Shown piece after piece: positions 1 through 64,000 of a stretch of 64,000 nt of DNA. Made by a program: the position numbers and the translations under genes. Position 1 is the stretch's first letter, and each line of letters begins with the position of its first letter. This DNA is from Diplolepis rosae. Taxonomy: Eukaryota; Arthropoda; Insecta; Hymenoptera; Diplolepididae. The notes under the pieces are model-generated. The model was not told the DNA's origin. It made no database searches and was given only the letters and a program-made list of their open reading frames with translations. The stretch lies in assembly GCA_030998225.1 (NCBI GenBank), contig JAPYXD010000308.1:8380001-8444000 (forward strand), read 5' to 3'.

Positions 1-2005
1 TGAGCTTGTTAAATTTGGATTGTCTTGAAGTGGAAAAAAATGTCTGATTTCTAATAATTTTGTTATTAGAATAACGTTTATGACTTTAATAAAGAGTATA
101 AGTTTAGATTTGTTGTTAATTTAGATTCTTTACTTTTTAACGCTTATAGTTTTACCGAATTACATAGAATTCCTAAAGTAATAGAAATTAGAAACTTAAA
201 TTCTTAATTTTACGAAACATGAATTTCAAAATAAAATAATACAACGCAGATAGATAAAAGAGACGTAAATTAAAAAATTGATTAAATACATATACATAAA
301 TAGAAAAATAAGTAAAGTCCATTTGTAGATAAAGCAATTTTTTCAGAACACTTATGAGAGACCTCAACTATTTCACTGCTTTGGACTATAATATAATCCT
401 AATATATTTCATTAATTAATAATTAATTTCATAGTACAATACAATATTAACAAATTATTAGTTCAAATTCCAAACAGTATTTTTGAAATGTTTATATTTT
501 TTAAAAAGTTTGATTTAATTACAATAGTAATACATAGTGCATATACTATATTGTATTTATTGTAATATGTTGTATAATATGAAAAATAATCAAATTTTAT
601 AATAACGGCATTAATTATTAGTATTAATATTTAAACTAACGCAAAACTATTATAAAATAAAGAACATGACACAAATAATGCAATTCCCGACAGAATTTGG
701 AAATTAGATTTTTGCCTAAAGTGAATTTCTTAACCTTTTCGAAGAGAATAAATTTTTGTAAAAAATATGAAGATCTCATTGGATTATTATCACCCTCGTG
801 AAAATAAATACCAGTTTTAGACCACGTATACCGCAGGTAAAGTGCTTGATCTTAAATTGGTCTTAAGGTAGCTTGATCGTTTTTGAAAAAAAATTATAGA
901 CTGCTCTGAAACTTGGAGATTATCTTAATAAAATATGCTAGATTCATTTGGAAAAAATAAATAACGTGGTTGACGATGTCATTGCCGAAAAAATCGCTAC
1001 CGAAAAAATGTCAGTTTAACACGTAGTCTTATGGGATTCCTCATCAAAATCGGCGAAACTCGGGAACAAAACACAAGTCCCCATAAATCAAATATATAAT
1101 AGTACTTTCGATTTCGAGGAATCTATTAGTATTATAAAAACAAAGGGTTGACGACTTCAATCAAGAGAAAATTGCGAAAAAGGTACAGAATATAGAAATC
1201 GCCTCGAGGTGAAACTAATAATTTTTTATTATCGCTTTTTTCCGGGGACATTTCCGCGATTTCTTACCCTTCTACTCAGATGTTACTATAATACATATGA
1301 TTATTAAAAAAAATAAGTAGCAATGAGCATTCATGTAACACGTGCCCCCACGGTGCCCCTCATTTCATACGACACCAAACGATCAAGCGACCTTAAAGTG
1401 GTATGTTCTGGCTCCCAGAAGACCACGAGAATTTTGCCTCTCACGGGTAAAATCCTAATAATCACATAATTATTGGGGTTTTAATTTATTTATGAATGGC
1501 ACAAATCGATAATGGGTCGTTAGTAATGATTGATGATACGTTAGCAACGTCACTAGAAATTACGTCACGTTTCAAAATGGCCGCTAGATACCACAAGGGT
1601 TGCAAATATACAGAAATAATTAAAGAGATCATTAAGATACATTTATATACGTATATTTTTTAATGTAATATATACAATAATATAAACAATTTCAAACTCT
1701 TATATTAATGTTTGAATATGTTTCTGAACATTTGTATTAAAGTAAAGACGTAGCTTTCAATAATACGGAAAATATTTTAATAAATTCTAAATACATTTTT
1801 TTGGTATCAGATTTCTTATGGACTAAATCTTATGAAACATAGTTTTATAATACTATCCAACCGTAAAATAAGTATTATGAAGATATCGAGAAAATAAAGC
1901 AGTTCGACTGAGAGAACCGTAATGTACTAGCATTCGCTCATATGGGCCTTTTTTTATTAGAAAGTATAACACCTCCTTTTAGTAAATATTTCTTGTTTAA
2001 AAATT
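1..2005. other. AT-rich non-coding stretch
   Basis: About 2 kb of A/T-rich sequence without an ORF, tRNA-like fold or tandem repeat that I can support. A slightly less AT-rich patch around 1330-1600 contains two TACGTCAC/ACGTCAC-type words but no recognisable gene. Confidence 0.6.
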
Positions 2006-2269
2006 TGTAACGGTGTGTATCTCCTCCTCTGGTCGAGCTGGTCGTCCTCCGCCGGATGCTGCAGTCTGCCAGGGTCGAACGTGAGGACAGGAGAAGTCAT
2101 AATAACGAGACAGTCATTTTATTAACAAAAGCAATAGAATGGTTTATTGTCCTATTCAAACACATTACATATCCAGGGTATAACTACCCGTGTCGGTGGT
2201 ACCGGTATCGAGGTCGGTAGTCGTCGTCTGTTATAAAAGATGGCGTTCTGACAATCGCGGCCCGTCACA
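2006..2269 (+). repeat. LTR-like terminal repeat (single copy)
   Basis: The segment opens with TGTAACGG and closes with CCGTCACA, so its ends are imperfect inverted repeats of the TG...CA type seen in LTRs. It contains a TATA box (TATAAAAG, 2232-2239). TGG-initial sequence that could prime reverse transcription follows within four bases of the end. AATT stands on both sides and could be a 4-bp target duplication. I found no second copy in the window, so it is either a solo LTR or the 5' LTR of an element whose 3' end is missing. The pol remains from 4163 onward may or may not belong to it. Confidence 0.4.
2232..2239 (+). promoter_or_regulatory. TATA box inside LTR-like repeat
   Basis: TATAAAAG lies about 30 bases before the end of the LTR-like block, in a GC-richer context. 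This spacing would suit initiation near the U3/R border. Confidence 0.3.
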
Positions 2270-2271
2270 AA

Positions 2272-2289
2272 TTGGCAGCGTGGCCCCGG
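2272..2289 (+). promoter_or_regulatory. possible primer-binding site
   Basis: TGGCAGCGTGGCCCCGG begins three nucleotides after the LTR-like block. LTR retrotransposon primer-binding sites start with TGG (complement of tRNA CCA) just inside the 5' LTR. I could not assign the tRNA. Confidence 0.3.
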
Positions 2290-2439
2290 AGCGAGTTGGG
2301 CCGGCGGCGGTGCACCTCGGCTATCGCCGAGTCCCGGAAACCTTCCCTTTCCCACGGTCGGTCAGGTCGGTACGGTGAAGGGGAGGGGGAGGGGGTCGGT
2401 TTAGTCGGGTCGGCTGGCCGGGTGAGCGCACTGCCGGAG

Positions 2440-2930
2440 GTGAGGTAGTCAGGAACGCCTGAAGCCACAGTACCTGAAGCCCGTGGGCCGATCATGGGAA
2501 CGCCCATCCATCGGCACACAGGTCGGCTTGTGTTCTCCCCGGGACGTCGCGTCCTCGTGTCGTCCGCCGCCGAGGGTGGGGTGATCAGGAACGCCTGAAG
2601 TCACCGCACCCGAAACCCGTGGGCCGATCAAGGAAACGCCCATCCGTCGGCACACCGGTCGGCTCGGGTCTCTTGGGTCTCTCGTGGTTGACGCATCGCC
2701 GACGGTGGGTTGATCAGGAACGCCTGAAGTCACCACACCCGAAGCCCGTGGGCCGATCATGGAAACGCCCATCCATCGGCACACAGGTCGATTAGCGTCG
2801 TTTGGGCCTCTAGGAGTCGATGCGTCGCCGAGGGTGGGGTGATCAGGAACGCCTGAAGTCACCACACCCGGAACCCGTGGGCCGATCATGGAAACACCCA
2901 TCCATCGGCTCACCGGTCGGCTGGCGTCTC
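2440..2930. repeat. GC-rich minisatellite, 4 units of ~128-134 bp
   Basis: Four head-to-tail units start near 2449, 2583, 2713 and 2841. Each carries AGGAACGCCTGAAG, then CCCGTGGGCCGATCA, then ACGCCCATCC(A/G)TCGGC in the same order. The spacing between those blocks and the tail is variable. Several overlapping ORFs cross the array on both strands, but they are by-products of the repeat. It lies directly downstream of the LTR-like block, where some LTR elements carry leader repeats. Confidence 0.85.
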
Positions 2931-3078
2931 CTCGTAGAGGACGGTACGTCGGGTAGTTCGTCTACAGGTAAGTACGGCGTCCAGGCAAGTATGTCGTCCA
3001 GGTAGGTCGTCGATTTGGTGGCGCCTCAGCTCGTCCTCGAGCTGGCTCTTCTGCAGTCGGTACACCCATGATACTGCC

Positions 3079-3357
3079 ATGGTGTCAGGTAAAATAACTG
3101 GTAGCTGGTTCGGTTGTTTAAGCGGTGCTAAACAAGATAGTCAGCTTGCAAAAATAGTAGATTTGAATCAAAAGGGTAATTTAGTAATAAAACCAATTAG
3201 AAATAGAGAATTTTCAACTGATAATAAGTGCCAAAATATCCCTGATCCAATCCCTACAGAACAAGAATTAGGTAACACTCTTAAGTTAGATGATTCAAGT
3301 TTACACAAGACTCTAATTAATAATCAAAGTACACCTCCCCTCGGACTGGTACATTGA
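3079..3357 (+). CDS. unrecognised short ORF, perhaps a retroelement fragment
   Basis: A 92-codon ORF that is A/T-rich in its first 85 codons, unlike the GC-rich DNA on both sides. Its composition resembles the gypsy pol fragment that resumes at 4163. It has no zinc knuckle, protease or RT motif that I can see. The last codons run into the GC-rich block at about 3340, so its end is probably artificial. My best guess is an orphan piece of the Ty3/gypsy element cut by the 3340-4160 insert. Confidence 0.3.
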   Translation: MVSGKITGSWFGCLSGAKQDSQLAKIVDLNQKGNLVIKPIRNREFSTDNKCQNIPDPIPTEQELGNTLKLDDSSLHKTLINNQSTPPLGLVH

Positions 3358-4160
3358 CGAAGTCCTTCTCTTGGCTAAGCCAAAAAAGGACGGGTGGGGA
3401 GGCTTAGCAGACGGCCCTCGGGTCACGGAGGTTGTAGTGTCCCGATGAATCGGTGAACAAATGCAGGGGGCTCTATAGACGGGCATCTTCCCATTGCGTG
3501 AAGGGTGCCCTATAAACGGGTCTATTCCAGGTTGAGAGTGGGGGACGCTATAAACGCGTCCATACCCATGCATGGAGAAGGATGTATGCCCCAGGTAGCA
3601 GCGCTGAGAGAGAGTCTGAGAGTGCTTGTGAGGAATGAGTCAACTGAACGAATTTCAGCGCCGCATGACTGTGATATGTGTCCTACGAATGTGAGAGGAG
3701 AACCTATAGACGGTCTCCCTCTTGAAAGAGGCTAAGAGCGAATTGGTGTATGGAATCTCCTGGAGGACATTGCAAGGCCTCCGCAGTCTGTGACCAAGAA
3801 CAGTCCAAACAATCGATTCCGTATGGCGCCCCGCTGGGAATGCTTCGTCACCGAGTGGTGTTTTCCCCGGCCCACGAGGAGGCGAGGCTGCTGTGAGACT
3901 AGCTCTGCTGAGGTGGTGTTCCATGCGGGATCAAAAGCCAGCCCCTTCGGGACCTTGATTAGGTAGTGCGTATTGAAGACAGGTGTCGGAGCCTGTGTTG
4001 CCTCGAGCGAGTCCGGTCTGCCCGTGTATTCCGGGACCGGCTAAACGGAGGTTAGGCCTCAGGGAACTGGGGTAGGACTTCGGACCGAGGGTACACCCGT
4101 TCCCAACTATTCCGAACCGCTCCTCTACGCACGATGCGCTGGTAAAAATGAATCGGGACG
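3340..4160. repeat. GC-rich insert with spaced CTATARACGG motifs
   Basis: An abrupt GC-rich island between two A/T-rich retroelement pieces. Variants of CTATAGACGG / CTATAAACGGG / GCTATAAACGCG occur at about 3472, 3511, 3548 and 3707, each followed by a pyrimidine-rich stretch. No long ORF is present. A nested insertion, possibly the untranslated end of a non-LTR element, would explain the composition change. I could not identify a family or a clear target duplication. Confidence 0.45.
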
Positions 4161-4162
4161 GA

Positions 4163-5676
4163 AATTTTTGTATATCTTGATGATAGTTATATATACAAAT
4201 ACTCTAGAAGAGCACGAAATTAAATTTAACAATTTAGCAGAAAGACTTAGAAAAGCAAATCTTCACTTACAACCAGATAAATGCAAATTTTTACGACCCG
4301 AAGTAGGATATTTAGGTCATATAATTGATAAAAATGGAGTCCGTCCAGATCCAAAAAAGATAATAGCTGTAAAAAACTTTCCAGTTCCAAAAACACAGAA
4401 AAATGTTAAACAATTTTTAGGCTTAGCAGGATATTATAGACGATTTATTGATGGATTTTCAAGAATTGCAAGTCCTTTAAATCAACTTCTGAAAAAAGAT
4501 ATACCTTTTAATTGGACAGAAAAACAACAAGTAGCTTTCGATATTTTAAAAGAAAAATTATGTCAAGAACCAGTTTTACAACGACCCGATTTTTCACAAC
4601 CCTTTATACTCACAACAGGTGCCTCAGGATTTGCAATAGGAGGTATTTTATCACGAGGTAAAATAGGTAAGGATAAGCCAATAGCATATGCTTCACGTAG
4701 TCTAAGTGATACTGAGAAAGAAGCTCTTGCTATAATATTTTGCGTAACTCATTTTCGACCTTATTTGTAAGGAAGAAAATTTACTTTAGTGACTGATCAC
4801 AAACCTCTAGTTTGGTTTCAAAATTCTAAGGACCCTTGTTCACAAGTTTCACGTTGGAGATCGAAACTCGCAGAATATGATTTTGATGTAATTTACAAAG
4901 CAGGAAAAATTAATGTAAATGCAAACGCTCTCTCAAAAAACCCCATTGATGATAACAAAGAGAAATCAAGATATTTACAAGTTGATGACAATGATCCTTT
5001 TATGACTTCTCAAAAAAAAATGTTTCCGAAGAAAACCTTTACAAGAAATAAACAAAAAAACTCTGAATATGAGGTAAAACCTTTAAAACAAAGAAACTTG
5101 AATCCAGGAATCGTACCAGACGACGTAGATCATTTTAGCCAAATTCCAGAAGCCCAAATATTAAATATTGACTCAAGAATTCCAGAATTTTTTCAAGAAT
5201 GCTTTAGTGAAGAATCATTTAGTGAGATTCGTAAGAATATTTTAAAATACAAAAATTTATTTAAAAACTTGGCTTCAAGACTTATTTTTATGACAATATT
5301 TTTATTAAGTCCAGTGTTTTCCAAAAAATACGGAAATTTATCATGACAAACTATTACAACAAGAGCTCAAAAGAGAATAGAGCAAGAAAAAGCAAAAAAT
5401 TTGAATCGAAATGAAACTCAAGAAAAACTAGACGAAATTTTTTCTTCTAAACCTCTTGTGAAAAAACCATGAGGTAGGCCAAGAAAAAATCTAGTTACAA
5501 ATTTAAATAATATTCCCTCTCAAACAAAGAGAAAGAGAGGTAGACCAAGAAAACAAATATATGAAAATGAATTACCAGAAATAAATATGCAAAAAGGAAG
5601 CCGAAAAAAAGTAGAATCAGATTCCGACTCTGATCCTGATTATTTAGATTATTTGAAACAACCTCAAGCAAAAAAA
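4163..5676 (+). pseudogene. pol: Ty3/gypsy pol fragment: RT end, RNase H, basic linker
   Basis: A remnant of a Ty3/gypsy polyprotein. It begins at the RT catalytic YLDD (4173-4184), which is one frame away from what follows, so a frameshift sits right behind the active site. The RT thumb and connection (FLGLAGYYRRFI), the RNase H start (TTGAS, where family members usually have TDAS) and VTDHKPLVWF follow. In-frame stops lie at 4768 (TAA), 5344 (TGA) and 5470 (TGA). The linker after RNase H carries two AT-hook-like cores (GRPRK near 5473 and RGRPRK near 5540) and an acidic D/S run. At about 5675 the frame runs into an inserted GC-rich repeat and resumes at 8427. Gag, protease and the RT N-terminus are missing. 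Confidence 0.85.
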
Positions 5677-6809
5677 ATCTGCCCGCTTGGCGGGCACATT
5701 CTCACTGCGCGCTTCGCAGTCCGTAATACTCGATCGTCGCGCTGCGCGCTCCGGAATTTTTGAACGTCGCGCTTCGCGCTCCGTTCTTTCTGGACCTCGC
5801 GCTCCGCGCTCGCTCTTGTGCTCTTCGCATACGTTTAAATTTATTTCTTATAATTTAATACTGAAGCTCAAACCAACTTAATGATATTAAAGATGATGTA
5901 AATTAGTCATTTTCTCAAATTCACTAAGTGTCTTTTTCAGATTAAGTGAAACAGGAAATTGAATTTACTTAAGGCTCTATCGGCCTTAAGGAATACATTC
6001 TCATCATGACACTCGCGCTTCGCGCTCGATTTTCTGTATGCATTTTTGTAACTTTTTAATAAATTACATGATTATTGATAAATTTATTTTCTTCCAAATC
6101 TTTTAAAAAGGAAAAACAATCGTAGACTTTATTTAAGGAAATGATTTTGCAGAACAACGCTTATTTCGTATCACATATTTTGGTGAAAAAAATCGAATTT
6201 ATTTAATATTAAAAATCAAAACATAAAATATACATCCTGTCGAGAAATTTATCGATAAGAATGTGTAGACCTTATTTAGCAAAACAATTTTCATTTCAAA
6301 TTTTTTTTTGAATATCACATATTTTGTCTTAAAAATGGAATTTTTGAATTTTAATCGTATTTTCTGGAATTGAAACGAAAAATATATGTTTTATCAGAAA
6401 CTGTTTGAGACAAAACTTGTAGATCTTTTTGAAACTAACAACTTTGTATTCTTACGTTTTTTTCTTATTTTACATATTATTGTTAAAAAATTGAATTTTG
6501 GATTTTCAATAGTTTTTTTTTTAAATTAAAAAGAAAAATATGCATCTTATGAAAAAATGTTACAATTCAAATTTGTAGGACTTTATTTATTCAATAATAT
6601 TGTATCTTAACGTTTTTTCGTATCTCGTATAATTTAACTGGAAAATGGAATTTAGATATTGACTTTTTTCGAATTTGAATATGCTGTAATATTTCTAATT
6701 TTGATTTAATCAAAAAATGTTATCAGGATAATTTTTAGAGATTTATGAGCACTATCTAAAACCAGTATTGAAATTTTTGATTTTTTCAAAAAATTATTTT
6801 CAAAAACTT
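5677..6809. repeat. interspersed repeat family A, copy 1 (3' truncated)
   Basis: It starts after an A-run with TGCCCGCTTGGCGGGCA, a perfect small hairpin, followed by repeats of CGCGCTTCGCGCTCCG. About 1 kb of A/T-rich sequence then aligns with 7119-8060 and, in its later part, with 36231-36780. This copy stops near 6809 and lacks the CAGA microsatellite tail of the other copies. No ORF is shared between copies, so it behaves as a non-autonomous element. The family is not identified. Confidence 0.8.
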
Positions 6810-7118
6810 AATTAATTAATTATAGATAGGACTTGTATCGACCCTTTGATGAATATTCGATATATGTATAAATTGGCTTTAGGGTCCAGAAATAATGAAA
6901 ACTCAGTTCTTACATTCTTGCAAACGTGTCGACTCAGGTTGGAGTCCTCATCAGTGAGAATTTATTTCTATAAAAAAATACAAAGGAGGAATCTTAAAAA
7001 TTGCCCGTGTGGCGGATAAACATTGTAGTAAAAAAGTGATATAAGAATTGCAGGTGTGAAAATAAAATTGGACTAAGTGACAAAATTTGCGATACAGTAA
7101 AACTGTAACAAAACTGTA
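6810..7118 (-). repeat. hammerhead-bearing repeat fragment between two family A copies
   Basis: A roughly 300-bp segment separates the two family A copies. On the minus strand it shares the hammerhead core and a downstream block, CTGGACCCTAAAGCCAAT, with the plus-strand locus at 35.0-35.1 kb (CTGGACCTTAAAGCCAAT). It is therefore a second copy of the same repeat family. It carries no coding sequence. Confidence 0.6.
6915..6960 (-). ncRNA. hammerhead-ribozyme-like motif (GACA for GAAA)
   Basis: Minus strand: CTGATGA core; stem II GACTC/GAGTC with a six-base loop; then GACACGTTTG. The canonical second core segment is GAAA, so one core A is replaced by C and activity is doubtful. Stem I can form as CA/TG plus TTCT/AGAA with a two-base bulge. 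Stem III is only the self-complementary ACGT. The layout matches the array motifs at 17-32 kb and the locus at 35025, while the stem II sequence differs. Confidence 0.6.
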
Positions 7119-8235
7119 CAAAAAAATCTGCCCGCTTCGCGGGCACATTCTCATCGCGCGCTTCGCGCGCAGCTCGCTTCGCTCGCAAGTTTGAGCGCGC
7201 CTAGGGCGCGCGATTTGATCGTCGCGCTTCGCGCTCCGTTCTTCCTGGACCTCGCGCTTCGCGCTAGGTCTTGTGCTCTTCGCATACGTTTAAGTTTATT
7301 TCTTATAATTTAATACTGAAGCTCAAACGAATTTAATGATATTAAAGATGATGTAAATTAATCATTTTCTCAAATTCATTAAGTTTCTTTTTCAGTTTAA
7401 GTGAAACAGGAAATTCAATTTACTTAAGGCTCTATTGGCCTTAAGGAACACATTCTCATCATGACACTCGCGCTTCGCGCTCGATTTTCTGTATGCATTT
7501 TCGTAACTTTTTAATAAATTACATGATTATTGATAAATTTATTTTCTTCCAAATATCTCAAAAAAGAAAAACAATCGTAGACTTTATTTAAGGAAACGAT
7601 TTTGCAGAACAACGCTTATTTCGTATCTCACATATTTTGGTGAAAAAATCGAATTTTTTCAATATTAAAAATCAAAAAATTAAAATATACATCCTGTCCC
7701 GAAATGTCTTAGTGAGAATTTGTAGACCTTATTTGGCCAAACGTTTTTTTCGTATTTCACATATTATTGTTAAAAAATTGAATTTTGGATTTTCAATGGT
7801 TTTTTTTTTAAATTAATAAGAAAAATATGCATCTTATGAAAAAATGTTACAATTCAAATTTGTAGGTCTTTATGTAGAAAATAATATTGTATCATAACGT
7901 TTTTTCGTATCTCGTATAATTTAACTGGAAAATGGAATTTTGATATTGACTTTTTTCGAATTTGAATATGCTGTAACATTTCTAATTTTGATTTAATCGA
8001 AAAATGTTGTCAGGATAATTTGTAAAGATTTATGAGCACTATCAAAAACCAGCATTGAAATTTTTTATTTTTTCAAAAAGTTATTTTCAAAAACACAAAA
8101 GTAGTGCTCAATCCCTCAATTTTGATTGGATGTGGCTGGTTAACGAACTTGTCCTTACTTTTTCGGCTCCGATAAAGTGTACCAAGGCTCAATTCAATCT
8201 GATAATTCTGTCGAGAGTTATGCCGCACAAGACCT

Positions 8236-8302
<67 letters not shown>

Positions 8303-8425
8303 CTTTCGTAAAAACCATTTTTTCTGACTCAGGGGGTCTCAAAACGTAAAGATTTGATGAAAATTTCGAAAGTCATTTTTCACATAAAACCAATACCTTC
8401 TCATCCATGATGAGAATATAAAAAA
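7119..8425. repeat. interspersed repeat family A, copy 2 (longest copy)
   Basis: It opens with the same A-run and TGCCCGC-TTC-GCGGGCA hairpin as copy 1, followed by CGCGCTTCGCGCGC-type palindromes. It continues past the end of copy 1 through a CAGA microsatellite to a terminal block (CTGACTCAGGGGGTCTC, then ACCAATACCTTCTCATCC) shared with copy 3 near 36985-37070. The gypsy pol frame resumes right after it, so copies 1 and 2 plus the hammerhead fragment are nested in that element. Confidence 0.8.
8236..8302. repeat. (CAGA)n microsatellite
   Basis: About 16 uninterrupted CAGA/GACA tetranucleotides inside family A copy 2. A shorter run occupies the same place in copy 3 (36927-36963), so the run is an integral, length-variable part of the element. 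Confidence 0.95.
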
Positions 8426-8426
8426 A

Positions 8427-9108
8427 AGAAGAATGCCAAGAAGCCAAAAAATATTAATGGATTTGAAAGCGAAGAAAGTGAAAATTATTTTTCAACCTCA
8501 GAAGATGAAATCAAGGACATTGAAACCTCATACGAAGGAAATAATGGAGAAAATTCTGAAGAAAATTTGGAAGAGAATTTTGAAGATGATCTTGAAGACG
8601 ATTTCGAAAAGAATTTCGAAACAATTTGTTGCAAAAAATTCAGAATCGGATGATTGGCTGGAAACTAGCAATGTTCTCGTATAATACTAGTGTACATGAA
8701 GGCACAAAATGCACACCTTATGAATTGGTTTTTGGTAAACTAGCTCGTGAACCTTCCAGTGAACCTTTATCACAACAAGAAAAATTACAAACATATGATG
8801 ATTATTTAATTAATTTCGTAACACAACTACACGAAATGCGAACACAAGCAAGAGAAAATCTCATAACAGCAAAAGAATGATCAAAAATGTACCATGATAG
8901 AAAAATAAACCCTTTGAAAGTAAAAATTGGGGATAATGTATTTTTATTAAAAGGAGGAAAAATTAAAAAACTAGATAATCAATACACAGGTCCTCACGAA
9001 GTTTTAGATGTACTAGGAAAAGGAAATGTAAAAATCAACATAAAAGGAAAACCGACAGTATTTCACGTCAATCGAATAAAAAGATCGCACATAAATATGC
9101 AAAATTGA
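8427..9108 (+). pseudogene. pol: Ty3/gypsy integrase C-terminal fragment
   Basis: Continuation of the interrupted pol. The first 190 bases encode, in one frame, an E/D-rich acidic stretch that fits the linker seen before the insertion. The sequence then jumps to integrase C-terminal residues (FSYNTSVHEGTKCTPYELVF). A conserved basic tail follows (DNVFLLKGG, then YTGPHEVLDV, a GPY/F-like module, and a final VNRIKRSH). A frameshift lies near 8650 and an in-frame TGA at 8878. The zinc-binding N-terminus and most of the catalytic D,D,E core are absent, so the element cannot supply integrase. The reading frame ends with TGA at 9106. Confidence 0.8.
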
Positions 9109-10238
9109 TTTACTGAATTTGAATTCAAATTCATAATAATATAAACTTTGCATAAAACCAAAGCGTTTAGAATAACTAAACCAAAAAATGTTTCAAACCA
9201 AAAGATGTTTTGAAATGTTATTCTAATCTTATTTTTTCTGTTCCAGAGATTCGAGAAGCTCACTGAACCTTCAAATTGCAATGAAAAAATTTCAATATAT
9301 TTTATGTTTTTTTTTCAGAATAAATTAAACTTCTTAAACTAGCAAGTATTTATCAAATTGATCAAAGTTTTTCAAGTTTTCTCTTCAGTACAAACTAAAA
9401 ATCTGAAAAAAAAAGATATTTCATCTTTAAAATTCTTATAAGTACCTTCTTTACGTTTTATTCAATCACTTTTATTTTTGTTCATTGACCATTCAGAGAA
9501 AAAATTAATACCTTTTTTTAGTAAGACAAATTCTAGTTTCCATTCGAATCATCATTTATATGAAAATATTTGCATTTTATTATTTTTTGTGCATAAAAGA
9601 AATACCTTTTCTGCCAAGAATAATTAAGCACTGCATAATTAGTGCCATCATAAATATAATTTTAATTTTATTTATTCTCCCATCAAGGGAACTTTTCTTG
9701 ATTCTCACCCTATTGGAAAAACAGTTTCAACAAGTATTGAGTCTGTAAATGTAAACTGTGCGATGACGTTACAAAATTGTTGAAGTGAAAATTGTTCTTG
9801 CAATAGAAATTAATGTGCAGCAATAACAGATAGAATGATAACTATTCTTCACATTTTTCCATGCACAAATAATTCTATTAATGTTACAAAAAAAAGACAT
9901 TAGAAAAACATTTGAAAGTACAAAAATTGTAAGAAAATCTATTCCCCTGTTATTATGTAAAATTGTTTTTCTTATGATTATTTTATCCGTTTAGTGGGAC
10001 GCCAATCAAATTGGGGTTGGTGCGATTAATTTTTAGAAACTTGTAACAATAGTAATAAGAAATCACAACCCAATTCTTTGAAGAAATCAATTTTAGATTC
10101 AACCAAGTTTTTTTCTCTTTACCAATTTACAACGCCTATTAATTCATATATGTAATCAATGATTCTAATATAATTCAATATCTATTATCAATATTCTGTA
10201 TGTTAACTTCTTTTTCATATACAACCAATGATGTATAG
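9109..10238. other. AT-rich spacer between two gypsy elements
   Basis: No LTR, zinc knuckle or transposase motif is visible. A 62-codon ORF at 9560-9748 is strongly hydrophobic, but it has no envelope hallmark and the flanks give no support. I treat the stretch as the decayed 3' end of the first gypsy element plus host DNA. Confidence 0.5.
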
Positions 10239-10479
10239 TGAAGGAGAAAGAATGATCAGGTAGCCAAGGCAGGCCGATTTATCGGATTTTAAAAAATCCA
10301 AAACAAAAAAATGAATAAACATTCTGATACGACTCGTGACCTACGAATGCCTATAGTTAAAACAATGAGGTGCCAGATGTCTCCAAAAGGACTCAGTTTG
10401 TTCTGGTTGCTTGTCCTGATCACTAGCTCTGAATACTCTTATTAAACTTTAGTCAATATTAATTGTAACTGGTTCTCTA
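10239..10479 (+). repeat. 5' LTR of gypsy-2
   Basis: Begins TGAAGGAGAAAG and ends TTGTAACTGGTTCTCTA, matching 15264-15477. It contains about 25 extra A-rich bases after GATTTAT compared with the 3' copy. Most of the rest is nearly identical. Confidence 0.88.
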
Positions 10480-10641
10480 AAATATATAATCATATCATAA
10501 GGAATCGGACTAATTACTTCGTACAGATCAGAAGTGGGATTCAAAATCGTGCGTGCCGCGCAAAAAAAAAAAATTTCACTAGGTAGAACTTAAAGAGTAA
10601 AGGTGCTGTGAAAGTACAAGCAGCAGTGAAAATAAAGTGTT

Positions 10642-11577
10642 GTGATAATGTCACCACACATATCTTCTCAAAGAAGCAGAAAAGACAGACGTTCGCGAAG
10701 TCGACATCGACATCGTTCACGTAGTCATCGTCGAGAGTACCGAGAGAAAAAGGACCGATCAAGGCATGAGTCGGAACGGACCCATCACGATCAGGTAGAC
10801 GGAAGTCAGCAAAGGATTCGTAGCCCATCAAGTCCTGCATACAGCAGTTCTACGAGTCGTGAGTCTGATTTTGCCAAATTGACAGCAGTCTTGTCAGGTA
10901 TTGTGTCCACAGGTTCTAAGCGATCTACTTATGTTAACGAGAAAATATTACCAGATTTTTATCCCGCATTAATCAGACAATTTCCAGGGGAAGAAAGCTT
11001 CGGGAAATTGATGGAAGACGCGTTTATTTTTAAAAGCACACCGGGTCAAGATCTTCAGACATACTGCTTTGCGAAATTGGGGAAAATTGATAAATTAAAA
11101 CTAGAACTTCCAGAGGAAAAATTAGTTGATTTGATTGCGCTGGGTATTCACGACGAATCAATTCGGACAATTTTTTTAGCAGCTCGGTGTAAGACCGTTG
11201 CAGATTTAAATAAATGTTTAAGCGTTTTCCCCAATTTAGTAAAAATAAAAGAAACAAGAGATCCTAAAGTAGCAAAAGATTTTAAACGTCCATTTTCTAA
11301 TAACCCTGGATCAGATAAATCTAAAAATTTTCTAAACGATGGTTGCTTCAAATGCGGTAAAAAGGGTCACGTAAAGAAATTCTGTCCCGAATCTTTAGAG
11401 GGCGATATTTTAAAGGTTCAGACTGATGGGATTTCGAAAAATAAAGGTGAATTTTCTAAATCCGATCAGAAAAAAGAATCTATCAAAAAGAAATGTACGT
11501 TTTGCAATTACAAAGGTCATACGGAAGATCAATGCTACAAGAAAAAGAATAAGAAAAGGAAAGACAGATCAGAATGA
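10642..11577 (+). CDS. gag: Gag of gypsy-2, RS-rich N-terminus, two zinc knuckles
   Basis: A 311-codon ORF for the capsid/nucleocapsid polyprotein that packages the element RNA. Residues 7-50 are an arginine/serine/histidine-rich tract (RSRSRHRHRSRSHRR) resembling an RS domain, which is unusual at the start of Gag. The middle has the helical character expected of capsid. Two CCHC knuckles of the C-x2-C-x4-H-x4-C type follow: CFKCGKKGHVKKFC at about residue 235 and CTFCNYKGHTEDQC at about residue 285. The tail is K-rich. The ATG at 10642 is the first in frame, about 160 bases after the 5' LTR. The ORF stops at TGA (11575), but the same frame stays open into the protease. Confidence 0.88.
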   Translation: MIMSPHISSQRSRKDRRSRSRHRHRSRSHRREYREKKDRSRHESERTHHDQVDGSQQRIRSPSSPAYSSSTSRESDFAKLTAVLSGIVSTGSKRSTYVNEKILPDFYPALIRQFPGEESFGKLMEDAFIFKSTPGQDLQTYCFAKLGKIDKLKLELPEEKLVDLIALGIHDESIRTIFLAARCKTVADLNKCLSVFPNLVKIKETRDPKVAKDFKRPFSNNPGSDKSKNFLNDGCFKCGKKGHVKKFCPESLEGDILKVQTDGISKNKGEFSKSDQKKESIKKKCTFCNYKGHTEDQCYKKKNKKRKDRSE

Positions 11578-12138
11578 CTAACCGCCGGTCCCGCCGCTGA
11601 AGCAGAGCCTTTATCGGTCTTAGAAGTAGAGGCGATGAAAATAAACAAATCACTAAAAATGTGCCGCATAAACGATAAAGAAATACTATGTTCAGTAGAT
11701 TTAGGCAGTGACTGTTCTATTATTAAAGAAAGCGAGGCTCGATTATTAAATTTAAAGTTTAAAGAAACTAACGAAGTATTGTCGGGATTTGATTATTCCT
11801 TAGTCGTTCCAATTGCATATTCAAAAATTAATTTAATTATTGATGATGTTGAGCTGAAAATAAAGATATTTATCGTGCCAGACGATCAGTTGTCAAAAAG
11901 AGTTTTAATAGGTCGTAATATAATAAAAACGGGAATTCAAGCAATCACTGACGCATCATGTACGAGATTTATCAAGGCACATGATACAGACTCTTCAAGT
12001 AAAGCGATTGACCTTCTTACGGTAGAAAATGTAGAAACGTTGAAACCTATTCAAGAAAAAGACGTACATTGCGAGGACTTAGGTGAGAGAATAAAGAAAA
12101 GATTGATAGGTCTATTAAACCGTTTTCGACATAATTAG
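11578..12138 (+). CDS. pro: retropepsin-like protease of gypsy-2
   Basis: Read in the same frame as gag, directly after its TGA; an internal ATG lies at 11635. The active-site loop reads SVDLGSDCSII (Asp at 11698), i.e. D-L-G where most retropepsins have D-T/S-G. The second conserved block is VLIGRNII near residue 92 of the ATG-initiated form. The aspartic protease would cleave Gag-Pol. The frame closes with TAG at 12136, just where it should pass into RT, so a one-base shift separates protease from RT. Expression would need readthrough of the TGA or internal initiation. Confidence 0.75.
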   Translation, partial: LTAGPAAEAEPLSVLEVEAMKINKSLKMCRINDKEILCSVDLGSDCSIIKESEARLLNLKFKETNEVLSGFDYSLVVPIAYSKINLIIDDVELKIKIFIVPDDQLSKRVLIGRNIIKTGIQAITDASCTRFIKAHDTDSSSKAIDLLTVENVETLKPIQEKDVHCEDLGERIKKRLIGLLNRFRHN

Positions 12139-14717
12139 CCTTCAAACTTGAAGAACTAGGGCATTCAAAAATAGGAGAAATGAAAATTGAATTACTTAGC
12201 GATGAACCGGTGTATCATAGGCCGTATCGTATGTCGAAGGACGAGCGAGAAAAACTAAATGAATTAATCATGAAATTTCAATCCAGCGGAATAATTCGCG
12301 AGAGTACTTCACCATATGCAAGCCCAGCCTTTTTAGTTACAAAGAAAAATGGAGAAGGACGCATGGTTGTCGATTTCCGTCAATTAAATAAAATCACAAA
12401 ACTTATTAAATATCCTCTCCCGCTAATTGATGATCAGATTGATAGATTAGGGGGTCAAATGTACTTCATTTCCTTGGACTTGAAATCTGGTTTTTACCAA
12501 ATTCCAGTGCATCCTGACTCGATAGAGAAAACTGCCTTTATTACCCCAGATGGTCATTGGGAATTTTTAAGAATGGCAATGGGATTAGCTAATTCACCTG
12601 CTATTTTTCAAAGAGCTATGAATAAAGTATTGAAGGGTACTAGGGCAACAATTTACATAGATGACGTATTATTAGCTGTCAGAGATATTGAAGAAGGGTT
12701 TAAAGAATTGAAATTGGTTTTGCAAGCCTTTGAAAAATACAATCTGACATTAAATTTAGGGAAATGTGAATTTTTCCGAACAAAAATCGATTATCTAGGT
12801 AGAGAGATTTCCATTGAAGGGGTTCGACCAGGCATGCCTAAAACTCAAGCAATTATGGAGACTCCCGATCCCAAAACAGTTAAACAAGTACGTCAATTCT
12901 TAGGACTCGCTGGTTACTTTCGAAAATTTATTCAAAACTTCGCGCGAAAGGTAGCACCGTTAACAAATCTACTGCGGAAAAATGTACCCTGGCAATGGAC
13001 TGCTGAGCAATCTAATGCAGTGAGAGAAATAAAAGAGATACTGTCAACTCGACCACTTTTAGCCATATTTGACCCGGAATTACAGACGGAGGTTCATACG
13101 GATGCCAGCTGTATCGGGTTAGGAGCAATATTAATTCAGAAGCGCGAAAAAGAAAAAAGGGTTGTGGCATACTACAGTCGCAAAACTAGTCCCGAAGAGC
13201 AAAGATACCACTCATATGATTTAGAAACCTTGGCAGTGTTCGTTGCCTTCAAAGTATTTCGCGTATACTTATTAGGAATTAAATTCACAGTTGTCACAGA
13301 TTGCAGTGCTATTCGCGCGACTGCCAATAAAAAGGATATTCAACCACGGGTGGCTCGTTGGTGGGTTTATTTTCAAGATTATAACTTTGACATTGTACAT
13401 CGTCAGGGTGCTCAAGTAGCTCACGTTGATTATCTCAGTAGGAATCCCGTTGAATGTTTATCCGTTGACATAACGTCGGCAGAGTGGATAAAGGTTGCGC
13501 ATATTCAAGATCACGATATCAAAGTGATACAAAAAATTTTGGAATCCGGCGATAGAAGGTCAGAAGTAAAGCAGTATTTCGAGAAGTATGACTTAAAAGC
13601 GGGTGTAGTTTTCCGGAGAACGGAGGATGTAAAAAAATGGTTGGTACCTCGTATGTCCCGTTTGAACATTGTTAAGATGTGCCATGATGATCAGGGACAC
13701 TTTACCTTAGAAAAGACTCTCGAAAAGATCCGTGAAAATTATTGGTTTAAGGGAATGAGACGGTTTGTTTCTAAGTATGTGAAGGCTTGATTAAATTGCC
13801 TTTACTATAAATCAACATCGGGAAAAAAACCAGGCTTCCTTCACCCAATTGAAAAAGTTTCTATTCCCTTTCATACATTGCACCTAGATCATGTTGGCCC
13901 ATTCATTCGTACAAGAAACAGGAACACACAAATATTAACGATTATTGACGGATTCACTAAGTTTTGCATCCTCCAGCCTGTGCACAGTACAAAGACCAAA
14001 GGCGTCATTAAGGCACTAGACCAGCTATTCGTCCTGTTTGGAGTTCCCACATGAATAGTAACTGACAAGGGATCTGCATTTACTTCTCACACTTTCCAAG
14101 CATTCTGTCAGGAGTACGGAATTAAGCGCTTTCAAAATGCTGTCGCTACACCAAGAGCCAACGGTCAGTGTGAAAGATTAAATCGCACGGTACTAAATTC
14201 ATTGGCGGCAACCTGCGCTGGAGAATCAGAGGATTCTTGGGACAAGCATGTGAAGAAAGTTCAAAGTGCAATCAATTGTGCCATCAATAGAACCACCAGA
14301 AGGAGTCCAGCACATCTTCTTTTGGGGTATAAACCAAGGGGGACAGCGGATGCAGTACTGACTGCAGAAGTTCAAGGGACCCTTGACCGGCTAGATCTTC
14401 AGGAACTGAGGAGAGAAGCCAAACAGCGTACAGACCTGGAGCAAGCAGGGCAGAAAAGGAGGTTTGATGCACGCAGATTCAAACCACCGCATTACAACGT
14501 GGGGGACGTTGTAATGGTTGCATCCAGTCCGGTAGCGACCGGAGAGAGCAGAAAGTTGGCGGCCAAAGCAAAGGGACCGTTCAAGGTGACTGCAGTATTA
14601 CCCAATGATCGCTACGAGGTCCAAGATTTGAGGGACTTAAAGAAGTCGCCCAATCGACGGAGCGTAGTGGCAGAAGACAGTCTACAGAAATGGGTCACGT
14701 TTGACGCTATGGAGTAA
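12135..14717 (+). pseudogene. pol: RT-RNase H-integrase of gypsy-2 with two stops
   Basis: One frame runs from 12135 to 14717 with TGAs at 13788 and 14052. RT: FLVTKKNGEGRMVVDFRQLN, ISLDLKSGFYQIPV and the catalytic YIDD (12654-12665). RNase H: VHTDASCIGLGAIL and later VTDCSAI. Integrase: the zinc-finger histidine half (CHDDQGHFTLEKTLEKIR) is followed by the first TGA, which falls where the first zinc-binding Cys is expected. The catalytic core has LHLDHVGPF, then the second TGA just before IVTDKGSAF, then NGQCERLNR. The C-terminus has a GPF module (AKGPFKV). Both TGAs are single-codon changes; the rest looks well preserved. They inactivate integrase unless read through. Confidence 0.9.
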
Positions 14718-15263
14718 ACTGGTAAGTTGGGTTGTACTTGACGAAATGTCTAGTATTTCAGTCGGAGTCAGAAGTTGCGAGGCGTATATCTTTGGTCAGT
14801 ATATGCGTAGAAGGAACTTTTGGCAAGGCTGTTGACGGAGGCCAAGTCTAGAATTCTCAGGTATGATTTCTAGTCAAGATCATACGGATTCTGAGTTTCT
14901 AGGCGGAGGCTAGGACCAAGGGCAGTCGGAGTCAGGGTTGTTTTGGACTGAGTTGCCACTGGTTACGCTCTTAGTTGTCAGGACCCCTGGCGAGGCTGGT
15001 GACCAGGTTAAAATCCTTCATCCTATCCCAAAAACAATAATGTTCCATAATTTAATTTCCTTTTAGTCTCCTACAGAGATAACCACTGGGTTGCGATGGA
15101 TGCCCTCACGGACTTGATCACTCCAGTGGGAGGTGTCTGTTGCCTTGCAGTGCCTATCTACACTAGTATTCATAAAAGTAAAAAGCATCATTTTGTTTGT
15201 TATAGCCTACAAGCAACCGTTAAACTTGAGGTCGAGGACGACCATATGGTCAGGGAGACCGAA
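14718..15263 (+). other. 3' untranslated region of gypsy-2 with candidate intron
   Basis: Between the pol stop and the 3' LTR. A strong donor (CTG|GTAAGT at 14722) follows pol directly. A pyrimidine-rich acceptor (TTTCCTTTTAG, ending 15066; alternative CTACAG ending 15076) lies about 345 bases on. Downstream is a 57-codon ORF at 15097-15267 that ends in the first bases of the LTR and has no recognised domain. A purine-rich GGTCAGGGAGACCGAA just before the LTR could be the polypurine tract. Confidence 0.35.
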
Positions 15264-15477
15264 TGAAGGAGAAAGAATTATCAGGTAGCCAAGGCAGGCC
15301 GATTTATGGGGTCATAAACATTCTGATACGACTGGCGACATACGAATGCCTATAGTCAAAACAATGAGGTGCAGATGTCTCCAAAAGGACTCAGTTTGTT
15401 CTGGTTGCTTGTCCTGATCACTAGCTCTGAATATTCTTATTAAACTTTAGTCAATATTAATTGTAACTGGTTCTCTA
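15264..15477 (+). repeat. 3' LTR of gypsy-2
   Basis: Matches 10239-10479 from TGAAGGAGAAAG to GGTTCTCTA, minus the A-rich insertion. Confidence 0.88.
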
Positions 15478-15785
15478 TATATTTTAATTAAATTATTTAC
15501 CCATGATCAATATTTCTTACTTTCGTGCTTGTAATTTTATTGCGCTAGAAGGACTTTTAAAAGTAGCTACAAATACGATTATTAGGAAATTCAAGTTTTT
15601 TGGAAATTCATTTGGAAAGTTTCTTTCAATTTCTTGAATTCATCGCAATAAGATTGTTCTTAATTCGCTTTTGAATCTTAATATTATATAATGAATACTA
15701 ATGTCTCGTAGATTTCATACTATGTATATGCAAGTCTTTCAATCTTAAAAGAATAAAATTAATTTCAAAAGAAATATCACATTTA
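15478..15785. other. AT-rich spacer
   Basis: No ORF or repeat that I can support; it lies between gypsy-2 and a minus-strand LTR remnant. Confidence 0.5.
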
Positions 15786-15806
15786 GCCCCACGTTTGGGC
15801 CGCCAA
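15786..15806 (-). promoter_or_regulatory. primer-binding-like site on minus strand
   Basis: Read on the minus strand, TTGGCGGCCCAAACGTGGGG resembles the common retroelement site TGGCGCCCAACGTGGGG with two inserted bases. It abuts the putative LTR edge (TGTTAACC on the plus strand), which makes 15808 onward an LTR read in reverse. Confidence 0.45.
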
Positions 15807-15807
15807 T

Positions 15808-16500
15808 TGTTAACCCTGAGCTTTATGGGTTTGTTCGCTCTGGGGTTACGGCGTTAAATAGGCTTCCGAACTAGATTACGCGGCCGAAGAAGGGCCAGGA
15901 TTGAGAGGGATTAAAGAGTGATGCGTTTATTAATCACGATCGCGAAGATAACTAGGCCGATGGAAATCATACGCGATCAAGAATCTGAAAATGACTTTGG
16001 CGCGTAACGCGGGATCCAAGCACTAAATCGACGGTCGTGGCCTCGCAGAGTCCGACGCCCGTCGACTAGCCAGGAATTCGAAGCGCGTTGGGGAAAGGAG
16101 CGCGGCGACCGAGCGCTAGATCAATGGTCGTGGCCCAGCAGGGCCCACGCCCAATCGACCGTGAGGGCAACGCAAATCGACGGTTATGGCCCTAAAAGGT
16201 CCGACACCCGTCGACTTACCCGCCGCCCTCTTGACACCCGTTGAGTACGGATCACGAGTTCGACCAAATTACGCACTGCACTACGCGATGCGACACGACA
16301 CACCACTAGTCGGAAGCAGTACAATCCTGGAGGCGACAACTGGGTCAGGCTCAGGAGTCGGGAAGGATCTTGATGAGAGGCTGGAGATGTCCGGGATCCG
16401 CAGGAACGCTGGTCTCGTCGCTCGTGCTTGTAGGAGGAAGGAACTCAAAAGAAAACCACTGGGTTTAAAAGAACTCAACTTTAATTATTAGCACATGTCG
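15808..16500 (-). repeat. probable minus-strand LTR remnant with three internal repeats
   Basis: A GC-richer block starting TGTTAACCCTGAGC, directly abutting a primer-binding-like sequence. Inside, three diverged units near 16028-16066, 16120-16163 and 16177-16217 share the pattern tCGACGGTCGTGGCC...CCGTCGAC. The outer edge is not clear. ORFs crossing the block have no recognisable domains. Confidence 0.4.
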
Positions 16501-16932
16501 TAAAAACAATTTTGCTGTACCAGGCCTCGATCGAGGATCGACTGACTCTCGGTTGACGATTTTCTATATCGGCTCGATTTCCTCCTCCTCGAGTTTCGAG
16601 TTGAGGCATCCGATTGGCCGGACGTGTCAACGTCGTCATAGCAACGACCAATGCTCGTTGCTCGAAACCCGAGGCGGGGAGTCTTTACTGGTTAAATCCA
16701 GCTTGAGGAAATTCTCTGAATTCCATTTAAAATATTTGTCTTCAAATAAAATCAATAAAGTACAATATAACTGTTAAATTAATTAAGTAAAATATATGTA
16801 TAAAAGTAAAATATGATAAAATATAATATGATTAATATTATAGATAATATAATATTAATGCATTTTTCAAAGGAATCCCCAAGCTAAAACAGATTTTTAT
16901 TTTAGTTTCAAAATAAAAATATTATAATTTAA
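16501..16932. other. AT-rich spacer before the satellite array
   Basis: The first 200 bases are moderately GC-rich with ATCGAGGATCGACTGACTC-like words, then strongly AT-rich. It ends with ATTATAATTTAA (16921-16932), which reappears immediately after the array. Confidence 0.5.
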
Positions 16933-17084
16933 ATTTCAAATTGACATGTTTGGTAACATGTCTATTATTTTATTGACCCAAATTCATATAATGTTTGTTC
17001 ATTTCTTTGGCATAGGGTCAGTTTCTTCTTATTTTCATTGATTAAAATTATTATTACATATAAAAATGCGCAAAAAGAAAGAAA

Positions 17085-17125
17085 GGCAAACGTTTCGGCC
17101 ACATATGGGGGCCCTCTTCAGTGCC
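17085..17125 (-). ncRNA. hammerhead motif, unit 1
   Basis: GGCA-CUGAAGA-(G, bulged G, GCC)-loop CCCAUAUGU-GGCC-GAAA-CGU-U-UGCC. All core positions are intact and stem I is GGCA/UGCC. Confidence 0.8.
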
Positions 17126-18152
17126 ATAAATTCAAAGATTGAATCAAAATTTCTGTAAAGAATTACAATATAGAAGATAATTAAGAAAGAATTATCATAA
17201 AAATTAAAAACTTATCACATAGCTTGCAATTCAAAATGAAGTAGTCCAGTATGCAGCATCACGAATTGAAAAATTACTTGAAGTTCACTATGAATAAAAA
17301 ACCGGATATAATGAAAAAATATAAAAGATTTTGCACACGAACCGACCGGAATTTTTTTCTTCAAAAAATGTTTAGTATTAATTAATGATGCCAAATTGGT
17401 TCACAATGGCAAAACGCGAACAAGTTTTACATTCATGAAAACTTCTTGTGAAGACTTTAATACCGGCGACTCTCACAGAATGATCTGAACTGTTTTAAAA
17501 ACCGACTCGGGACATGTGGCTTTGCTGACCGAAAATTTTTTTTTTCCTATAAGCAATCCTGAGAGGTTCTTTTCCTCCTTGAAGAAGACGATTGTCCTGT
17601 ACTTATTTGAGAAATTCTAGACGTTTATGATGATTTTCACGAGTGGACGAAGGCGTTTATTTTTCAAGAAAACGATTTTGTATATAGGCTTCGCGGACAA
17701 TCCATTTTACACTGAATTTGCAAGCAAGGCGTTACATAAAGATAAAATATTATAATATCCATATATGTAATTTTACTCCATATTTAAAAAAATTGAAAGT
17801 TGTTTATTTTCACATTCAGATTTATTCTGAGATGTTTTGGAAAAATGATAATAAATTTATCTTTAAAAATTAATAAAAATGCAACTTGAATATTAGTGAT
17901 ATTAATTATCACATTTGAAGTTATTATTAAATTCAACTAGTTCTGAAAATGGTCAGAACTGTTAGATATTCTAACTTTATAGTGAAAGTGCCATTTTTAA
18001 ATTTCAAATTGACATGTTTGGTAACATGTCTATTATTTTATTGACCCAAATTCATATAATGTTTGTTCATTTCTTTGACATAGGGTCAGTTTCTTCTTAT
18101 TTTCATTGATTAAAATTATTATTACATATAAAAATGCGCAAAAAGAAAGAAA

Positions 18153-18193
18153 GGCAAACGTTTCGGCCACATATGGGGGCGCTCTTCAGTGCC
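18153..18193 (-). ncRNA. hammerhead motif, unit 2
   Basis: Intact core; the bulged stem II base is C in this copy. Confidence 0.8.
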
Positions 18194-19220
18194 ATAAATT
18201 CAAAGATTGGATCAAAATTTCTGTAAAGAATTACAATATAGAAGATAATTAAGAAAGAATTATCATAAAAATTAAAAACTTATCACATAGCTTGCAATTC
18301 AAAATGAAGTAGTCCAGTATGCAGCATCACGAATTGAAAAATTACTTGAAGTTCACTATGAATAAAAAACCGGATATAATGAAAAAATATAAAAGATTTT
18401 GCACACGAACCGACCGGAATTTTTTTCTTCAAAAAATGTTTAGTATTAATTAATGATGCCAAATTGGTTCACAATGGCAAAACGCGAACAAGTTTTACAT
18501 TCATGAAAACTTCTTGTGAAGACTTTAATACCGGCGACTCTCACAGAATGATCTGAACTGTTTTAAAAACCGACTCGGGACATGTGGCTTTGCTGACCGA
18601 AAATTTTTTTTTTCCTATAAGCAATCCTGAGAGGTTCTTTTCCTCCTTGAAGAAGACTATTGTCCTGTACTTAGTTGAGAAATTCGAGACGTTTATGATG
18701 ATTTTCACGAGTGGACGAAGGCGTTTATTTTTCAAGAAAACGATTTTGTATATAGGCTTCGCGGACAATCCATTTTACACTGAATTTGCAAGCAAGGCGT
18801 TACATAAAGATAAAATATTATAATATCCATATATGTAATTTTACTCCATATTTAAAAAAATGGAAAGTTGTTTATTTTCACATTCAGATTTATTCTGAGA
18901 TGTTTTGGAAAAATGATAATAAATTTATCTTTAAAAATTAATAAAAATGCAACTTGAATATTAGTGATATTAATTATCACATTTGAAGTTATTATTAAAT
19001 TCAACTAGTTCTGAAAATGGTCAGAACTGTTAGATATTCTAACTTTATAGTGAAAGTGCCATTTTTAAATTTCAAATTGACATGTTTGGTAACATGTCTA
19101 TTATTTTATTGACCCAAATTCATATAATGTTTGTTCATTTCTTTGACATAGGGTCAGTTTCTTCTTATTTTCATTGATTAAAATTATTATTACATATAAA
19201 AATGCGCAAAAAGAAAGAAA

Positions 19221-19261
19221 GGCAAACGTTTCGGCCACATATGGGGGCGCTCTTCAGTGCC
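19221..19261 (-). ncRNA. hammerhead motif, unit 3
   Basis: Intact core; bulged stem II base C. Confidence 0.8.
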
Positions 19262-20285
19262 ATAAATTCAAAGATTGGATCAAAATTTCTGTAAAGAATT
19301 ACAATATAGAAGATAATTAAGAAAGAATTATCATAAAAATTAAAAACTTATCACATAGCTTGCAATTCAAAATGAAGTAGTCCAGTATGCAGCATCACGA
19401 ATTGAAAAATTACTTGAAGTTCACTATGAATAAAAAACCGGATATAATGAAAAAATATAAAAGATTTTGCACACGAACCGACCGGAATTTTTTTAAAAAA
19501 ATGTTTATTATTAATTAATGATGCCAAATTGGTTCACAATGGCAAAACGCGAACAAGTTTTACATTCATGAAAACTTCTTGTGAAGACTTTAATACCGGC
19601 GACTCTCACAGAATGATCTGAACTGTTTTAAAAACCGACTCGGGACATGTGGCTTTGCTGACCGAAAATTTTTTTTTTCCTATAAGCAATCCTGAGAGGT
19701 TCTTTTCCTCCTTGAAGAAGACTATTGTCCTGTACTTAGTTGAGAAATTCGAGACGTTTATGATGATTTTCACGAGTGGACGAAGGCGTTTATTTTTCAA
19801 GAAAACGATTTTGTATATAGGCTTCGCGGACAATCCATTTTACACTGAATTTGCAAGCAAGGCGTTACATAAAGATAAAATATTATAATATCCATATATG
19901 TAATTTTACTCCATATTTAAAAAAATTGAAAGTTGTTTATTTTCACATTCAGATTTATTCTGAGATGTTTTGGAAAAATGATAATAAATTTATCTTTAAA
20001 AATTAATAAAAATGCAAAGTGAATATTAGTGATATTAATTATCACATTTGAAGTTATTATTAAATTCAACTAGTTCTGAAAATGGTCAGAACTGTTAGAT
20101 ATTCTAACTTTATAGTGAAAGTGCCATTTTTAAATTTCAAATTGACATGTTTGGTAACATGTCTATTATTTTATTGACCCAAATTCATATAATGTTTGTT
20201 CATTTCTTTGGCATAGGGTCAGTTTCTTCTTATTTTCATTGATTAAAATTATTATTACATATAAAAATGCGCAAAAAGAAAGAAA

Positions 20286-20326
20286 GGCAAACGTTTCGGC
20301 CACATATGGGGGCGCTCTTCAGTGCC
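20286..20326 (-). ncRNA. hammerhead motif, unit 4
   Basis: Intact core; bulged stem II base C. Confidence 0.8.
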
Positions 20327-21350
20327 ATAAATTCAAAGATTGGATCAAAATTTCTGTAAAGAATTACAATATAGAAGATAATTAAGAAAGAATTATCATA
20401 AAAATTAAAAACTTATCACATAGCTTGCAATTCAAAATGAAGTAGTCCAGTATGCAGCATCACGAATTGAAAAATTACTTGAAGTTCACTATGAATAAAA
20501 AACCGGATATAATGAAAAAATATAAAAGATTTTGCACACGAACCGACCGGAATTTTTTTTTCAAAAAATGTTTATTATTAATTAATGATGCCAAATTGGT
20601 TCACAATGGCAAAACGCGAACAAGTTTTACATTCATGAAAACTTCTTGTGAAGACTTTAATACCGGCGACTCTCACAGAATGATCTGAACTGTTTTAAAA
20701 ACCGACTCGGGACATGTGGCTTTGCTGACCGAAAATTTTTTTTCCTATAAGCAATCCTGAGAGGTTCTTTTCCTCCTTGAAGAAGACTATTGTCCTGTAC
20801 TTAGTTGAGAAATTCGAGACGTTTATGATGATTTTCACGAGTGGACGAAGGCGTTTATTTTTCAAGAAAACGATTTTGTATATAGGCTTCGCGGACAATC
20901 CATTTTACACTGAATTTGCAAGCAAGGCGTTACATAAAGATAAAATATTATAATATCCATATATGTAATTTTACTCCATATTTAAAAAAATTGAAAGTTG
21001 TTTATTTTCACATTCAGATTTATTCTGAGATGTTTTGGAAAAATGATAATAAATTTATCTTTAAAAATTAATAAAAATGCAACTTGAATATTAGTGATAT
21101 TAATTATCACATTTGAAGTTATTATTAAATTCAACTAGTTCTGAAAATGGTCAGAACTGTTAGATATTCTAACTTTATAGTGAAAGTGCCATTTTTAAAT
21201 TTCAAATTGACATGTTTGGTAACATGTCTATTATTTTATTGACCCAAATTCATATAATGTTTGTTCATTTCTTTGGCATAGGGTCAGTTTCTTCTTATTT
21301 TCATTGATTAAAATTATTATTACATATAAAAATGCGCAAAAAGAAAGAAA

Positions 21351-21391
21351 GGCAAACGTTTCGGCCACATATGGGGGCCCTCTTCAGTGCC
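21351..21391 (-). ncRNA. hammerhead motif, partial unit 5
   Basis: Intact core with bulged base G; the surrounding unit is truncated at the inversion junction about 190 bases away. Confidence 0.8.
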
Positions 21392-21571
21392 ATAAATTCA
21401 AAGATTGGATCAAAATTTCTGTAAAGAATTACAATATAGAAGATAATTAAGAAAGAATTATCATAAAAATTAAAAACTTATCACATAGCTTGCAATTCAA
21501 AATGAAGTAGTCCAGTATGCAGCATCACGAATTGAAAAATTACTTGAAGTTCACTATGAATAAAAAACCGG

Positions 21572-21584
21572 ATATAAAGTTAGA
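21572..21584. other. inversion junction with 5-bp microhomology
   Basis: The left block reads CCGGATATAATG in intact units and the right block CACTATAAAGTTAG. The junction CCGGATATAAAGTTAG joins them through the shared TATAA. Confidence 0.75.
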
Positions 21585-22425
21585 ATATCTAACAGTTCTG
21601 ACCATTTTCAGAACTAGTTGAATTTAATAATAACTTCAAATGTGATAATTAATATCACTAATATTCAAGTTGCATTTTTATTAATTTTTAAAGATAAATT
21701 TATTATCATTTTTCCAAAACATCTCAGAATAAATCTGAATGTGAAAATAAACAACTTTCAATTTTTTTAAATATGGAGTAAAATTACATATATGGATATT
21801 ATAATATTTTATCTTTATGTAACGCCTTGCTTGCAAATTCAGTGTAAAATGGATTGTCCGCGAAGCCTATATACAAAATCGTTTTCTTGAAAAATAAACG
21901 CCTTCGTCCACTCGTGAAAATCATCATAAACGTCTCGAATTTCTCAACTAAGTACAGGACAATAGTCTTCTTCAAGGAGGAAAAGAACCTCTCAGGATTG
22001 CTTATAGGAAAAAAAAAATTTTCGGTCAGCAAAGCCACATGTCCCGAGTCGGTTTTTAAAACAGTTCAGATCATTCTGTGAGAGTCGCCGGTATTAAAGT
22101 CTTCACAAGAAGTTTTCATGAATGTAAAACTTGTTCGCGTTTTGCCATTGTGAACCAATTTGGCATCATTAATTAATAATAAACATTTTTTGAAAAAAAT
22201 TCCGGTCGGTTCGTGTGCAAAATCTTTTATATTTTTTCATTATATCCGGTTTTTTATTCATAGTGAACTTCAAGTAATTTTTCAATTCGTGATGCTGCAT
22301 ACTGGACTACTTCATTTTGAATTGCAAGCTATGTGATAAGTTTTTAATTTTTATGATAATTCTTTCTTAATTATCTTCTATATTGTAATTCTTTACAGAA
22401 ATTTTGATCCAATCTTTGAATTTAT

Positions 22426-22466
22426 GGCACTGAAGAGCGCCCCCATATGTGGCCGAAACGTTTGCC
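22426..22466 (+). ncRNA. hammerhead motif, right block unit 1
   Basis: Intact core; bulged base C; first copy in the opposite orientation. Confidence 0.8.
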
Positions 22467-23490
22467 TTTCTTTCTTTTTGCGCATTTTTATATGTAATAA
22501 TAATTTTAATCAATGAAAATAAGAAGAAACTGACCCTATGTCAAAGAAATGAACAAACATTATATGAATTTGGGTCAATAAAATAATAGACATGTTACCA
22601 TGTCAATTTGAAATTTAAAAATGGCACTTTCACTATAAAGTTAGAATATCTAACAGTTCTGACCATTTTCAGAACTAGTTGAATTTAATAATAACTTCAA
22701 ATGTGATAATTAATATCACTAATATTCAAGTTGCATTTTTATTAATTTTTAAAGATAAATTTATTATCATTTTTCCAAAACATCTCAGAATAAATCTGAA
22801 TGTGAAAATAAACAACTTTCAATTTTTTTAAATATGGAGTAAAATTACATATATGGATATTATAATATTTTATCTTTATGTAACGCCTTGCTTGCAAATT
22901 CAGTGTAAAATGGATTGTCCGCGAAGCCTATATACAAAATCGTTTTCTTGAAAAATAAACGCCTTCGTCCACTCGTGAAAATCATCATAAACGTCTCGAA
23001 TTTCTCAACTAAGTACAGGACAATAGTCTTCTTCAAGGAGGAAAAGAACCTCTCAGGATTGCTTATAGGAAAAAAAAAATTTTCGGTCAGCAAAGCCACA
23101 TGTCCCGAGTCGGTTTTTAAAACAGTTCAGATCATTCTGTGAGAGTCGCCGGTATTAAAGTCTTCACAAGAAGTTTTCATGAATGTAAAACTTGTTCGCG
23201 TTTTGCCATTGTGAACCAATTTGGCATCATTAATTAATAATAAACATTTTTTGAAAAAAAAAAATTCCGGTCGGTTCGTGTGCAAAATCTTTTATATTTT
23301 TTCATTATATCCGGTTTTTTATTCATAGTGAACTTCAAGTAATTTTTCAATTCGTGATGCTGCATACTGGACTACTTCATTTTGAATTGCAAGCTATGTG
23401 ATAAGTTTTTAATTTTGATGATAATTCTTTCTTAATTATCTTCTATATTGTAATTCTTTACAGAAATTTTGATCCAATCTTTGAATTTAT

Positions 23491-23531
23491 GGCACTGAAG
23501 AGCGCCCCCATATGTGGCCGAAACGTTTGCC
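23491..23531 (+). ncRNA. hammerhead motif, right block unit 2
   Basis: Intact core; bulged base C. Confidence 0.8.
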
Positions 23532-24564
23532 TTTCTTTCTTTTTGCGCATTTTTATATGTAATAATAATTTTAATCAATGAAAATAAGAAGAAACTGACC
23601 CTATGTCAAAGAAATGAACAAACATTATATGAATTTGGGTCAATAAAATAATAGACATGTTACCAAACATGTCAATTTGAAATTTAAAAATGGCACTTTC
23701 ACTATAAAGTTAGAATATCTAACAGTTCTGACCATTTTCAGAACTAGTTGAATTTAATAATAACTTCAAATGTGATAATTAATATCACTAATATTCAAGT
23801 TGCATTTTTATTAATTTTTAAAGATAAATTTATTATCATTTTTCCAAAACATCTCAGAATAAATCTGAATGTGAAAATAAACAACTTTCAATTTTTTTAA
23901 ATATGGAGTAAAATTACATATATGGATATTATAATATTTTATCTTTATGTAACGCCTTGCTTGCAAATTCAGTGTAAAATGGATTGTCCGCGAAGCCTAT
24001 ATACAAAATCGTTTTCTTGAAAAATAAACGCCTTCGTCCACTCGTGAAAATCATCATAAACGTCTAGAATTTCTCAAATAAGTACAGGACAATCGTCTTC
24101 TTCAAGGAGGAAAAGAACCTCTCAGGATTGCTTATAGGAAAAAAAAAATTTTCGGTCAGCAAAGCCACATGTCCCGAGTCGGTTTTTAAAACAGTTCAGA
24201 TCATTCTGTGAGAGTCGCCGGTATTAAAGTCTTCACAAGAAGTTTTCATGAATGTAAAACTTGTTCGCGTTTTGCCATTGTGAACCAATTTGGCATCATT
24301 AATTAATAATAAACATTTTTTGAAAAAAAAAAAAAAAATTCCGGTCGGTTCGTGTGCAAAATCTTTTATATTTTTTCATTATATCCGGTTTTTTATTCAT
24401 AGTGAACTTCAAGTAATTTTTCAATTCGTGATGCTGCATACTGGACTACTTCATTTTGAATTGCAAGCTATGTGATAAGTTTTTAATTTTTATGATAATT
24501 CTTTCTTAATTATCTTCTATATTGTAATTCTTTACAGAAATTTTGATCCAATCTTTGAATTTAT

Positions 24565-24605
24565 GGCACTGAACAGCGCCCCCATATGTGGCCGAAACGT
24601 TTGCC
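24565..24605 (+). ncRNA. hammerhead motif with core mutation, right block unit 3
   Basis: The core reads CUGAACA, so the invariant G of CUGANGA is replaced by C. Stems are unchanged. Loss of activity is expected from established hammerhead biochemistry. Confidence 0.75.
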
Positions 24606-25632
24606 TTTCTTTCTTTTTGCGCATTTTTATATGTAATAATAATTTTAATCAATGAAAATAAGAAGAAACTGACCCTATGCCAAAGAAATGAACAAACATT
24701 ATATGAATTTGGGTCAATAAAATAATAGACATGTTACCAAACATGTCAATTTGAAATTTAAAAATGGCACTTTCACTATAAAGTTAGAATATCTAACAGT
24801 TCTGACCATTTTCAGAACTAGTTGAATTTAATAATAACTTCAAATGTGATAATTAATATCACTAATATTCAAGTTGCATTTTTATTAATTTTTAAAGATA
24901 AATTTATTATCATTTTTCCAAAACATCTCAGAATAAATCTGAATGTGAAAATAAACAACTTTCAATTTTTTTAAATATGGAGTAAAATTACATATATGGA
25001 TATTATAATATTTTATCTTTATGTAACGCCTTGCTTGCAAATTCAGTGTAAAATGGATTGCCCGCGAAGCCTATATACAAAATCGTTTTCTTGAAAAATA
25101 AACGCCTTCGTCCACTCGTGAAAATCATCATAAACGTCTCGAATTTCTCAACTAAGTACAGGACAATAGTCTTCTTCAAGGAGGAAAAGAACCTCTCAGG
25201 ATTGCTTATAGGAAAAAAATTTTCGGTCAGCAAAGCCACATGTCCCGAGTCGGTTTTTAAAACAGTTCAGATCATTCTGTGAGAGTCGCCGGTATTAAAG
25301 TCTTCACAAGAAGTTTTCATGAATGTAAATCTTGTTCGCGTTTTGCCATTGTGAACCAATTTGGCATCATTAATTAATAATAAACATTTTTTGAAAAAAA
25401 AAAAAATTCCGGTCGGTTCGTGTGCAAAATCTTTTATATTTTTTCATTATATCCGGTTTTTTATTCATAGTGAACTTGAAGTAATTTTTCAATTCGTGAT
25501 GCTGCATACTGGACTACTTCATTTTGAATTGCAAGCTATGAGATAAGTTTATGAATTCTATGATAATTCTTTCTTAATTATCTTCTATATTGTAATTCTT
25601 TACAGAAATTTTGATCCAATCTTTGAATTTAT

Positions 25633-25673
25633 GGCACTGAAGAGCGCCCCCATATGCGGCCGAAACGTTTGCC
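25633..25673 (+). ncRNA. hammerhead motif, right block unit 4
   Basis: Intact core; bulged base C; loop II ends CAUAUGC instead of CAUAUGU. Confidence 0.8.
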
Positions 25674-26700
25674 TTTCTTTCTTTTTGCGCATTTTTATTT
25701 GTAATAATAATTTTAATCAATGAAAATAAGAAGAAACTGACCCTATGACAAAGAAATGAACAAACATTATATGAATTTGGGTCAATAAAATAATAGACAT
25801 GTTACCAAACATGTCAATTTGAAATTTAAAAATGGCACTTTAACTATAAAGTTAGAATATCTAACAGTTCTGACCATTTTCAGAACTAGTTGAATTTAAT
25901 AATAACTTCAAATGTGATAATTAATATCACTAATATTCAAGTTGCATTTTTATTAATTTTTAAAGATAAATTTATTATCATTTTTCCAAAACATCTCAGA
26001 ATAAATCTGAATGTGAAAATAAACAACTTTCAATTTTTTTAAATATGGAGTAAAATTACATATATGGATATTATAATATTTTATCTTTATGTAACGCCTT
26101 GCTTGCAAATTCAGTGTAAAATGGATTGTCCGCGAAGCCTATATACAAAATCGTTTTCTTGAAAAATAAACGCCTTCGTCCACTCGTGAAAATCATCATA
26201 AACGTCTCGAATTTCTCAACTAAGTACAGGACAATAGTCTTCTTCAAGGAGGAAAAGAACCTCTCAGGATTGCTTATAGGAAAAAAATTTTCGGTCAGCA
26301 AAGCCACATGTCCCGAGTCGGTTTTTAAAACAGTTCAGATCATTCTGTGAGAGTCGCCGGTATTAAAGTCTTCACAAGAAGTTTTCATGAATGTAAACCT
26401 TGTTCGCGTTTTGCCATTGTGAACCAATTTGGCATCATTAATTAATAATAAACATTTTTTGAAAAAAAAAAAAATTCCGGTCGGTTCGTGTGCAAAATCT
26501 TTTATATTTTTTCATTATATCCGGTTTTTTATTCATAGTGAACTTGAAGTAATTTTTCAATTCGTGATGCTGCATACTGGACTACTTCATTTTGAATTGC
26601 AAGCTATGTGATAAGTTTTTAATTTTTATGATAATTCTTTCTTAATTATCTTCTATATTGTAATTCTTTACAGAAATTTTGATCTAATCTTTGAATTTAT

Positions 26701-26741
26701 GGCACTGAAGAGGGCCCCCATATGTGGCCGAAACGTTTGCC
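26701..26741 (+). ncRNA. hammerhead motif, right block unit 5
   Basis: Intact core; bulged base G. Confidence 0.8.
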
Positions 26742-27768
26742 TTTCTTTCTTTTTGCGCATTTTTATTTGTAATAATAATTTTAATCAATGAAAATAAGAA
26801 GAAACTGACCCTATGCCAAAGAAATGAACAAACATTATATGAATTTGGGTCAATAAAATAATAGACATGTTACCAAACATGTCAATTTGAAATTTAAAAA
26901 TGGCACTTTAACTATAAAGTTAGAATATCTAACAGTTCTGACCATTTTCAGAACTAGTTGAATTTAATAATAACTTCAAATGTGATAATTAATATCACTA
27001 ATATTCAAGTTGCATTTTTATTAATTTTTAAAGATAAATTTATTATCATTTTTCAAAAACATCTCAGAATAAATCTGAATGTGAAAATAAACAACTTTCA
27101 ATTTTTTTAAATATGGAGTAAAATTACATATATGGATATTATAATATTTTATCTTTATGTAACGCCTTGCTTGCAAATTCAGTGTAAAATGGATTGTCCG
27201 CGAAGCCTATATACAAAATCGTTTTCTTGAAAAATAAACGCCTTCGTCCACTCGTGAAAATCATCATAAACGTCTCGAATTTCTCAACTAAGTACAGGAC
27301 AATAGTCTTCTTCAAGGAGGAAAAGAACCTCTCAGGATTGCTTATAGGAAAAAAATTTTCGGTCAGCAAAGCCACATGTCCCGAGTCGGTTTTTAAAACA
27401 GTTCAGATCATTCTGTGAGAGTCGCCGGTATTAAAGTCTTCACAAGAAGTTTTCATGAATGTAAATCTTGTTCGCGTTTTGCCATTGTGAACCAATTTGG
27501 CATCATTAATTAATAATAAACATTTTTTGAAAAAAAAAAAAATTCCGGTCGGTTCGTGTGCAAAATCTTTTATATTTTTTCATTATATCCGGTTTTTTAT
27601 TCATAGTGAACTTGAAGTAATTTTTCAATTCGTGATGCTGCATACTGGACTACTTCATTTTGAATTGCAAGCTATGTGATAAGTTTTTAATTTTTATGAT
27701 AATTCTTTCTTAATTATCTTCTATATTGTAATTCTTTACAGAAATTTTGATCTAATCTTTGAATTTAT

Positions 27769-27809
27769 GGCACTGAAGAGCGCCCCCATATGCGGCCGAA
27801 ACGTTTGCC
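27769..27809 (+). ncRNA. hammerhead motif, right block unit 6
   Basis: Intact core; bulged base C and the CAUAUGC loop, the same combination as unit 4 of this block. Confidence 0.8.
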
Positions 27810-28836
27810 TTTCTTTCTTTTTGCGCATTTTTATTTGTAATAATAATTTTAATCAATGAAAATAAGAAGAAACTGACCCTATGCCAAAGAAATGAACAAA
27901 CATTATATGAATTTGGGTCAATAAAATAATAGACATGTTACCAAACATGTCAATTTGAAATTTAAAAATGGCACTTTAACTATAAAGTTAGAATATCTAA
28001 CAGTTCTGACCATTTTCAGAACTAGTTGAATTTAATAATAACTTCAAATGTGATAATTAATATCACTAATATTCAAGTTGCATTTTTATTAATTTTTAAA
28101 GATAAATTTATTATCATTTTTCAAAAACATCTCAGAATAAATCTGAATGTGAAAATAAACAACTTTCAATTTTTTTAAATATGGAGTAAAATTACATATA
28201 TGGATATTATAATATTTTATCTTTATGTAACGCCTTGCTTGCAAATTCAGTGTAAAATGGATTGTCCGCGAAGCCTATATACAAAATCGTTTTCTTGAAA
28301 AATAAACGCCTTCGTCCACTCGTGAAAATCATCATAAACGTCTCGAATTTCTCAACTAAGTACAGGACAATAGTCTTCTTCAAGGAGGAAAAGAACCTCT
28401 CAGGATTGCTTATAGGAAAAAAATTTTCGGTCAGCAAAGCCACATGTCCCGAGTCGGTTTTTAAAACAGTTCAGATCATTCTGTGAGAGTCGCCGGTATT
28501 AAAGTCTTCACAAGAAGTTTTCATGAATGTAAATCTTGTTCGCGTTTTGCCATTGTGAACCAATTTGGCATCATTAATTAATAATAAACATTTTTTGAAA
28601 AAAAAAAAAATTCCGGTCGGTTCGTGTGCAAAATCTTTTATATTTTTTCATTATATCCGGTTTTTTATTCATAGTGAACTTGAAGTAATTTTTCAATTCG
28701 TGATGCTGCATACTGGACTACTTCATTTTGAATTGCAAGCTATGTGATAAGTTTTTAATTTTTATGATAATTCTTTCTTAATTATCTTCTATATTGTAAT
28801 TCTTTACAGAAATTTTGATCTAATCTTTGAATTTAT

Positions 28837-28877
28837 GGCACTGAAGAGGGCCCCCATATGTGGCCGAAACGTTTGCC
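28837..28877 (+). ncRNA. hammerhead motif, right block unit 7
   Basis: Intact core; bulged base G. Confidence 0.8.
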
Positions 28878-29905
28878 TTTTTTTCTTTTTGCGCATTTTT
28901 ATTTGTAATAATAATTTTAATCAATGAAAATAAGAAGAAACTGACCCTATGCCAAAGAAATGAACAAACATTATATGAATTTGGGTCAATAAAATAATAG
29001 ACATGTTACCAAACATGTCAATTTGAAATTTAAAAATGGCACTTTAACTATAAAGTTAGAATATCTAACAGTTCTGACCATTTTCAGAACTAGTTGAATT
29101 TAATAATAACTTCAAATGTGATAATTAATATCACTAATATTCAAGTTGCATTTTTATTAATTTTTAAAGATAAATTTATTATCATTTTTCAAAAACATCT
29201 CAGAATAAATCTGAATGTGAAAATAAACAACTTTCAATTTTTTTAAATATGGAGTAAAATTACATATATGGATATTATAATATTTTATCTTTATGTAACG
29301 CCTTGCTTGCAAATTCAGTGTAAAATGGATTGTCCGCGAAGCCTATATACAAAATCGTTTTCTTGAAAAATAAACGCCTTCGTCCACTCGTGAAAATCAT
29401 CATAAACGTCTCGAATTTCTCAACTAAGTACAGGACAATAGTCTTCTTCAAGGAGGAAAAGAACCTCTCAGGATTGCTTATAGGAAAAAAATTTTCGGTC
29501 AGCAAAGCCACATGTCCCGAGTCGGTTTTTAAAACAGTTCAGATCATTCTGTGAGAGTCGCCGGTATTAAAGTCTTCACAAGAAGTTTTCATGAATGTAA
29601 AACTTGTTCGCGTTTTGCCATTGTGAACCAATTTGGCATCATTAATTAATAATAAACATTTTTTGAAAAAAAAAAAAAATTCCGGTCGGTTCGTGTGCAA
29701 AATCTTTTATATTTTTTCATTATATCCGGTTTTTTATTCATAGTGAACTTGAAGTAATTTTTCAATTCGTGATGCTGCATACTGGACTACTTCATTTTGA
29801 ATTGCAAGCTATGTGATAAGTTTTTAATTTTTATGATAATTCTTTCTTAATTATCTTCTATATTGTAATTCTTTACAGAAATTTTGATCTAATCTTTGAA
29901 TTTAT

Positions 29906-29946
29906 GGCACTGAAGAGGGCCCCCATATGTGGCCGAAACGTTTGCC
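29906..29946 (+). ncRNA. hammerhead motif, right block unit 8
   Basis: Intact core; bulged base G. Confidence 0.8.
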
Positions 29947-30972
29947 TTTCTTTCTTTTTGCGCATTTTTATATGTAATAATAATTTTAATCAATGAAAAT
30001 AAGAAGAAACTGACCCTATGCCAAAGAAATGAACAAACATTATATGAATTTGGGTCAATAAAATAATAGACATGTTACCAAACATGTCAATTTGAAATTT
30101 AAAAATGGCACTTTAACTATAAAGTTAGAATATCTAACAGTTCTGACCATTTTCAGAACTAGTTGAATTTAATAATAACTTCAAATGTGATAATTAATAT
30201 CACTAATATTCAAGTTGCATTTTTATTAATTTTTAAAGATAAATTTATTATCATTTTTCCAAAACATCTCAGAATAGATCTGAATGTGAAAATAAACAAC
30301 TTTCAATTTTTTTAAATATGGAGTAAAATTACATATATGGATATTATAATATTTTATCTTTATGTAACGCCTTGCTTGCAAATTCAGTGTAAAATGGATT
30401 GTCCGCGAAGCCTATATACAAAATCGTTTTCTTGAAAAATAAACGCCTTCGTCCACTCGTGAAAATCATCATAAACGTCTCGAATTTCTCAACTAAGTAC
30501 AGGACAATAGTCTTCTTCAAGGAGGAAAAGAACCTCTCAGGATTGCTTATAGGAAAAAAATTTTCGGTCAGCAAAGCCACATGTCCCGAGTCGGTTTTTA
30601 AAACAGTTCAGATCATTCTGTGAGAGTCGCCGGTATTAAAGTCTTCACAAGAAGTTTTCATGAATGTAAATCTTGTTCGCGTTTTGCCATTGTGAACCAA
30701 TTTGGCATCATTAATTAATAATAAACATTTTTTGAAAAAAAAAAAATTCCGGTCGGTTCGTGTGCAAAATCTTTTATATTTTTTCATTATATCCGGTTTT
30801 TTATTCATAGTGAACTTGAAGTAATTTTTCAATTCGTGATGCTGCATACTGGACTACTTCATTTTGAATTGCAAGCTATGTGATAAGTTTTTAATTTTTA
30901 TGATAATTCTTTCTTAATTATCTTCTATATTGTAATTCTTTACAGAAATTTTGATCTAATCTTTGAATTTAT

Positions 30973-31013
30973 GGCACTGAAGAGGGCCCCCATATGTGGC
31001 CGAAACGTTTGCC
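30973..31013 (+). ncRNA. hammerhead motif, right block unit 9
   Basis: Intact core; bulged base G. Confidence 0.8.
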
Positions 31014-32037
31014 TTTCTTTCTTTTTGCGCATTTTTATATGTAATAATAATTTTAATCAATGAAAATAAGAAGAAACTGACCCTATGCCAAAGAAATGAA
31101 CAAACATTATATGAATTTGGGTCAATAAAATAATAGACATGTTACCAAACATGTCAATTTGAAATTTAAAAATGGCACTTTAACTATAAAGTTAGAATAT
31201 CTAACAGTTCTGACCATTTTCAGAACTAGTTGAATTTAATAATAACTTCAAATGTGATAATTAATATCACTAATATTCAAGTTGCATTTTTATTAATTTT
31301 TAAAGATAAATTTATTATCATTTTTCCAAAACATCTCAGAATAAATCTGAATGTGAAAATAAACAACTTTCAATTTTTTTAAATATGGAGTAAAATTACA
31401 TATATGGATATTATAATATTTTATCTTTATGTAACGCCTTGCTTGCAAATTCAGTGTAAAATGGATTGTCCGTGAAGCCTATATACAAAATCGTTTTCTT
31501 GAAAAATAAACGCCTTCGTCCACTCGTGAAAATCATCATAAACGTCTCGAATTTCTCAACTAAGTACAGGACAATAGTCTTCTTCAAGGAGGAAAAGAAC
31601 CTCTCAGGATTGCTTATAGGAAAAAAATTTTCGGTCAGCAAAGCCACATGTCCCGAGTCGGTTTTTAAAACAGTTCAGATCATTCTGTGAGAGTCGCCGG
31701 TATTAAAGTCTTCACAAGAAGTTTTCATGAATGTAAAACTTGTTCGCGTTTTGCCATTGTGAACCAATTTGGCATCATTAATTAATAATAAACATTTTTT
31801 GAAAAAAAAAATTCCGGTCGGTTCGTGTGCAAAATCTTTTATATTTTTTCATTATATCCGGTTTTTTATTCATAGTGAACTTCAAGTAATTTTTCAATTC
31901 GTGATGCTGCATACTGGACTACTTCATTTTGAATTGCAAGCTATGTGATAAGTTTTTAATTTTTATGATAATTCTTTCTTAATTATCTTCTATATTGTAA
32001 TTCTTTACAGAAATTTTGATCCAATCTTTGAATTTAT

Positions 32038-32078
32038 GGCACTGAAGAGGGCCCCCATATGTGGCCGAAACGTTTGCC
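32038..32078 (+). ncRNA. hammerhead motif, last unit
   Basis: Intact core; bulged base G. The unit ends 95 bases later at the array edge. Confidence 0.8.
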
Positions 32079-32185
32079 TTTCTTTCTTTTTGCGCATTTT
32101 TATATGTAATAATAATTTTAATCAATGAAAATAAGAAGAAACTGACCCTATGCCAAAGAAATGAACAAACATTATTATAATTTAA

Positions 32186-32820
32186 TTTTGTGAAATTAAT
32201 TATCCTTAAATTAAAAATCCAAGCCTAAGTATTGTTGGATATCAATCTTTAATTTCCACGCTTTTAAATAATTTGCAACTTATTTAAATACGAAGGAATT
32301 TAAAGAATGACTGTCTTTAAGCGCTTTCAATCAAAAGAAAAGGGGAAAAACGAAAGGAGGAGATAAGTAAAGAAGGAGAGTGCGCTCAAGCGAACGAAGG
32401 AGACAAGGAGAAGGAAGAAGGCGCGCAAGGAGAACGCGCTAGCTGGCTACCAACAATACCGTCTGACTATGTTAGCCGTCGACGGAGTTCCAAGAATTAA
32501 AAGGAGCAAGCGACGGTCGTATTAAATGCATCCCCAAACATGGACCTTCACGGGGTGTTTTTTTTTGGCTTTATAACGCTCAACCCACTTCTTCACGAAC
32601 GATTTAGACTTTCTGATGTATTTAATAGCGGCTATATAGGACATAAGTCATCCCTTTGTATGGGTACACAAGAAGACCGCTTCAAAATGTTTCGCGTACA
32701 CAGAACTCATTATGACTCACGTCTGCTCTCTCCGACGATTCGAACGCTACTGAATCGCCTTGGTAATTGAGCCCTAGTTCTTTAAATGTACTTTCATTAA
32801 AAAAAAAAAGTTCAGAAATC
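32186..32820. other. unassigned stretch after the array
   Basis: AT-rich at first, then a purine-rich GGAGAAGGAAGAAGG block (32340-32440) and a GC-richer segment to about 32775. A 76-codon ORF (32540-32770) has no recognisable domain. On the minus strand GCGTTCGAATCG resembles a Pol III B box, but no cloverleaf can be drawn around it. Confidence 0.4.
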
Positions 32821-32821
32821 T

Positions 32822-32955
32822 CTAATAGTAAGAGAAAATAGAGAAGCAAAAGAGAATCAAAAGAGTATCAAGAGAAGCAAAAGAGAATCAAAAGAGCATC
32901 AAGAGAAGCAAAAGAGAATCAAGAGAGTATCAAGAGAAGCAAAAGAGAATCAATA
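32822..32955. repeat. purine-rich minisatellite, ~31-bp units
   Basis: Four to five units built from AGAGAAGCAAAAGAGAATC followed by AAAAGAGTATCA variants. Simple tandem array, no coding sense. Confidence 0.85.
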
Positions 32956-33838
32956 GTTCGACTCGGGATAACTTTAAGATACATCAACTAAAAAACTAGT
33001 GTATATTTGTGTCTAAATGTTACTGAAGATATTGATGCAAGTACATATATAGTATAAAATTACAAAGGCTTATTCATGAAAATCAGCTTGGAATTGCGAA
33101 TAGGAATTCTACACTGTTAGAAATTTTTACTGAAATTTCCCAGAACTGTGACTGGAATATCATTTTTAGCTACATAGTGTTTGAATATTCTGTATATGTT
33201 TCTCTGGAAATACTAAAACTTGTAATAGGAATAATTTTTCATTTTGGGTAACTGAAGTTTAATGCACTTACATGCAACTGAAAATTTAGCCACATGTCAC
33301 TGAAAACCCAGTTACAGTTACGTAAGTTTATGATAAATTTTATGGAAGTTCTGTTACAGTTTGGTAGATTTGAGATACATTTTATGAAAATTCAGTTGAG
33401 TTTCATATTATTAATTGAAGTTTCAGAAAATTCAGTGCAGTTTTCACAATTTCAAGATACCTTTACTCAAAAACATCATATAATCGTCAAATTTTAGGTC
33501 ACCACATAGTATACATAAATAGAAATCAAATATAATAACACATAGAAAATTTTTGTTGTTGTAAATTTCCGATTATTTCTAAAAGCGTAGTGTTCAAATA
33601 TTTTTTTTAATAATAACAACTTCTAATAAAAATACGTAAAAAATCTTTAGAGTAAAAAATTAAAATACAGCGAATATACTTGTAATATAAACGTAAATCA
33701 TAAATAAATTGCTCATAGAATGCCAGTTTTCAAATATTGCCTTCATGGGAACAACCAATGTGTTCTGACAAAGGGATATCTAAATTTTTCAATCTTAGCA
33801 ACATTTGGAATTTGAAAATAAAATGAACTAACCTTATG
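32956..33838. other. AT-rich stretch with a degenerate recurring word
   Basis: Between 33240 and 33500 the words CAGTTACAGTT, CTGTTACAGTTT, CAGTTGAG and CAGTGCAGTTTT recur about every 40-60 bases, suggesting an old degenerate repeat. No gene is visible. Confidence 0.45.
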
Positions 33839-34121
33839 TGCACGGAGAAACTTTTTATATCAATTCTTACTATAGTATTTTTCAATTTAGGGAAAAACGT
33901 ATCACTTTCAGAATTTTTGTCAGTAAAAATACTAAAATTTATAATAATGATATGAAACTTCAGCATAGTTCATAGCAAATTTTACTATAGTTTATACTAA
34001 AGTTCCATATTATTATTATAAAGTTTAGTATTTTCACTGACAAAAATTTTCAGAGTGATACGCTTTTCCCTAAATTGAAAAATACTATAGTAAAAATTGA
34101 TATAAAAAGTTTCTCCGTGTG
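33839..34121. repeat. foldback element, ~283 bp
   Basis: Left arm GCACGGAGAAACTTTTTATA and its reverse complement at the right end (AAAAAGTTTCTCCGTGTG). The arms run about 130 bases each with few mismatches (ACTATAGTATTTTTCAATTT shared) around a short centre near 33980. It is a MITE-like palindrome. The sequence GTGCACGGAGAAA also starts a block near 50703. Confidence 0.8.
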
Positions 34122-34224
34122 ATGTAGTATGATATAGTTATATATACTGAAAGATGTACTGAATTTTCTGAATTTTTCTTAATATTATGGAACTCGAATA
34201 AATTTTTGTAGAATGTATCTCAAA

Positions 34225-34335
34225 ACTACTAAACTATTTCCAGTTCTATGTCGGAAATATTTCCGACTATATTTTTGAACAAATTTACGACCCATTTATA
34301 TTTTAAGCTGTCCGACTATTTTTTACAGTGCAGAT
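34225..34335 (-). repeat. partial copy of the TACACTGT TIR element
   Basis: Reverse complement of 34430-34560: CCAGTTCTATGTCGGAAATA, then CTGTCCGACTATTTTTTACAGTG. Together the two form a natural inverted repeat around an (AT)n run. Confidence 0.75.
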
Positions 34336-34360
34336 TTTGTGAAATCCTGTCTTAATTTTA

Positions 34361-34361
<1 letters not shown>

Positions 34362-34408
<47 letters not shown>
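34362..34408. repeat. (AT)n microsatellite
   Basis: An uninterrupted TA run of about 46 bases between the two inverted copies. Confidence 0.95.
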
Positions 34409-34411
<3 letters not shown>

Positions 34412-34428
34412 CTAAGGAAGTTTTTAGG

Positions 34429-34881
34429 TACACTGTAAAAAAATTTTCGGAAATTTTTCCGAACATAGTCGGACAGCTTAAAATACAAATGGGTCGAAAA
34501 TTTTTCCAAAGATATAGTCGGAAATATTTCCAACATAGAACTGGAAATAGTTCCTACTGTTTGGTCGGAGAAATATCCAGTTTATTAGGAAAAAAAGATA
34601 TATTTCATAATTTAAGTGGAAAAAGATCCAAAAAAGTGAACAAATTTCCGTTTTTGTGGAATAATTTCCGCTTTTCATGGGAAAAATGTCTTACAACTTA
34701 GGAGATTTGTGAAATGTTTTCACCTTTTTGATATATTTCCTAATAGTTCGGAAATCAGTCTAAAAATTCGGTCAATTTTCCTCAAATCTATGAAATATTT
34801 CCACTTCCTGTACGGAAATCTATGCTTCCTAAGGATTTAAGAAAATATATAGGAAAATTTACGGATATTTTTCACAGTGTA
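34429..34881. repeat. TIR element (MITE-like), ~453 bp
   Basis: Starts TACACTGTAAAAAA and ends TTTTTCACAGTGTA, giving about 14-bp terminal inverted repeats. The inside is rich in TCGGAAATATTTCC-type palindromes. ORFs across it have no domains. Confidence 0.7.
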
Positions 34882-35019
34882 ATTTATCGATGTTTTCTGT
34901 ACAACTTTTATGTAAAGTTTCTCACGGTTTTTTACATTTTTCACTTTAGCAAAGTTTACTCCAAAATAGTGGTCATATGTCCAATATTTTATTTAATGTT
35001 TTTATATTTTAGAAATAAA

Positions 35020-35100
35020 GATCTCTGACGAGTACTCCGATCAGAGTCGAAACGTTTGAAAGTATGTAACTTCCTGAGTTATCATTTCTGGACCTTAAAG
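35020..35100 (+). ncRNA. hammerhead-ribozyme-like locus
   Basis: CTGACGA core (35025-35031); stem II G-(bulged U)-ACTC / GAGT-C around CGATCA; then GAAACGTTTG (35049-35058). Core segments are canonical. Stem III is only ACGT, as in the array units. Stem I is not evident because the base before the core is T rather than A. Downstream CTGGACCTTAAAGCCAAT is shared with the minus-strand copy at 6.9 kb and resembles CTGACCCTATGCCAAA in the array units. Confidence 0.65.
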
Positions 35101-35187
35101 CCAATTATTAACAATAAAATCGTATCAAATTTTAAAAATAATATGTGAAATATAAAAAAAAGGCAAGTTTGCAAAATTGTTCAATAA

Positions 35188-35195
35188 TATATAAA
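35188..35195 (+). promoter_or_regulatory. TATA box of LTR-like repeat
   Basis: TATATAAA followed about 44 bases later by TTCAGTC, close to the arthropod initiator TCAGT; the spacing is longer than the usual ~30. Confidence 0.3.
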
Positions 35196-35640
35196 CCCCA
35201 GATTTACCTCTGGAGGTTGTCTTTTCGCTAGTAGCTGTTCAGTCTTCAAGATCTTAACGTCGGTAATCACTCCGTCCGCAAGTCATACTGTCGGTGTCAC
35301 GAATTGGCCCTTCGATATTCGTAAATCGGTATCTTACACAAGGAATAGCTCGGTACTTGGTAAATAAAATCCCTGGTCCTTAAGTGGTGCAAGTCCGGTG
35401 GTCGTGAATTAATAAGTGCCGTTAAATACGTGTATCGTCGTATTAAGTCGAGTTCTGAGAGTTAAATCTACAGAAAACGAACTTAACCAGTGTTTAGCAA
35501 GCAAGTTGGATTGTCTGATACGCTTCCTGTACTACTTGACTAGCACTACTTAACTCCAGCCAGGATTGTGCCGTTATCCAGCTATCAACAAGGAGAAATA
35601 TACGACAAAACTCTTTCTCTTGCCTTCTCAAGCAAGGAAA

Positions 35641-36025
35641 AAGCGTAAGTTATATAAATAAGCATCTCAAAACTTATTATATTAACTATAACGCCAATTG
35701 TAGTGCGTGAGTTGTATACCTAGGCATCTCAAAACCTGGTATATTAGCACAAAACATACAAGTTACATATATAGGCATCTCAAAACCTGTATTAATAACT
35801 TGTAGACGCACACACTTAAACGCGGAAGTCACATATATAGGCATCTCAAAACCTGTATTATTGACTTATATAGACGCACACTTTTAATGCGTGAGTTACA
35901 TATATAGGCATCTCAAAACCTGTATTACTAACTCATAAACGCATAAAACCCTTAATATTGCCTTCTCATCCTGAGAAGTAGTATAAGTCATACACATAAG
36001 CATCTCAAAACTTATTGTATATCTA
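35641..36025 (+). ncRNA. six tandem stem-loops with invariant CATCTCAAAA loop
   Basis: The loop CATCTCAAAA occurs at 35663, 35725, 35776, 35842, 35909 and 36001, each time closed by G-C. The stems covary: AAG/CTT in units 1 and 6 but AGG/CCT in units 2-5; outer stems AGTTA/TAACT, ACAAGTTA/TAACTTGT, AAGTCA/TGACTT and TGAGTTA/TAACTCA in different units. Unit 5 extends to ATGCGT/ACGCAT. A separate hairpin CTTCTC-ATCCT-GAGAAG precedes unit 6. This points to a conserved RNA fold in transcripts of the host repeat. I do not recognise the family. Confidence 0.75.
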
Positions 36026-36230
36026 TCTTTTAATTAATAAAGCTTGTACACCGCAATATAACCAAATTTGTTATTATTGTGAACAACTCGAGCCGCATAG
36101 GTTTGACTAGTGACCACGATCCCACAAAAATATAAATAATCAGAATTTACCACTCTGATTCAATCAGCAAACTTTCCTCCCTTTTCCTAATTTTCCCAAC
36201 CTTCCCTCGCCTTAGCTCGGGACATAACAA

Positions 36231-36926
36231 TGAGCATTTGTAGACCTCATTCAGGCAAACAATTTTTCATCTAAACGTTTTTTATGCATCTTATATATTT
36301 CATCTAAAAAATGGAATTCTTGAATTTTAATCGTATTTTTTGGAATTGAAACGAAAAATATATCTTTTATCAGAAACTGTGTCAGACAAAATTTGTAGAT
36401 CTTTTAGAAACGAACAACTTTGCATTCTTACGTTTTTTTCGTATTTCCAATATTATTGTTAAAAAATTGAATTTTGGATATTCAATATTTTTTTTTTGAA
36501 TTAAAAAGAAAAATATGCATCTTATGAAAAAATGTTACAATTCAAATTTGTAGGACTTTATGTAGAAAATAATATTGTATCATAACGTTTTTTCGTATCT
36601 CGTATAATTTAACTGGAAAATGGAATTTTGATATTGACTTTTTTCGAATTTGAATATGCTGTAAGATTTCTAATTTTGATTTAAGCAAAAAATGTTATCG
36701 GGATAATTTGTAGAGATTCATAAGCACTATCAAAAACCAGTATTGAAATTTTTGATTTTTTCAAAAAGTTATTTTCAAAAACACAAAAGTAGTGCTCAAT
36801 CCCTTAATTTTGATCGGATGTGGCTGGTTAACGAACTTGTCCTTAGTTTTTCGGCTCCGATAAAGTGTGCCAAAGCTCAATTCAATCTGATAATTCTATC
36901 GAGAGTTATGCCGTACACGACCTACT

Positions 36927-36961
<35 letters not shown>

Positions 36962-37080
36962 CTTTCGTAAAAACCCTCTTTTCTGACTCAGGGGGTCTCA
37001 AAACGTAAAGATTTGATGAAATTTTCGAAAGTCATTTTTCACATAAAACCAATACCTTCTCATCCATAATCAGAATGTAA
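36231..37080. repeat. interspersed repeat family A, copy 3 (5' truncated)
   Basis: Aligns with 7715-8420 and partly with 6265-6800, from TTTGTAGACCT through ATGCATCTTATGAAAAAATG to ACCAATACCTTCTCATCC. It lacks the GC-rich hairpin head. Confidence 0.8.
36927..36963. repeat. (CAGA)n microsatellite in family A copy 3
   Basis: About nine tetranucleotides, fewer than in copy 2. Confidence 0.95.
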
Positions 37081-37745
37081 AAAATATTAATTATTTCAAT
37101 TTAACACATTAATGTTACACAATTTTAACTAATTTTTTTAAAATATATTATTATTCATTTTATTAAATGTAAATATAATATTAAATTTAAAATAAATTGT
37201 AAATACATTTTTCAAGTTATTATTAATGGTTTATCATATCGGAATCGTGAGTCGAAAGAATTCGTTTTTTCATATGCGATTTATTCATATCATTTAAAGG
37301 AATGTGTATTAAAATTGTTTGAAGAATCAGGCGACGTGATTTGTATTTAATAAAATAACTACAAAATCAAATTCTATACGCCTGAAAACTCGAGACAAAT
37401 AATTGTACGCACAGGAACTATACACAGTTATATATATTTAAAAATTTTCATATTTTTAACCAAATCAATAAAATTTATCTTATACCATAAAACTCTACTT
37501 CTGAAACAAGACATAATAAATTTAATTTTGGAAATTTGAATAAACTTAACACAATAAAACTGTACGATAAAAGAGAAAACCCCATTGAACATAATTTTAT
37601 TAATAATTTTTTAAGCACGATAAAATTGTATACTAAATTATAGAAATTAAATTTTGTACATTCAAATGAAAACAATCTGAATTGTGCATGAGACTAAAAA
37701 TAGTAAATTCTTTCGACTATGGCGATATAAAATTAAAATACAACT
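37081..37745. other. AT-rich stretch
   Basis: No gene or defined repeat recognised. Confidence 0.5.
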
Positions 37746-37748
37746 ATA

Positions 37749-37995
37749 CAATGTATGTATATTCGACATTCGACGGGCGGCAGATCGAATGCCGAAAATC
37801 CGAAGAAGGGTGCTTCGGATGTCGAATATTCGACAGTCGACGGACGGGCGATCGAATGTCGAAAATCCGACATCCGAAGAAGGGCGCTTCGAATGTCCAA
37901 TATTCGACATTCGACTATGCGGCCGATCGAATCGAAAAAATCCGATCCGACAAATAAGGCGAATCGAATCGAATTTTCGACATTCGATCCGACAG
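37749..37995. repeat. cluster of palindromic TCGAATATTCGA repeats
   Basis: Irregular tandem reiteration of ATTCGACATTCGAC, GATCGAATG(T/C)CGAAAATCCG and CCGAAGAAGGG(T/C)GCTTCGGATG. The units are themselves near-palindromic, so six overlapping ORFs on both strands are by-products. A shorter cluster of the same units lies at 38425-38545. Confidence 0.8.
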
Positions 37996-38009
37996 AATGC
38001 ACACGTCTA

Positions 38010-38140
38010 GTGCCAATGCACACAATTCGGGAAATTACGAGACTCGCGACAATGCTCGCAGGACTGATCGCGCCTCGGCTTCGATCTCCTGCGAGCATTG
38101 TCGCTTGTCACGCAATAACCCTCATTGTATGCATAGGCAC
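38010..38140. repeat. palindromic MITE, ~131 bp
   Basis: Inner arms GCGACAATGCTCGCAGGA and TCCTGCGAGCATTGTCGC are perfect 18-mers. The outer arms GTGCCAATGCACACAAT and ATTGTATGCATAGGCAC are imperfect. GC-richer than the surroundings. Confidence 0.8.
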
Positions 38141-38154
38141 GTAATATACTATTA

Positions 38155-38430
38155 ATTCCAGTTATCCTAAGTATCATAAAGTTGGACTTATATGTCATTT
38201 GGTTGATAAAGCAGTTAAACTCTCGGATAAAGAATTTCATGACAAAAATTTGGAGATAGTTAAAAGAATACTTTACAATATCAATTTTCCAAAAAAATTT
38301 GTTCTGGGTCACATCAAAAAAAGATTATTTAATATTAGTAGTAAAAATAATAATCCATCAGAGTCGTCACGTAATTTTTCTCCTGAGAGTATTCTTTGTG
38401 TACCTTATATTGAAGGCTTATCAGAAAATC
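38155..38430 (+). pseudogene. Penelope-like RT fragment, plus strand
   Basis: Encodes KVGLICHLVDKAVKLSDKEF and on to SSRNFSPESILCVPYIEGL. This is homologous to the C-terminal RT/linker part of the minus-strand element at 41642-41900, so it is a second copy of that family in opposite orientation. It is cut on the left near the SYPKYH equivalent and on the right by the TCGAATATTCGA repeat cluster. Because its linker is uninterrupted, it shows how the other copy read before the SINE insertion. Confidence 0.8.
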
Positions 38431-38545
38431 GAATGCCGAAAATCCGAAGAAGGGTGCTTCGGATGTCGAATATTCGACATTCGACGGACAGCCGATCGAA
38501 TGTCGTAAATCCGACATCCGAAGAAGGGCGCTTCGAATTTACAAA
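38425..38545. repeat. second TCGAATATTCGA repeat cluster
   Basis: Same units as at 37749-37995, directly fused to the end of the Penelope fragment. Confidence 0.75.
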
Positions 38546-38564
38546 TTTAGTAATTATTGTATTC

Positions 38565-39350
38565 ATATAAAACTTTGAACATTTATTGACTTTGAATTTC
38601 ATCTTCCTACGATATCTGAAGAACAGACAAATTAGAAATTACAAAATATTTCATTTAAAAAATTGAACTTGTCCATATGATCTTGTGAAAAAGTAACAAG
38701 TTTTGATCACTTGAAACAAGAATTTTCATGTAAAATTTCAAGTCAATAAAACTACTTACATGGTCATCTGAAAATATCATTGAACACATTTTTTAGTTTT
38801 ATAATTTATGTACTTCTATTAGAAATTTTTTCCTTTACGTAGAGTATTTGATTTTTCGTTAAAAACCGTAAGATGAAAATATTTCTAAGATAAAATTGAG
38901 TATATCAATTTTAAACTTAAATAGGCAATTAAATTTTCCATTAAAACATTCTTCTTAATAGAAAATAATTATCCGATTAAAATTTATTTAAATATACGGG
39001 TAAGATGTATGGAACTTCGAAATTCATGAGTTAAGATTTAATTTGAAAACCTAAAATTCTTTTCAATTTTTGAATTGGTTAAAATTCTAAATATTGATTG
39101 GTATTAAATTTTACTGAACGTTTATTTTTCAACTGTTAAAATCTTTATACAATTTTGTAGGACCTTGCAGATGTTCAAATCAACCAGATTTTTTCAAAAA
39201 TATTAAAAAAAGAAGTATTATTTCTTCAACTACATATTTTGTAAATTCGAAATTGTCGCCTGCTTCCCGCCTTTTTTGCACGGAGTCGGGAAAAATTCAA
39301 TTCTCCATTTCGACTCTATAACAGACAGCGTGGAATCTAAAAATAGCAAT
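38565..39350 (-). repeat. left arm of a long diverged inverted pair
   Basis: Its reverse complement aligns over about 770 bases with 43530-44300 (shared words ATTTTTAGATT, TCGAAATTAAGAATTG/TCGAAATGGAGAATTG, TTTTGTA(A/G)TT, AATTTGTCTG). Identity looks moderate, so the pair is old. The arms enclose the Penelope/SINE region. Confidence 0.65.
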
Positions 39351-40251
39351 GCATGGAGGAAGTGAGAAGGATAAGGAGAAGTTGGAGGTGTCGTTCACGC
39401 ACGAAGAACGACAAGGAAGGAACAAAAGCAGCGCTCCCCGTCGTCTCTCCCTACTCGCTTCACATGGATACGGCGTGCAATCGTGCACACTGATATCCCT
39501 CCCTTTTAAGTACCTGAAAGACCCTAAGGGTCATTCAATAAAATTTAAATCGTTTTGCTGAATCTAGAAACCTTAAAAATATTTGCTGTGGAACATCGTC
39601 TTTAAATATAACTTATGATAAGTTACCGTATTAAATTTTGAATGATCATGTCTCGAAATATGAGATTTTAACATGGGCTCTTATGGAGTCATTTCGCGGG
39701 CTCATAATATCACTAATTTGCGAAAATTTTTTTGGTGCCGGCGTTGCGGAAAACTATGGAACCGTTGGGAAATTGCATAAGAATATTAATTTTTCTTTGA
39801 AAATCGTATCTTACCGTATGTCTTAGAAGGTTATATAAATGAAGAAATGCCATCAATCCGATCTATCACTTTATTTTAAAAAAGGATTCAAATTCCTCTA
39901 GCTTTCAACCCTCAATTTAAGTCCTTTTCAAGAGCTGTCAAAAATCATATAAATTCTAAAATTATTTACACATTCATCACTATGGAAAATAAACAGGAAA
40001 TATTTTTAACAAAAACAGAACTTACATAAAAAAGTCAGTAGATAAATCATGTCCAAAACACTTATTTTTCATAAAATGTGAATAAAATAAAAATTAAATA
40101 AAATTAAAAACTACATATTATGGTCGAAGTCAAGCGGACACTAACTTACAACTAAACAAATACAATCGAGGATGAGAAACAGAGAGGTCGGAGAATAATA
40201 AATAAGATGGCAATATCGAGTATAAAAGCTTAAAAATAAAAATAAATCAAA
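39351..40251. other. unassigned stretch between inverted arm and Penelope end
   Basis: A purine-rich/GC-richer part (39355-39520) lies next to the arm, then AT-rich sequence. ORFs at 39349-39561 and 39638-39826 have no domains that I recognise. Confidence 0.4.
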
Positions 40252-40892
40252 TCATTTCTGTTTCATCAATTTTTTAAATAAGGAATCATATAACGGATTC
40301 AAACTCTCAGTGTCCTGTCTTTTATTTATATTGGAAGGGTTAGTTTTTATGTGGATCATTTCGAAAATTACCCTTTTTTTCCAATTAGTTTCAATATCCA
40401 GGATTTTCACATCATTCCACCTAAAATCATGGTTTTTCTCCAACCGATGCTCAGAGACTACACTGATTTGTTGAGAACGATGTGAAATGTTATTAAAATG
40501 TTCCCTGATTCTCGAAGAAATCTTGCGTTTAGTTTGACCCACATAAACAGCTGGACAATTGTCACATTCAATTTTATGGTGCATTTATACCTCTGTCTGT
40601 CTGACCGGTGCGGACAGAAAATACATAAGAGTAAAGGAGACAGACAGTGTAAAATTGGAAAAAGAAAATGTCTGTCTTTTTTGCTCTTATGTATTTTTTG
40701 TCAGCAACGGCCAGGCAGACAGAGGTATAAATGTACCATTATAGACCAAGTTTATTCTATCATCTATTGGAAGATTATCTTTCCCTTTAATAATCAGTTT
40801 AGAATTCTTTTGATTTTTAACAGAATAAACTACATTGATGTTATGTTCAGAACAAATTTTATTCAGTCTTTCTGATAAGCCTTCAATATAAG
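40252..40892 (-). pseudogene. Penelope-like linker and GIY-YIG endonuclease
   Basis: Upstream on the minus strand (40892-40739) is linker sequence of the IEGLSERLNKICSEHNINVV type, ending at VYNGTF where a foldback element intervenes. After it (40584-40252) comes the endonuclease: CDNCPAVYVGQTKRKISSRI is the YIG half with the catalytic Arg region. It is followed by REHFNNI, a conserved SEHRLEKNHDFRWNDVKIL block and a terminal NPLYDSLFKKL ending at TAA/TGA near 40252. GIY-YIG domains nick the target during insertion. The GIY half is destroyed by the foldback insertion. Confidence 0.85.
40577..40738. repeat. 162-bp foldback inside the Penelope endonuclease
   Basis: Starts TGGTGCATTTATACCTCTGT and ends ACAGAGGTATAAATGTACCA. 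Arms of about 65-70 bp with few mismatches (ACATAAGAGTAAAGGAGACA versus its complement) flank a 20-bp centre. Confidence 0.8.
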
Positions 40893-40905
40893 GTACACAA
40901 AGAAT

Positions 40906-41164
40906 TTCAAATTAATCAGGTGAGTTTGAAATTTTTGTCACTGCCTACATTATCGGAGGTTCACTAGTCGCGTATCAGATAGGATACGTTGTCGACAGGT
41001 GTCCTTGTAGACAATTTCAAAATCTTATATCGCAAATAATGCAATTGAATTCAAATATTTAAAGAATTTGAAAATCTTTCTGTGGAAAAAAAGACGCTTT
41101 CGACTGCGCTGGGATTCGAGCCCAGGTCTTTCGATTGCCGGTCGACTGCTCTAACCACTGGTCG
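40906..41164 (-). repeat. SINE copy a (left palindrome arm)
   Basis: tRNA-like head at the inner end, about 180-bp body, and tail TTCAAATTAATCAGG at the outer end, starting exactly at the target duplication. Confidence 0.85.
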
Positions 41165-41434
41165 GACGCCTGTGTAGCTCAGTGGTTAGAGCAGTCGACC
41201 GGCAATCGAAAGACCTGGGCTCGAATCCCAGCGCAGTCGAAAGCGTCCTTTTTTCCACAGAAAGATTTTCAAATTCTTTAAATATTTGAATTCAATTGCA
41301 TTATTTGCGATATAAGATTTTGAAATTGTCTACGAGGACACCTGTCGATAACGTATCCTATCTGATACGCGACTAGTGAACCTCCGATAATGTAGGCAGT
41401 GACAAAAATTTCAAACTCACCTGATTAATTTGAA
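41165..41434 (+). repeat. SINE copy b (right palindrome arm)
   Basis: A box TAGCTCAGTGG (41175-41185) and B box GGCTCGAATCC (41218-41228). D-arm GCTC/GAGC and T-arm CTGGG/CCCAG are perfect and a 7-bp acceptor is nearly complete. The anticodon stem is weak and the base expected to be U33 is C, so this is a tRNA-derived SINE head and not a functional tRNA. The Pol III promoter elements look intact. Confidence 0.85.
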
Positions 41435-41628
41435 ATCAATTTACAGCCGCAAGGCAGAGCCACTTGGCGATATAAGGAGATCTTCCTGTGGAGAATTAGA
41501 TGTCGGACCCCTGTGTAGCTCAGTGGTTAGAGCAGTCGACCGGCAATCGAAAGACCTGGGCTCGAATCCCAGCGCAGTCGAAAGCGTCTTTTTTTCCACA
41601 GAAAGATTTTCAAATTCTTTAAATATTT
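41435..41628 (+). repeat. SINE copy c with distinct leader
   Basis: A 75-base leader (AAGGCAGAGCCACTTGGCG, then GAGATCTTCCTGTGGAG) precedes the same tRNA-like head (A box at about 41516). The body is truncated at CAAATTCTTTAAATATTT. The leader-head-tail arrangement is repeated at 60.3 kb. Confidence 0.85.
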
Positions 41629-41641
41629 GTACACAAAGAAT

Positions 41642-42720
41642 ACTCTCAGGAGAAAAATTACGTGACGACTCTGTTGGATTATTATTTTTACTACTAATAT
41701 TAAATAATATTTTTTTTATGTGACCCAGAACAAATTTTTTTAGAAAATTATTATTGTAAAGTATTCTTTTAACTATCTCCAAATTTTTGTCATGAAATTC
41801 TTTATCCAAGAGTTTGACTGCTTTATCAACCAAATGAAATATAAGTCCAACTTTATGACACTTAGGATGACTGGAATTAAAATCAATAAATCTTCCAGAA
41901 GACGTAGGCTTGATATACCAATCAAAAACAAGACCTTTGCTCTTTCGTATAATTTTAATATCCAGAAAATTACTAGTTTTATCCAATTCCGTTTCAAAAG
42001 TAAATTGCAACCTAGGATGATAAGAATTGAAACAATGTAACATTGAATCAACATCTGTAGATGGAATTCCAGTTATAATATCATCCACATAACGTTTGAA
42101 AAAAATGGGTTTAAAACTCAATTTGTTCAAACAGTTATCTTCTAAATACGTCATAAGAAAGTCTGCTACGATAGGAGAAATAGGGAACCCTTAGCTGTTC
42201 CATAGACCTGTTCAAAAAACTGACCATTAAAACCAAAACTAGTGGAATTCATGACAAATAATGTACTAGCAATGATCTCATTTAAGGGTAACTTAGTTGC
42301 GCTACCTAAGCTAGGAAATCTTTTTTTAATTGACTCAACAACCAAATGTCGAGGAATATTAGAAAATAATGACTTAACACCGAAAAAAACCAAAATGTGA
42401 TCCTCAGGGAGAACAATATCTTTTAATTCATTAACCAAATGTAAACTATATCTCACATAGCTCAAAGAGTTAGGAACCTTTTTCAAAATATTTTGCAAAT
42501 ATTATAGGTAGGACTATCAAGAGAAGATATTATAATTCTTAATGGATTATCAGGCTTATGTATTTTGGGTAACCCGTACGCTCTTGGTAAATTACAATCT
42601 GTGATGTTAAGTGACCTGAAAGTTTGTTCCGAAATATATTCCTTCATTTTCCACCTCTTAACAATTTCCTTACACTTACCTTTAATTTTATTAATAGGGT
42701 TCTTGTCCAATGTTTTGTAC
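41642..42720 (-). pseudogene. Penelope-like reverse transcriptase, frameshifted
   Basis: In order on the minus strand: PRAYGLPKIHKPDNPLRIII (42600-42540), the RT1-2 block typical of Penelope RTs; a frame break near 42490; motif A as ILVFFGVKSLFSNIP, where the catalytic Asp expected in front of V is Gly; a degenerate motif B (YGTAKGS); another break near 42160; then the active-site KRYVDDIITG and the thumb-like NSYHPRLQFTFE...FLDIKI block. Loss of the motif A Asp alone would abolish polymerisation. The frame runs on into the SINE, giving a spurious fused tail (ALGFEPRSFDCRSTALTTEL) that comes from tRNA-like sequence. Confidence 0.88.
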
Positions 42721-43529
42721 GTTCCTATGTTATTTCGAAATAAACGCCAGAAAACAAGAATAAAAAGAAAGTGAAATCCTTATTTCCGCTCAGCTGACGA
42801 TAACACTATTGTTGTCATCTCGTCGGATGAGTCCGCGATTGGATCCCGAGTGATTGGCGCAGCGCGATGATTGCCGAAGTTCACCGAAAGAAATACTCCG
42901 AGAGTCAAATAAATATTGTAAATTAATGGCAAACATTTTTTTCTCAATCGTTATAGGTATTAATAGTAAATTATAACGGAAAAATATTTTCCGCACAATG
43001 TTCGGAATTTCGCAACGCGCATGAAATATTTTCGAAAAATTGTTATAGTTGCTCATTTGATCGCTACTGGACTACCTTAATTGCTGATTTCTCATTTCAC
43101 GTTGTCTGTTTTGATTTAAAAATTGTCTATGATTTGCCCACTTTTTTTTACTTAAATTTTCTTGACTATTATCATGAAACGATCACAATTCACGTCAGCT
43201 GATGGTGGCCACGATATACTAAAGATATAGTATACGCGGCGCAGTAGGAACTCAAGGGTAGCGGTACCGACAGTCTCCGCTAGGCTCGCAGCGCAAGCTT
43301 ACCCGCTGTAGACCCGAAACCGCGTGTCTATAACCGGGCGCACTTAATTCTCAGCGGTATCTCCAGCCCAGTGTCTCCAGAACGTGGGATTTTTCGGCCC
43401 CCACCACGTTCCCATCTGGGAGAAACACATGCAAACGTGGCGTGGCAGTGTGTCGGCTCTGCTACACGCTGCGGTCACCAGCTTCGTGTAAAGCCGAAGG
43501 TGCACGAAGACGGACTTCGTTACAATGCT
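42721..43529. other. unassigned stretch, GC-rich in its second half
   Basis: 43210-43520 is distinctly GC-rich (CGGCGCAGTAGGAACTC, then AACGTGGGATTTTTCGGCCC) without a recognisable gene. ORFs at 42790-43056 and 43442-43711 have no domains that I know. It could be part of the element that carries the inverted arms. Confidence 0.4.
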
Positions 43530-44300
43530 TGAGTTTTCAAGTTATTTTTAGATTTCACGCTTTCGTTTATCGAGTCGAAATTAAGAATTGTATTTTTCTC
43601 GAGTACGTGCAAAAGAGGCGCGAAGCAGACGACGAATTTGAATTTACGAAGTATATAGTTCAAGAAATAACACTTTTCTTCAATTTCTTGAAGAAAGTCT
43701 GCATGAAATAAACATCAGTATGATCTTGGAAAATTTCATGAGGATTTCAACACTTCAAAAATAAACTTTCAGTGAAATTTAGTGACAATAAATGTATAAA
43801 ATTTGAATCAATATATAATTTTCCATTCAAATTTATATACTTCTTACTAATTTTGTACATTTAACAATTTTTCAATTAGAACAATATTTTCTATCAAGAT
43901 AAAATGAACATAAAATTCAAGTTCATAATTTATATTTTCAGTTATATGTTAGAAATATTTTCATCTCATATTTTTGTAGCCTACGCACAAACTTTTCATT
44001 CCAAAACTTAAAATCTCTACGTAAATGGAAAATTGTCTAATAGCAGTAGATAAATTAAAAAGCTAAAATATGTGTTTATTGGTATTTCCATATTAACATA
44101 TAAATATCAATCAACTTTAAATTTTACATAAAAATGTTCGTTCGAAGTGTTCAAATCTTGTTACAATTTGACAAGATTTTATGGAGGAGTGCAATCTTTT
44201 GGATGAAATATTTTGTAGTTCTTAATTTGTCTGTCCGTCTGAAATCGTAGTAAGATTTGAACAGTAAACAACAAATTTTCCAATAGAATTCAGGATCAAT
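43530..44300 (+). repeat. right arm of the long inverted pair
   Basis: Counterpart of 38565-39350 in opposite orientation; begins around ATTTTTAGATTTCACGC and runs to AATTTGTCTGTCCGTCTGAA. Confidence 0.65.
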
Positions 44301-45625
44301 AATAATTGATTCAGGAAATACTTCAATTCTGTAGAGCATTTTTGTATTTCGAATTCAAAATGTGTGCTTAAGCCACAAAAAAGTAAGCTGAAAATGTAGA
44401 TATAAAACTAATTATGTCATGTTTATGTCTTCTTAATGGAAAATACTTTGCATATAATTCTCTAATTCGATATTTTTTTAATGTATGAACATTCAAGAAA
44501 TTGATAAATATTCCATCTTTTTATAGGAACTAAAAATTTCCGGATAATGCTTTGATTGAGAAAGCTAAAAATTTGTCAAATATTGATATAAATTGCAATT
44601 TTACAATTGCATTATTTTTCAAATATTTTAACACCTCTTCAATCTTGATAATTCTTACAGAAGTTTATTTCATGTGAGTGACTTTTTCTTATTCTAATGA
44701 AAGATTTCGTAATTCTAAATTCGGCCCAATTCGTAACATTGTAAAAAGATTTTAAAACTTCATAAAATTTTTTTTTCTGTTTTATTTAAAGTCAATAAAT
44801 ATTCAATGTTTGGAATCGAAATATTAAGTAAATGATTTTTAATTTCTGGGAATAAACTGCTTTAATAAGACAATCTTTCTTCTTTGTGAAAAATCTCAAT
44901 TTTAAAATTAAAATTCTACGCATAGGATACAAAAACATAATATGAAAATACTTTTATTACAGAATTTTGAAATATACAAGTTGACCAATTTTTAATCGAG
45001 TAAATCGGCTACTTTAAGCAAAAAATTATGTTAAAAATATTTTATCAAAAAAAAATAAGACACATTAAATTACGGTTTAAAATCCACATTCATAGATTGA
45101 TGGTAAAAGCAGTTTAAAGTTTTTTAATCTTACGTTTTAGTGACGTATGCACAGACTTTTAATCAGATAAATGAAATGCTTTATGGAAAGTCAAAATTTT
45201 CTTATTACTGCACTTAATCAAATTTATAAAGTAAAAATATTTTTTAATTGATGCTTTCACTCAATTCTTTAAACATTCTTTAATTGAAAATTGTACTCAA
45301 AATTTAATCTTGCAGCGTTCCAATATTCCCACAATGTTACAAAATCTTATTAATCATTATTTTAGTCGAATTATTTTCAAAATATTTAAAAAATAAATGT
45401 GAATATTTTGATTAAATACTCTGTCAAATTTTGCATTTGACTGATCTTGCAAAATTGTTGAAAGTTTTGAATACCGATAGAAGAAACTTTAAATGAAATT
45501 TTATGTCCATAAATGCTTAAACTTCTATATAGAAATATCAACTACAACATTCTCAAATTTTATAAATAAACTACTAAATTCAAAAAGTTTCGGATTTTTT
45601 TAAAAACTGTAGAAATTTCAACTAT
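44301..45625. other. AT-rich stretch
   Basis: Highly A/T-rich with no ORF or repeat that I can define. Confidence 0.55.
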
Positions 45626-45822
45626 GAATCAGTCAAAATCTACTGATTATCAGTGAAATTTGACTGATTTAAATAACTAAAAACAGGTTACTGTGAATCA
45701 GTCAAATTTCACTGATTACTTCAGTGAAAAGTAACTGATTTAACAGTGAAAAATATTGTTTCCACTGATGATTCAGTGAAAAGGCAAATCACTAATTCAA
45801 TCAGTGAAAATTTGACTGATTC
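45626..45822. repeat. CAGTGAAA-rich foldback, ~197 bp
   Basis: Outer inverted ends GAATCAGTCAAA and TTTGACTGATTC. The interior repeats ACTGAT and CAGTGAAA in both orientations many times, so it folds along its whole length. Confidence 0.75.
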
Positions 45823-46801
45823 AGATTTAGAGTGTATACAAATTTCAAATATAAAGTGTACTCTGTACATTAATCAAACAAATTTAGAAGATGAATATTT
45901 TAATAAATATTCCTAAATATTATTGGAATATGATACATATCGATTTAGAAAAACTTCTTCAAAGTACTCAGACATTTTTCTTATTTTACGACATTTTTGC
46001 ACCATGTTTGACCTTTGGGTAGGATTCAAGAAAACAATTGTAGACATACATTCATTACTTAGTAAAATACTATGTAGACTTGCTTTTTAAATTAAAGCGA
46101 AAACTTTTAAAACCTTTAACAATCGGTTGCATAGATTCTGCTCTAATCTTGGACGCAATTAGAGAAATAGGTTTTTTTGCTTTTTTTAGATCTAGTTTTT
46201 GCCTTAAACATAAAAGAAAGAAAACACATTTGAAATATTAAAATAAAAAAGCTGGTTCATTCTTAGAGAATCCCAAATATTCTGAAATAAAGCTCCTTTC
46301 CACACCACCACGGAGGTAGAGTTTAAGGCTTGTTTTTTTTACGCTTTATCCCCTGTAGGCCTAGTCCACGTCCTACGAAACGAATAGGGTTTTTGCTTTC
46401 AAGTAAAAAGAAAAAAGGAAAAAAATGAAGCAAAGTGGTAAAAAACGCTACAAATGTAGCCCGTACTTCAGGCTTGCCTCTATCAAATGCCAGTATACGT
46501 CGAACAAAAATGTTTTGTTTTAAATCAAATAATGAAGAAGTTTGATTAATTCGGGATGATTTGGGGTGCTTGATTATTGTGAGTCCCCTTGCCTCTCACT
46601 TATGCCCAAAGCGTGATATTACTCAATTTCAGTATGTTTTCTTACTCACAAAATAATAATTAAAACTAAACAATTTCCATACCCGAGGCACGCGCAGAAA
46701 GGAATAAAGAACGTATCTCTGATATAAGAAATAAAATGTCATTATTTTGTGAGTAAGAAAGGGGTTTGAAATTGATTAACGCCATGCCTTGGCCATTAGA
46801 A
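45823..46801. other. unassigned stretch with a short inverted pair
   Basis: CTTACTCACAAAATAAT (46635-46651) and ATTATTTTGTGAGTAAG (46742-46758) form perfect 17-bp inverted ends of a small ~125-bp element. Otherwise nothing recognised. Confidence 0.5.
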
Positions 46802-48090
46802 TTAATCCTCTCCTTCGTGAGTGAAGAGCGACAAACCACTTTCCCTATCACTTTCTGCCATCTCATATAGATTTTCGGTCATTAATTGCAAATGCTTCGA
46901 AGTGATGCTCGTTGTTCTGGCTGTTTCAGCTCTCGCCTTTAGGGCTGATCGAGTAACACAAATTGAGTTGACCGTCCTGTTTCCTAAGCGATTTCTTTTG
47001 GGAGTTTTCGCGTCCGTGAGCATGGAGAAACCTCGCTCCGCCTCAGCATTTGAATGAGGAAGACTCCGACCATGATTCAATACTGAGGTCAAATTTGGAA
47101 AAAGTTTTTCTCCTGTACTCGTCGAAGATACACCGATACTAGACCACATTTCGTCAAAAGATAAATGCGACCACTTTTCTTTGAGTTCCTGTCTGATTTT
47201 GAGTAAAGAATCCCACTCTTTTTGTACACCTATTCTATCAAACGACCCTAAATCTTGACAAACTTTCCAGACCCTAGGAAAAGTTTCGCTTCGATCAGCA
47301 TAGAAAGCTACTTGAGGCCGGAAAACAGCAACGCAAGACAAAAAGATGTCATCAAAAGGAAGTCGATTGCGAATTTCTTCGCTTGCTGTGACATAAAATT
47401 TCAAGCAATTACGAAGAAATAGATCAACTTCTACTATTTGCAATTTCTTGTTTGTAAGTTGCTGCTGGAAATATTCTCGCGTTTCCTTACCAACGTCAAT
47501 GTCTTGAAGCGGCTTTTGATTACTAGGATCTGCAAAGTTAACATTTCTAATGATTTGAAAGAATAAATTCGGTTGAAGAAGACCCTCTTTCAAATAACTG
47601 CTAAGAATCCATACGAAGAATTTAGCCGAGTTTGGCTGGAGTTCCTGAACCATTGTTTCGCGACTTTGAAATTTCGCATTATATACGTTGAACCTATTCA
47701 AAGTAAATTTCAAGAATAGGAAATATGCGAGTGTCAAAGGATTCTGCATTTTTCCTAACAAGTCTTTGGCCTTCTCTACCTTCTCAGATACGAGGACCAT
47801 AAGATACTGAAGAATAACTTCCCAATTCTTTATTATAGTATCTATGCATCGATAGCGGACAAGCCAGCGAGTTTCAGAATGACTAGGAATTTTTTGATAG
47901 TCATTTCCTAATTCCAAAACAATCGATCGAAAAATAGCCGTTCGCTTGGAGCTAGCATTAAGAAAAGTTGGCAAATCTTTGATTAAATCCTCTACATCTG
48001 GGATTGTGGCACAAGCATATTTTGGTACAATTGCTGACGAAATTGCATTGAAATTTAATACTTCATTATTAAATTGATTTATTTATTAAT
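46802..48090 (-). CDS. hAT-type transposase-like protein, C-terminal part
   Basis: About 425 codons open on the minus strand (TAA at 46802-46804), beginning in AT-rich DNA near 48085; no upstream ATG is obvious, so this is the 3' part of a gene or a fragment. HSETRWLVRYRCIDTII near the start resembles the block after the catalytic domain in hAT/KIAA1586-type proteins. LPHSNAEAERGFSMLTDAKT followed by NRLGNRTVNSICVTRSALKA is the hATC dimerisation motif. The BED finger and the first catalytic acidic residues are not present in the visible part. No stop or frameshift interrupts it, so it is either a recent transposon remnant or a hAT-derived exon. Confidence 0.72.
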
Positions 48091-48892
48091 TAAAATTTAA
48101 TAATTTATTATTAAATTATATTTAATTATAATATAATTACAATATAATATTAAATAATTAATTATAATCTAATATTATAATTAATTAATTAATGTTTAAT
48201 GAATATCGATAAACTTCTGATATTAAAATCAATCAAAAATTCAAAATCAAACTCATCATATTATACGCAAAAATGTTCAACCTAATATCTTGCGCTATAT
48301 CGTTGGACTTGAACATTTTCAATTTATACAGCTTAAGCAAATGTAAGCTTCTGGGTATTCGGGAGGATTGAGGGGTACGGGGAAAGTTGTGGACAGCGCT
48401 CCTAAGGTTTAGTTGGCGAACTACTTCGATAGACCAAATCGGCGGGTAGAGGTGTACGGGGGGACCTGAACATTTTCGCCGGACGCGACGTCTACAATCT
48501 TCGCAGGGAACTAGGCCTGCACCGCATCTAGGTTTATAATATCTTTGGATGAGTCCTTATGAACAAAATACAATCATCAATGTGGCAAAGGGGTAATCAA
48601 CCTATTACAAGAATGGATTTCCGGAAAAAACGAGTAACTGTGCGAGGATTTTCCAAAAAAAAAGTAATGAAAATCAAAAATGAATTTAATACAATTTCTT
48701 GGCTCAGAAAGCAACCTTGAAGGCATGTTCATACATCTGTTACAGCATTTTCCACTGGTGACACCACTTTAGCACTCTGTAAGAACATTTAAATGATTTT
48801 TTTTGTTATTCGGAAGCCTCAAGAAGATCAAGAACTCGAATTAAATAAAAGTTCGTCAACGTAAACTATTTAAATCATAATTTTTGCAATGT
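48091..48892. other. AT-rich then GC-richer unassigned stretch
   Basis: 48091-48200 is almost pure A/T (TAATTAATTAAT words). 48340-48540 is GC-richer (GGGAGGATTGAGGGGTACGG) with GAACATTTTC occurring twice. No gene recognised. Confidence 0.45.
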
Positions 48893-49945
48893 CTTCGAAA
48901 CAATGAATAAATGTTTCGTTTATAATAATATTAATGTACTCTCTTTGCTAGTTTTAAAATAACGTAAAATGTAATTTAATATTAATTTTTTTCTAAAATT
49001 ACGGAGAATTACCAAGTTAGCACGAGTCGAAGTGCAAAAATGCCTAAAATGTTTTGATTAATAAAAACCTGTTTTTTACCATTTCTGAAAAAACTGAAAA
49101 GACATGATATTAGACAAAGAAAAACATATGTGCTTAATTATATACAATCTGATTCACTCAGATTAAATTTTTAATCAGGAACATTTGCCAGGGCCATTAA
49201 ATCTAATGAGGAAATTCTCAATAAAATATAGTTAGAGAAGGTGGAAAAGAAAACCATGCAATAATATTCGTCTAGTTTCTATGGAAAAGAAAGTGATTGT
49301 TAGATTTTTTCTTCGGCATTAGACTGCTTTTTTATGATTTTACGAGAAAGGATATGTGAATCGTTTGTATATAGTCCTATCATTTTACAATTACGAAGAA
49401 ACTTGTCTCAGAATAAGCTATACACGCCTCACATGTGTTTATAGAATCTACATTACAACTTTGGCGAAAATTTTAGAAGATCTCACAATACTTGATAATA
49501 AACTTTACAACTATAACGACGAATACTCGCTTTATTGGAATTGTATCTCTGGAATAAGAAAAAAATGCATAAATCCATTTACCATTGAAATTCGATAATA
49601 ATGATTGATCTCTTGATATTAGAGGGTTGAATCTCCAGTTCATTTCGAATTTAAAAAATAAATCATATTTTGATTTGAAGCACTGATACTTGTAGATATA
49701 AATAGCACATATATTTTTCTTTGTTTCATCTCATATCTTTTCAGTTTTTGCAGAAATTGTAAAAACAGGTTTTTATCAATCAAAAAATTTCAGGCTTTTT
49801 TGCGCTTCGACTCGCGCTAACTTGGCAATTCTCCGGTATTTTAGAAAGAAATTAATATCAAATTACATTTTACGTTATTTTAAAACTAACAAAGAGGATA
49901 AATTACTATTATTATGAACGAAACATTTATTCATTGTTTCAATGC
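48893..49945. repeat. inverted repeat with ~250-bp arms overlapping a mariner end
   Basis: Left arm 48893-49150 and right arm 49690-49945 are reverse complements with moderate divergence (GAAACAATGAATAAATGTTT, TTTTAAAATAACGTAAAATG and GACAAAGAAAAACATATGTG shared). The outer ends of the arms encode the last residues of a mariner transposase on the right side. This suggests that the 3' end of a mariner was duplicated head-to-head around a 540-bp centre. Confidence 0.75.
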
Positions 49946-50530
49946 GGCAGTTTTCATTGATTTCAACACTTAAACGCTGCAATAAAATCCTATAATACTC
50001 GGCGTCAATAGTTTTTCCTTTTCGGCGAAAAGACGATCTTTGAAGCCGATTCTTCCTTTCCAGTACATTGTTTTGACTCTTCCTTTGTCTTAGATGCAAA
50101 GTGATGGACCCACGTTTCATCTATGGTTATTTATCGACGTAAAAATTTGGCATTATTGCTGTAAAACATCGCCAAACACTTGATTGAAACATTCTTACGA
50201 CACTCTTTTTGTCGATGGTCATCTAATACCATTTTGTGGATTTCTTCCACCATTTCCGTCGTGGTCACCTTATTTAGTCAACGACTGCGATGCTCGTCTT
50301 AGCAGCTCGTACGACCTCTTTTAAACTTCACCACCCATACTTTCTTGTTGTGAACGAAATAGCAGACTCTCCCATCGTAGAATCTGGCTTGTCTGTGATA
50401 TTGGTTGGACTGAGACCTTTCAGACGAAAGTACTGTATCACATAACGATGATCAATTTTTCCATGTTCACAAAATCACTGAAAGTGTTCACTATTAATGG
50501 CTGTCTTGCCTTCTCTTTTACTGTGATATA
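49905..50530 (-). pseudogene. mariner transposase 1, many breaks
   Basis: Minus strand, in scattered frames: an N-terminal IDHRYVIQYFRLKGLSPTNI-like helix region, a VEEIHKMVLDDHRQK block, then TIDETWVHHFASKTK, which is the mariner block holding the first catalytic Asp and the HHF signature. AEYYRILLQRLSVEINENC follows towards the C-terminus. At least four stops and two frameshifts lie between 49990 and 50500. The second part of the catalytic triad is not evident. A dead copy. Confidence 0.8.
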
Positions 50531-51285
50531 GGAAAAAGGAACGCTTCTGGCGGCAACCTCAAAAATAGGTACGGCCTAAGACTGCAGTCCTTTGTGAGCG
50601 CAATGCCTCGTGTCACAACAAGAAATATGCTGCTCTCAGTTGTTCTGTATTAAGGATTCATCGACCATGTTTTAGTAAAAACGAAACTAATCTCGGTAAC
50701 AGTGCACGGAGAAAAATAGTTGAAGTAATTTTACTAAACTCTGTCGATTAAACTTGGGACATAAGGACATTTGAACATCTATTAAATCCTAGTCGGGTAA
50801 AATGAATTTGATAAATACCTAATTCACCCAAAGTGAATAACAATAAGCGTTACATAGGGAATAGTAAGGAGTTGAGTAAGACGTTGTCGACGACAGGGCA
50901 TCAACATGCGTCAGAGGGTTAACATGAAATGTATAAGTATATCACCGACGCTTGAGGTGCTTCAAACCATAGTTGAGTAAAATGAGCATCGGGCGTATTC
51001 TTTTAAGTGGCAATGGCATGTTTCTCTTAAATAAATAAAAAATTCTTACCTCGAGCCTGCCATTAGTCATTCCTGACAATTTTTTCATTAGGAAATATGA
51101 TTGCTGGTTCCTCACATTTTTGTACGATCCAAAAGGCCCTAATTGATCAATGTTGTATTTTAAATAAAGTAAATATCTTGTTTTTTTGGAGTATGAATAA
51201 GGTTCAATTTATCGGGACACGATAGACTAGAGTAGACGAATTGTCTGATATTATGAATACACTACTTGATATTATTTTGATTCAC
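50531..51285. other. unassigned stretch
   Basis: GTGCACGGAGAAAAATAG near 50703 resembles the end of the foldback at 33839, so an old related element may start here. No gene recognised. Confidence 0.4.
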
Positions 51286-51291
51286 CAACTC

Positions 51292-51810
51292 TTAGATTAA
51301 ACTTTCGCGTTTGCATTAGTCACAGTGGACGGGTGTCAAACATTAGCATAATGGTTTTCATGTTATTTTAGGGATTTACAGCAAAAGACCTGATCATCAG
51401 CGTGTGACACTCTTTTCTCCTGTACGCACAGAATGTAGCAAGTTTGAGTGTAATGTTCTAGTGTCTGCCTAAGGGAACCTTCTCGTAGATAAACTATACT
51501 TGAAGTATTACTTGAAGACCCAATAAGCTCTACGTCTTATCTTAACTCATTCTACATGATAAAAACCCTACTCAATATCAGTTTTTCGTTTTCTTGACAC
51601 GTAGGTTAGATCCGCGCTTTTGCATTAGCCACAGTGAACGGGTGTCAGAGATTTGCATTATGGTTTTCGTGGTAAATTTTGGAGTTACAACAACGGACCC
51701 GATAATCAGTGCTTCACACTGTTTTGTGTCCCACGTTAAAAATATCACGGATACAGGTATAATGATCTAGTATCTCCCTGAGGAAACCTGCTCGTATATA
51801 TCCATTAAGC
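51292..51810. repeat. two diverged direct repeats, ~210 bp each
   Basis: 51292-51500 and 51602-51810 align: CGCGTTTGCATTAGTCACAG / CGCGCTTTTGCATTAGCCACAG, GACGGGTGTCA / AACGGGTGTCA, ATTATGGTTTTC, CCTGATCATCAG / CCCGATAATCAG. The period is about 310 bases. No ORF. Confidence 0.75.
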
Positions 51811-52080
51811 TAAAACCTTATTATTTAGTGATGAGTCGTGGACCCGATAAGTATCAGGAGGAATCGAAATGAGCAGATGGTATATAAGGAGGGTCAGAAG
51901 AGTTGGTCGAGGCCGTTCGCCCGGGGTGGCGAATGACCGAAATAAATCGGTCAAAACTTAAAAAATGATAAATAATAGTATACGGAAGGAATAGGGAAAG
52001 GCATAGTGCATTAAAATAAATTTTTTTAAAAATTATTATCAATAATACCAACTGAGTGTCTTGAGTTCTGTTGCACTGGT

Positions 52081-53261
52081 TTAACCCGTTTCCGCCGAAA
52101 ACGCCACTCGCGGTACATCGGTCTTCGGAAGCTCATAACTAATGCTGTAGGCATCAAAAAAAATTCAGGGAGACATATTTACAAAGCTTAAGACCGGCCC
52201 TTTCCCATGGCGAACTCAAAATTGCTTCAACATATCATTAATTATGAACAAATGTTGTTTAAACAAAAAAAAGCATAATTTTTTCGCTCTCTTTTTTTTT
52301 TAAACTGAGTTTTCAAGAGCTTTCCTGTCAGCAATCAACCTGCAACCTTTTCAATCGGTGGAATAAATGTCTGAACTTTAAGAATCCATGGTTCAAAGTT
52401 CGATTTTAGGCCTTGGTATTTTCAAAATGGCGCCCTAACCGCAAAAATTTTTCAAATACATTCATGATTTTTTAAATCGAAAACTATGAACTTTCGGATA
52501 AAACACTAAGAGTGAAGAAGTTATTAAAATTACTCAAAGAATGCACAAAATTTTTCCAACTGCTTTCGAGAAATTTTTTTATTTTTTGTAAATGGTTAAT
52601 TTTTGCAAAATCCAAAAATTGTTCAAAACGCTTCCAAAAAATGATCTTGGATTCTTCGTCTAATTCGTGAAACATTTTCTGCTCTCCAGTTTTCGTTTTA
52701 AGTTTATTGCCGTAAAAAAAAATTCCATATTTCAAAATACTATTATCAAAATGCTCCTATCGTCTGTCTGCCGTAAACAAAGTCTACGTTGCTTAACTAT
52801 CACCATCGTGAAGGTCGACAAATATAGATAGACTTTTTCGTTTTTTTCTTTAGATTTTAGTAATTTTATTTTTTATTTTTATATTTTTTAATTAAAAAAA
52901 TTTTTTTTATCATTTTTCAAGTTCATAGTTTTCGATTTAAAAAGTCATGAATATATTTGAAAAAATTTTGCAGTTAGGGCGCCATTTTGAAAATACCAAG
53001 GCCTAAAATCGAACTTTGAACCATGGATTCTTAAAGTTCAGAAATTTATTCCACCGATTGAAAAGGTTGCAGGTTGATTGCTGACAGGAAAGCTCTTGAA
53101 AACTCAGTTTAAAAAAAAAAGAGAGCGTAAAAATTATGCTTTTTTTTGTTTAAACAACATTGTTTTATAATTAATAATATGTTGAAGCAATTTTGAGTTC
53201 GCCTTATGAGCTTCCGAAGACCGATGTACCGCGAGTGGCGTTTTCGGCGGAAACGGGTTAA
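52081..53261. repeat. 1181-bp MITE with TTAA target sites
   Basis: Starts TTAACCCGTTTCCGCCG and ends CGGCGGAAACGGGTTAA. Terminal inverted repeats run about 345-415 bp with few differences (GCGGTACATCGGTCTTCGGA and complement; GGCCTTGGTATTTTCAAAAT and complement). TTAA on both sides plus a CCC/GGG terminus is the piggyBac-type target pattern. The centre (52500-52915) is AT-rich and has no transposase. The paralogous family B copy at 59.15 kb lacks the insertion. Confidence 0.88.
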
Positions 53262-53330
53262 CACTGTTGGTGATATAACCTGCAAATTTGCTAAAATTAC
53301 TTATTTTTGTTAAAAATTGTTTATATAATT

Positions 53331-53615
53331 ATGAATATTCATTTTTTCTCTTTTGATTCATTTCCAAAAATTTGAAGACGATATTTTATTCTCCGCGGAA
53401 ATTTAGTTACAGGACTGTAATTGTCATGAATATTCATTTTTTCATTTTTGATTCATTTCCAAAAATTTGAAGACGATATTTTATTCTCCGCGAAAATTTA
53501 GTTACAGGACTGTAATTATTATGAATATTCATTTTTTCATTTTTGATTCATTTCCAAAAATTTGAAGACGATATTTTATTCTCCGCGGAAATTTAGTTAC
53601 AGGACTGTAATTGCC
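53331..53615. repeat. three tandem 95-bp units
   Basis: Units start at 53331, 53426 and 53521 with ATGAATATTCATTTTTTC and end GTTACAGGACTGTAATT. They are nearly identical. The paralogue at 58.97-59.08 kb has a single diverged unit, so the triplication happened in this copy. Confidence 0.9.
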
Positions 53616-53830
53616 GATATCAATTCAGTTTTATATTTTAAAAAGAAAAAAATCAAGAATTTTTACTAAGACGAAGTTAACAGACGTTCCTTATTATTTT
53701 TTTTTACATTTAGCAAATTCTGACCAAGATATTTCATATTTAAAGAATTATCTCACATGGCTGGATTAACATATAATTTTGGTCACGTGACTTGCTTGGC
53801 CCATAGCCTTAACTGAAAAATTATATAATC

Positions 53831-54200
53831 GTGAAATACAACTTAAAAACCTTGTATATAGTCTGCTATAAAAGTAAGCACAATAGCATAGTAAGAGTAA
53901 AAATGCATCTTACATATGAAAAATATTTTCATAATTATTTTTGACTCATAAAACACTGACGTTGGCACTGCATATTAGTGATAAGGACTGTATTGATAAA
54001 TGTATAATTTTATTAACTTTCTAATACAAACGTAACTAACGATTTTCAGAAAACAATTCTATCTACTTACAAATTATATAATATACTTAAAAATAGTTCG
54101 AAGTCAAGGACAGAGCTTACAATATTTCAATAAAGCCCTGTGGACGGATCATTTGTTCCTGAATGACCAAATAACGGATGATCGAGTGATAATACAATAC
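53831..54200. other. AT-rich stretch
   Basis: Nothing recognised. Confidence 0.5.
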
Positions 54201-54938
54201 TAAAGGGTGTCACGACTTAACCATGTGAGTGCAATTTTTTTTAAACACGTTTTATTGGCTTACAAATTCTCGAAAATTCTACTGGTAATTGGGGTGAAAG
54301 GATATATCCAAATTCGAACCGGAAGTGGGTTTCTAAAACTCGTGATTCTCCATAACAATATAAGTGCCATAGGCACACGTGTATGACATTCATGCGCAGT
54401 CTTTTTCAATGTATTTAGAAGAGTAAGAAAATATGCTTGGGCCTTCTAGACCTAGAGACACCAAATCTATTCGCGAACAAGAAGGAAACAGTGGAGAGGG
54501 TTATAAAACAGAAAGTATCATTTCGATAAACTGTGATCTTTCATACGAACATCTGAATCTTTGTATTTGATTACATTCTATTTTTGTACTAAATAATTAC
54601 AAAATACAAATAAACTAAGTATTTTATATAAAAATATCACTGTAGCATTGTAAAATCCATTTAAAAAAAAAACGATTTTTTAAATTTAATTCTTTACTTT
54701 CTAGCTTTCTGTTTGTCTCGTAATGCGATTATAATGTTTCAGGAATATGTTTTATATTATATGGGATCTAAAAAAACAGAAATAAATTTTATGGACTAAC
54801 TAAAAATTTTGTTCAATGAGGTCTGAAGAGCTTAATTAAATCTCGAATGTACTTGTTCATTTTTATTAAGAATGTTTTTTTTCTCTCCTGAAAAATTTGT
54901 CCCGATGGACTTACATGCTTTTGCAGCGACACCCTTTA
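54201..54938. repeat. TIR element ~738 bp, TAAAGGGTGTC ends
   Basis: TAAAGGGTGTCACGAC at the left and GCAGCGACACCCTTTA at the right. Short terminal repeats of about 11-13 bp that include TA resemble a Tc1/mariner-type MITE. No transposase inside. Confidence 0.6.
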
Positions 54939-55111
54939 ATTATAGAAGGCACGACTTGTTCTGTTTCACAGCGATTTCTCCATAGTATAATTGATTTATA
55001 TCTAAGAAAACTAAAAGTTATTTTTATTATGTTAGAAAATTCTGACTGAAAATATAGTATCTCATGAAAAATCCTCACATGATATTTTCTTCAGGAACAA
55101 CTTCAGATTTA
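54939..55111. other. AT-rich spacer
   Basis: Nothing recognised. Confidence 0.4.
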
Positions 55112-55545
55112 TATGTGACGTGCCACGAGAAAATGGGACTAACGCAGAAAATATCGCAAATCTGTTTTTGGTCTTTATCGATAATTTCGGAGTTGCTCTA
55201 TCTAGCAAAAAAATCAGAAAAAATTTTTAAGCATTATTTATACCTATAAAATAGCTTATTAGAGGGCCGTAAATGTAGCATTTCTGAGCTAGACGAAAAC
55301 ACCTCCCACCACTCACTACTACTACATATAGTAGAGTCTGTCTGATTTCAGAATCGCGTGGTTTTCTTGCGGGAACAGAAGCGAGAAACGGATACTGGGA
55401 CACGACTAGTGAGAGTGTAGTTGTAAGTAGAGGGGCAGGTTTTTAGCAGTCGCCTTTCACTGAGAAAAGGGCTCCACTTCTATCACTCGCCCTGTAAAAT
55501 TCTAGTTTTCCGCGTTAGTCCCCTTTTCTCGTGGCACGTCACATA
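55112..55545. repeat. TIR element ~434 bp, TATGTGACGTGCCACGAG ends
   Basis: Left TATGTGACGTGCCACGAGAA and right TCTCGTGGCACGTCACATA. The repeats extend about 40 bp through GACTAACGC. AACTTC lies outside both ends in inverted form, separated on the left by six bases. The inside is GC-richer and non-coding. Confidence 0.8.
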
Positions 55546-56342
55546 TGAAGTTAGAAAGCATCTAATATTTTAACATAGAGGACTCATATCCTCTTTATAT
55601 AAAATTTGATTTGCAATATTTGACTTCATACATATAATCATAACGATTATTTACAGTATCTAGCGTTTCTTTACAAATTAAGTTATTTTTTATAGTCTTT
55701 TAAATAATTTCTTATAAAATATTCAAATGATCATGAAAATTAAGATTACCCTGCTGTACTGTAATGTTCAATCATGTTCCTGATTTATTGTGTTACGTCA
55801 AACGCATTAGTTTGAGGAATCTCGTGTAACCTGCAGAGAAATATTATAGTAAAGGTACTGCAAAACTGCTTCTTTCCGATTAACCTAGTTTAAAAATTAA
55901 ATTCCCAAAAAAGTCCTATTTTTAAGTAAGGACAAATTCTGTCCGAATGATTTAATAAATTGGTAATCCAGGGTCCTGGAGTTAATATCTGATTTGAAAA
56001 CAAAATTAGAATCTAATACATGTAGAAAATATAAATTTTGAAAATCTATCATCGAATAAGTTTACAACAAAGACCAGTAGTGTCCAGCAGTAAGAGAAAT
56101 TGACTGTCGTACCACGCCTTCTCATAATGATTTTCAAATGATTTGAGTAATATTTTAATTGTCTCAGACACAGTTTTTCATCTGTGTACACTGACAGTAT
56201 AGTGTTAAAGCTTTCAAATGTGTAAGTTCGTCACAGGAAGCAGTGACATTAACTTTTCGATAGATGGCTGCAGCGGTAAGTGCTGGTCAAAATAGGCAGA
56301 TCAAAAATCTCACAATGTAAACTTGGACAACTGTCAACATAC
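55546..56342. other. AT-rich stretch
   Basis: No gene recognised. The part from about 56230 (TTCGTCACAGGAAGCAGTG) probably belongs to the 5' end of the following mariner. Confidence 0.45.
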
Positions 56343-56890
56343 CGACAGCACCACATTAGGAATTTGTGTTTGCATCATAAATTTATTCTCGACCGATTCT
56401 GCTTTTATTTGAAAGAAACTGTGGCTGAGGCTCATCAAATGTTGTCAAGTACTTACGGTGAGGCCGCTCTTAGTGAAAAAACGTGTCGTGAGTGAGTTCC
56501 ACGCTTCAAGAGCGGTGATTTTGATGTCAAGGACCGTTGTGGCGGTGGAAAAGAAAATTTTTGAAGATTCTAAATTGGAGGCATTACTTGCTGGAGACTT
56601 GTGCCAAACACAATAAGAATTGGCAGAATCATTAAGAGTGACTCAACAAGACATTTCGAAACGCCTCAAAGCCATGGGAATGATTCAGAAGCAAGGGAAT
56701 TGGGTTCCGTTCCTCAAAAGACGCATCGTTTTCTCGATATGGTATCCGACAATTGCCAGAAAGATGGAAAAAAGTAGTGGCTAGCGAAGGACAGTACTTT
56801 GAATCATAAATAGATAATCACTTTTTAAGAAAAAAGCCTCAAATTTGGAGAAAAAACGGCAGAAGCAAAGTTGTATACCTAATAATACAG
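56343..56890 (+). pseudogene. mariner transposase 2 with deleted catalytic core
   Basis: N-terminal DNA-binding half: HIRNLCLHHKF, then AEAHQMLSSTYGEAALSEKT, FKSGDFDVKDR, and the second helix-turn-helix ELAESLRVTQQDISKRLKAM ending GMIQKQGNWVP. In-frame stops fall after TCRE and before ELAES, and a frameshift lies after the GGG linker. The sequence then jumps to the last residues (RWKKVVASEGQYFES and FLRKKPQIWRKN) in another frame. The whole D,D34D catalytic region is missing, as in many internally deleted mariners. Confidence 0.85.
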
Positions 56891-57093
56891 TAGAGAGTGG
56901 TTATCAGTGGGTAGTTCAAGCAATTCGCTCTTCCTATAAAGAGAGAGAGTTACCTAACAGACCCAGTCCAGTGAACGGTCATTCACTGACCGTTCACTAA
57001 CCCGTTCGCTGACCATTCGCTGACCTCGTCGTAATATGAATAAAAGCAGCATAAAAAACATTTAAATTGTTGCTATTATGATTCTGCGGTACA

Positions 57094-57410
57094 TTTTGAG
57101 TTTAAAGGTATCAAAGTTGATACAATAATTTTATTTTTTAGCGTTAAAAATTATAAAAAAACATAATACCTGTCACTGAAGGCAATGCGGTGGTTCATCA
57201 ATTTCCATGTCTTCACCGTCAGGATTGACTATCTGTTAGAGACGAAAGTAGTTGTGTCTCACTCCAACCAATCGTCAACTCTAACGTGGGAGACGTTCCG
57301 CAAATAGTGAACCTCAGCACTGCCTTCAATGACAGGTATTAAATTTTTTTAGGTTTTAACGCTAAAAAAAAAAAATAATTGTATCAATTTTGCTACCTTC
57401 AAACTCAAAA
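57094..57410. repeat. 317-bp palindromic element
   Basis: TTTTGAGTTTAAAGGTATCA at the left and GCTACCTTCAAACTCAAAA at the right. Arms of about 95 bp include TTTTTTAGCGTTAAAA and AATACCTGTCA(C/T)TGAAGGCA. The centre of about 120 bp is GC-richer. Confidence 0.8.
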
Positions 57411-58589
57411 CACTAGGGTTAATAAACCTAAACATTTTATCGAAAACTTTCGCTCAAATTCCTTTTTTCTGCAAATTGTGCTCAGAGTTAACAATAAAAT
57501 AAAATTAGAAAATTTTGAAATGCTTACGTTGATTTAAATTGCTTTTCATGGAAATATGTATCTTTATTTTCAGTACTATTTAATAAATTCAAACTCTACT
57601 ACTCTAGTACGCGGGAAACTATTCTCTCAGAAGGGAAAAAAGAAGATTCGCCCCCTCACTCACCGAACAAATCAATCTTATCTAGTAAACAGTTACATGA
57701 AAGAATATGTTTGTTGCTCAGAGGTTAATTATAATAGATTAATTTAGATAGGTTTAAGAAATTGGACGGACGCTTCCAGCAGAATAAGTTTAAATTTCAT
57801 GAACATTATATGTGAATATTCTACTGGCATACATTTCAAGTGCAATCTAGGATTTATGAGGCTGACGTTGCGTTATCCTATTCGCAGTGCTTAAAAAAAG
57901 ATAATGGGTCTACAAATGTAAAAACGTGGAATGGTTGAAAAATTCTTTGATTGGAAAAAATATATAAACACTACTTCATAAAATCTTCAACATCGATTTC
58001 TTATAGTATTCGATATTTTATATTATTGCCTAAAAATCCTTTACACAGAGAATTTCAATAGAGGTGTATTCCGTTCCAAACGCATATAATTATATGAAAA
58101 TAAATTCAAATAAGAATGTTATTCCTGGATGTATATTATAGATAAATGGAATAAATTAACCGCTGATAAATTCATTTACCTATTTACAAATGAAATTTTT
58201 GGAATCTTCGAACATATCTCTTTCTATTGACGTCCAACTAAATGACAAGGGTCATACATTCTATTTTATATGGGTAATTCTCCAAATATAGGGCGCTTTT
58301 GTGTCCAAAGGATATATTATTAAAACTATTGGTAAATATGATATAAAACTTAGTAAAGATCTATATCAAGTTAAAAGTGAAAGTTTTTAAGTACAAATTA
58401 GATTAGTTGATCTATACTCAGAATAAAATAACATTATATACCCAAAAAATGGTTTTGGAGCATGTCCACATATACCGAATACATATTTTAAAGTCATTTA
58501 TAAATATATAGAGAATAGTTTTGAATTTCATGCTGAATAGTCTTATCATATAAGTCAAGTATGATACAATTTTCAAAAATAATATTTGA
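57411..58589. other. AT-rich stretch
   Basis: A 63-codon ORF at 57556-57747 has no recognisable domain. Nothing else supported. Confidence 0.5.
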
Positions 58590-59320
58590 ATTTAAGGCCA
58601 TGGGCCAAGCAGGTCACGTGATGAAAATAATATGTTAATTCAACCATGTAAGATACCTTTTTATTGTTTATAAAATATCTTGCCCAAAATTTGGTAAATG
58701 TATCAGAATAGAATATTGTGCAACTAGGGAATAAAAAATTTATTTAACGAGTGTGAAAGATGCTCGAGCACAGCGAGGATAACAACTACACGAGTAAAAT
58801 TAATGTTTTCCCGTGTCGCACACGATTTTTTTCTGCTAGGGGGTCAGAAAATGGATTAGTTTGCCCCGCACTGGGAAATAAAATCCACTTTATGACCCGC
58901 TAGTAAAAAAAATAATAATGAAAGAAGTTTTAGTGAAAATTCTGCCATTTTTTTTCATTTTAACATATAAAACAAATGTTATCAGCAATCACAAGTCGGT
59001 AACTATATTTCCACGAATAATGAAATATCGTCTTCAAATTTTGTGAAATGAATAAAAAATTGCTGAGAGTCTTGAATATTCAGAATGATATAGAACAATT
59101 TTGAAACAAAAAAGTAATTTCGGCAATTTTACAGAGTATATTACCGACAGTGTAAGACCAGTGGAGCAGAACTCAAGAGACTTAGTTGGTATTATTAATA
59201 ACATTTAAAAAAAATTCGTTTCAATACACTATGCTTTCCTCTATTCTTTTCACATGCTATTATTTATTATTTCCTAAATTTTGACCGATTTATTTTGATT
59301 TATAATTTTAAATATAGAAA
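58590..59320 (-). repeat. interspersed repeat family B, copy 2 (MITE-free)
   Basis: Reverse complement aligns with 51930-53830 outside the MITE. At the MITE position this copy reads CCACTGGTCTTACACTGTCG on the minus strand, an uninterrupted site. About 58730-58920 has extra sequence (GCTCGAGCACAGCGAGG, then CTGCTAGGGGGTCAG) not present in copy 1. Confidence 0.7.
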
Positions 59321-59892
59321 AAAATCGAATAGCCAGGGATTGAATTTGTTATGTTACCTGCTTGGCCTATGGCCGTAATTGAATAACAATTTTTACTGAA
59401 ATGTGAGGGTCCGCAAAAATGTTTTTTTGGTTACGTGGATATACATGAATAGCTATAATGTATCTAACGTAGTATTTTTTTGGCTATGGTTTTATCGTAA
59501 AGCTGAAGCAAAAACGTCTCATTACTCATTCATCGAAGTTTTAAGAGAAAAAATTAAGAACTTTCTTTACAAACTGAGAAAAAATTCAAGAAAACGTTGC
59601 GCATTTCTATTAGTATCCATCAATGTTCCTTATAATATATTTTATATTATTCAATAAAAGTTCATGTATCGGTAATAAAAATGTATTCTTTAAAATTTTA
59701 TTTCTTTTCCTCCTTTAGGGAATAAATTTGAATTGCAGGGAATTGAATAATGCGTGACGTCAAGAAGCTGCACACGCCCTCCAAATAACTTTGTAGCGTG
59801 AAAACTTTAAAACGTTCTCATTCAATAGTAATGAACGTATTTTAAACTAAACGAAATATTTCTCAGAATTTTTCGAAAAAAATAAGGGAATC
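59321..59892. other. AT-rich stretch with an unrecognised ORF
   Basis: An 84-codon plus-strand ORF (59403-59657) has a hydrophobic middle and a K/R-rich end. It lacks any family motif and I do not call it a gene. Confidence 0.35.
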
Positions 59893-60120
59893 GCTTGTAG
59901 GTTGTACAGGCTTGTAAATTCGACATTCACTGGTCGCACCTTTTTCTGAAGTTGATAAAAAGAATACTTTAGCTGTTGTAGTGACTTTTTTTTGGTTCGT
60001 CACTTTTTATTTGGCGAAATAAGTCGCGTTGCTTATAGCTCTTCCAGACACCGCGTTAAAAAAGTAATCGAAAACAAATTTCCTGTCCGCGAATCGAAAC
60101 ACTATGTCCAACCTACAAGC
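59893..60120. repeat. possible TIR element ~228 bp
   Basis: Perfect 12-bp inverted ends GCTTGTAGGTTG and CAACCTACAAGC. The interior shows no further symmetry or transposase, so support is limited to the ends. Confidence 0.4.
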
Positions 60121-60264
60121 CATTCTCCTTCTTATTTCAAAAGTGCCTTGCATTTGAAGAATTATCCATATGCTCATAATACAGATTAGTGGATTTACTA
60201 GTAATTTATTAGTAATAGTTTGAATTAATTTTTCAAAATCAATTTAGTTAATATTATATCAATC

Positions 60265-60481
60265 TCAAATTAATTAGGTGAGTTTGAAATTTTTGTCACT
60301 GCCTGCATTATAAGGCAGAGCCACTTGGCGATATAAGGAGATCTTCCTGTGGAGAATTAGATGTCGGACGCATGTATAGCTCAGTGGTTAGAACAGTCGA
60401 CCGACAATCGAAAGACCTGGCTCGAATCCCAGCGCAGTCGAAAGCGTCTTTTTTCCACAGAAAGATTTTCAAATTCTTTAA
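60265..60481 (+). repeat. tRNA-derived SINE with perfect 15-bp TSD
   Basis: AATATTATATCAATC flanks it (60250-60264 and 60482-60496). It begins with the same 47 bases as the composite at 40906 (GTGAGTTTGAAATTTTTGTC), then jumps to the leader AAGGCAGAGCCACTTGGCG, the tRNA-like head (ATAGCTCAGTGG, then CTCGAATCCCAG) and the tail TTTCAAATTCTTTAA. It is thus an internally deleted form of the 723-bp composite, without the palindrome. The head has a few substitutions and one missing G before the B box. Confidence 0.9.
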
Positions 60482-60496
60482 ATATTATATCAATCA

Positions 60497-61038
60497 CCAA
60501 AAACATTTATTATACACCGTGATAGCAGGACTTTACCATACCGTCATTATCAATACTATTATCCTTTTTACCAGGTCATTTAGAATGATCTTACGTCGCC
60601 TGAGACAATACTTTAATTTTATTAGATGTCAAACTCAGAAATTTATTTTATAAAAAAAAGGTCATGTCCTTGATAACCAGCGGAGTCAAAGTATTCTTTT
60701 ACAGAATGAATTTTTAAATTTAACATTTTATTTAATTTTCTCCATCTAAGACAGCATTAATTTATTTCAAATTACAGGTTAATAAAGTCAATACAGTAGA
60801 GTTCTGTTATCACGGTGTGATATAATTAATTGCAATGATTTAGAAATATTGATTCAGAAATGAATTCAGAAATGATTCTTGAATGAATGAGGTGAATTCA
60901 GAATTTCTGAAAAATAATGCGATATCTGGAACATGATTCTTATAATTGAGCAAAGTTTACACTTTTTTGGGATAAAGATATCGCTGGTTTTTAGAAAATT
61001 ACTGAGAAGGATGAAATTCGGTATGTTTGATAATTACT
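60497..61038. other. AT-rich stretch
   Basis: GAATTCAGAA / GAATGAATGA words near 60860-60910 form a small local repeat. Nothing else recognised. Confidence 0.45.
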
Positions 61039-61209
61039 AGAGAGCGAATGGGAGTAGTCCAAACTTGGCAACGGAGTGCTACTTCGACTAGATCCAGGTC
61101 GGCCGGCGCTGCGTACGCGCGTAGGCCAGCTGCCTTTGCAACAAAGGTTCTCCGCAATTCGAGAGCCCCAACAACACTCCATTGCCAAGCTCAGATTCAT
61201 CCGCTCTCT
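61039..61209. repeat. GC-rich MITE, ~171 bp
   Basis: Starts AGAGAGCGAATGGGAGTAG and ends CATCCGCTCTCT. Inverted ends of about 35-40 bp include TTGGCAACGGAGTG / CACTCCATTGCCAA. It stands out as GC-rich in AT-rich surroundings. Confidence 0.8.
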
Positions 61210-62390
61210 AAAAATTACAGTTTTTGGTAACTTTACTAAATGTTTTAAAATTTAGTAATTCTATAGCCATAAAAGAGGGCTTATTAAATTAAAAAATTTA
61301 ATTGAAACAGTAAAAAAAAAATTTCGTAGAATTTTGAACCCATTTTTCTTGAAACCGCTTTTCAAGCATGCAACCTACTTGCTTCAGATTTTAATTATCT
61401 AGTCATATGTTTTTGATTATAAGATGTTTGAATAATGATTGGATAATTGAATAATTGAATTTCTTAGTCTGATAAAGCCTTTTTTATATGTATACCAATT
61501 TTCAAGAGTGCAACTTTAATGGTTTCTTCTCAGCAAATTCCCATAAAGGCGACATTTTCATGCTAACGCAGTTGGGCCCCTTGAAATACTATAACAGATG
61601 TGCCAGTATTAATTTGTCTGACCAAAAAGATTAACTTTCATTCACACTCTGGGTGGATTCTATGCAAAGTTTGAATTTCACGCGCTATATCTTTTTGATC
61701 TTCCACCGCATATACATGCACGATTAAAAGCTTTATACGTGAAACTATTTAGAATTTTTCTATAAAATCAAAACTACTTGGAATTTTGTAAAACTTGTCT
61801 TCAACTACCCTTTTAACTTTTCAAATTGATCGTGCATGTATAATGTGAAACTTTTAAAGGGCTACTAATATTATCAAAAATGTTTGGAAAATTCCTGTAG
61901 TTTACAAAAAACATAAAGTAGGACATATATATATATATTCCAGTTGGAATCAAAGAACGAATTAAGAATGTTATGCATTTTTTCAGAAACCTAATTTTAA
62001 CTTAATTCAATTTTATTTTTTAAAGTTCATTGTTAATTCTTAGCGTTAAGTTTAGAAGATATCGTCGGTCAAAGTTGATACTGGGTGGATTCTACCCAAT
62101 TTTTAATGTATGTTTGATAAAAATATGTGTAAATGAAGGGTTAAGCTTTTTATAAACTATCTATAATTAGACAATTTTACCAAACAAAATAGTTTTTCTA
62201 ACTTTTTGGTCAAGAGGACTATCCAAAACTCTTTTAAACAAATTTCATGATTTAAGTTGTGAAGCTGCAATTTTCAATCATATGAACGGAATAAATCACA
62301 CTTAATTGTCATGAGGTTTCAGAAGAAATATGTGTAATTCTAGTCTCGTCAGTACATTAACTTATAGTAACCGAGGGAAACTTCCGGCTG
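61210..62390. other. AT-rich stretch with a twice-used word
   Basis: CTGGGTGGATTCTA occurs near 61648 and 62082, with GAGTGGATTCCACTA near 62935. This hints at old related fragments. A short (TA)n lies at 61926-61939. Confidence 0.4.
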
Positions 62391-62735
62391 GAGAAATTCA
62401 CATACACGTGAATTGAATTTAAAGAAATTCAACGTGAATTTCCGGTTGGCGTTTTAGAACAATTCATAAGAAGTCTAGGTGACTTATTACGTGGAGTTTT
62501 TATTTATAACCTTTATGCACGCGAAAAATTGTTAAAACACGTAAAAAATTTTAGAATGAAACTTGCTGAGACCCGCAGAGCTTAAAAAATTCGATAATGC
62601 CCTCCATTCTGACGAGTTTCTTGTGGTTTGAAAGATGAAAAAAATCCACGTGGAAGAATTGTTCCAAAACGTCAATTAAAATTCACGTGAAATTTCAATG
62701 TGGAATTTTATGTGGATTGTGTCAGCTGGGCTTGC
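62391..62735. repeat. imperfect palindromic element, ~345 bp
   Basis: CTTCCGGCTGGAGAAATTCA at the left pairs imperfectly with the complement of TTATGTGGATTGTGTCAGCTGG at the right. Inner blocks AACGTGAATT / AATTCACGT and GTTTTAGAACAATTC / GAATTGTTCCAAAAC are better conserved. Confidence 0.65.
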
Positions 62736-63755
62736 TTCAAGGTGAACGAGTGATCTCAGGAAACTAAAAATGTGAAGTTGCCATAAGATTGATGTAACAT
62801 TGTATAAACATTTTTTTTTCGAGTCGGCATTTTCTCATCTCGTACTAGTTAAAATTCTTTAAAGTATATGAAGTTTATATTTTATACGGTTTTTGTGTAC
62901 GTGTATGTGCAAAAGTAAATGTACATATACTTTGAGTGGATTCCACTAAGGCCGATTAAAATTTATGACCAGTATATCCGTCATTTTAAATTCCGATTTG
63001 CTAATCTGAGTGTTTGACGGTCGATTAAAAAATTAATGGTAGCTAATGGGATCGGCTCATAATCTGATTCACAATCAGACAATGCTCGTTCAAACCAAAA
63101 ATATATTTTTCTTAACCTTACATAATTGCAATAACTAAGCCGAGAAGTCAAATGGATTAGCTAATGAATTATCTACGAATCACCTGAGAAAAGTAAACCT
63201 CTGCACAGAAAACGGGTAAAACCAATTTCAAACTGTCTAGAGTGGGCCTGTACTTACCTCTTTCTCATTTTTCTGTGCAGTGATTTGCTTTTATCGAGTA
63301 ATTCGTAGCCAATTTTACATCCATAACAGCCTGCTGTTTACCTCAATAACTCTTTTGAAGAATGTACCACAACCTCTCTATAGGGTCGGGTGTCAGCCAA
63401 GAGGGTTAACTATGTGTACGAATATTTTTGCTAAATTGTAATCTTCTTGTGAATTAATGTAATTTCTAATTCTTGAAGAATTGTATGACCCATGGCTAGT
63501 AATTTTACATATTTAAAAGTATTAAGTGCATCTATAATATGAACCGCAGATGTTATTTTTTTCTTTCAAGACTTATTTTATATCAAATTTAATGACAACT
63601 TGAAACACAGTATGTGTAGTCTAGGTGCATTTTGTGGTATTACTTTTCAATAAAATATTATAAATGCTAACATATTCTCACAATACTTCCTTTTTTTAGT
63701 ATAAAATATTCACAATTTGGTAAAAAAATAATTAAAATGTCTTTATGTTCCCATA
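62736..63755. other. AT-rich sequence downstream of the zinc-finger gene, with a small TIR element
   Basis: A 104-bp element at 63189-63292 has 20-bp inverted ends around CTGCACAGAAAA / TTTTCTGTGCAG. The part next to 63755 would be the 3' UTR of the minus-strand gene; I could not place its polyadenylation signal with confidence. Confidence 0.45.
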
Positions 63756-64000
63756 TTACTGATGACTTTTACTAAGTAAATGAGAATTAAACTGATATAA
63801 ATTACAACATTGTTCGCCGCAAATATTGCATTTCCAAGGGTTGCTTTCACTATGACAACCTTTATGTAAAAAATATAACGTTTGGTCAGGAAATGTTATT
63901 CTGCAATGTGTACATTGCAACCCACTCAATCGGGGATCTGGTCTAGTAAAAGATAGTGATTTACCCCGTGAATGTAGATTAGAAGTTGAACTATTATTAT
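63756..64000 (-). CDS. C2H2 zinc-finger protein, C-terminal end (partial)
   Basis: Minus-strand coding sequence enters from beyond the right edge and ends at TAA (63756-63758), giving 80 codons here. After an S/N-rich stretch come two fingers: CTHCRITFPDQTLYFLHKGC followed by H (C-x2-C-x12-H-x3-H) and CNICGEQCCNLYQFNSHLLS followed by KSH (C-x2-C-x12-H-x5-H), separated by SESNPWK. The HKGCH and NPWKCNICG elements and the H-x5-H spacing match the C-terminal finger pair of Ikaros and hunchback proteins, which in those families mediates dimerisation. The protein ends right after the last His, as in those families. Which member this is cannot be told without the N-terminal fingers. Confidence 0.82.
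   Translation of the reverse strand, partial: NNSSTSNLHSRGKSLSFTRPDPRLSGLQCTHCRITFPDQTLYFLHKGCHSESNPWKCNICGEQCCNLYQFNSHLLSKSHQ

Follow-up and report, generated by a model that had tools for sequence, protein, structure and literature searches.

What kind of sequence carries a hammerhead-like motif in every repeat and yet runs in two opposite directions, and what moves ribozyme repeats of this kind? In animals, hammerhead repeats have been on record since 1987, the year of the newt satellite. The retrozyme literature proposes Penelope-like elements (PLEs) as the movers, citing common hammerheads, tandem copies and co-occurrence (PMC7229834), and describes the repeats themselves as lacking any motif by which their autonomous partner could be recognised (PMC7229834; PMC7761336). 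A repeat block in the stretch of Diplolepis rosae DNA analysed here (64,000 nucleotides, referred to as the window) helps to answer this question, as it supplies marks of the machinery: internal starts and a tail of PLE type, head-to-head arms with target-site duplications (TSDs), and a hammerhead recognisably akin to the one in a PLE of the same genome. We consider it highly likely that the block is a non-autonomous PLE-type retroelement, in which a retrozyme-like unit with a minimal PLE hammerhead is mobilised by PLE machinery, and this reading explains the odd "inverted satellite".

The window contains 15 copies of a 41-bp motif with a spacing of 1065-1075 bp, as the first-pass annotation had described. 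The array does not run one way: five copies point leftward on the minus strand (17085-17125, 18153-18193, 19221-19261, 20286-20326, and 21351-21391) and ten point rightward on the plus strand (22426-22466, 23491-23531, 24565-24605, 25633-25673, 26701-26741, 27769-27809, 28837-28877, 29906-29946, 30973-31013, and 32038-32078), head to head at ~21573. A minimal type I core, defined as C3 U4 G5 A6 N7 G8 A9, G12 A13 A14, A15.1-U16.1, and H17 (PMC3088659), is intact in 14 of the 15. CUGAAGA had been claimed for every copy; it is present in these 14, and the copy at 24565-24605 reads CUGAACA. In the hammerhead of a PLE, this change (G8C) reportedly abolishes cleavage (PMC11167929), and the copy is predicted to be inactive. 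The variation within the window that had been noted is indeed found: the stem II bulge holds either G or C, and loop II has a T/C difference. The core is adjoined by a 4-bp stem I and a 4-bp stem II with one bulge, and helix III, as read from the sequence, consists only of the palindromic ACGU, in place of the helix III of its own that a canonical type I ribozyme has alongside loop 1-loop 2 contacts. These features support a minimal type I hammerhead in which the palindrome replaces stem III, with a predicted cut after 26737 (unit nt 78) in the copy at 26701-26741. Self-cleavage of the motif is plausible, and the array is a probable case of a self-cutting RNA motif in every repeat.

The motif is more than chance. 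A strict hammerhead descriptor had 7 matches (Watson-Crick only) or 50 matches (with G-U) in 129.75 Mb of first-order Markov sequence of window composition, which amounts to ~6e-5 or 4e-4 per 1068-bp unit on both strands; with the unit's own composition, 134 Mb gave 3 and 56 matches, respectively. The Rfam covariance search that the first-pass annotation had proposed was run, and none of the hammerhead models matched the array motif above its gathering threshold. This negative, an outcome that the annotation had listed as refuting, is uninformative because the local PLE hammerhead itself also fails (15.2 bits versus a gathering score of 48.5). None of five folded stretches of the motif had an MFE better than shuffles (z from -0.31 to 0.74), which decides little for a fold that depends on tertiary or dimer contacts; two C-bulge variants were folded and had MFE structures that differ from the hammerhead. 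In viral contigs, the motif pattern had three matches, none with the GGCA/TGCC stem I. No coding content is recognisable in the unit: the longest stop-to-stop frame overlapping it has 87 aa, none of four unit frames exceeded the Pfam cut-off, and the open reading frame of an autonomous PLE, with a telomerase-like RT and a GIY-YIG endonuclease, is absent.

The block is a single insertion of 15,240 bp (16933-32172), composed of two head-to-head arms of tandem, non-coding ~1068-bp units. It is flanked by a 13-bp direct repeat, TATTATAATTTAA (16920-16932 and 32173-32185, both plus), which occurs in the whole window only at these two borders and represents a TSD. The left arm (16933-21572, minus) has four full and two partial units, with its 5' end at unit nt ~930 and its 3' end at a position that we call site B (unit nt up to 239). 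The right arm (21573-32172, plus) has nine full and two partial units and extends from unit nt ~254 to site A, where its 3' end lies at unit nt ~179. The arms meet in a TATAA microhomology (21573-21577, read by eye). The label "satellite" fits the look of the block and not its origin; judged from its sequence, it arose in a single jump of a small mobile element that has no genes, is dispersed, and was inserted with a TSD. Left unit L4 and right unit R2 have one difference in 1065 columns, and among the offsets compared, the mean difference is smallest for L2=R0, L3=R1, L4=R2, and L5p=R3 (0.44% versus 0.66-1.22% for the others). Taken singly, L3 resembles both R0p and R2 more than it does R1; for L5p, R8 and R9 are closer than R3, and R5 is at least as close. 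The arms look like overlapping copies, mainly on the strength of L4=R2 plus the arms of another locus (L009).

At least eight further insertions of the unit are present in the 758-Mb genome, one of which is a 50.7-kb array (on C182). Units are ~1062-1075 bp long and up to 47 full units occur in tandem. We mapped the ends of 13 arms from nine insertions, including that in the window. Of their 3' ends, seven map to site A (unit nt ~176-181) and five to site B (unit nt ~232-239). The two sites are ~57 nt apart; counted from the predicted hammerhead cut, A lies ~100 nt and B ~160 nt downstream. The remaining 3' end, that of the large array on C182, is 1 nt away from this cut. All of these 3' ends are at internal positions and have no poly(A), and the 5' ends are spread over unit nt 15-996. 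An inverted structure, in which an AT-rich TSD encloses two head-to-head arms, is present in four of the nine insertions. All four have a 12-15-bp repeat common to both borders and combine one A end with one B end, a pairing that rests on these four insertions; an abutting TSD was found in none of the five single-orientation insertions, a point against the PLE reading. Across the insertions, the unit appears as a non-coding, dispersed sequence with two fixed internal 3' sites and variable 5' ends. Its heterogeneous, partly collinear arms speak for multi-unit templates, and the multi-unit copies suggest that some transcripts escaped self-cleavage. Because the ~10.6-kb and 50.7-kb arms are long multi-unit copies, cleavage would have been incomplete or not obligatory if the arms were copied from RNA.

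Sites A and B are located in or beside predicted stem-loops. In one representative unit, hairpin 1 (26806-26852, plus) has a UGACCC/GGGUCA stem and an AC-rich loop that holds the putative RT start site A, and hairpin 2 (26864-26883, plus) pairs GACAUGUU with AACAUGUC and is followed by the putative RT start site B; the start region (26799-26905) folds with a z of -2.62. PLEs are described as starting reverse transcription internally at two adjacent sites, which gives an optional tail, as using an AC-rich stem-loop start, and as cutting and extending both strands of AT-rich targets (PMC11167929); they also have a tail on one of two inverted pseudo-LTRs (pLTRs), head-to-head inversions, and TSDs (PMC3846280). 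The 3' ends of 12 of the 13 arms match the two adjacent internal starts, and four of the nine insertions combine a head-to-head arm, a tail on one arm, and a TSD.

A covariance model built from the array motif alone found the motif in both pLTRs of a PLE on contig C252 (30.7 bits, rough E of 9e-6), whose frame is open for 853 aa, and had no other non-array match at E <= 10 in the 51.6 kb from nine sources that were searched. The comparison with Penelope-type hammerheads in the first-pass annotation is therefore right; what had been observed at this locus is confirmed in part, and its interpretation is supported in part. Rfam thresholds miss the array motif and the C252 hammerhead alike. As a further point against the PLE reading, the alignment of the unit with the C252 PLE outside the hammerhead is not above shuffles (414 of 1,000 reach its score), and a GACCC/GGGTC stem common to both is suggestive only. 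The genome has at least 151 PLE RT matches (150 of 17,342 candidates were scored), several with open frames of ~853 aa, and a hammerhead was found in only one of four PLE 5' regions examined. PLE remains also occur in the window; they have no nearby hammerhead when up to one core mismatch is allowed, and a protein search with the fragment returned 27 matches, all unnamed.

These features suggest a mechanism in which a PLE protein would bind multi-unit transcripts of such arrays and its GIY-YIG nuclease would nick an AT-rich target on both strands. Reverse transcription would be primed within the stem-loop region by the 3' ends of the target, one arm starting from site A and the other from site B, and the two cDNAs would extend different distances upstream and then join, often via microhomology. 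PLE pLTRs suffice to carry foreign sequence in trans (PMC3846280). The hammerhead probably cuts transcripts to unit-length RNA, acting as dimers via the palindromic ACGU, and its cleavage may be incomplete and unnecessary for insertion. A stricter version is a two-template rule: a dimeric PLE particle would hold two copies of the source RNA and make one cDNA from site A on one target strand and the other from site B on the opposite strand, TSD-bearing insertions would always be A plus B, the arms would be overlapping copies of the same source array, and self-cleaved RNA would also be usable, giving arrays that end at the hammerhead cut. We hold this rule to be rather doubtful because the collinearity of the window arms rests mainly on one unit pair. 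The insertions are a natural collection for reading PLE insertion mechanics, namely the two start sites, the two strands, and the role of the hammerhead.

Could the array be an ordinary satellite? Unequal crossing-over would then have expanded it, a single internal inversion would have turned part of it around, and the hammerhead-like motif would be a relic or a coincidence. In the window, adjacent units often have variants in common, and the units on C182 are very uniform (the 50 full units from its two insertions comprise 31 distinct sequences, one of them in 13 copies), both as unequal exchange would give, and such exchange may have enlarged the C182 array. As the origin of the array it is nevertheless very improbable, given nine dispersed insertions with fixed 3' and scattered 5' ends, border repeats in all four inverted copies, a descriptor match expected by chance in only ~6e-5 to 4e-4 of units, and the same kind of motif in PLE pLTRs. 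A LINE offers the same geometry: when target-primed reverse transcription of a single RNA involves classical twin priming, head-to-head arms and TSDs result. Twin priming of one contiguous RNA was attractive for the window, where the arms nearly adjoin in unit coordinates (left arm up to nt 239, right arm from nt 254); it was dropped because the other three inverted loci lack this near-contiguity and the arms resemble overlapping copies (mainly L4=R2 and the L009 arms). The internal 3' ends without poly(A) also speak against a LINE, and PLE tails fit the two end sites instead, which makes this route improbable. Foldback elements have long terminal inverted repeats, and a DNA transposon of this type, with tandem arrays as its repeats, would account for inverted arms that are long, vary in length, and come with TSDs. 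We regard it as the least probable origin, since the termini differ by the ~57-nt tail where matching inverted ends would be expected, and five of nine insertions are single-orientation with variable 5' truncation.

A further alternative is compatible with the PLE-mobilised element that we favour and concerns only the hammerhead, which might be inactive or irrelevant in these copies. Hammerhead mutants of an anole PLE insert normally and cleavage there requires the protein (PMC11167929); the multi-unit arms of 10.6 and 50.7 kb and the folding results given above (none of five stretches better than shuffles, another MFE structure in the two C-bulge variants) point the same way. Against it stands the conservation of the motif: all 52 expected copies were found on C182, of which 51 are complete and do not differ from one another and one is truncated at the end, despite units that themselves differ, and the core is intact in all 51 (copies at C154:605284-606734 are outside this count). 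At loci L009-L013, 15 of 15 copies keep CTGAAGA and GAAACGTT. The exceptions lie in the stems: two L009 units have a deletion in stem I, and one L010 unit has an A at the stem II base. Divergence between loci is too low to set conservation of the hammerhead apart from that of the rest of the unit. With one array end lying 1 nt from the cut in addition, we judge an idle hammerhead to be a real possibility, albeit an unlikely one.

Minimal hammerheads in the pLTRs of PLEs were reportedly described by Cervera and de la Pena in 2014 and by Lunse et al. in 2017. PLEs with such hammerheads (PMC7761336; PMC11167929) resemble our element in the minimal type I fold without helix III, the two adjacent internal RT starts with a tail, tandem organisation, head-to-head arms, TSDs, and AT-rich targets; the unit differs in having no RT/GIY-YIG frame, up to 47 full units in tandem, and a tail of ~57 nt versus 30-40 nt. 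Metazoan non-LTR retrozymes, as presented in PMC7229834, likewise consist of tandem repeats without coding content that contain a type I hammerhead and are low in GC; their loci are multimeric, have TSDs, and occur beside PLEs, but their units measure 150-450 bp and carry canonical hammerheads, versus ~1062-1075 bp and a minimal PLE-type hammerhead here, and the unit has the machinery-pointing marks that retrozyme repeats are said to lack (PMC7761336). Schistosoma W-elements are satellite-like repeats, some with functional hammerheads, that are putatively mobile and in one case have TSD-like repeats; a PLE insertion signature is not among the features described for them in the relevant parts of PMC8490949. 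In Adineta vaga, Pen3a_Av mobilised an NRPS gene between pLTRs (PMC3846280), and there too sequence foreign to PLEs is carried in trans by PLE termini, a TSD is present, and the pLTRs occur in direct and inverted orientation; that case involves a single captured gene, whereas ours is a dispersed tandem-repeat family with a hammerhead in each unit.

The 41-bp hammerhead motif occurs 15 times in the window at a spacing of 1065–1075 bp, once in each non-coding unit of ~1068 bp. This count agrees with the first-pass annotation, whose statement that every copy has the full core CUGAAGA...GAAA holds for 14 of the 15; the copy at 24565 carries G8C. That annotation also did not record that the copies run in opposite directions away from ~21573, five on the minus strand and ten on the plus. 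A strict descriptor composed of stem I, CUGANGA, stem II, GAAA, a short stem III, and H17 is expected by chance in ~6e-5 (Watson-Crick pairs) to 4e-4 (G-U allowed) of 1068-bp units, and scanning the window with a slightly looser descriptor gave one weak match outside the array. The MFE fold of the motif alone was no better than those of shuffled sequences.

The block of units (15,240 bp, 16933–32172) represents a single insertion with two head-to-head arms, which meet at a 5-bp microhomology (identified by eye). The 13-mer TATTATAATTTAA is found at both borders of the block and nowhere else in the window. Among random pairs of similarly AT-rich 40-bp window stretches, 29 of 3,000 shared 13 bases, in a test that left out overlapping or near pairs and accepted repeats away from the borders as well. 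Screening the genome (758 Mb, 428 contigs; 5 of 2,750 and 40 of 2,024 candidates scored) unmasked at least eight further insertions, given here by contig (C numbers). Head-to-head arms are found at C154:587608-593305, C347:1685910-1688119, and C424:4566236-4567697, and single-orientation insertions start at C195:4745892 and C395:17141961 or span C154:605284-606734, C182:5166426-5217108 (a 50.7-kb array of 47 full units of ~1062 bp), and C182:5247598-5251310. The evidence argues against an assembly artefact as the origin of the inverted block, since the same geometry and border repeats recur at four loci. By eye, an AT-rich repeat (2700–3440 of the extracted genomic stretch L049) borders the 50.7-kb array at its 3' end, and sequence related to it is found next to the second C182 insertion; this repeat is possibly a preferred target.

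Comparison of all 13 arm 3' ends with the unit placed seven at site A (nt ~176–181), five at site B (~232–239), and one at nt 77, next to where the hammerhead is predicted to cut (after nt 78); the end positions are imprecise at the level of single nucleotides because unit and target match by chance. The 13 arm 5' ends are spread over nt 15 to 996. Each of the four inverted insertions combines an A-ending arm with a B-ending arm and has a 12–15-bp repeat, partly overlapping the unit, across both borders. The A/B pairing alone would arise in four insertions with a chance of 1 in 16, assuming equal use of A and B. None of the five single-orientation insertions has an abutting target-site duplication (TSD); the flanks of C154:605284-606734 share an 8-bp word that does not abut on one side.

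These ends resemble those of Penelope-like elements (PLEs), as described in parts of two studies. The anole PLE protein acts on AT-rich DNA, where it cuts both strands and extends them. It starts reverse transcription (RT) at two neighbouring sites internal to the RNA, mostly in an AC-rich stem-loop, and these give rise to a 30–40-bp "tail" (PMC11167929). From the positions in that paper we calculated a start ~85–92 nt downstream of the hammerhead cut; the corresponding distances in the unit, measured from its predicted cut, are ~100 and ~160 nt. Unit nt 140–246 fold with a z of -2.62 (4 of 200 shuffles equally good) into a predicted hairpin with site A in an AC-rich loop and a second hairpin just upstream of site B; both were kept in six of seven representatives (MFE), the first being absent from the unit of genomic stretch L012. 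Whereas both sites are used in each of the four inverted unit insertions, that study saw no strand dependence of the anole start site. The anole hammerhead requires the protein, insertion persists in hammerhead mutants, and RNA ends at its cut were not found there (PMC11167929). Adineta PLE copies can have inverted head-to-head pseudo-LTRs (pLTRs), one inverted pLTR bearing the tail at its 3' end, and their TSDs of 8–10 bp are absent in some copies; Adineta pLTRs have also mobilised an unrelated gene in trans (PMC3846280). The arm, tail, and TSD marks described there are present in the unit element.

A candidate partner is encoded in the same genome. Using a PLE RT fragment from the window (41441–42190, minus strand) as a query, we found at least 151 genome-wide matches, several in open frames of ~853 aa. 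Some fall in frames of 2,284–5,396 aa, far beyond PLE ORF length (G000:C350:1506659 and others), which are perhaps tandem in-frame copies. The PLE on contig C252 has a hammerhead ~107 nt upstream of the first ATG of its long frame and the same motif again in its downstream pLTR; the two regions (L060 1–950 and L064 1000–2001, stretches taken from the genome) are 93.7% identical, with the match stopping at the end of the stretch. A covariance model built from three window motifs only gave both PLE copies a score of 30.7 bits (E roughly 9e-6 in 51.6 kb), and apart from these it matched, up to E 10 in the nine sources, only four unit copies on C182. Stem I is GGCA/UGCC in the unit and AUCA/UGAU in the PLE, preserving the pairing, and ACGU is common to both. 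No hammerhead was found in three other PLE 5' regions of the four examined. Downstream of the hammerhead, unit and PLE also both have a GACCC/GGGTC stem closing an AC-rich loop, and their best alignment including the hammerhead had a score reached by 4 of 1,000 shuffles. A common start structure is at most suggested by these sequences, because the stem pattern also turns up twice in the 48.7 kb of the window that lie beyond the array and the alignment minus the hammerhead is not above shuffles.

Judged from their sequences, both arms appear to be overlapping copies made from a single source. Among the units compared, those of the window differ from one another by 0–1.4% and from those of stretches L010–L013 by 1.7–4.1%, and left-arm unit L4 and right-arm unit R2 have one difference in 1,065 columns. 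Pairing L2 with R0, L3 with R1, L4 with R2, and partial unit L5p with R3 gave the lowest mean difference (0.44% versus 0.66–1.22%, poly(A) tract excluded). Two units speak against this offset: L3 resembles R0p and R2 more closely than it does R1, a unit carrying a private deletion of 4 bp, and L5p resembles R8 and R9 more closely than R3. In L009, another extracted stretch, whose nearest window unit is R5, a variant unit marked by C90G and a deletion in stem I has one copy in each arm, and in both it is the full unit nearest the junction. Rolling-circle copying of a single circle would yield identical units at insertion and fits less well; as the units are heterogeneous, heterogeneous multi-unit transcripts fit better as the template, and later gene conversion or exchange among units may have contributed. 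If such transcripts were the template, long transcripts escaped cleavage. Transcription, cleavage, and circularisation of the unit are inferences, as is the assignment of a mobilising protein. The units contain AATAAA at nt 856 and a poly(A) run at nt 871–883 (e.g., window 27530–27542) that differs in length between units, as if part of the unit had once been a retroposed cDNA.

Among the titles and abstracts listed in searches of open-licence papers, none described a retrozyme-like tandem element with a PLE tail, head-to-head arms, and TSDs; an earlier description is possible, and short non-autonomous Penelope elements are mentioned for butterflies in part of PMC6685494. The window also contains a decayed PLE with a GIY-YIG domain and RT fragments (40252–42501, minus strand). 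It is interrupted by a palindromic region (40904–41436, 96.6%) that overlaps a tRNA-like match (41168–41239), with a second nearby (41509–41580). Remains of a gypsy-type retrotransposon with a gag-like frame, RT/RNase H, and integrase pieces lie at 10636–14717 (plus strand); the nearest relative of its protein is 95% identical, the match with the highest identity in a named species (Belonocnema kinseyi) is 71% identical over 56% of the query, and beetle and moth matches have greater coverage and lower identity than the latter. A hAT-type transposase frame of 426 aa with a Dimer_Tnp_hAT domain is located at 46802–48082 (minus strand), and a GC-rich 129-bp tandem repeat (3.7 copies, 2449–2930) stands amid the AT-rich window.
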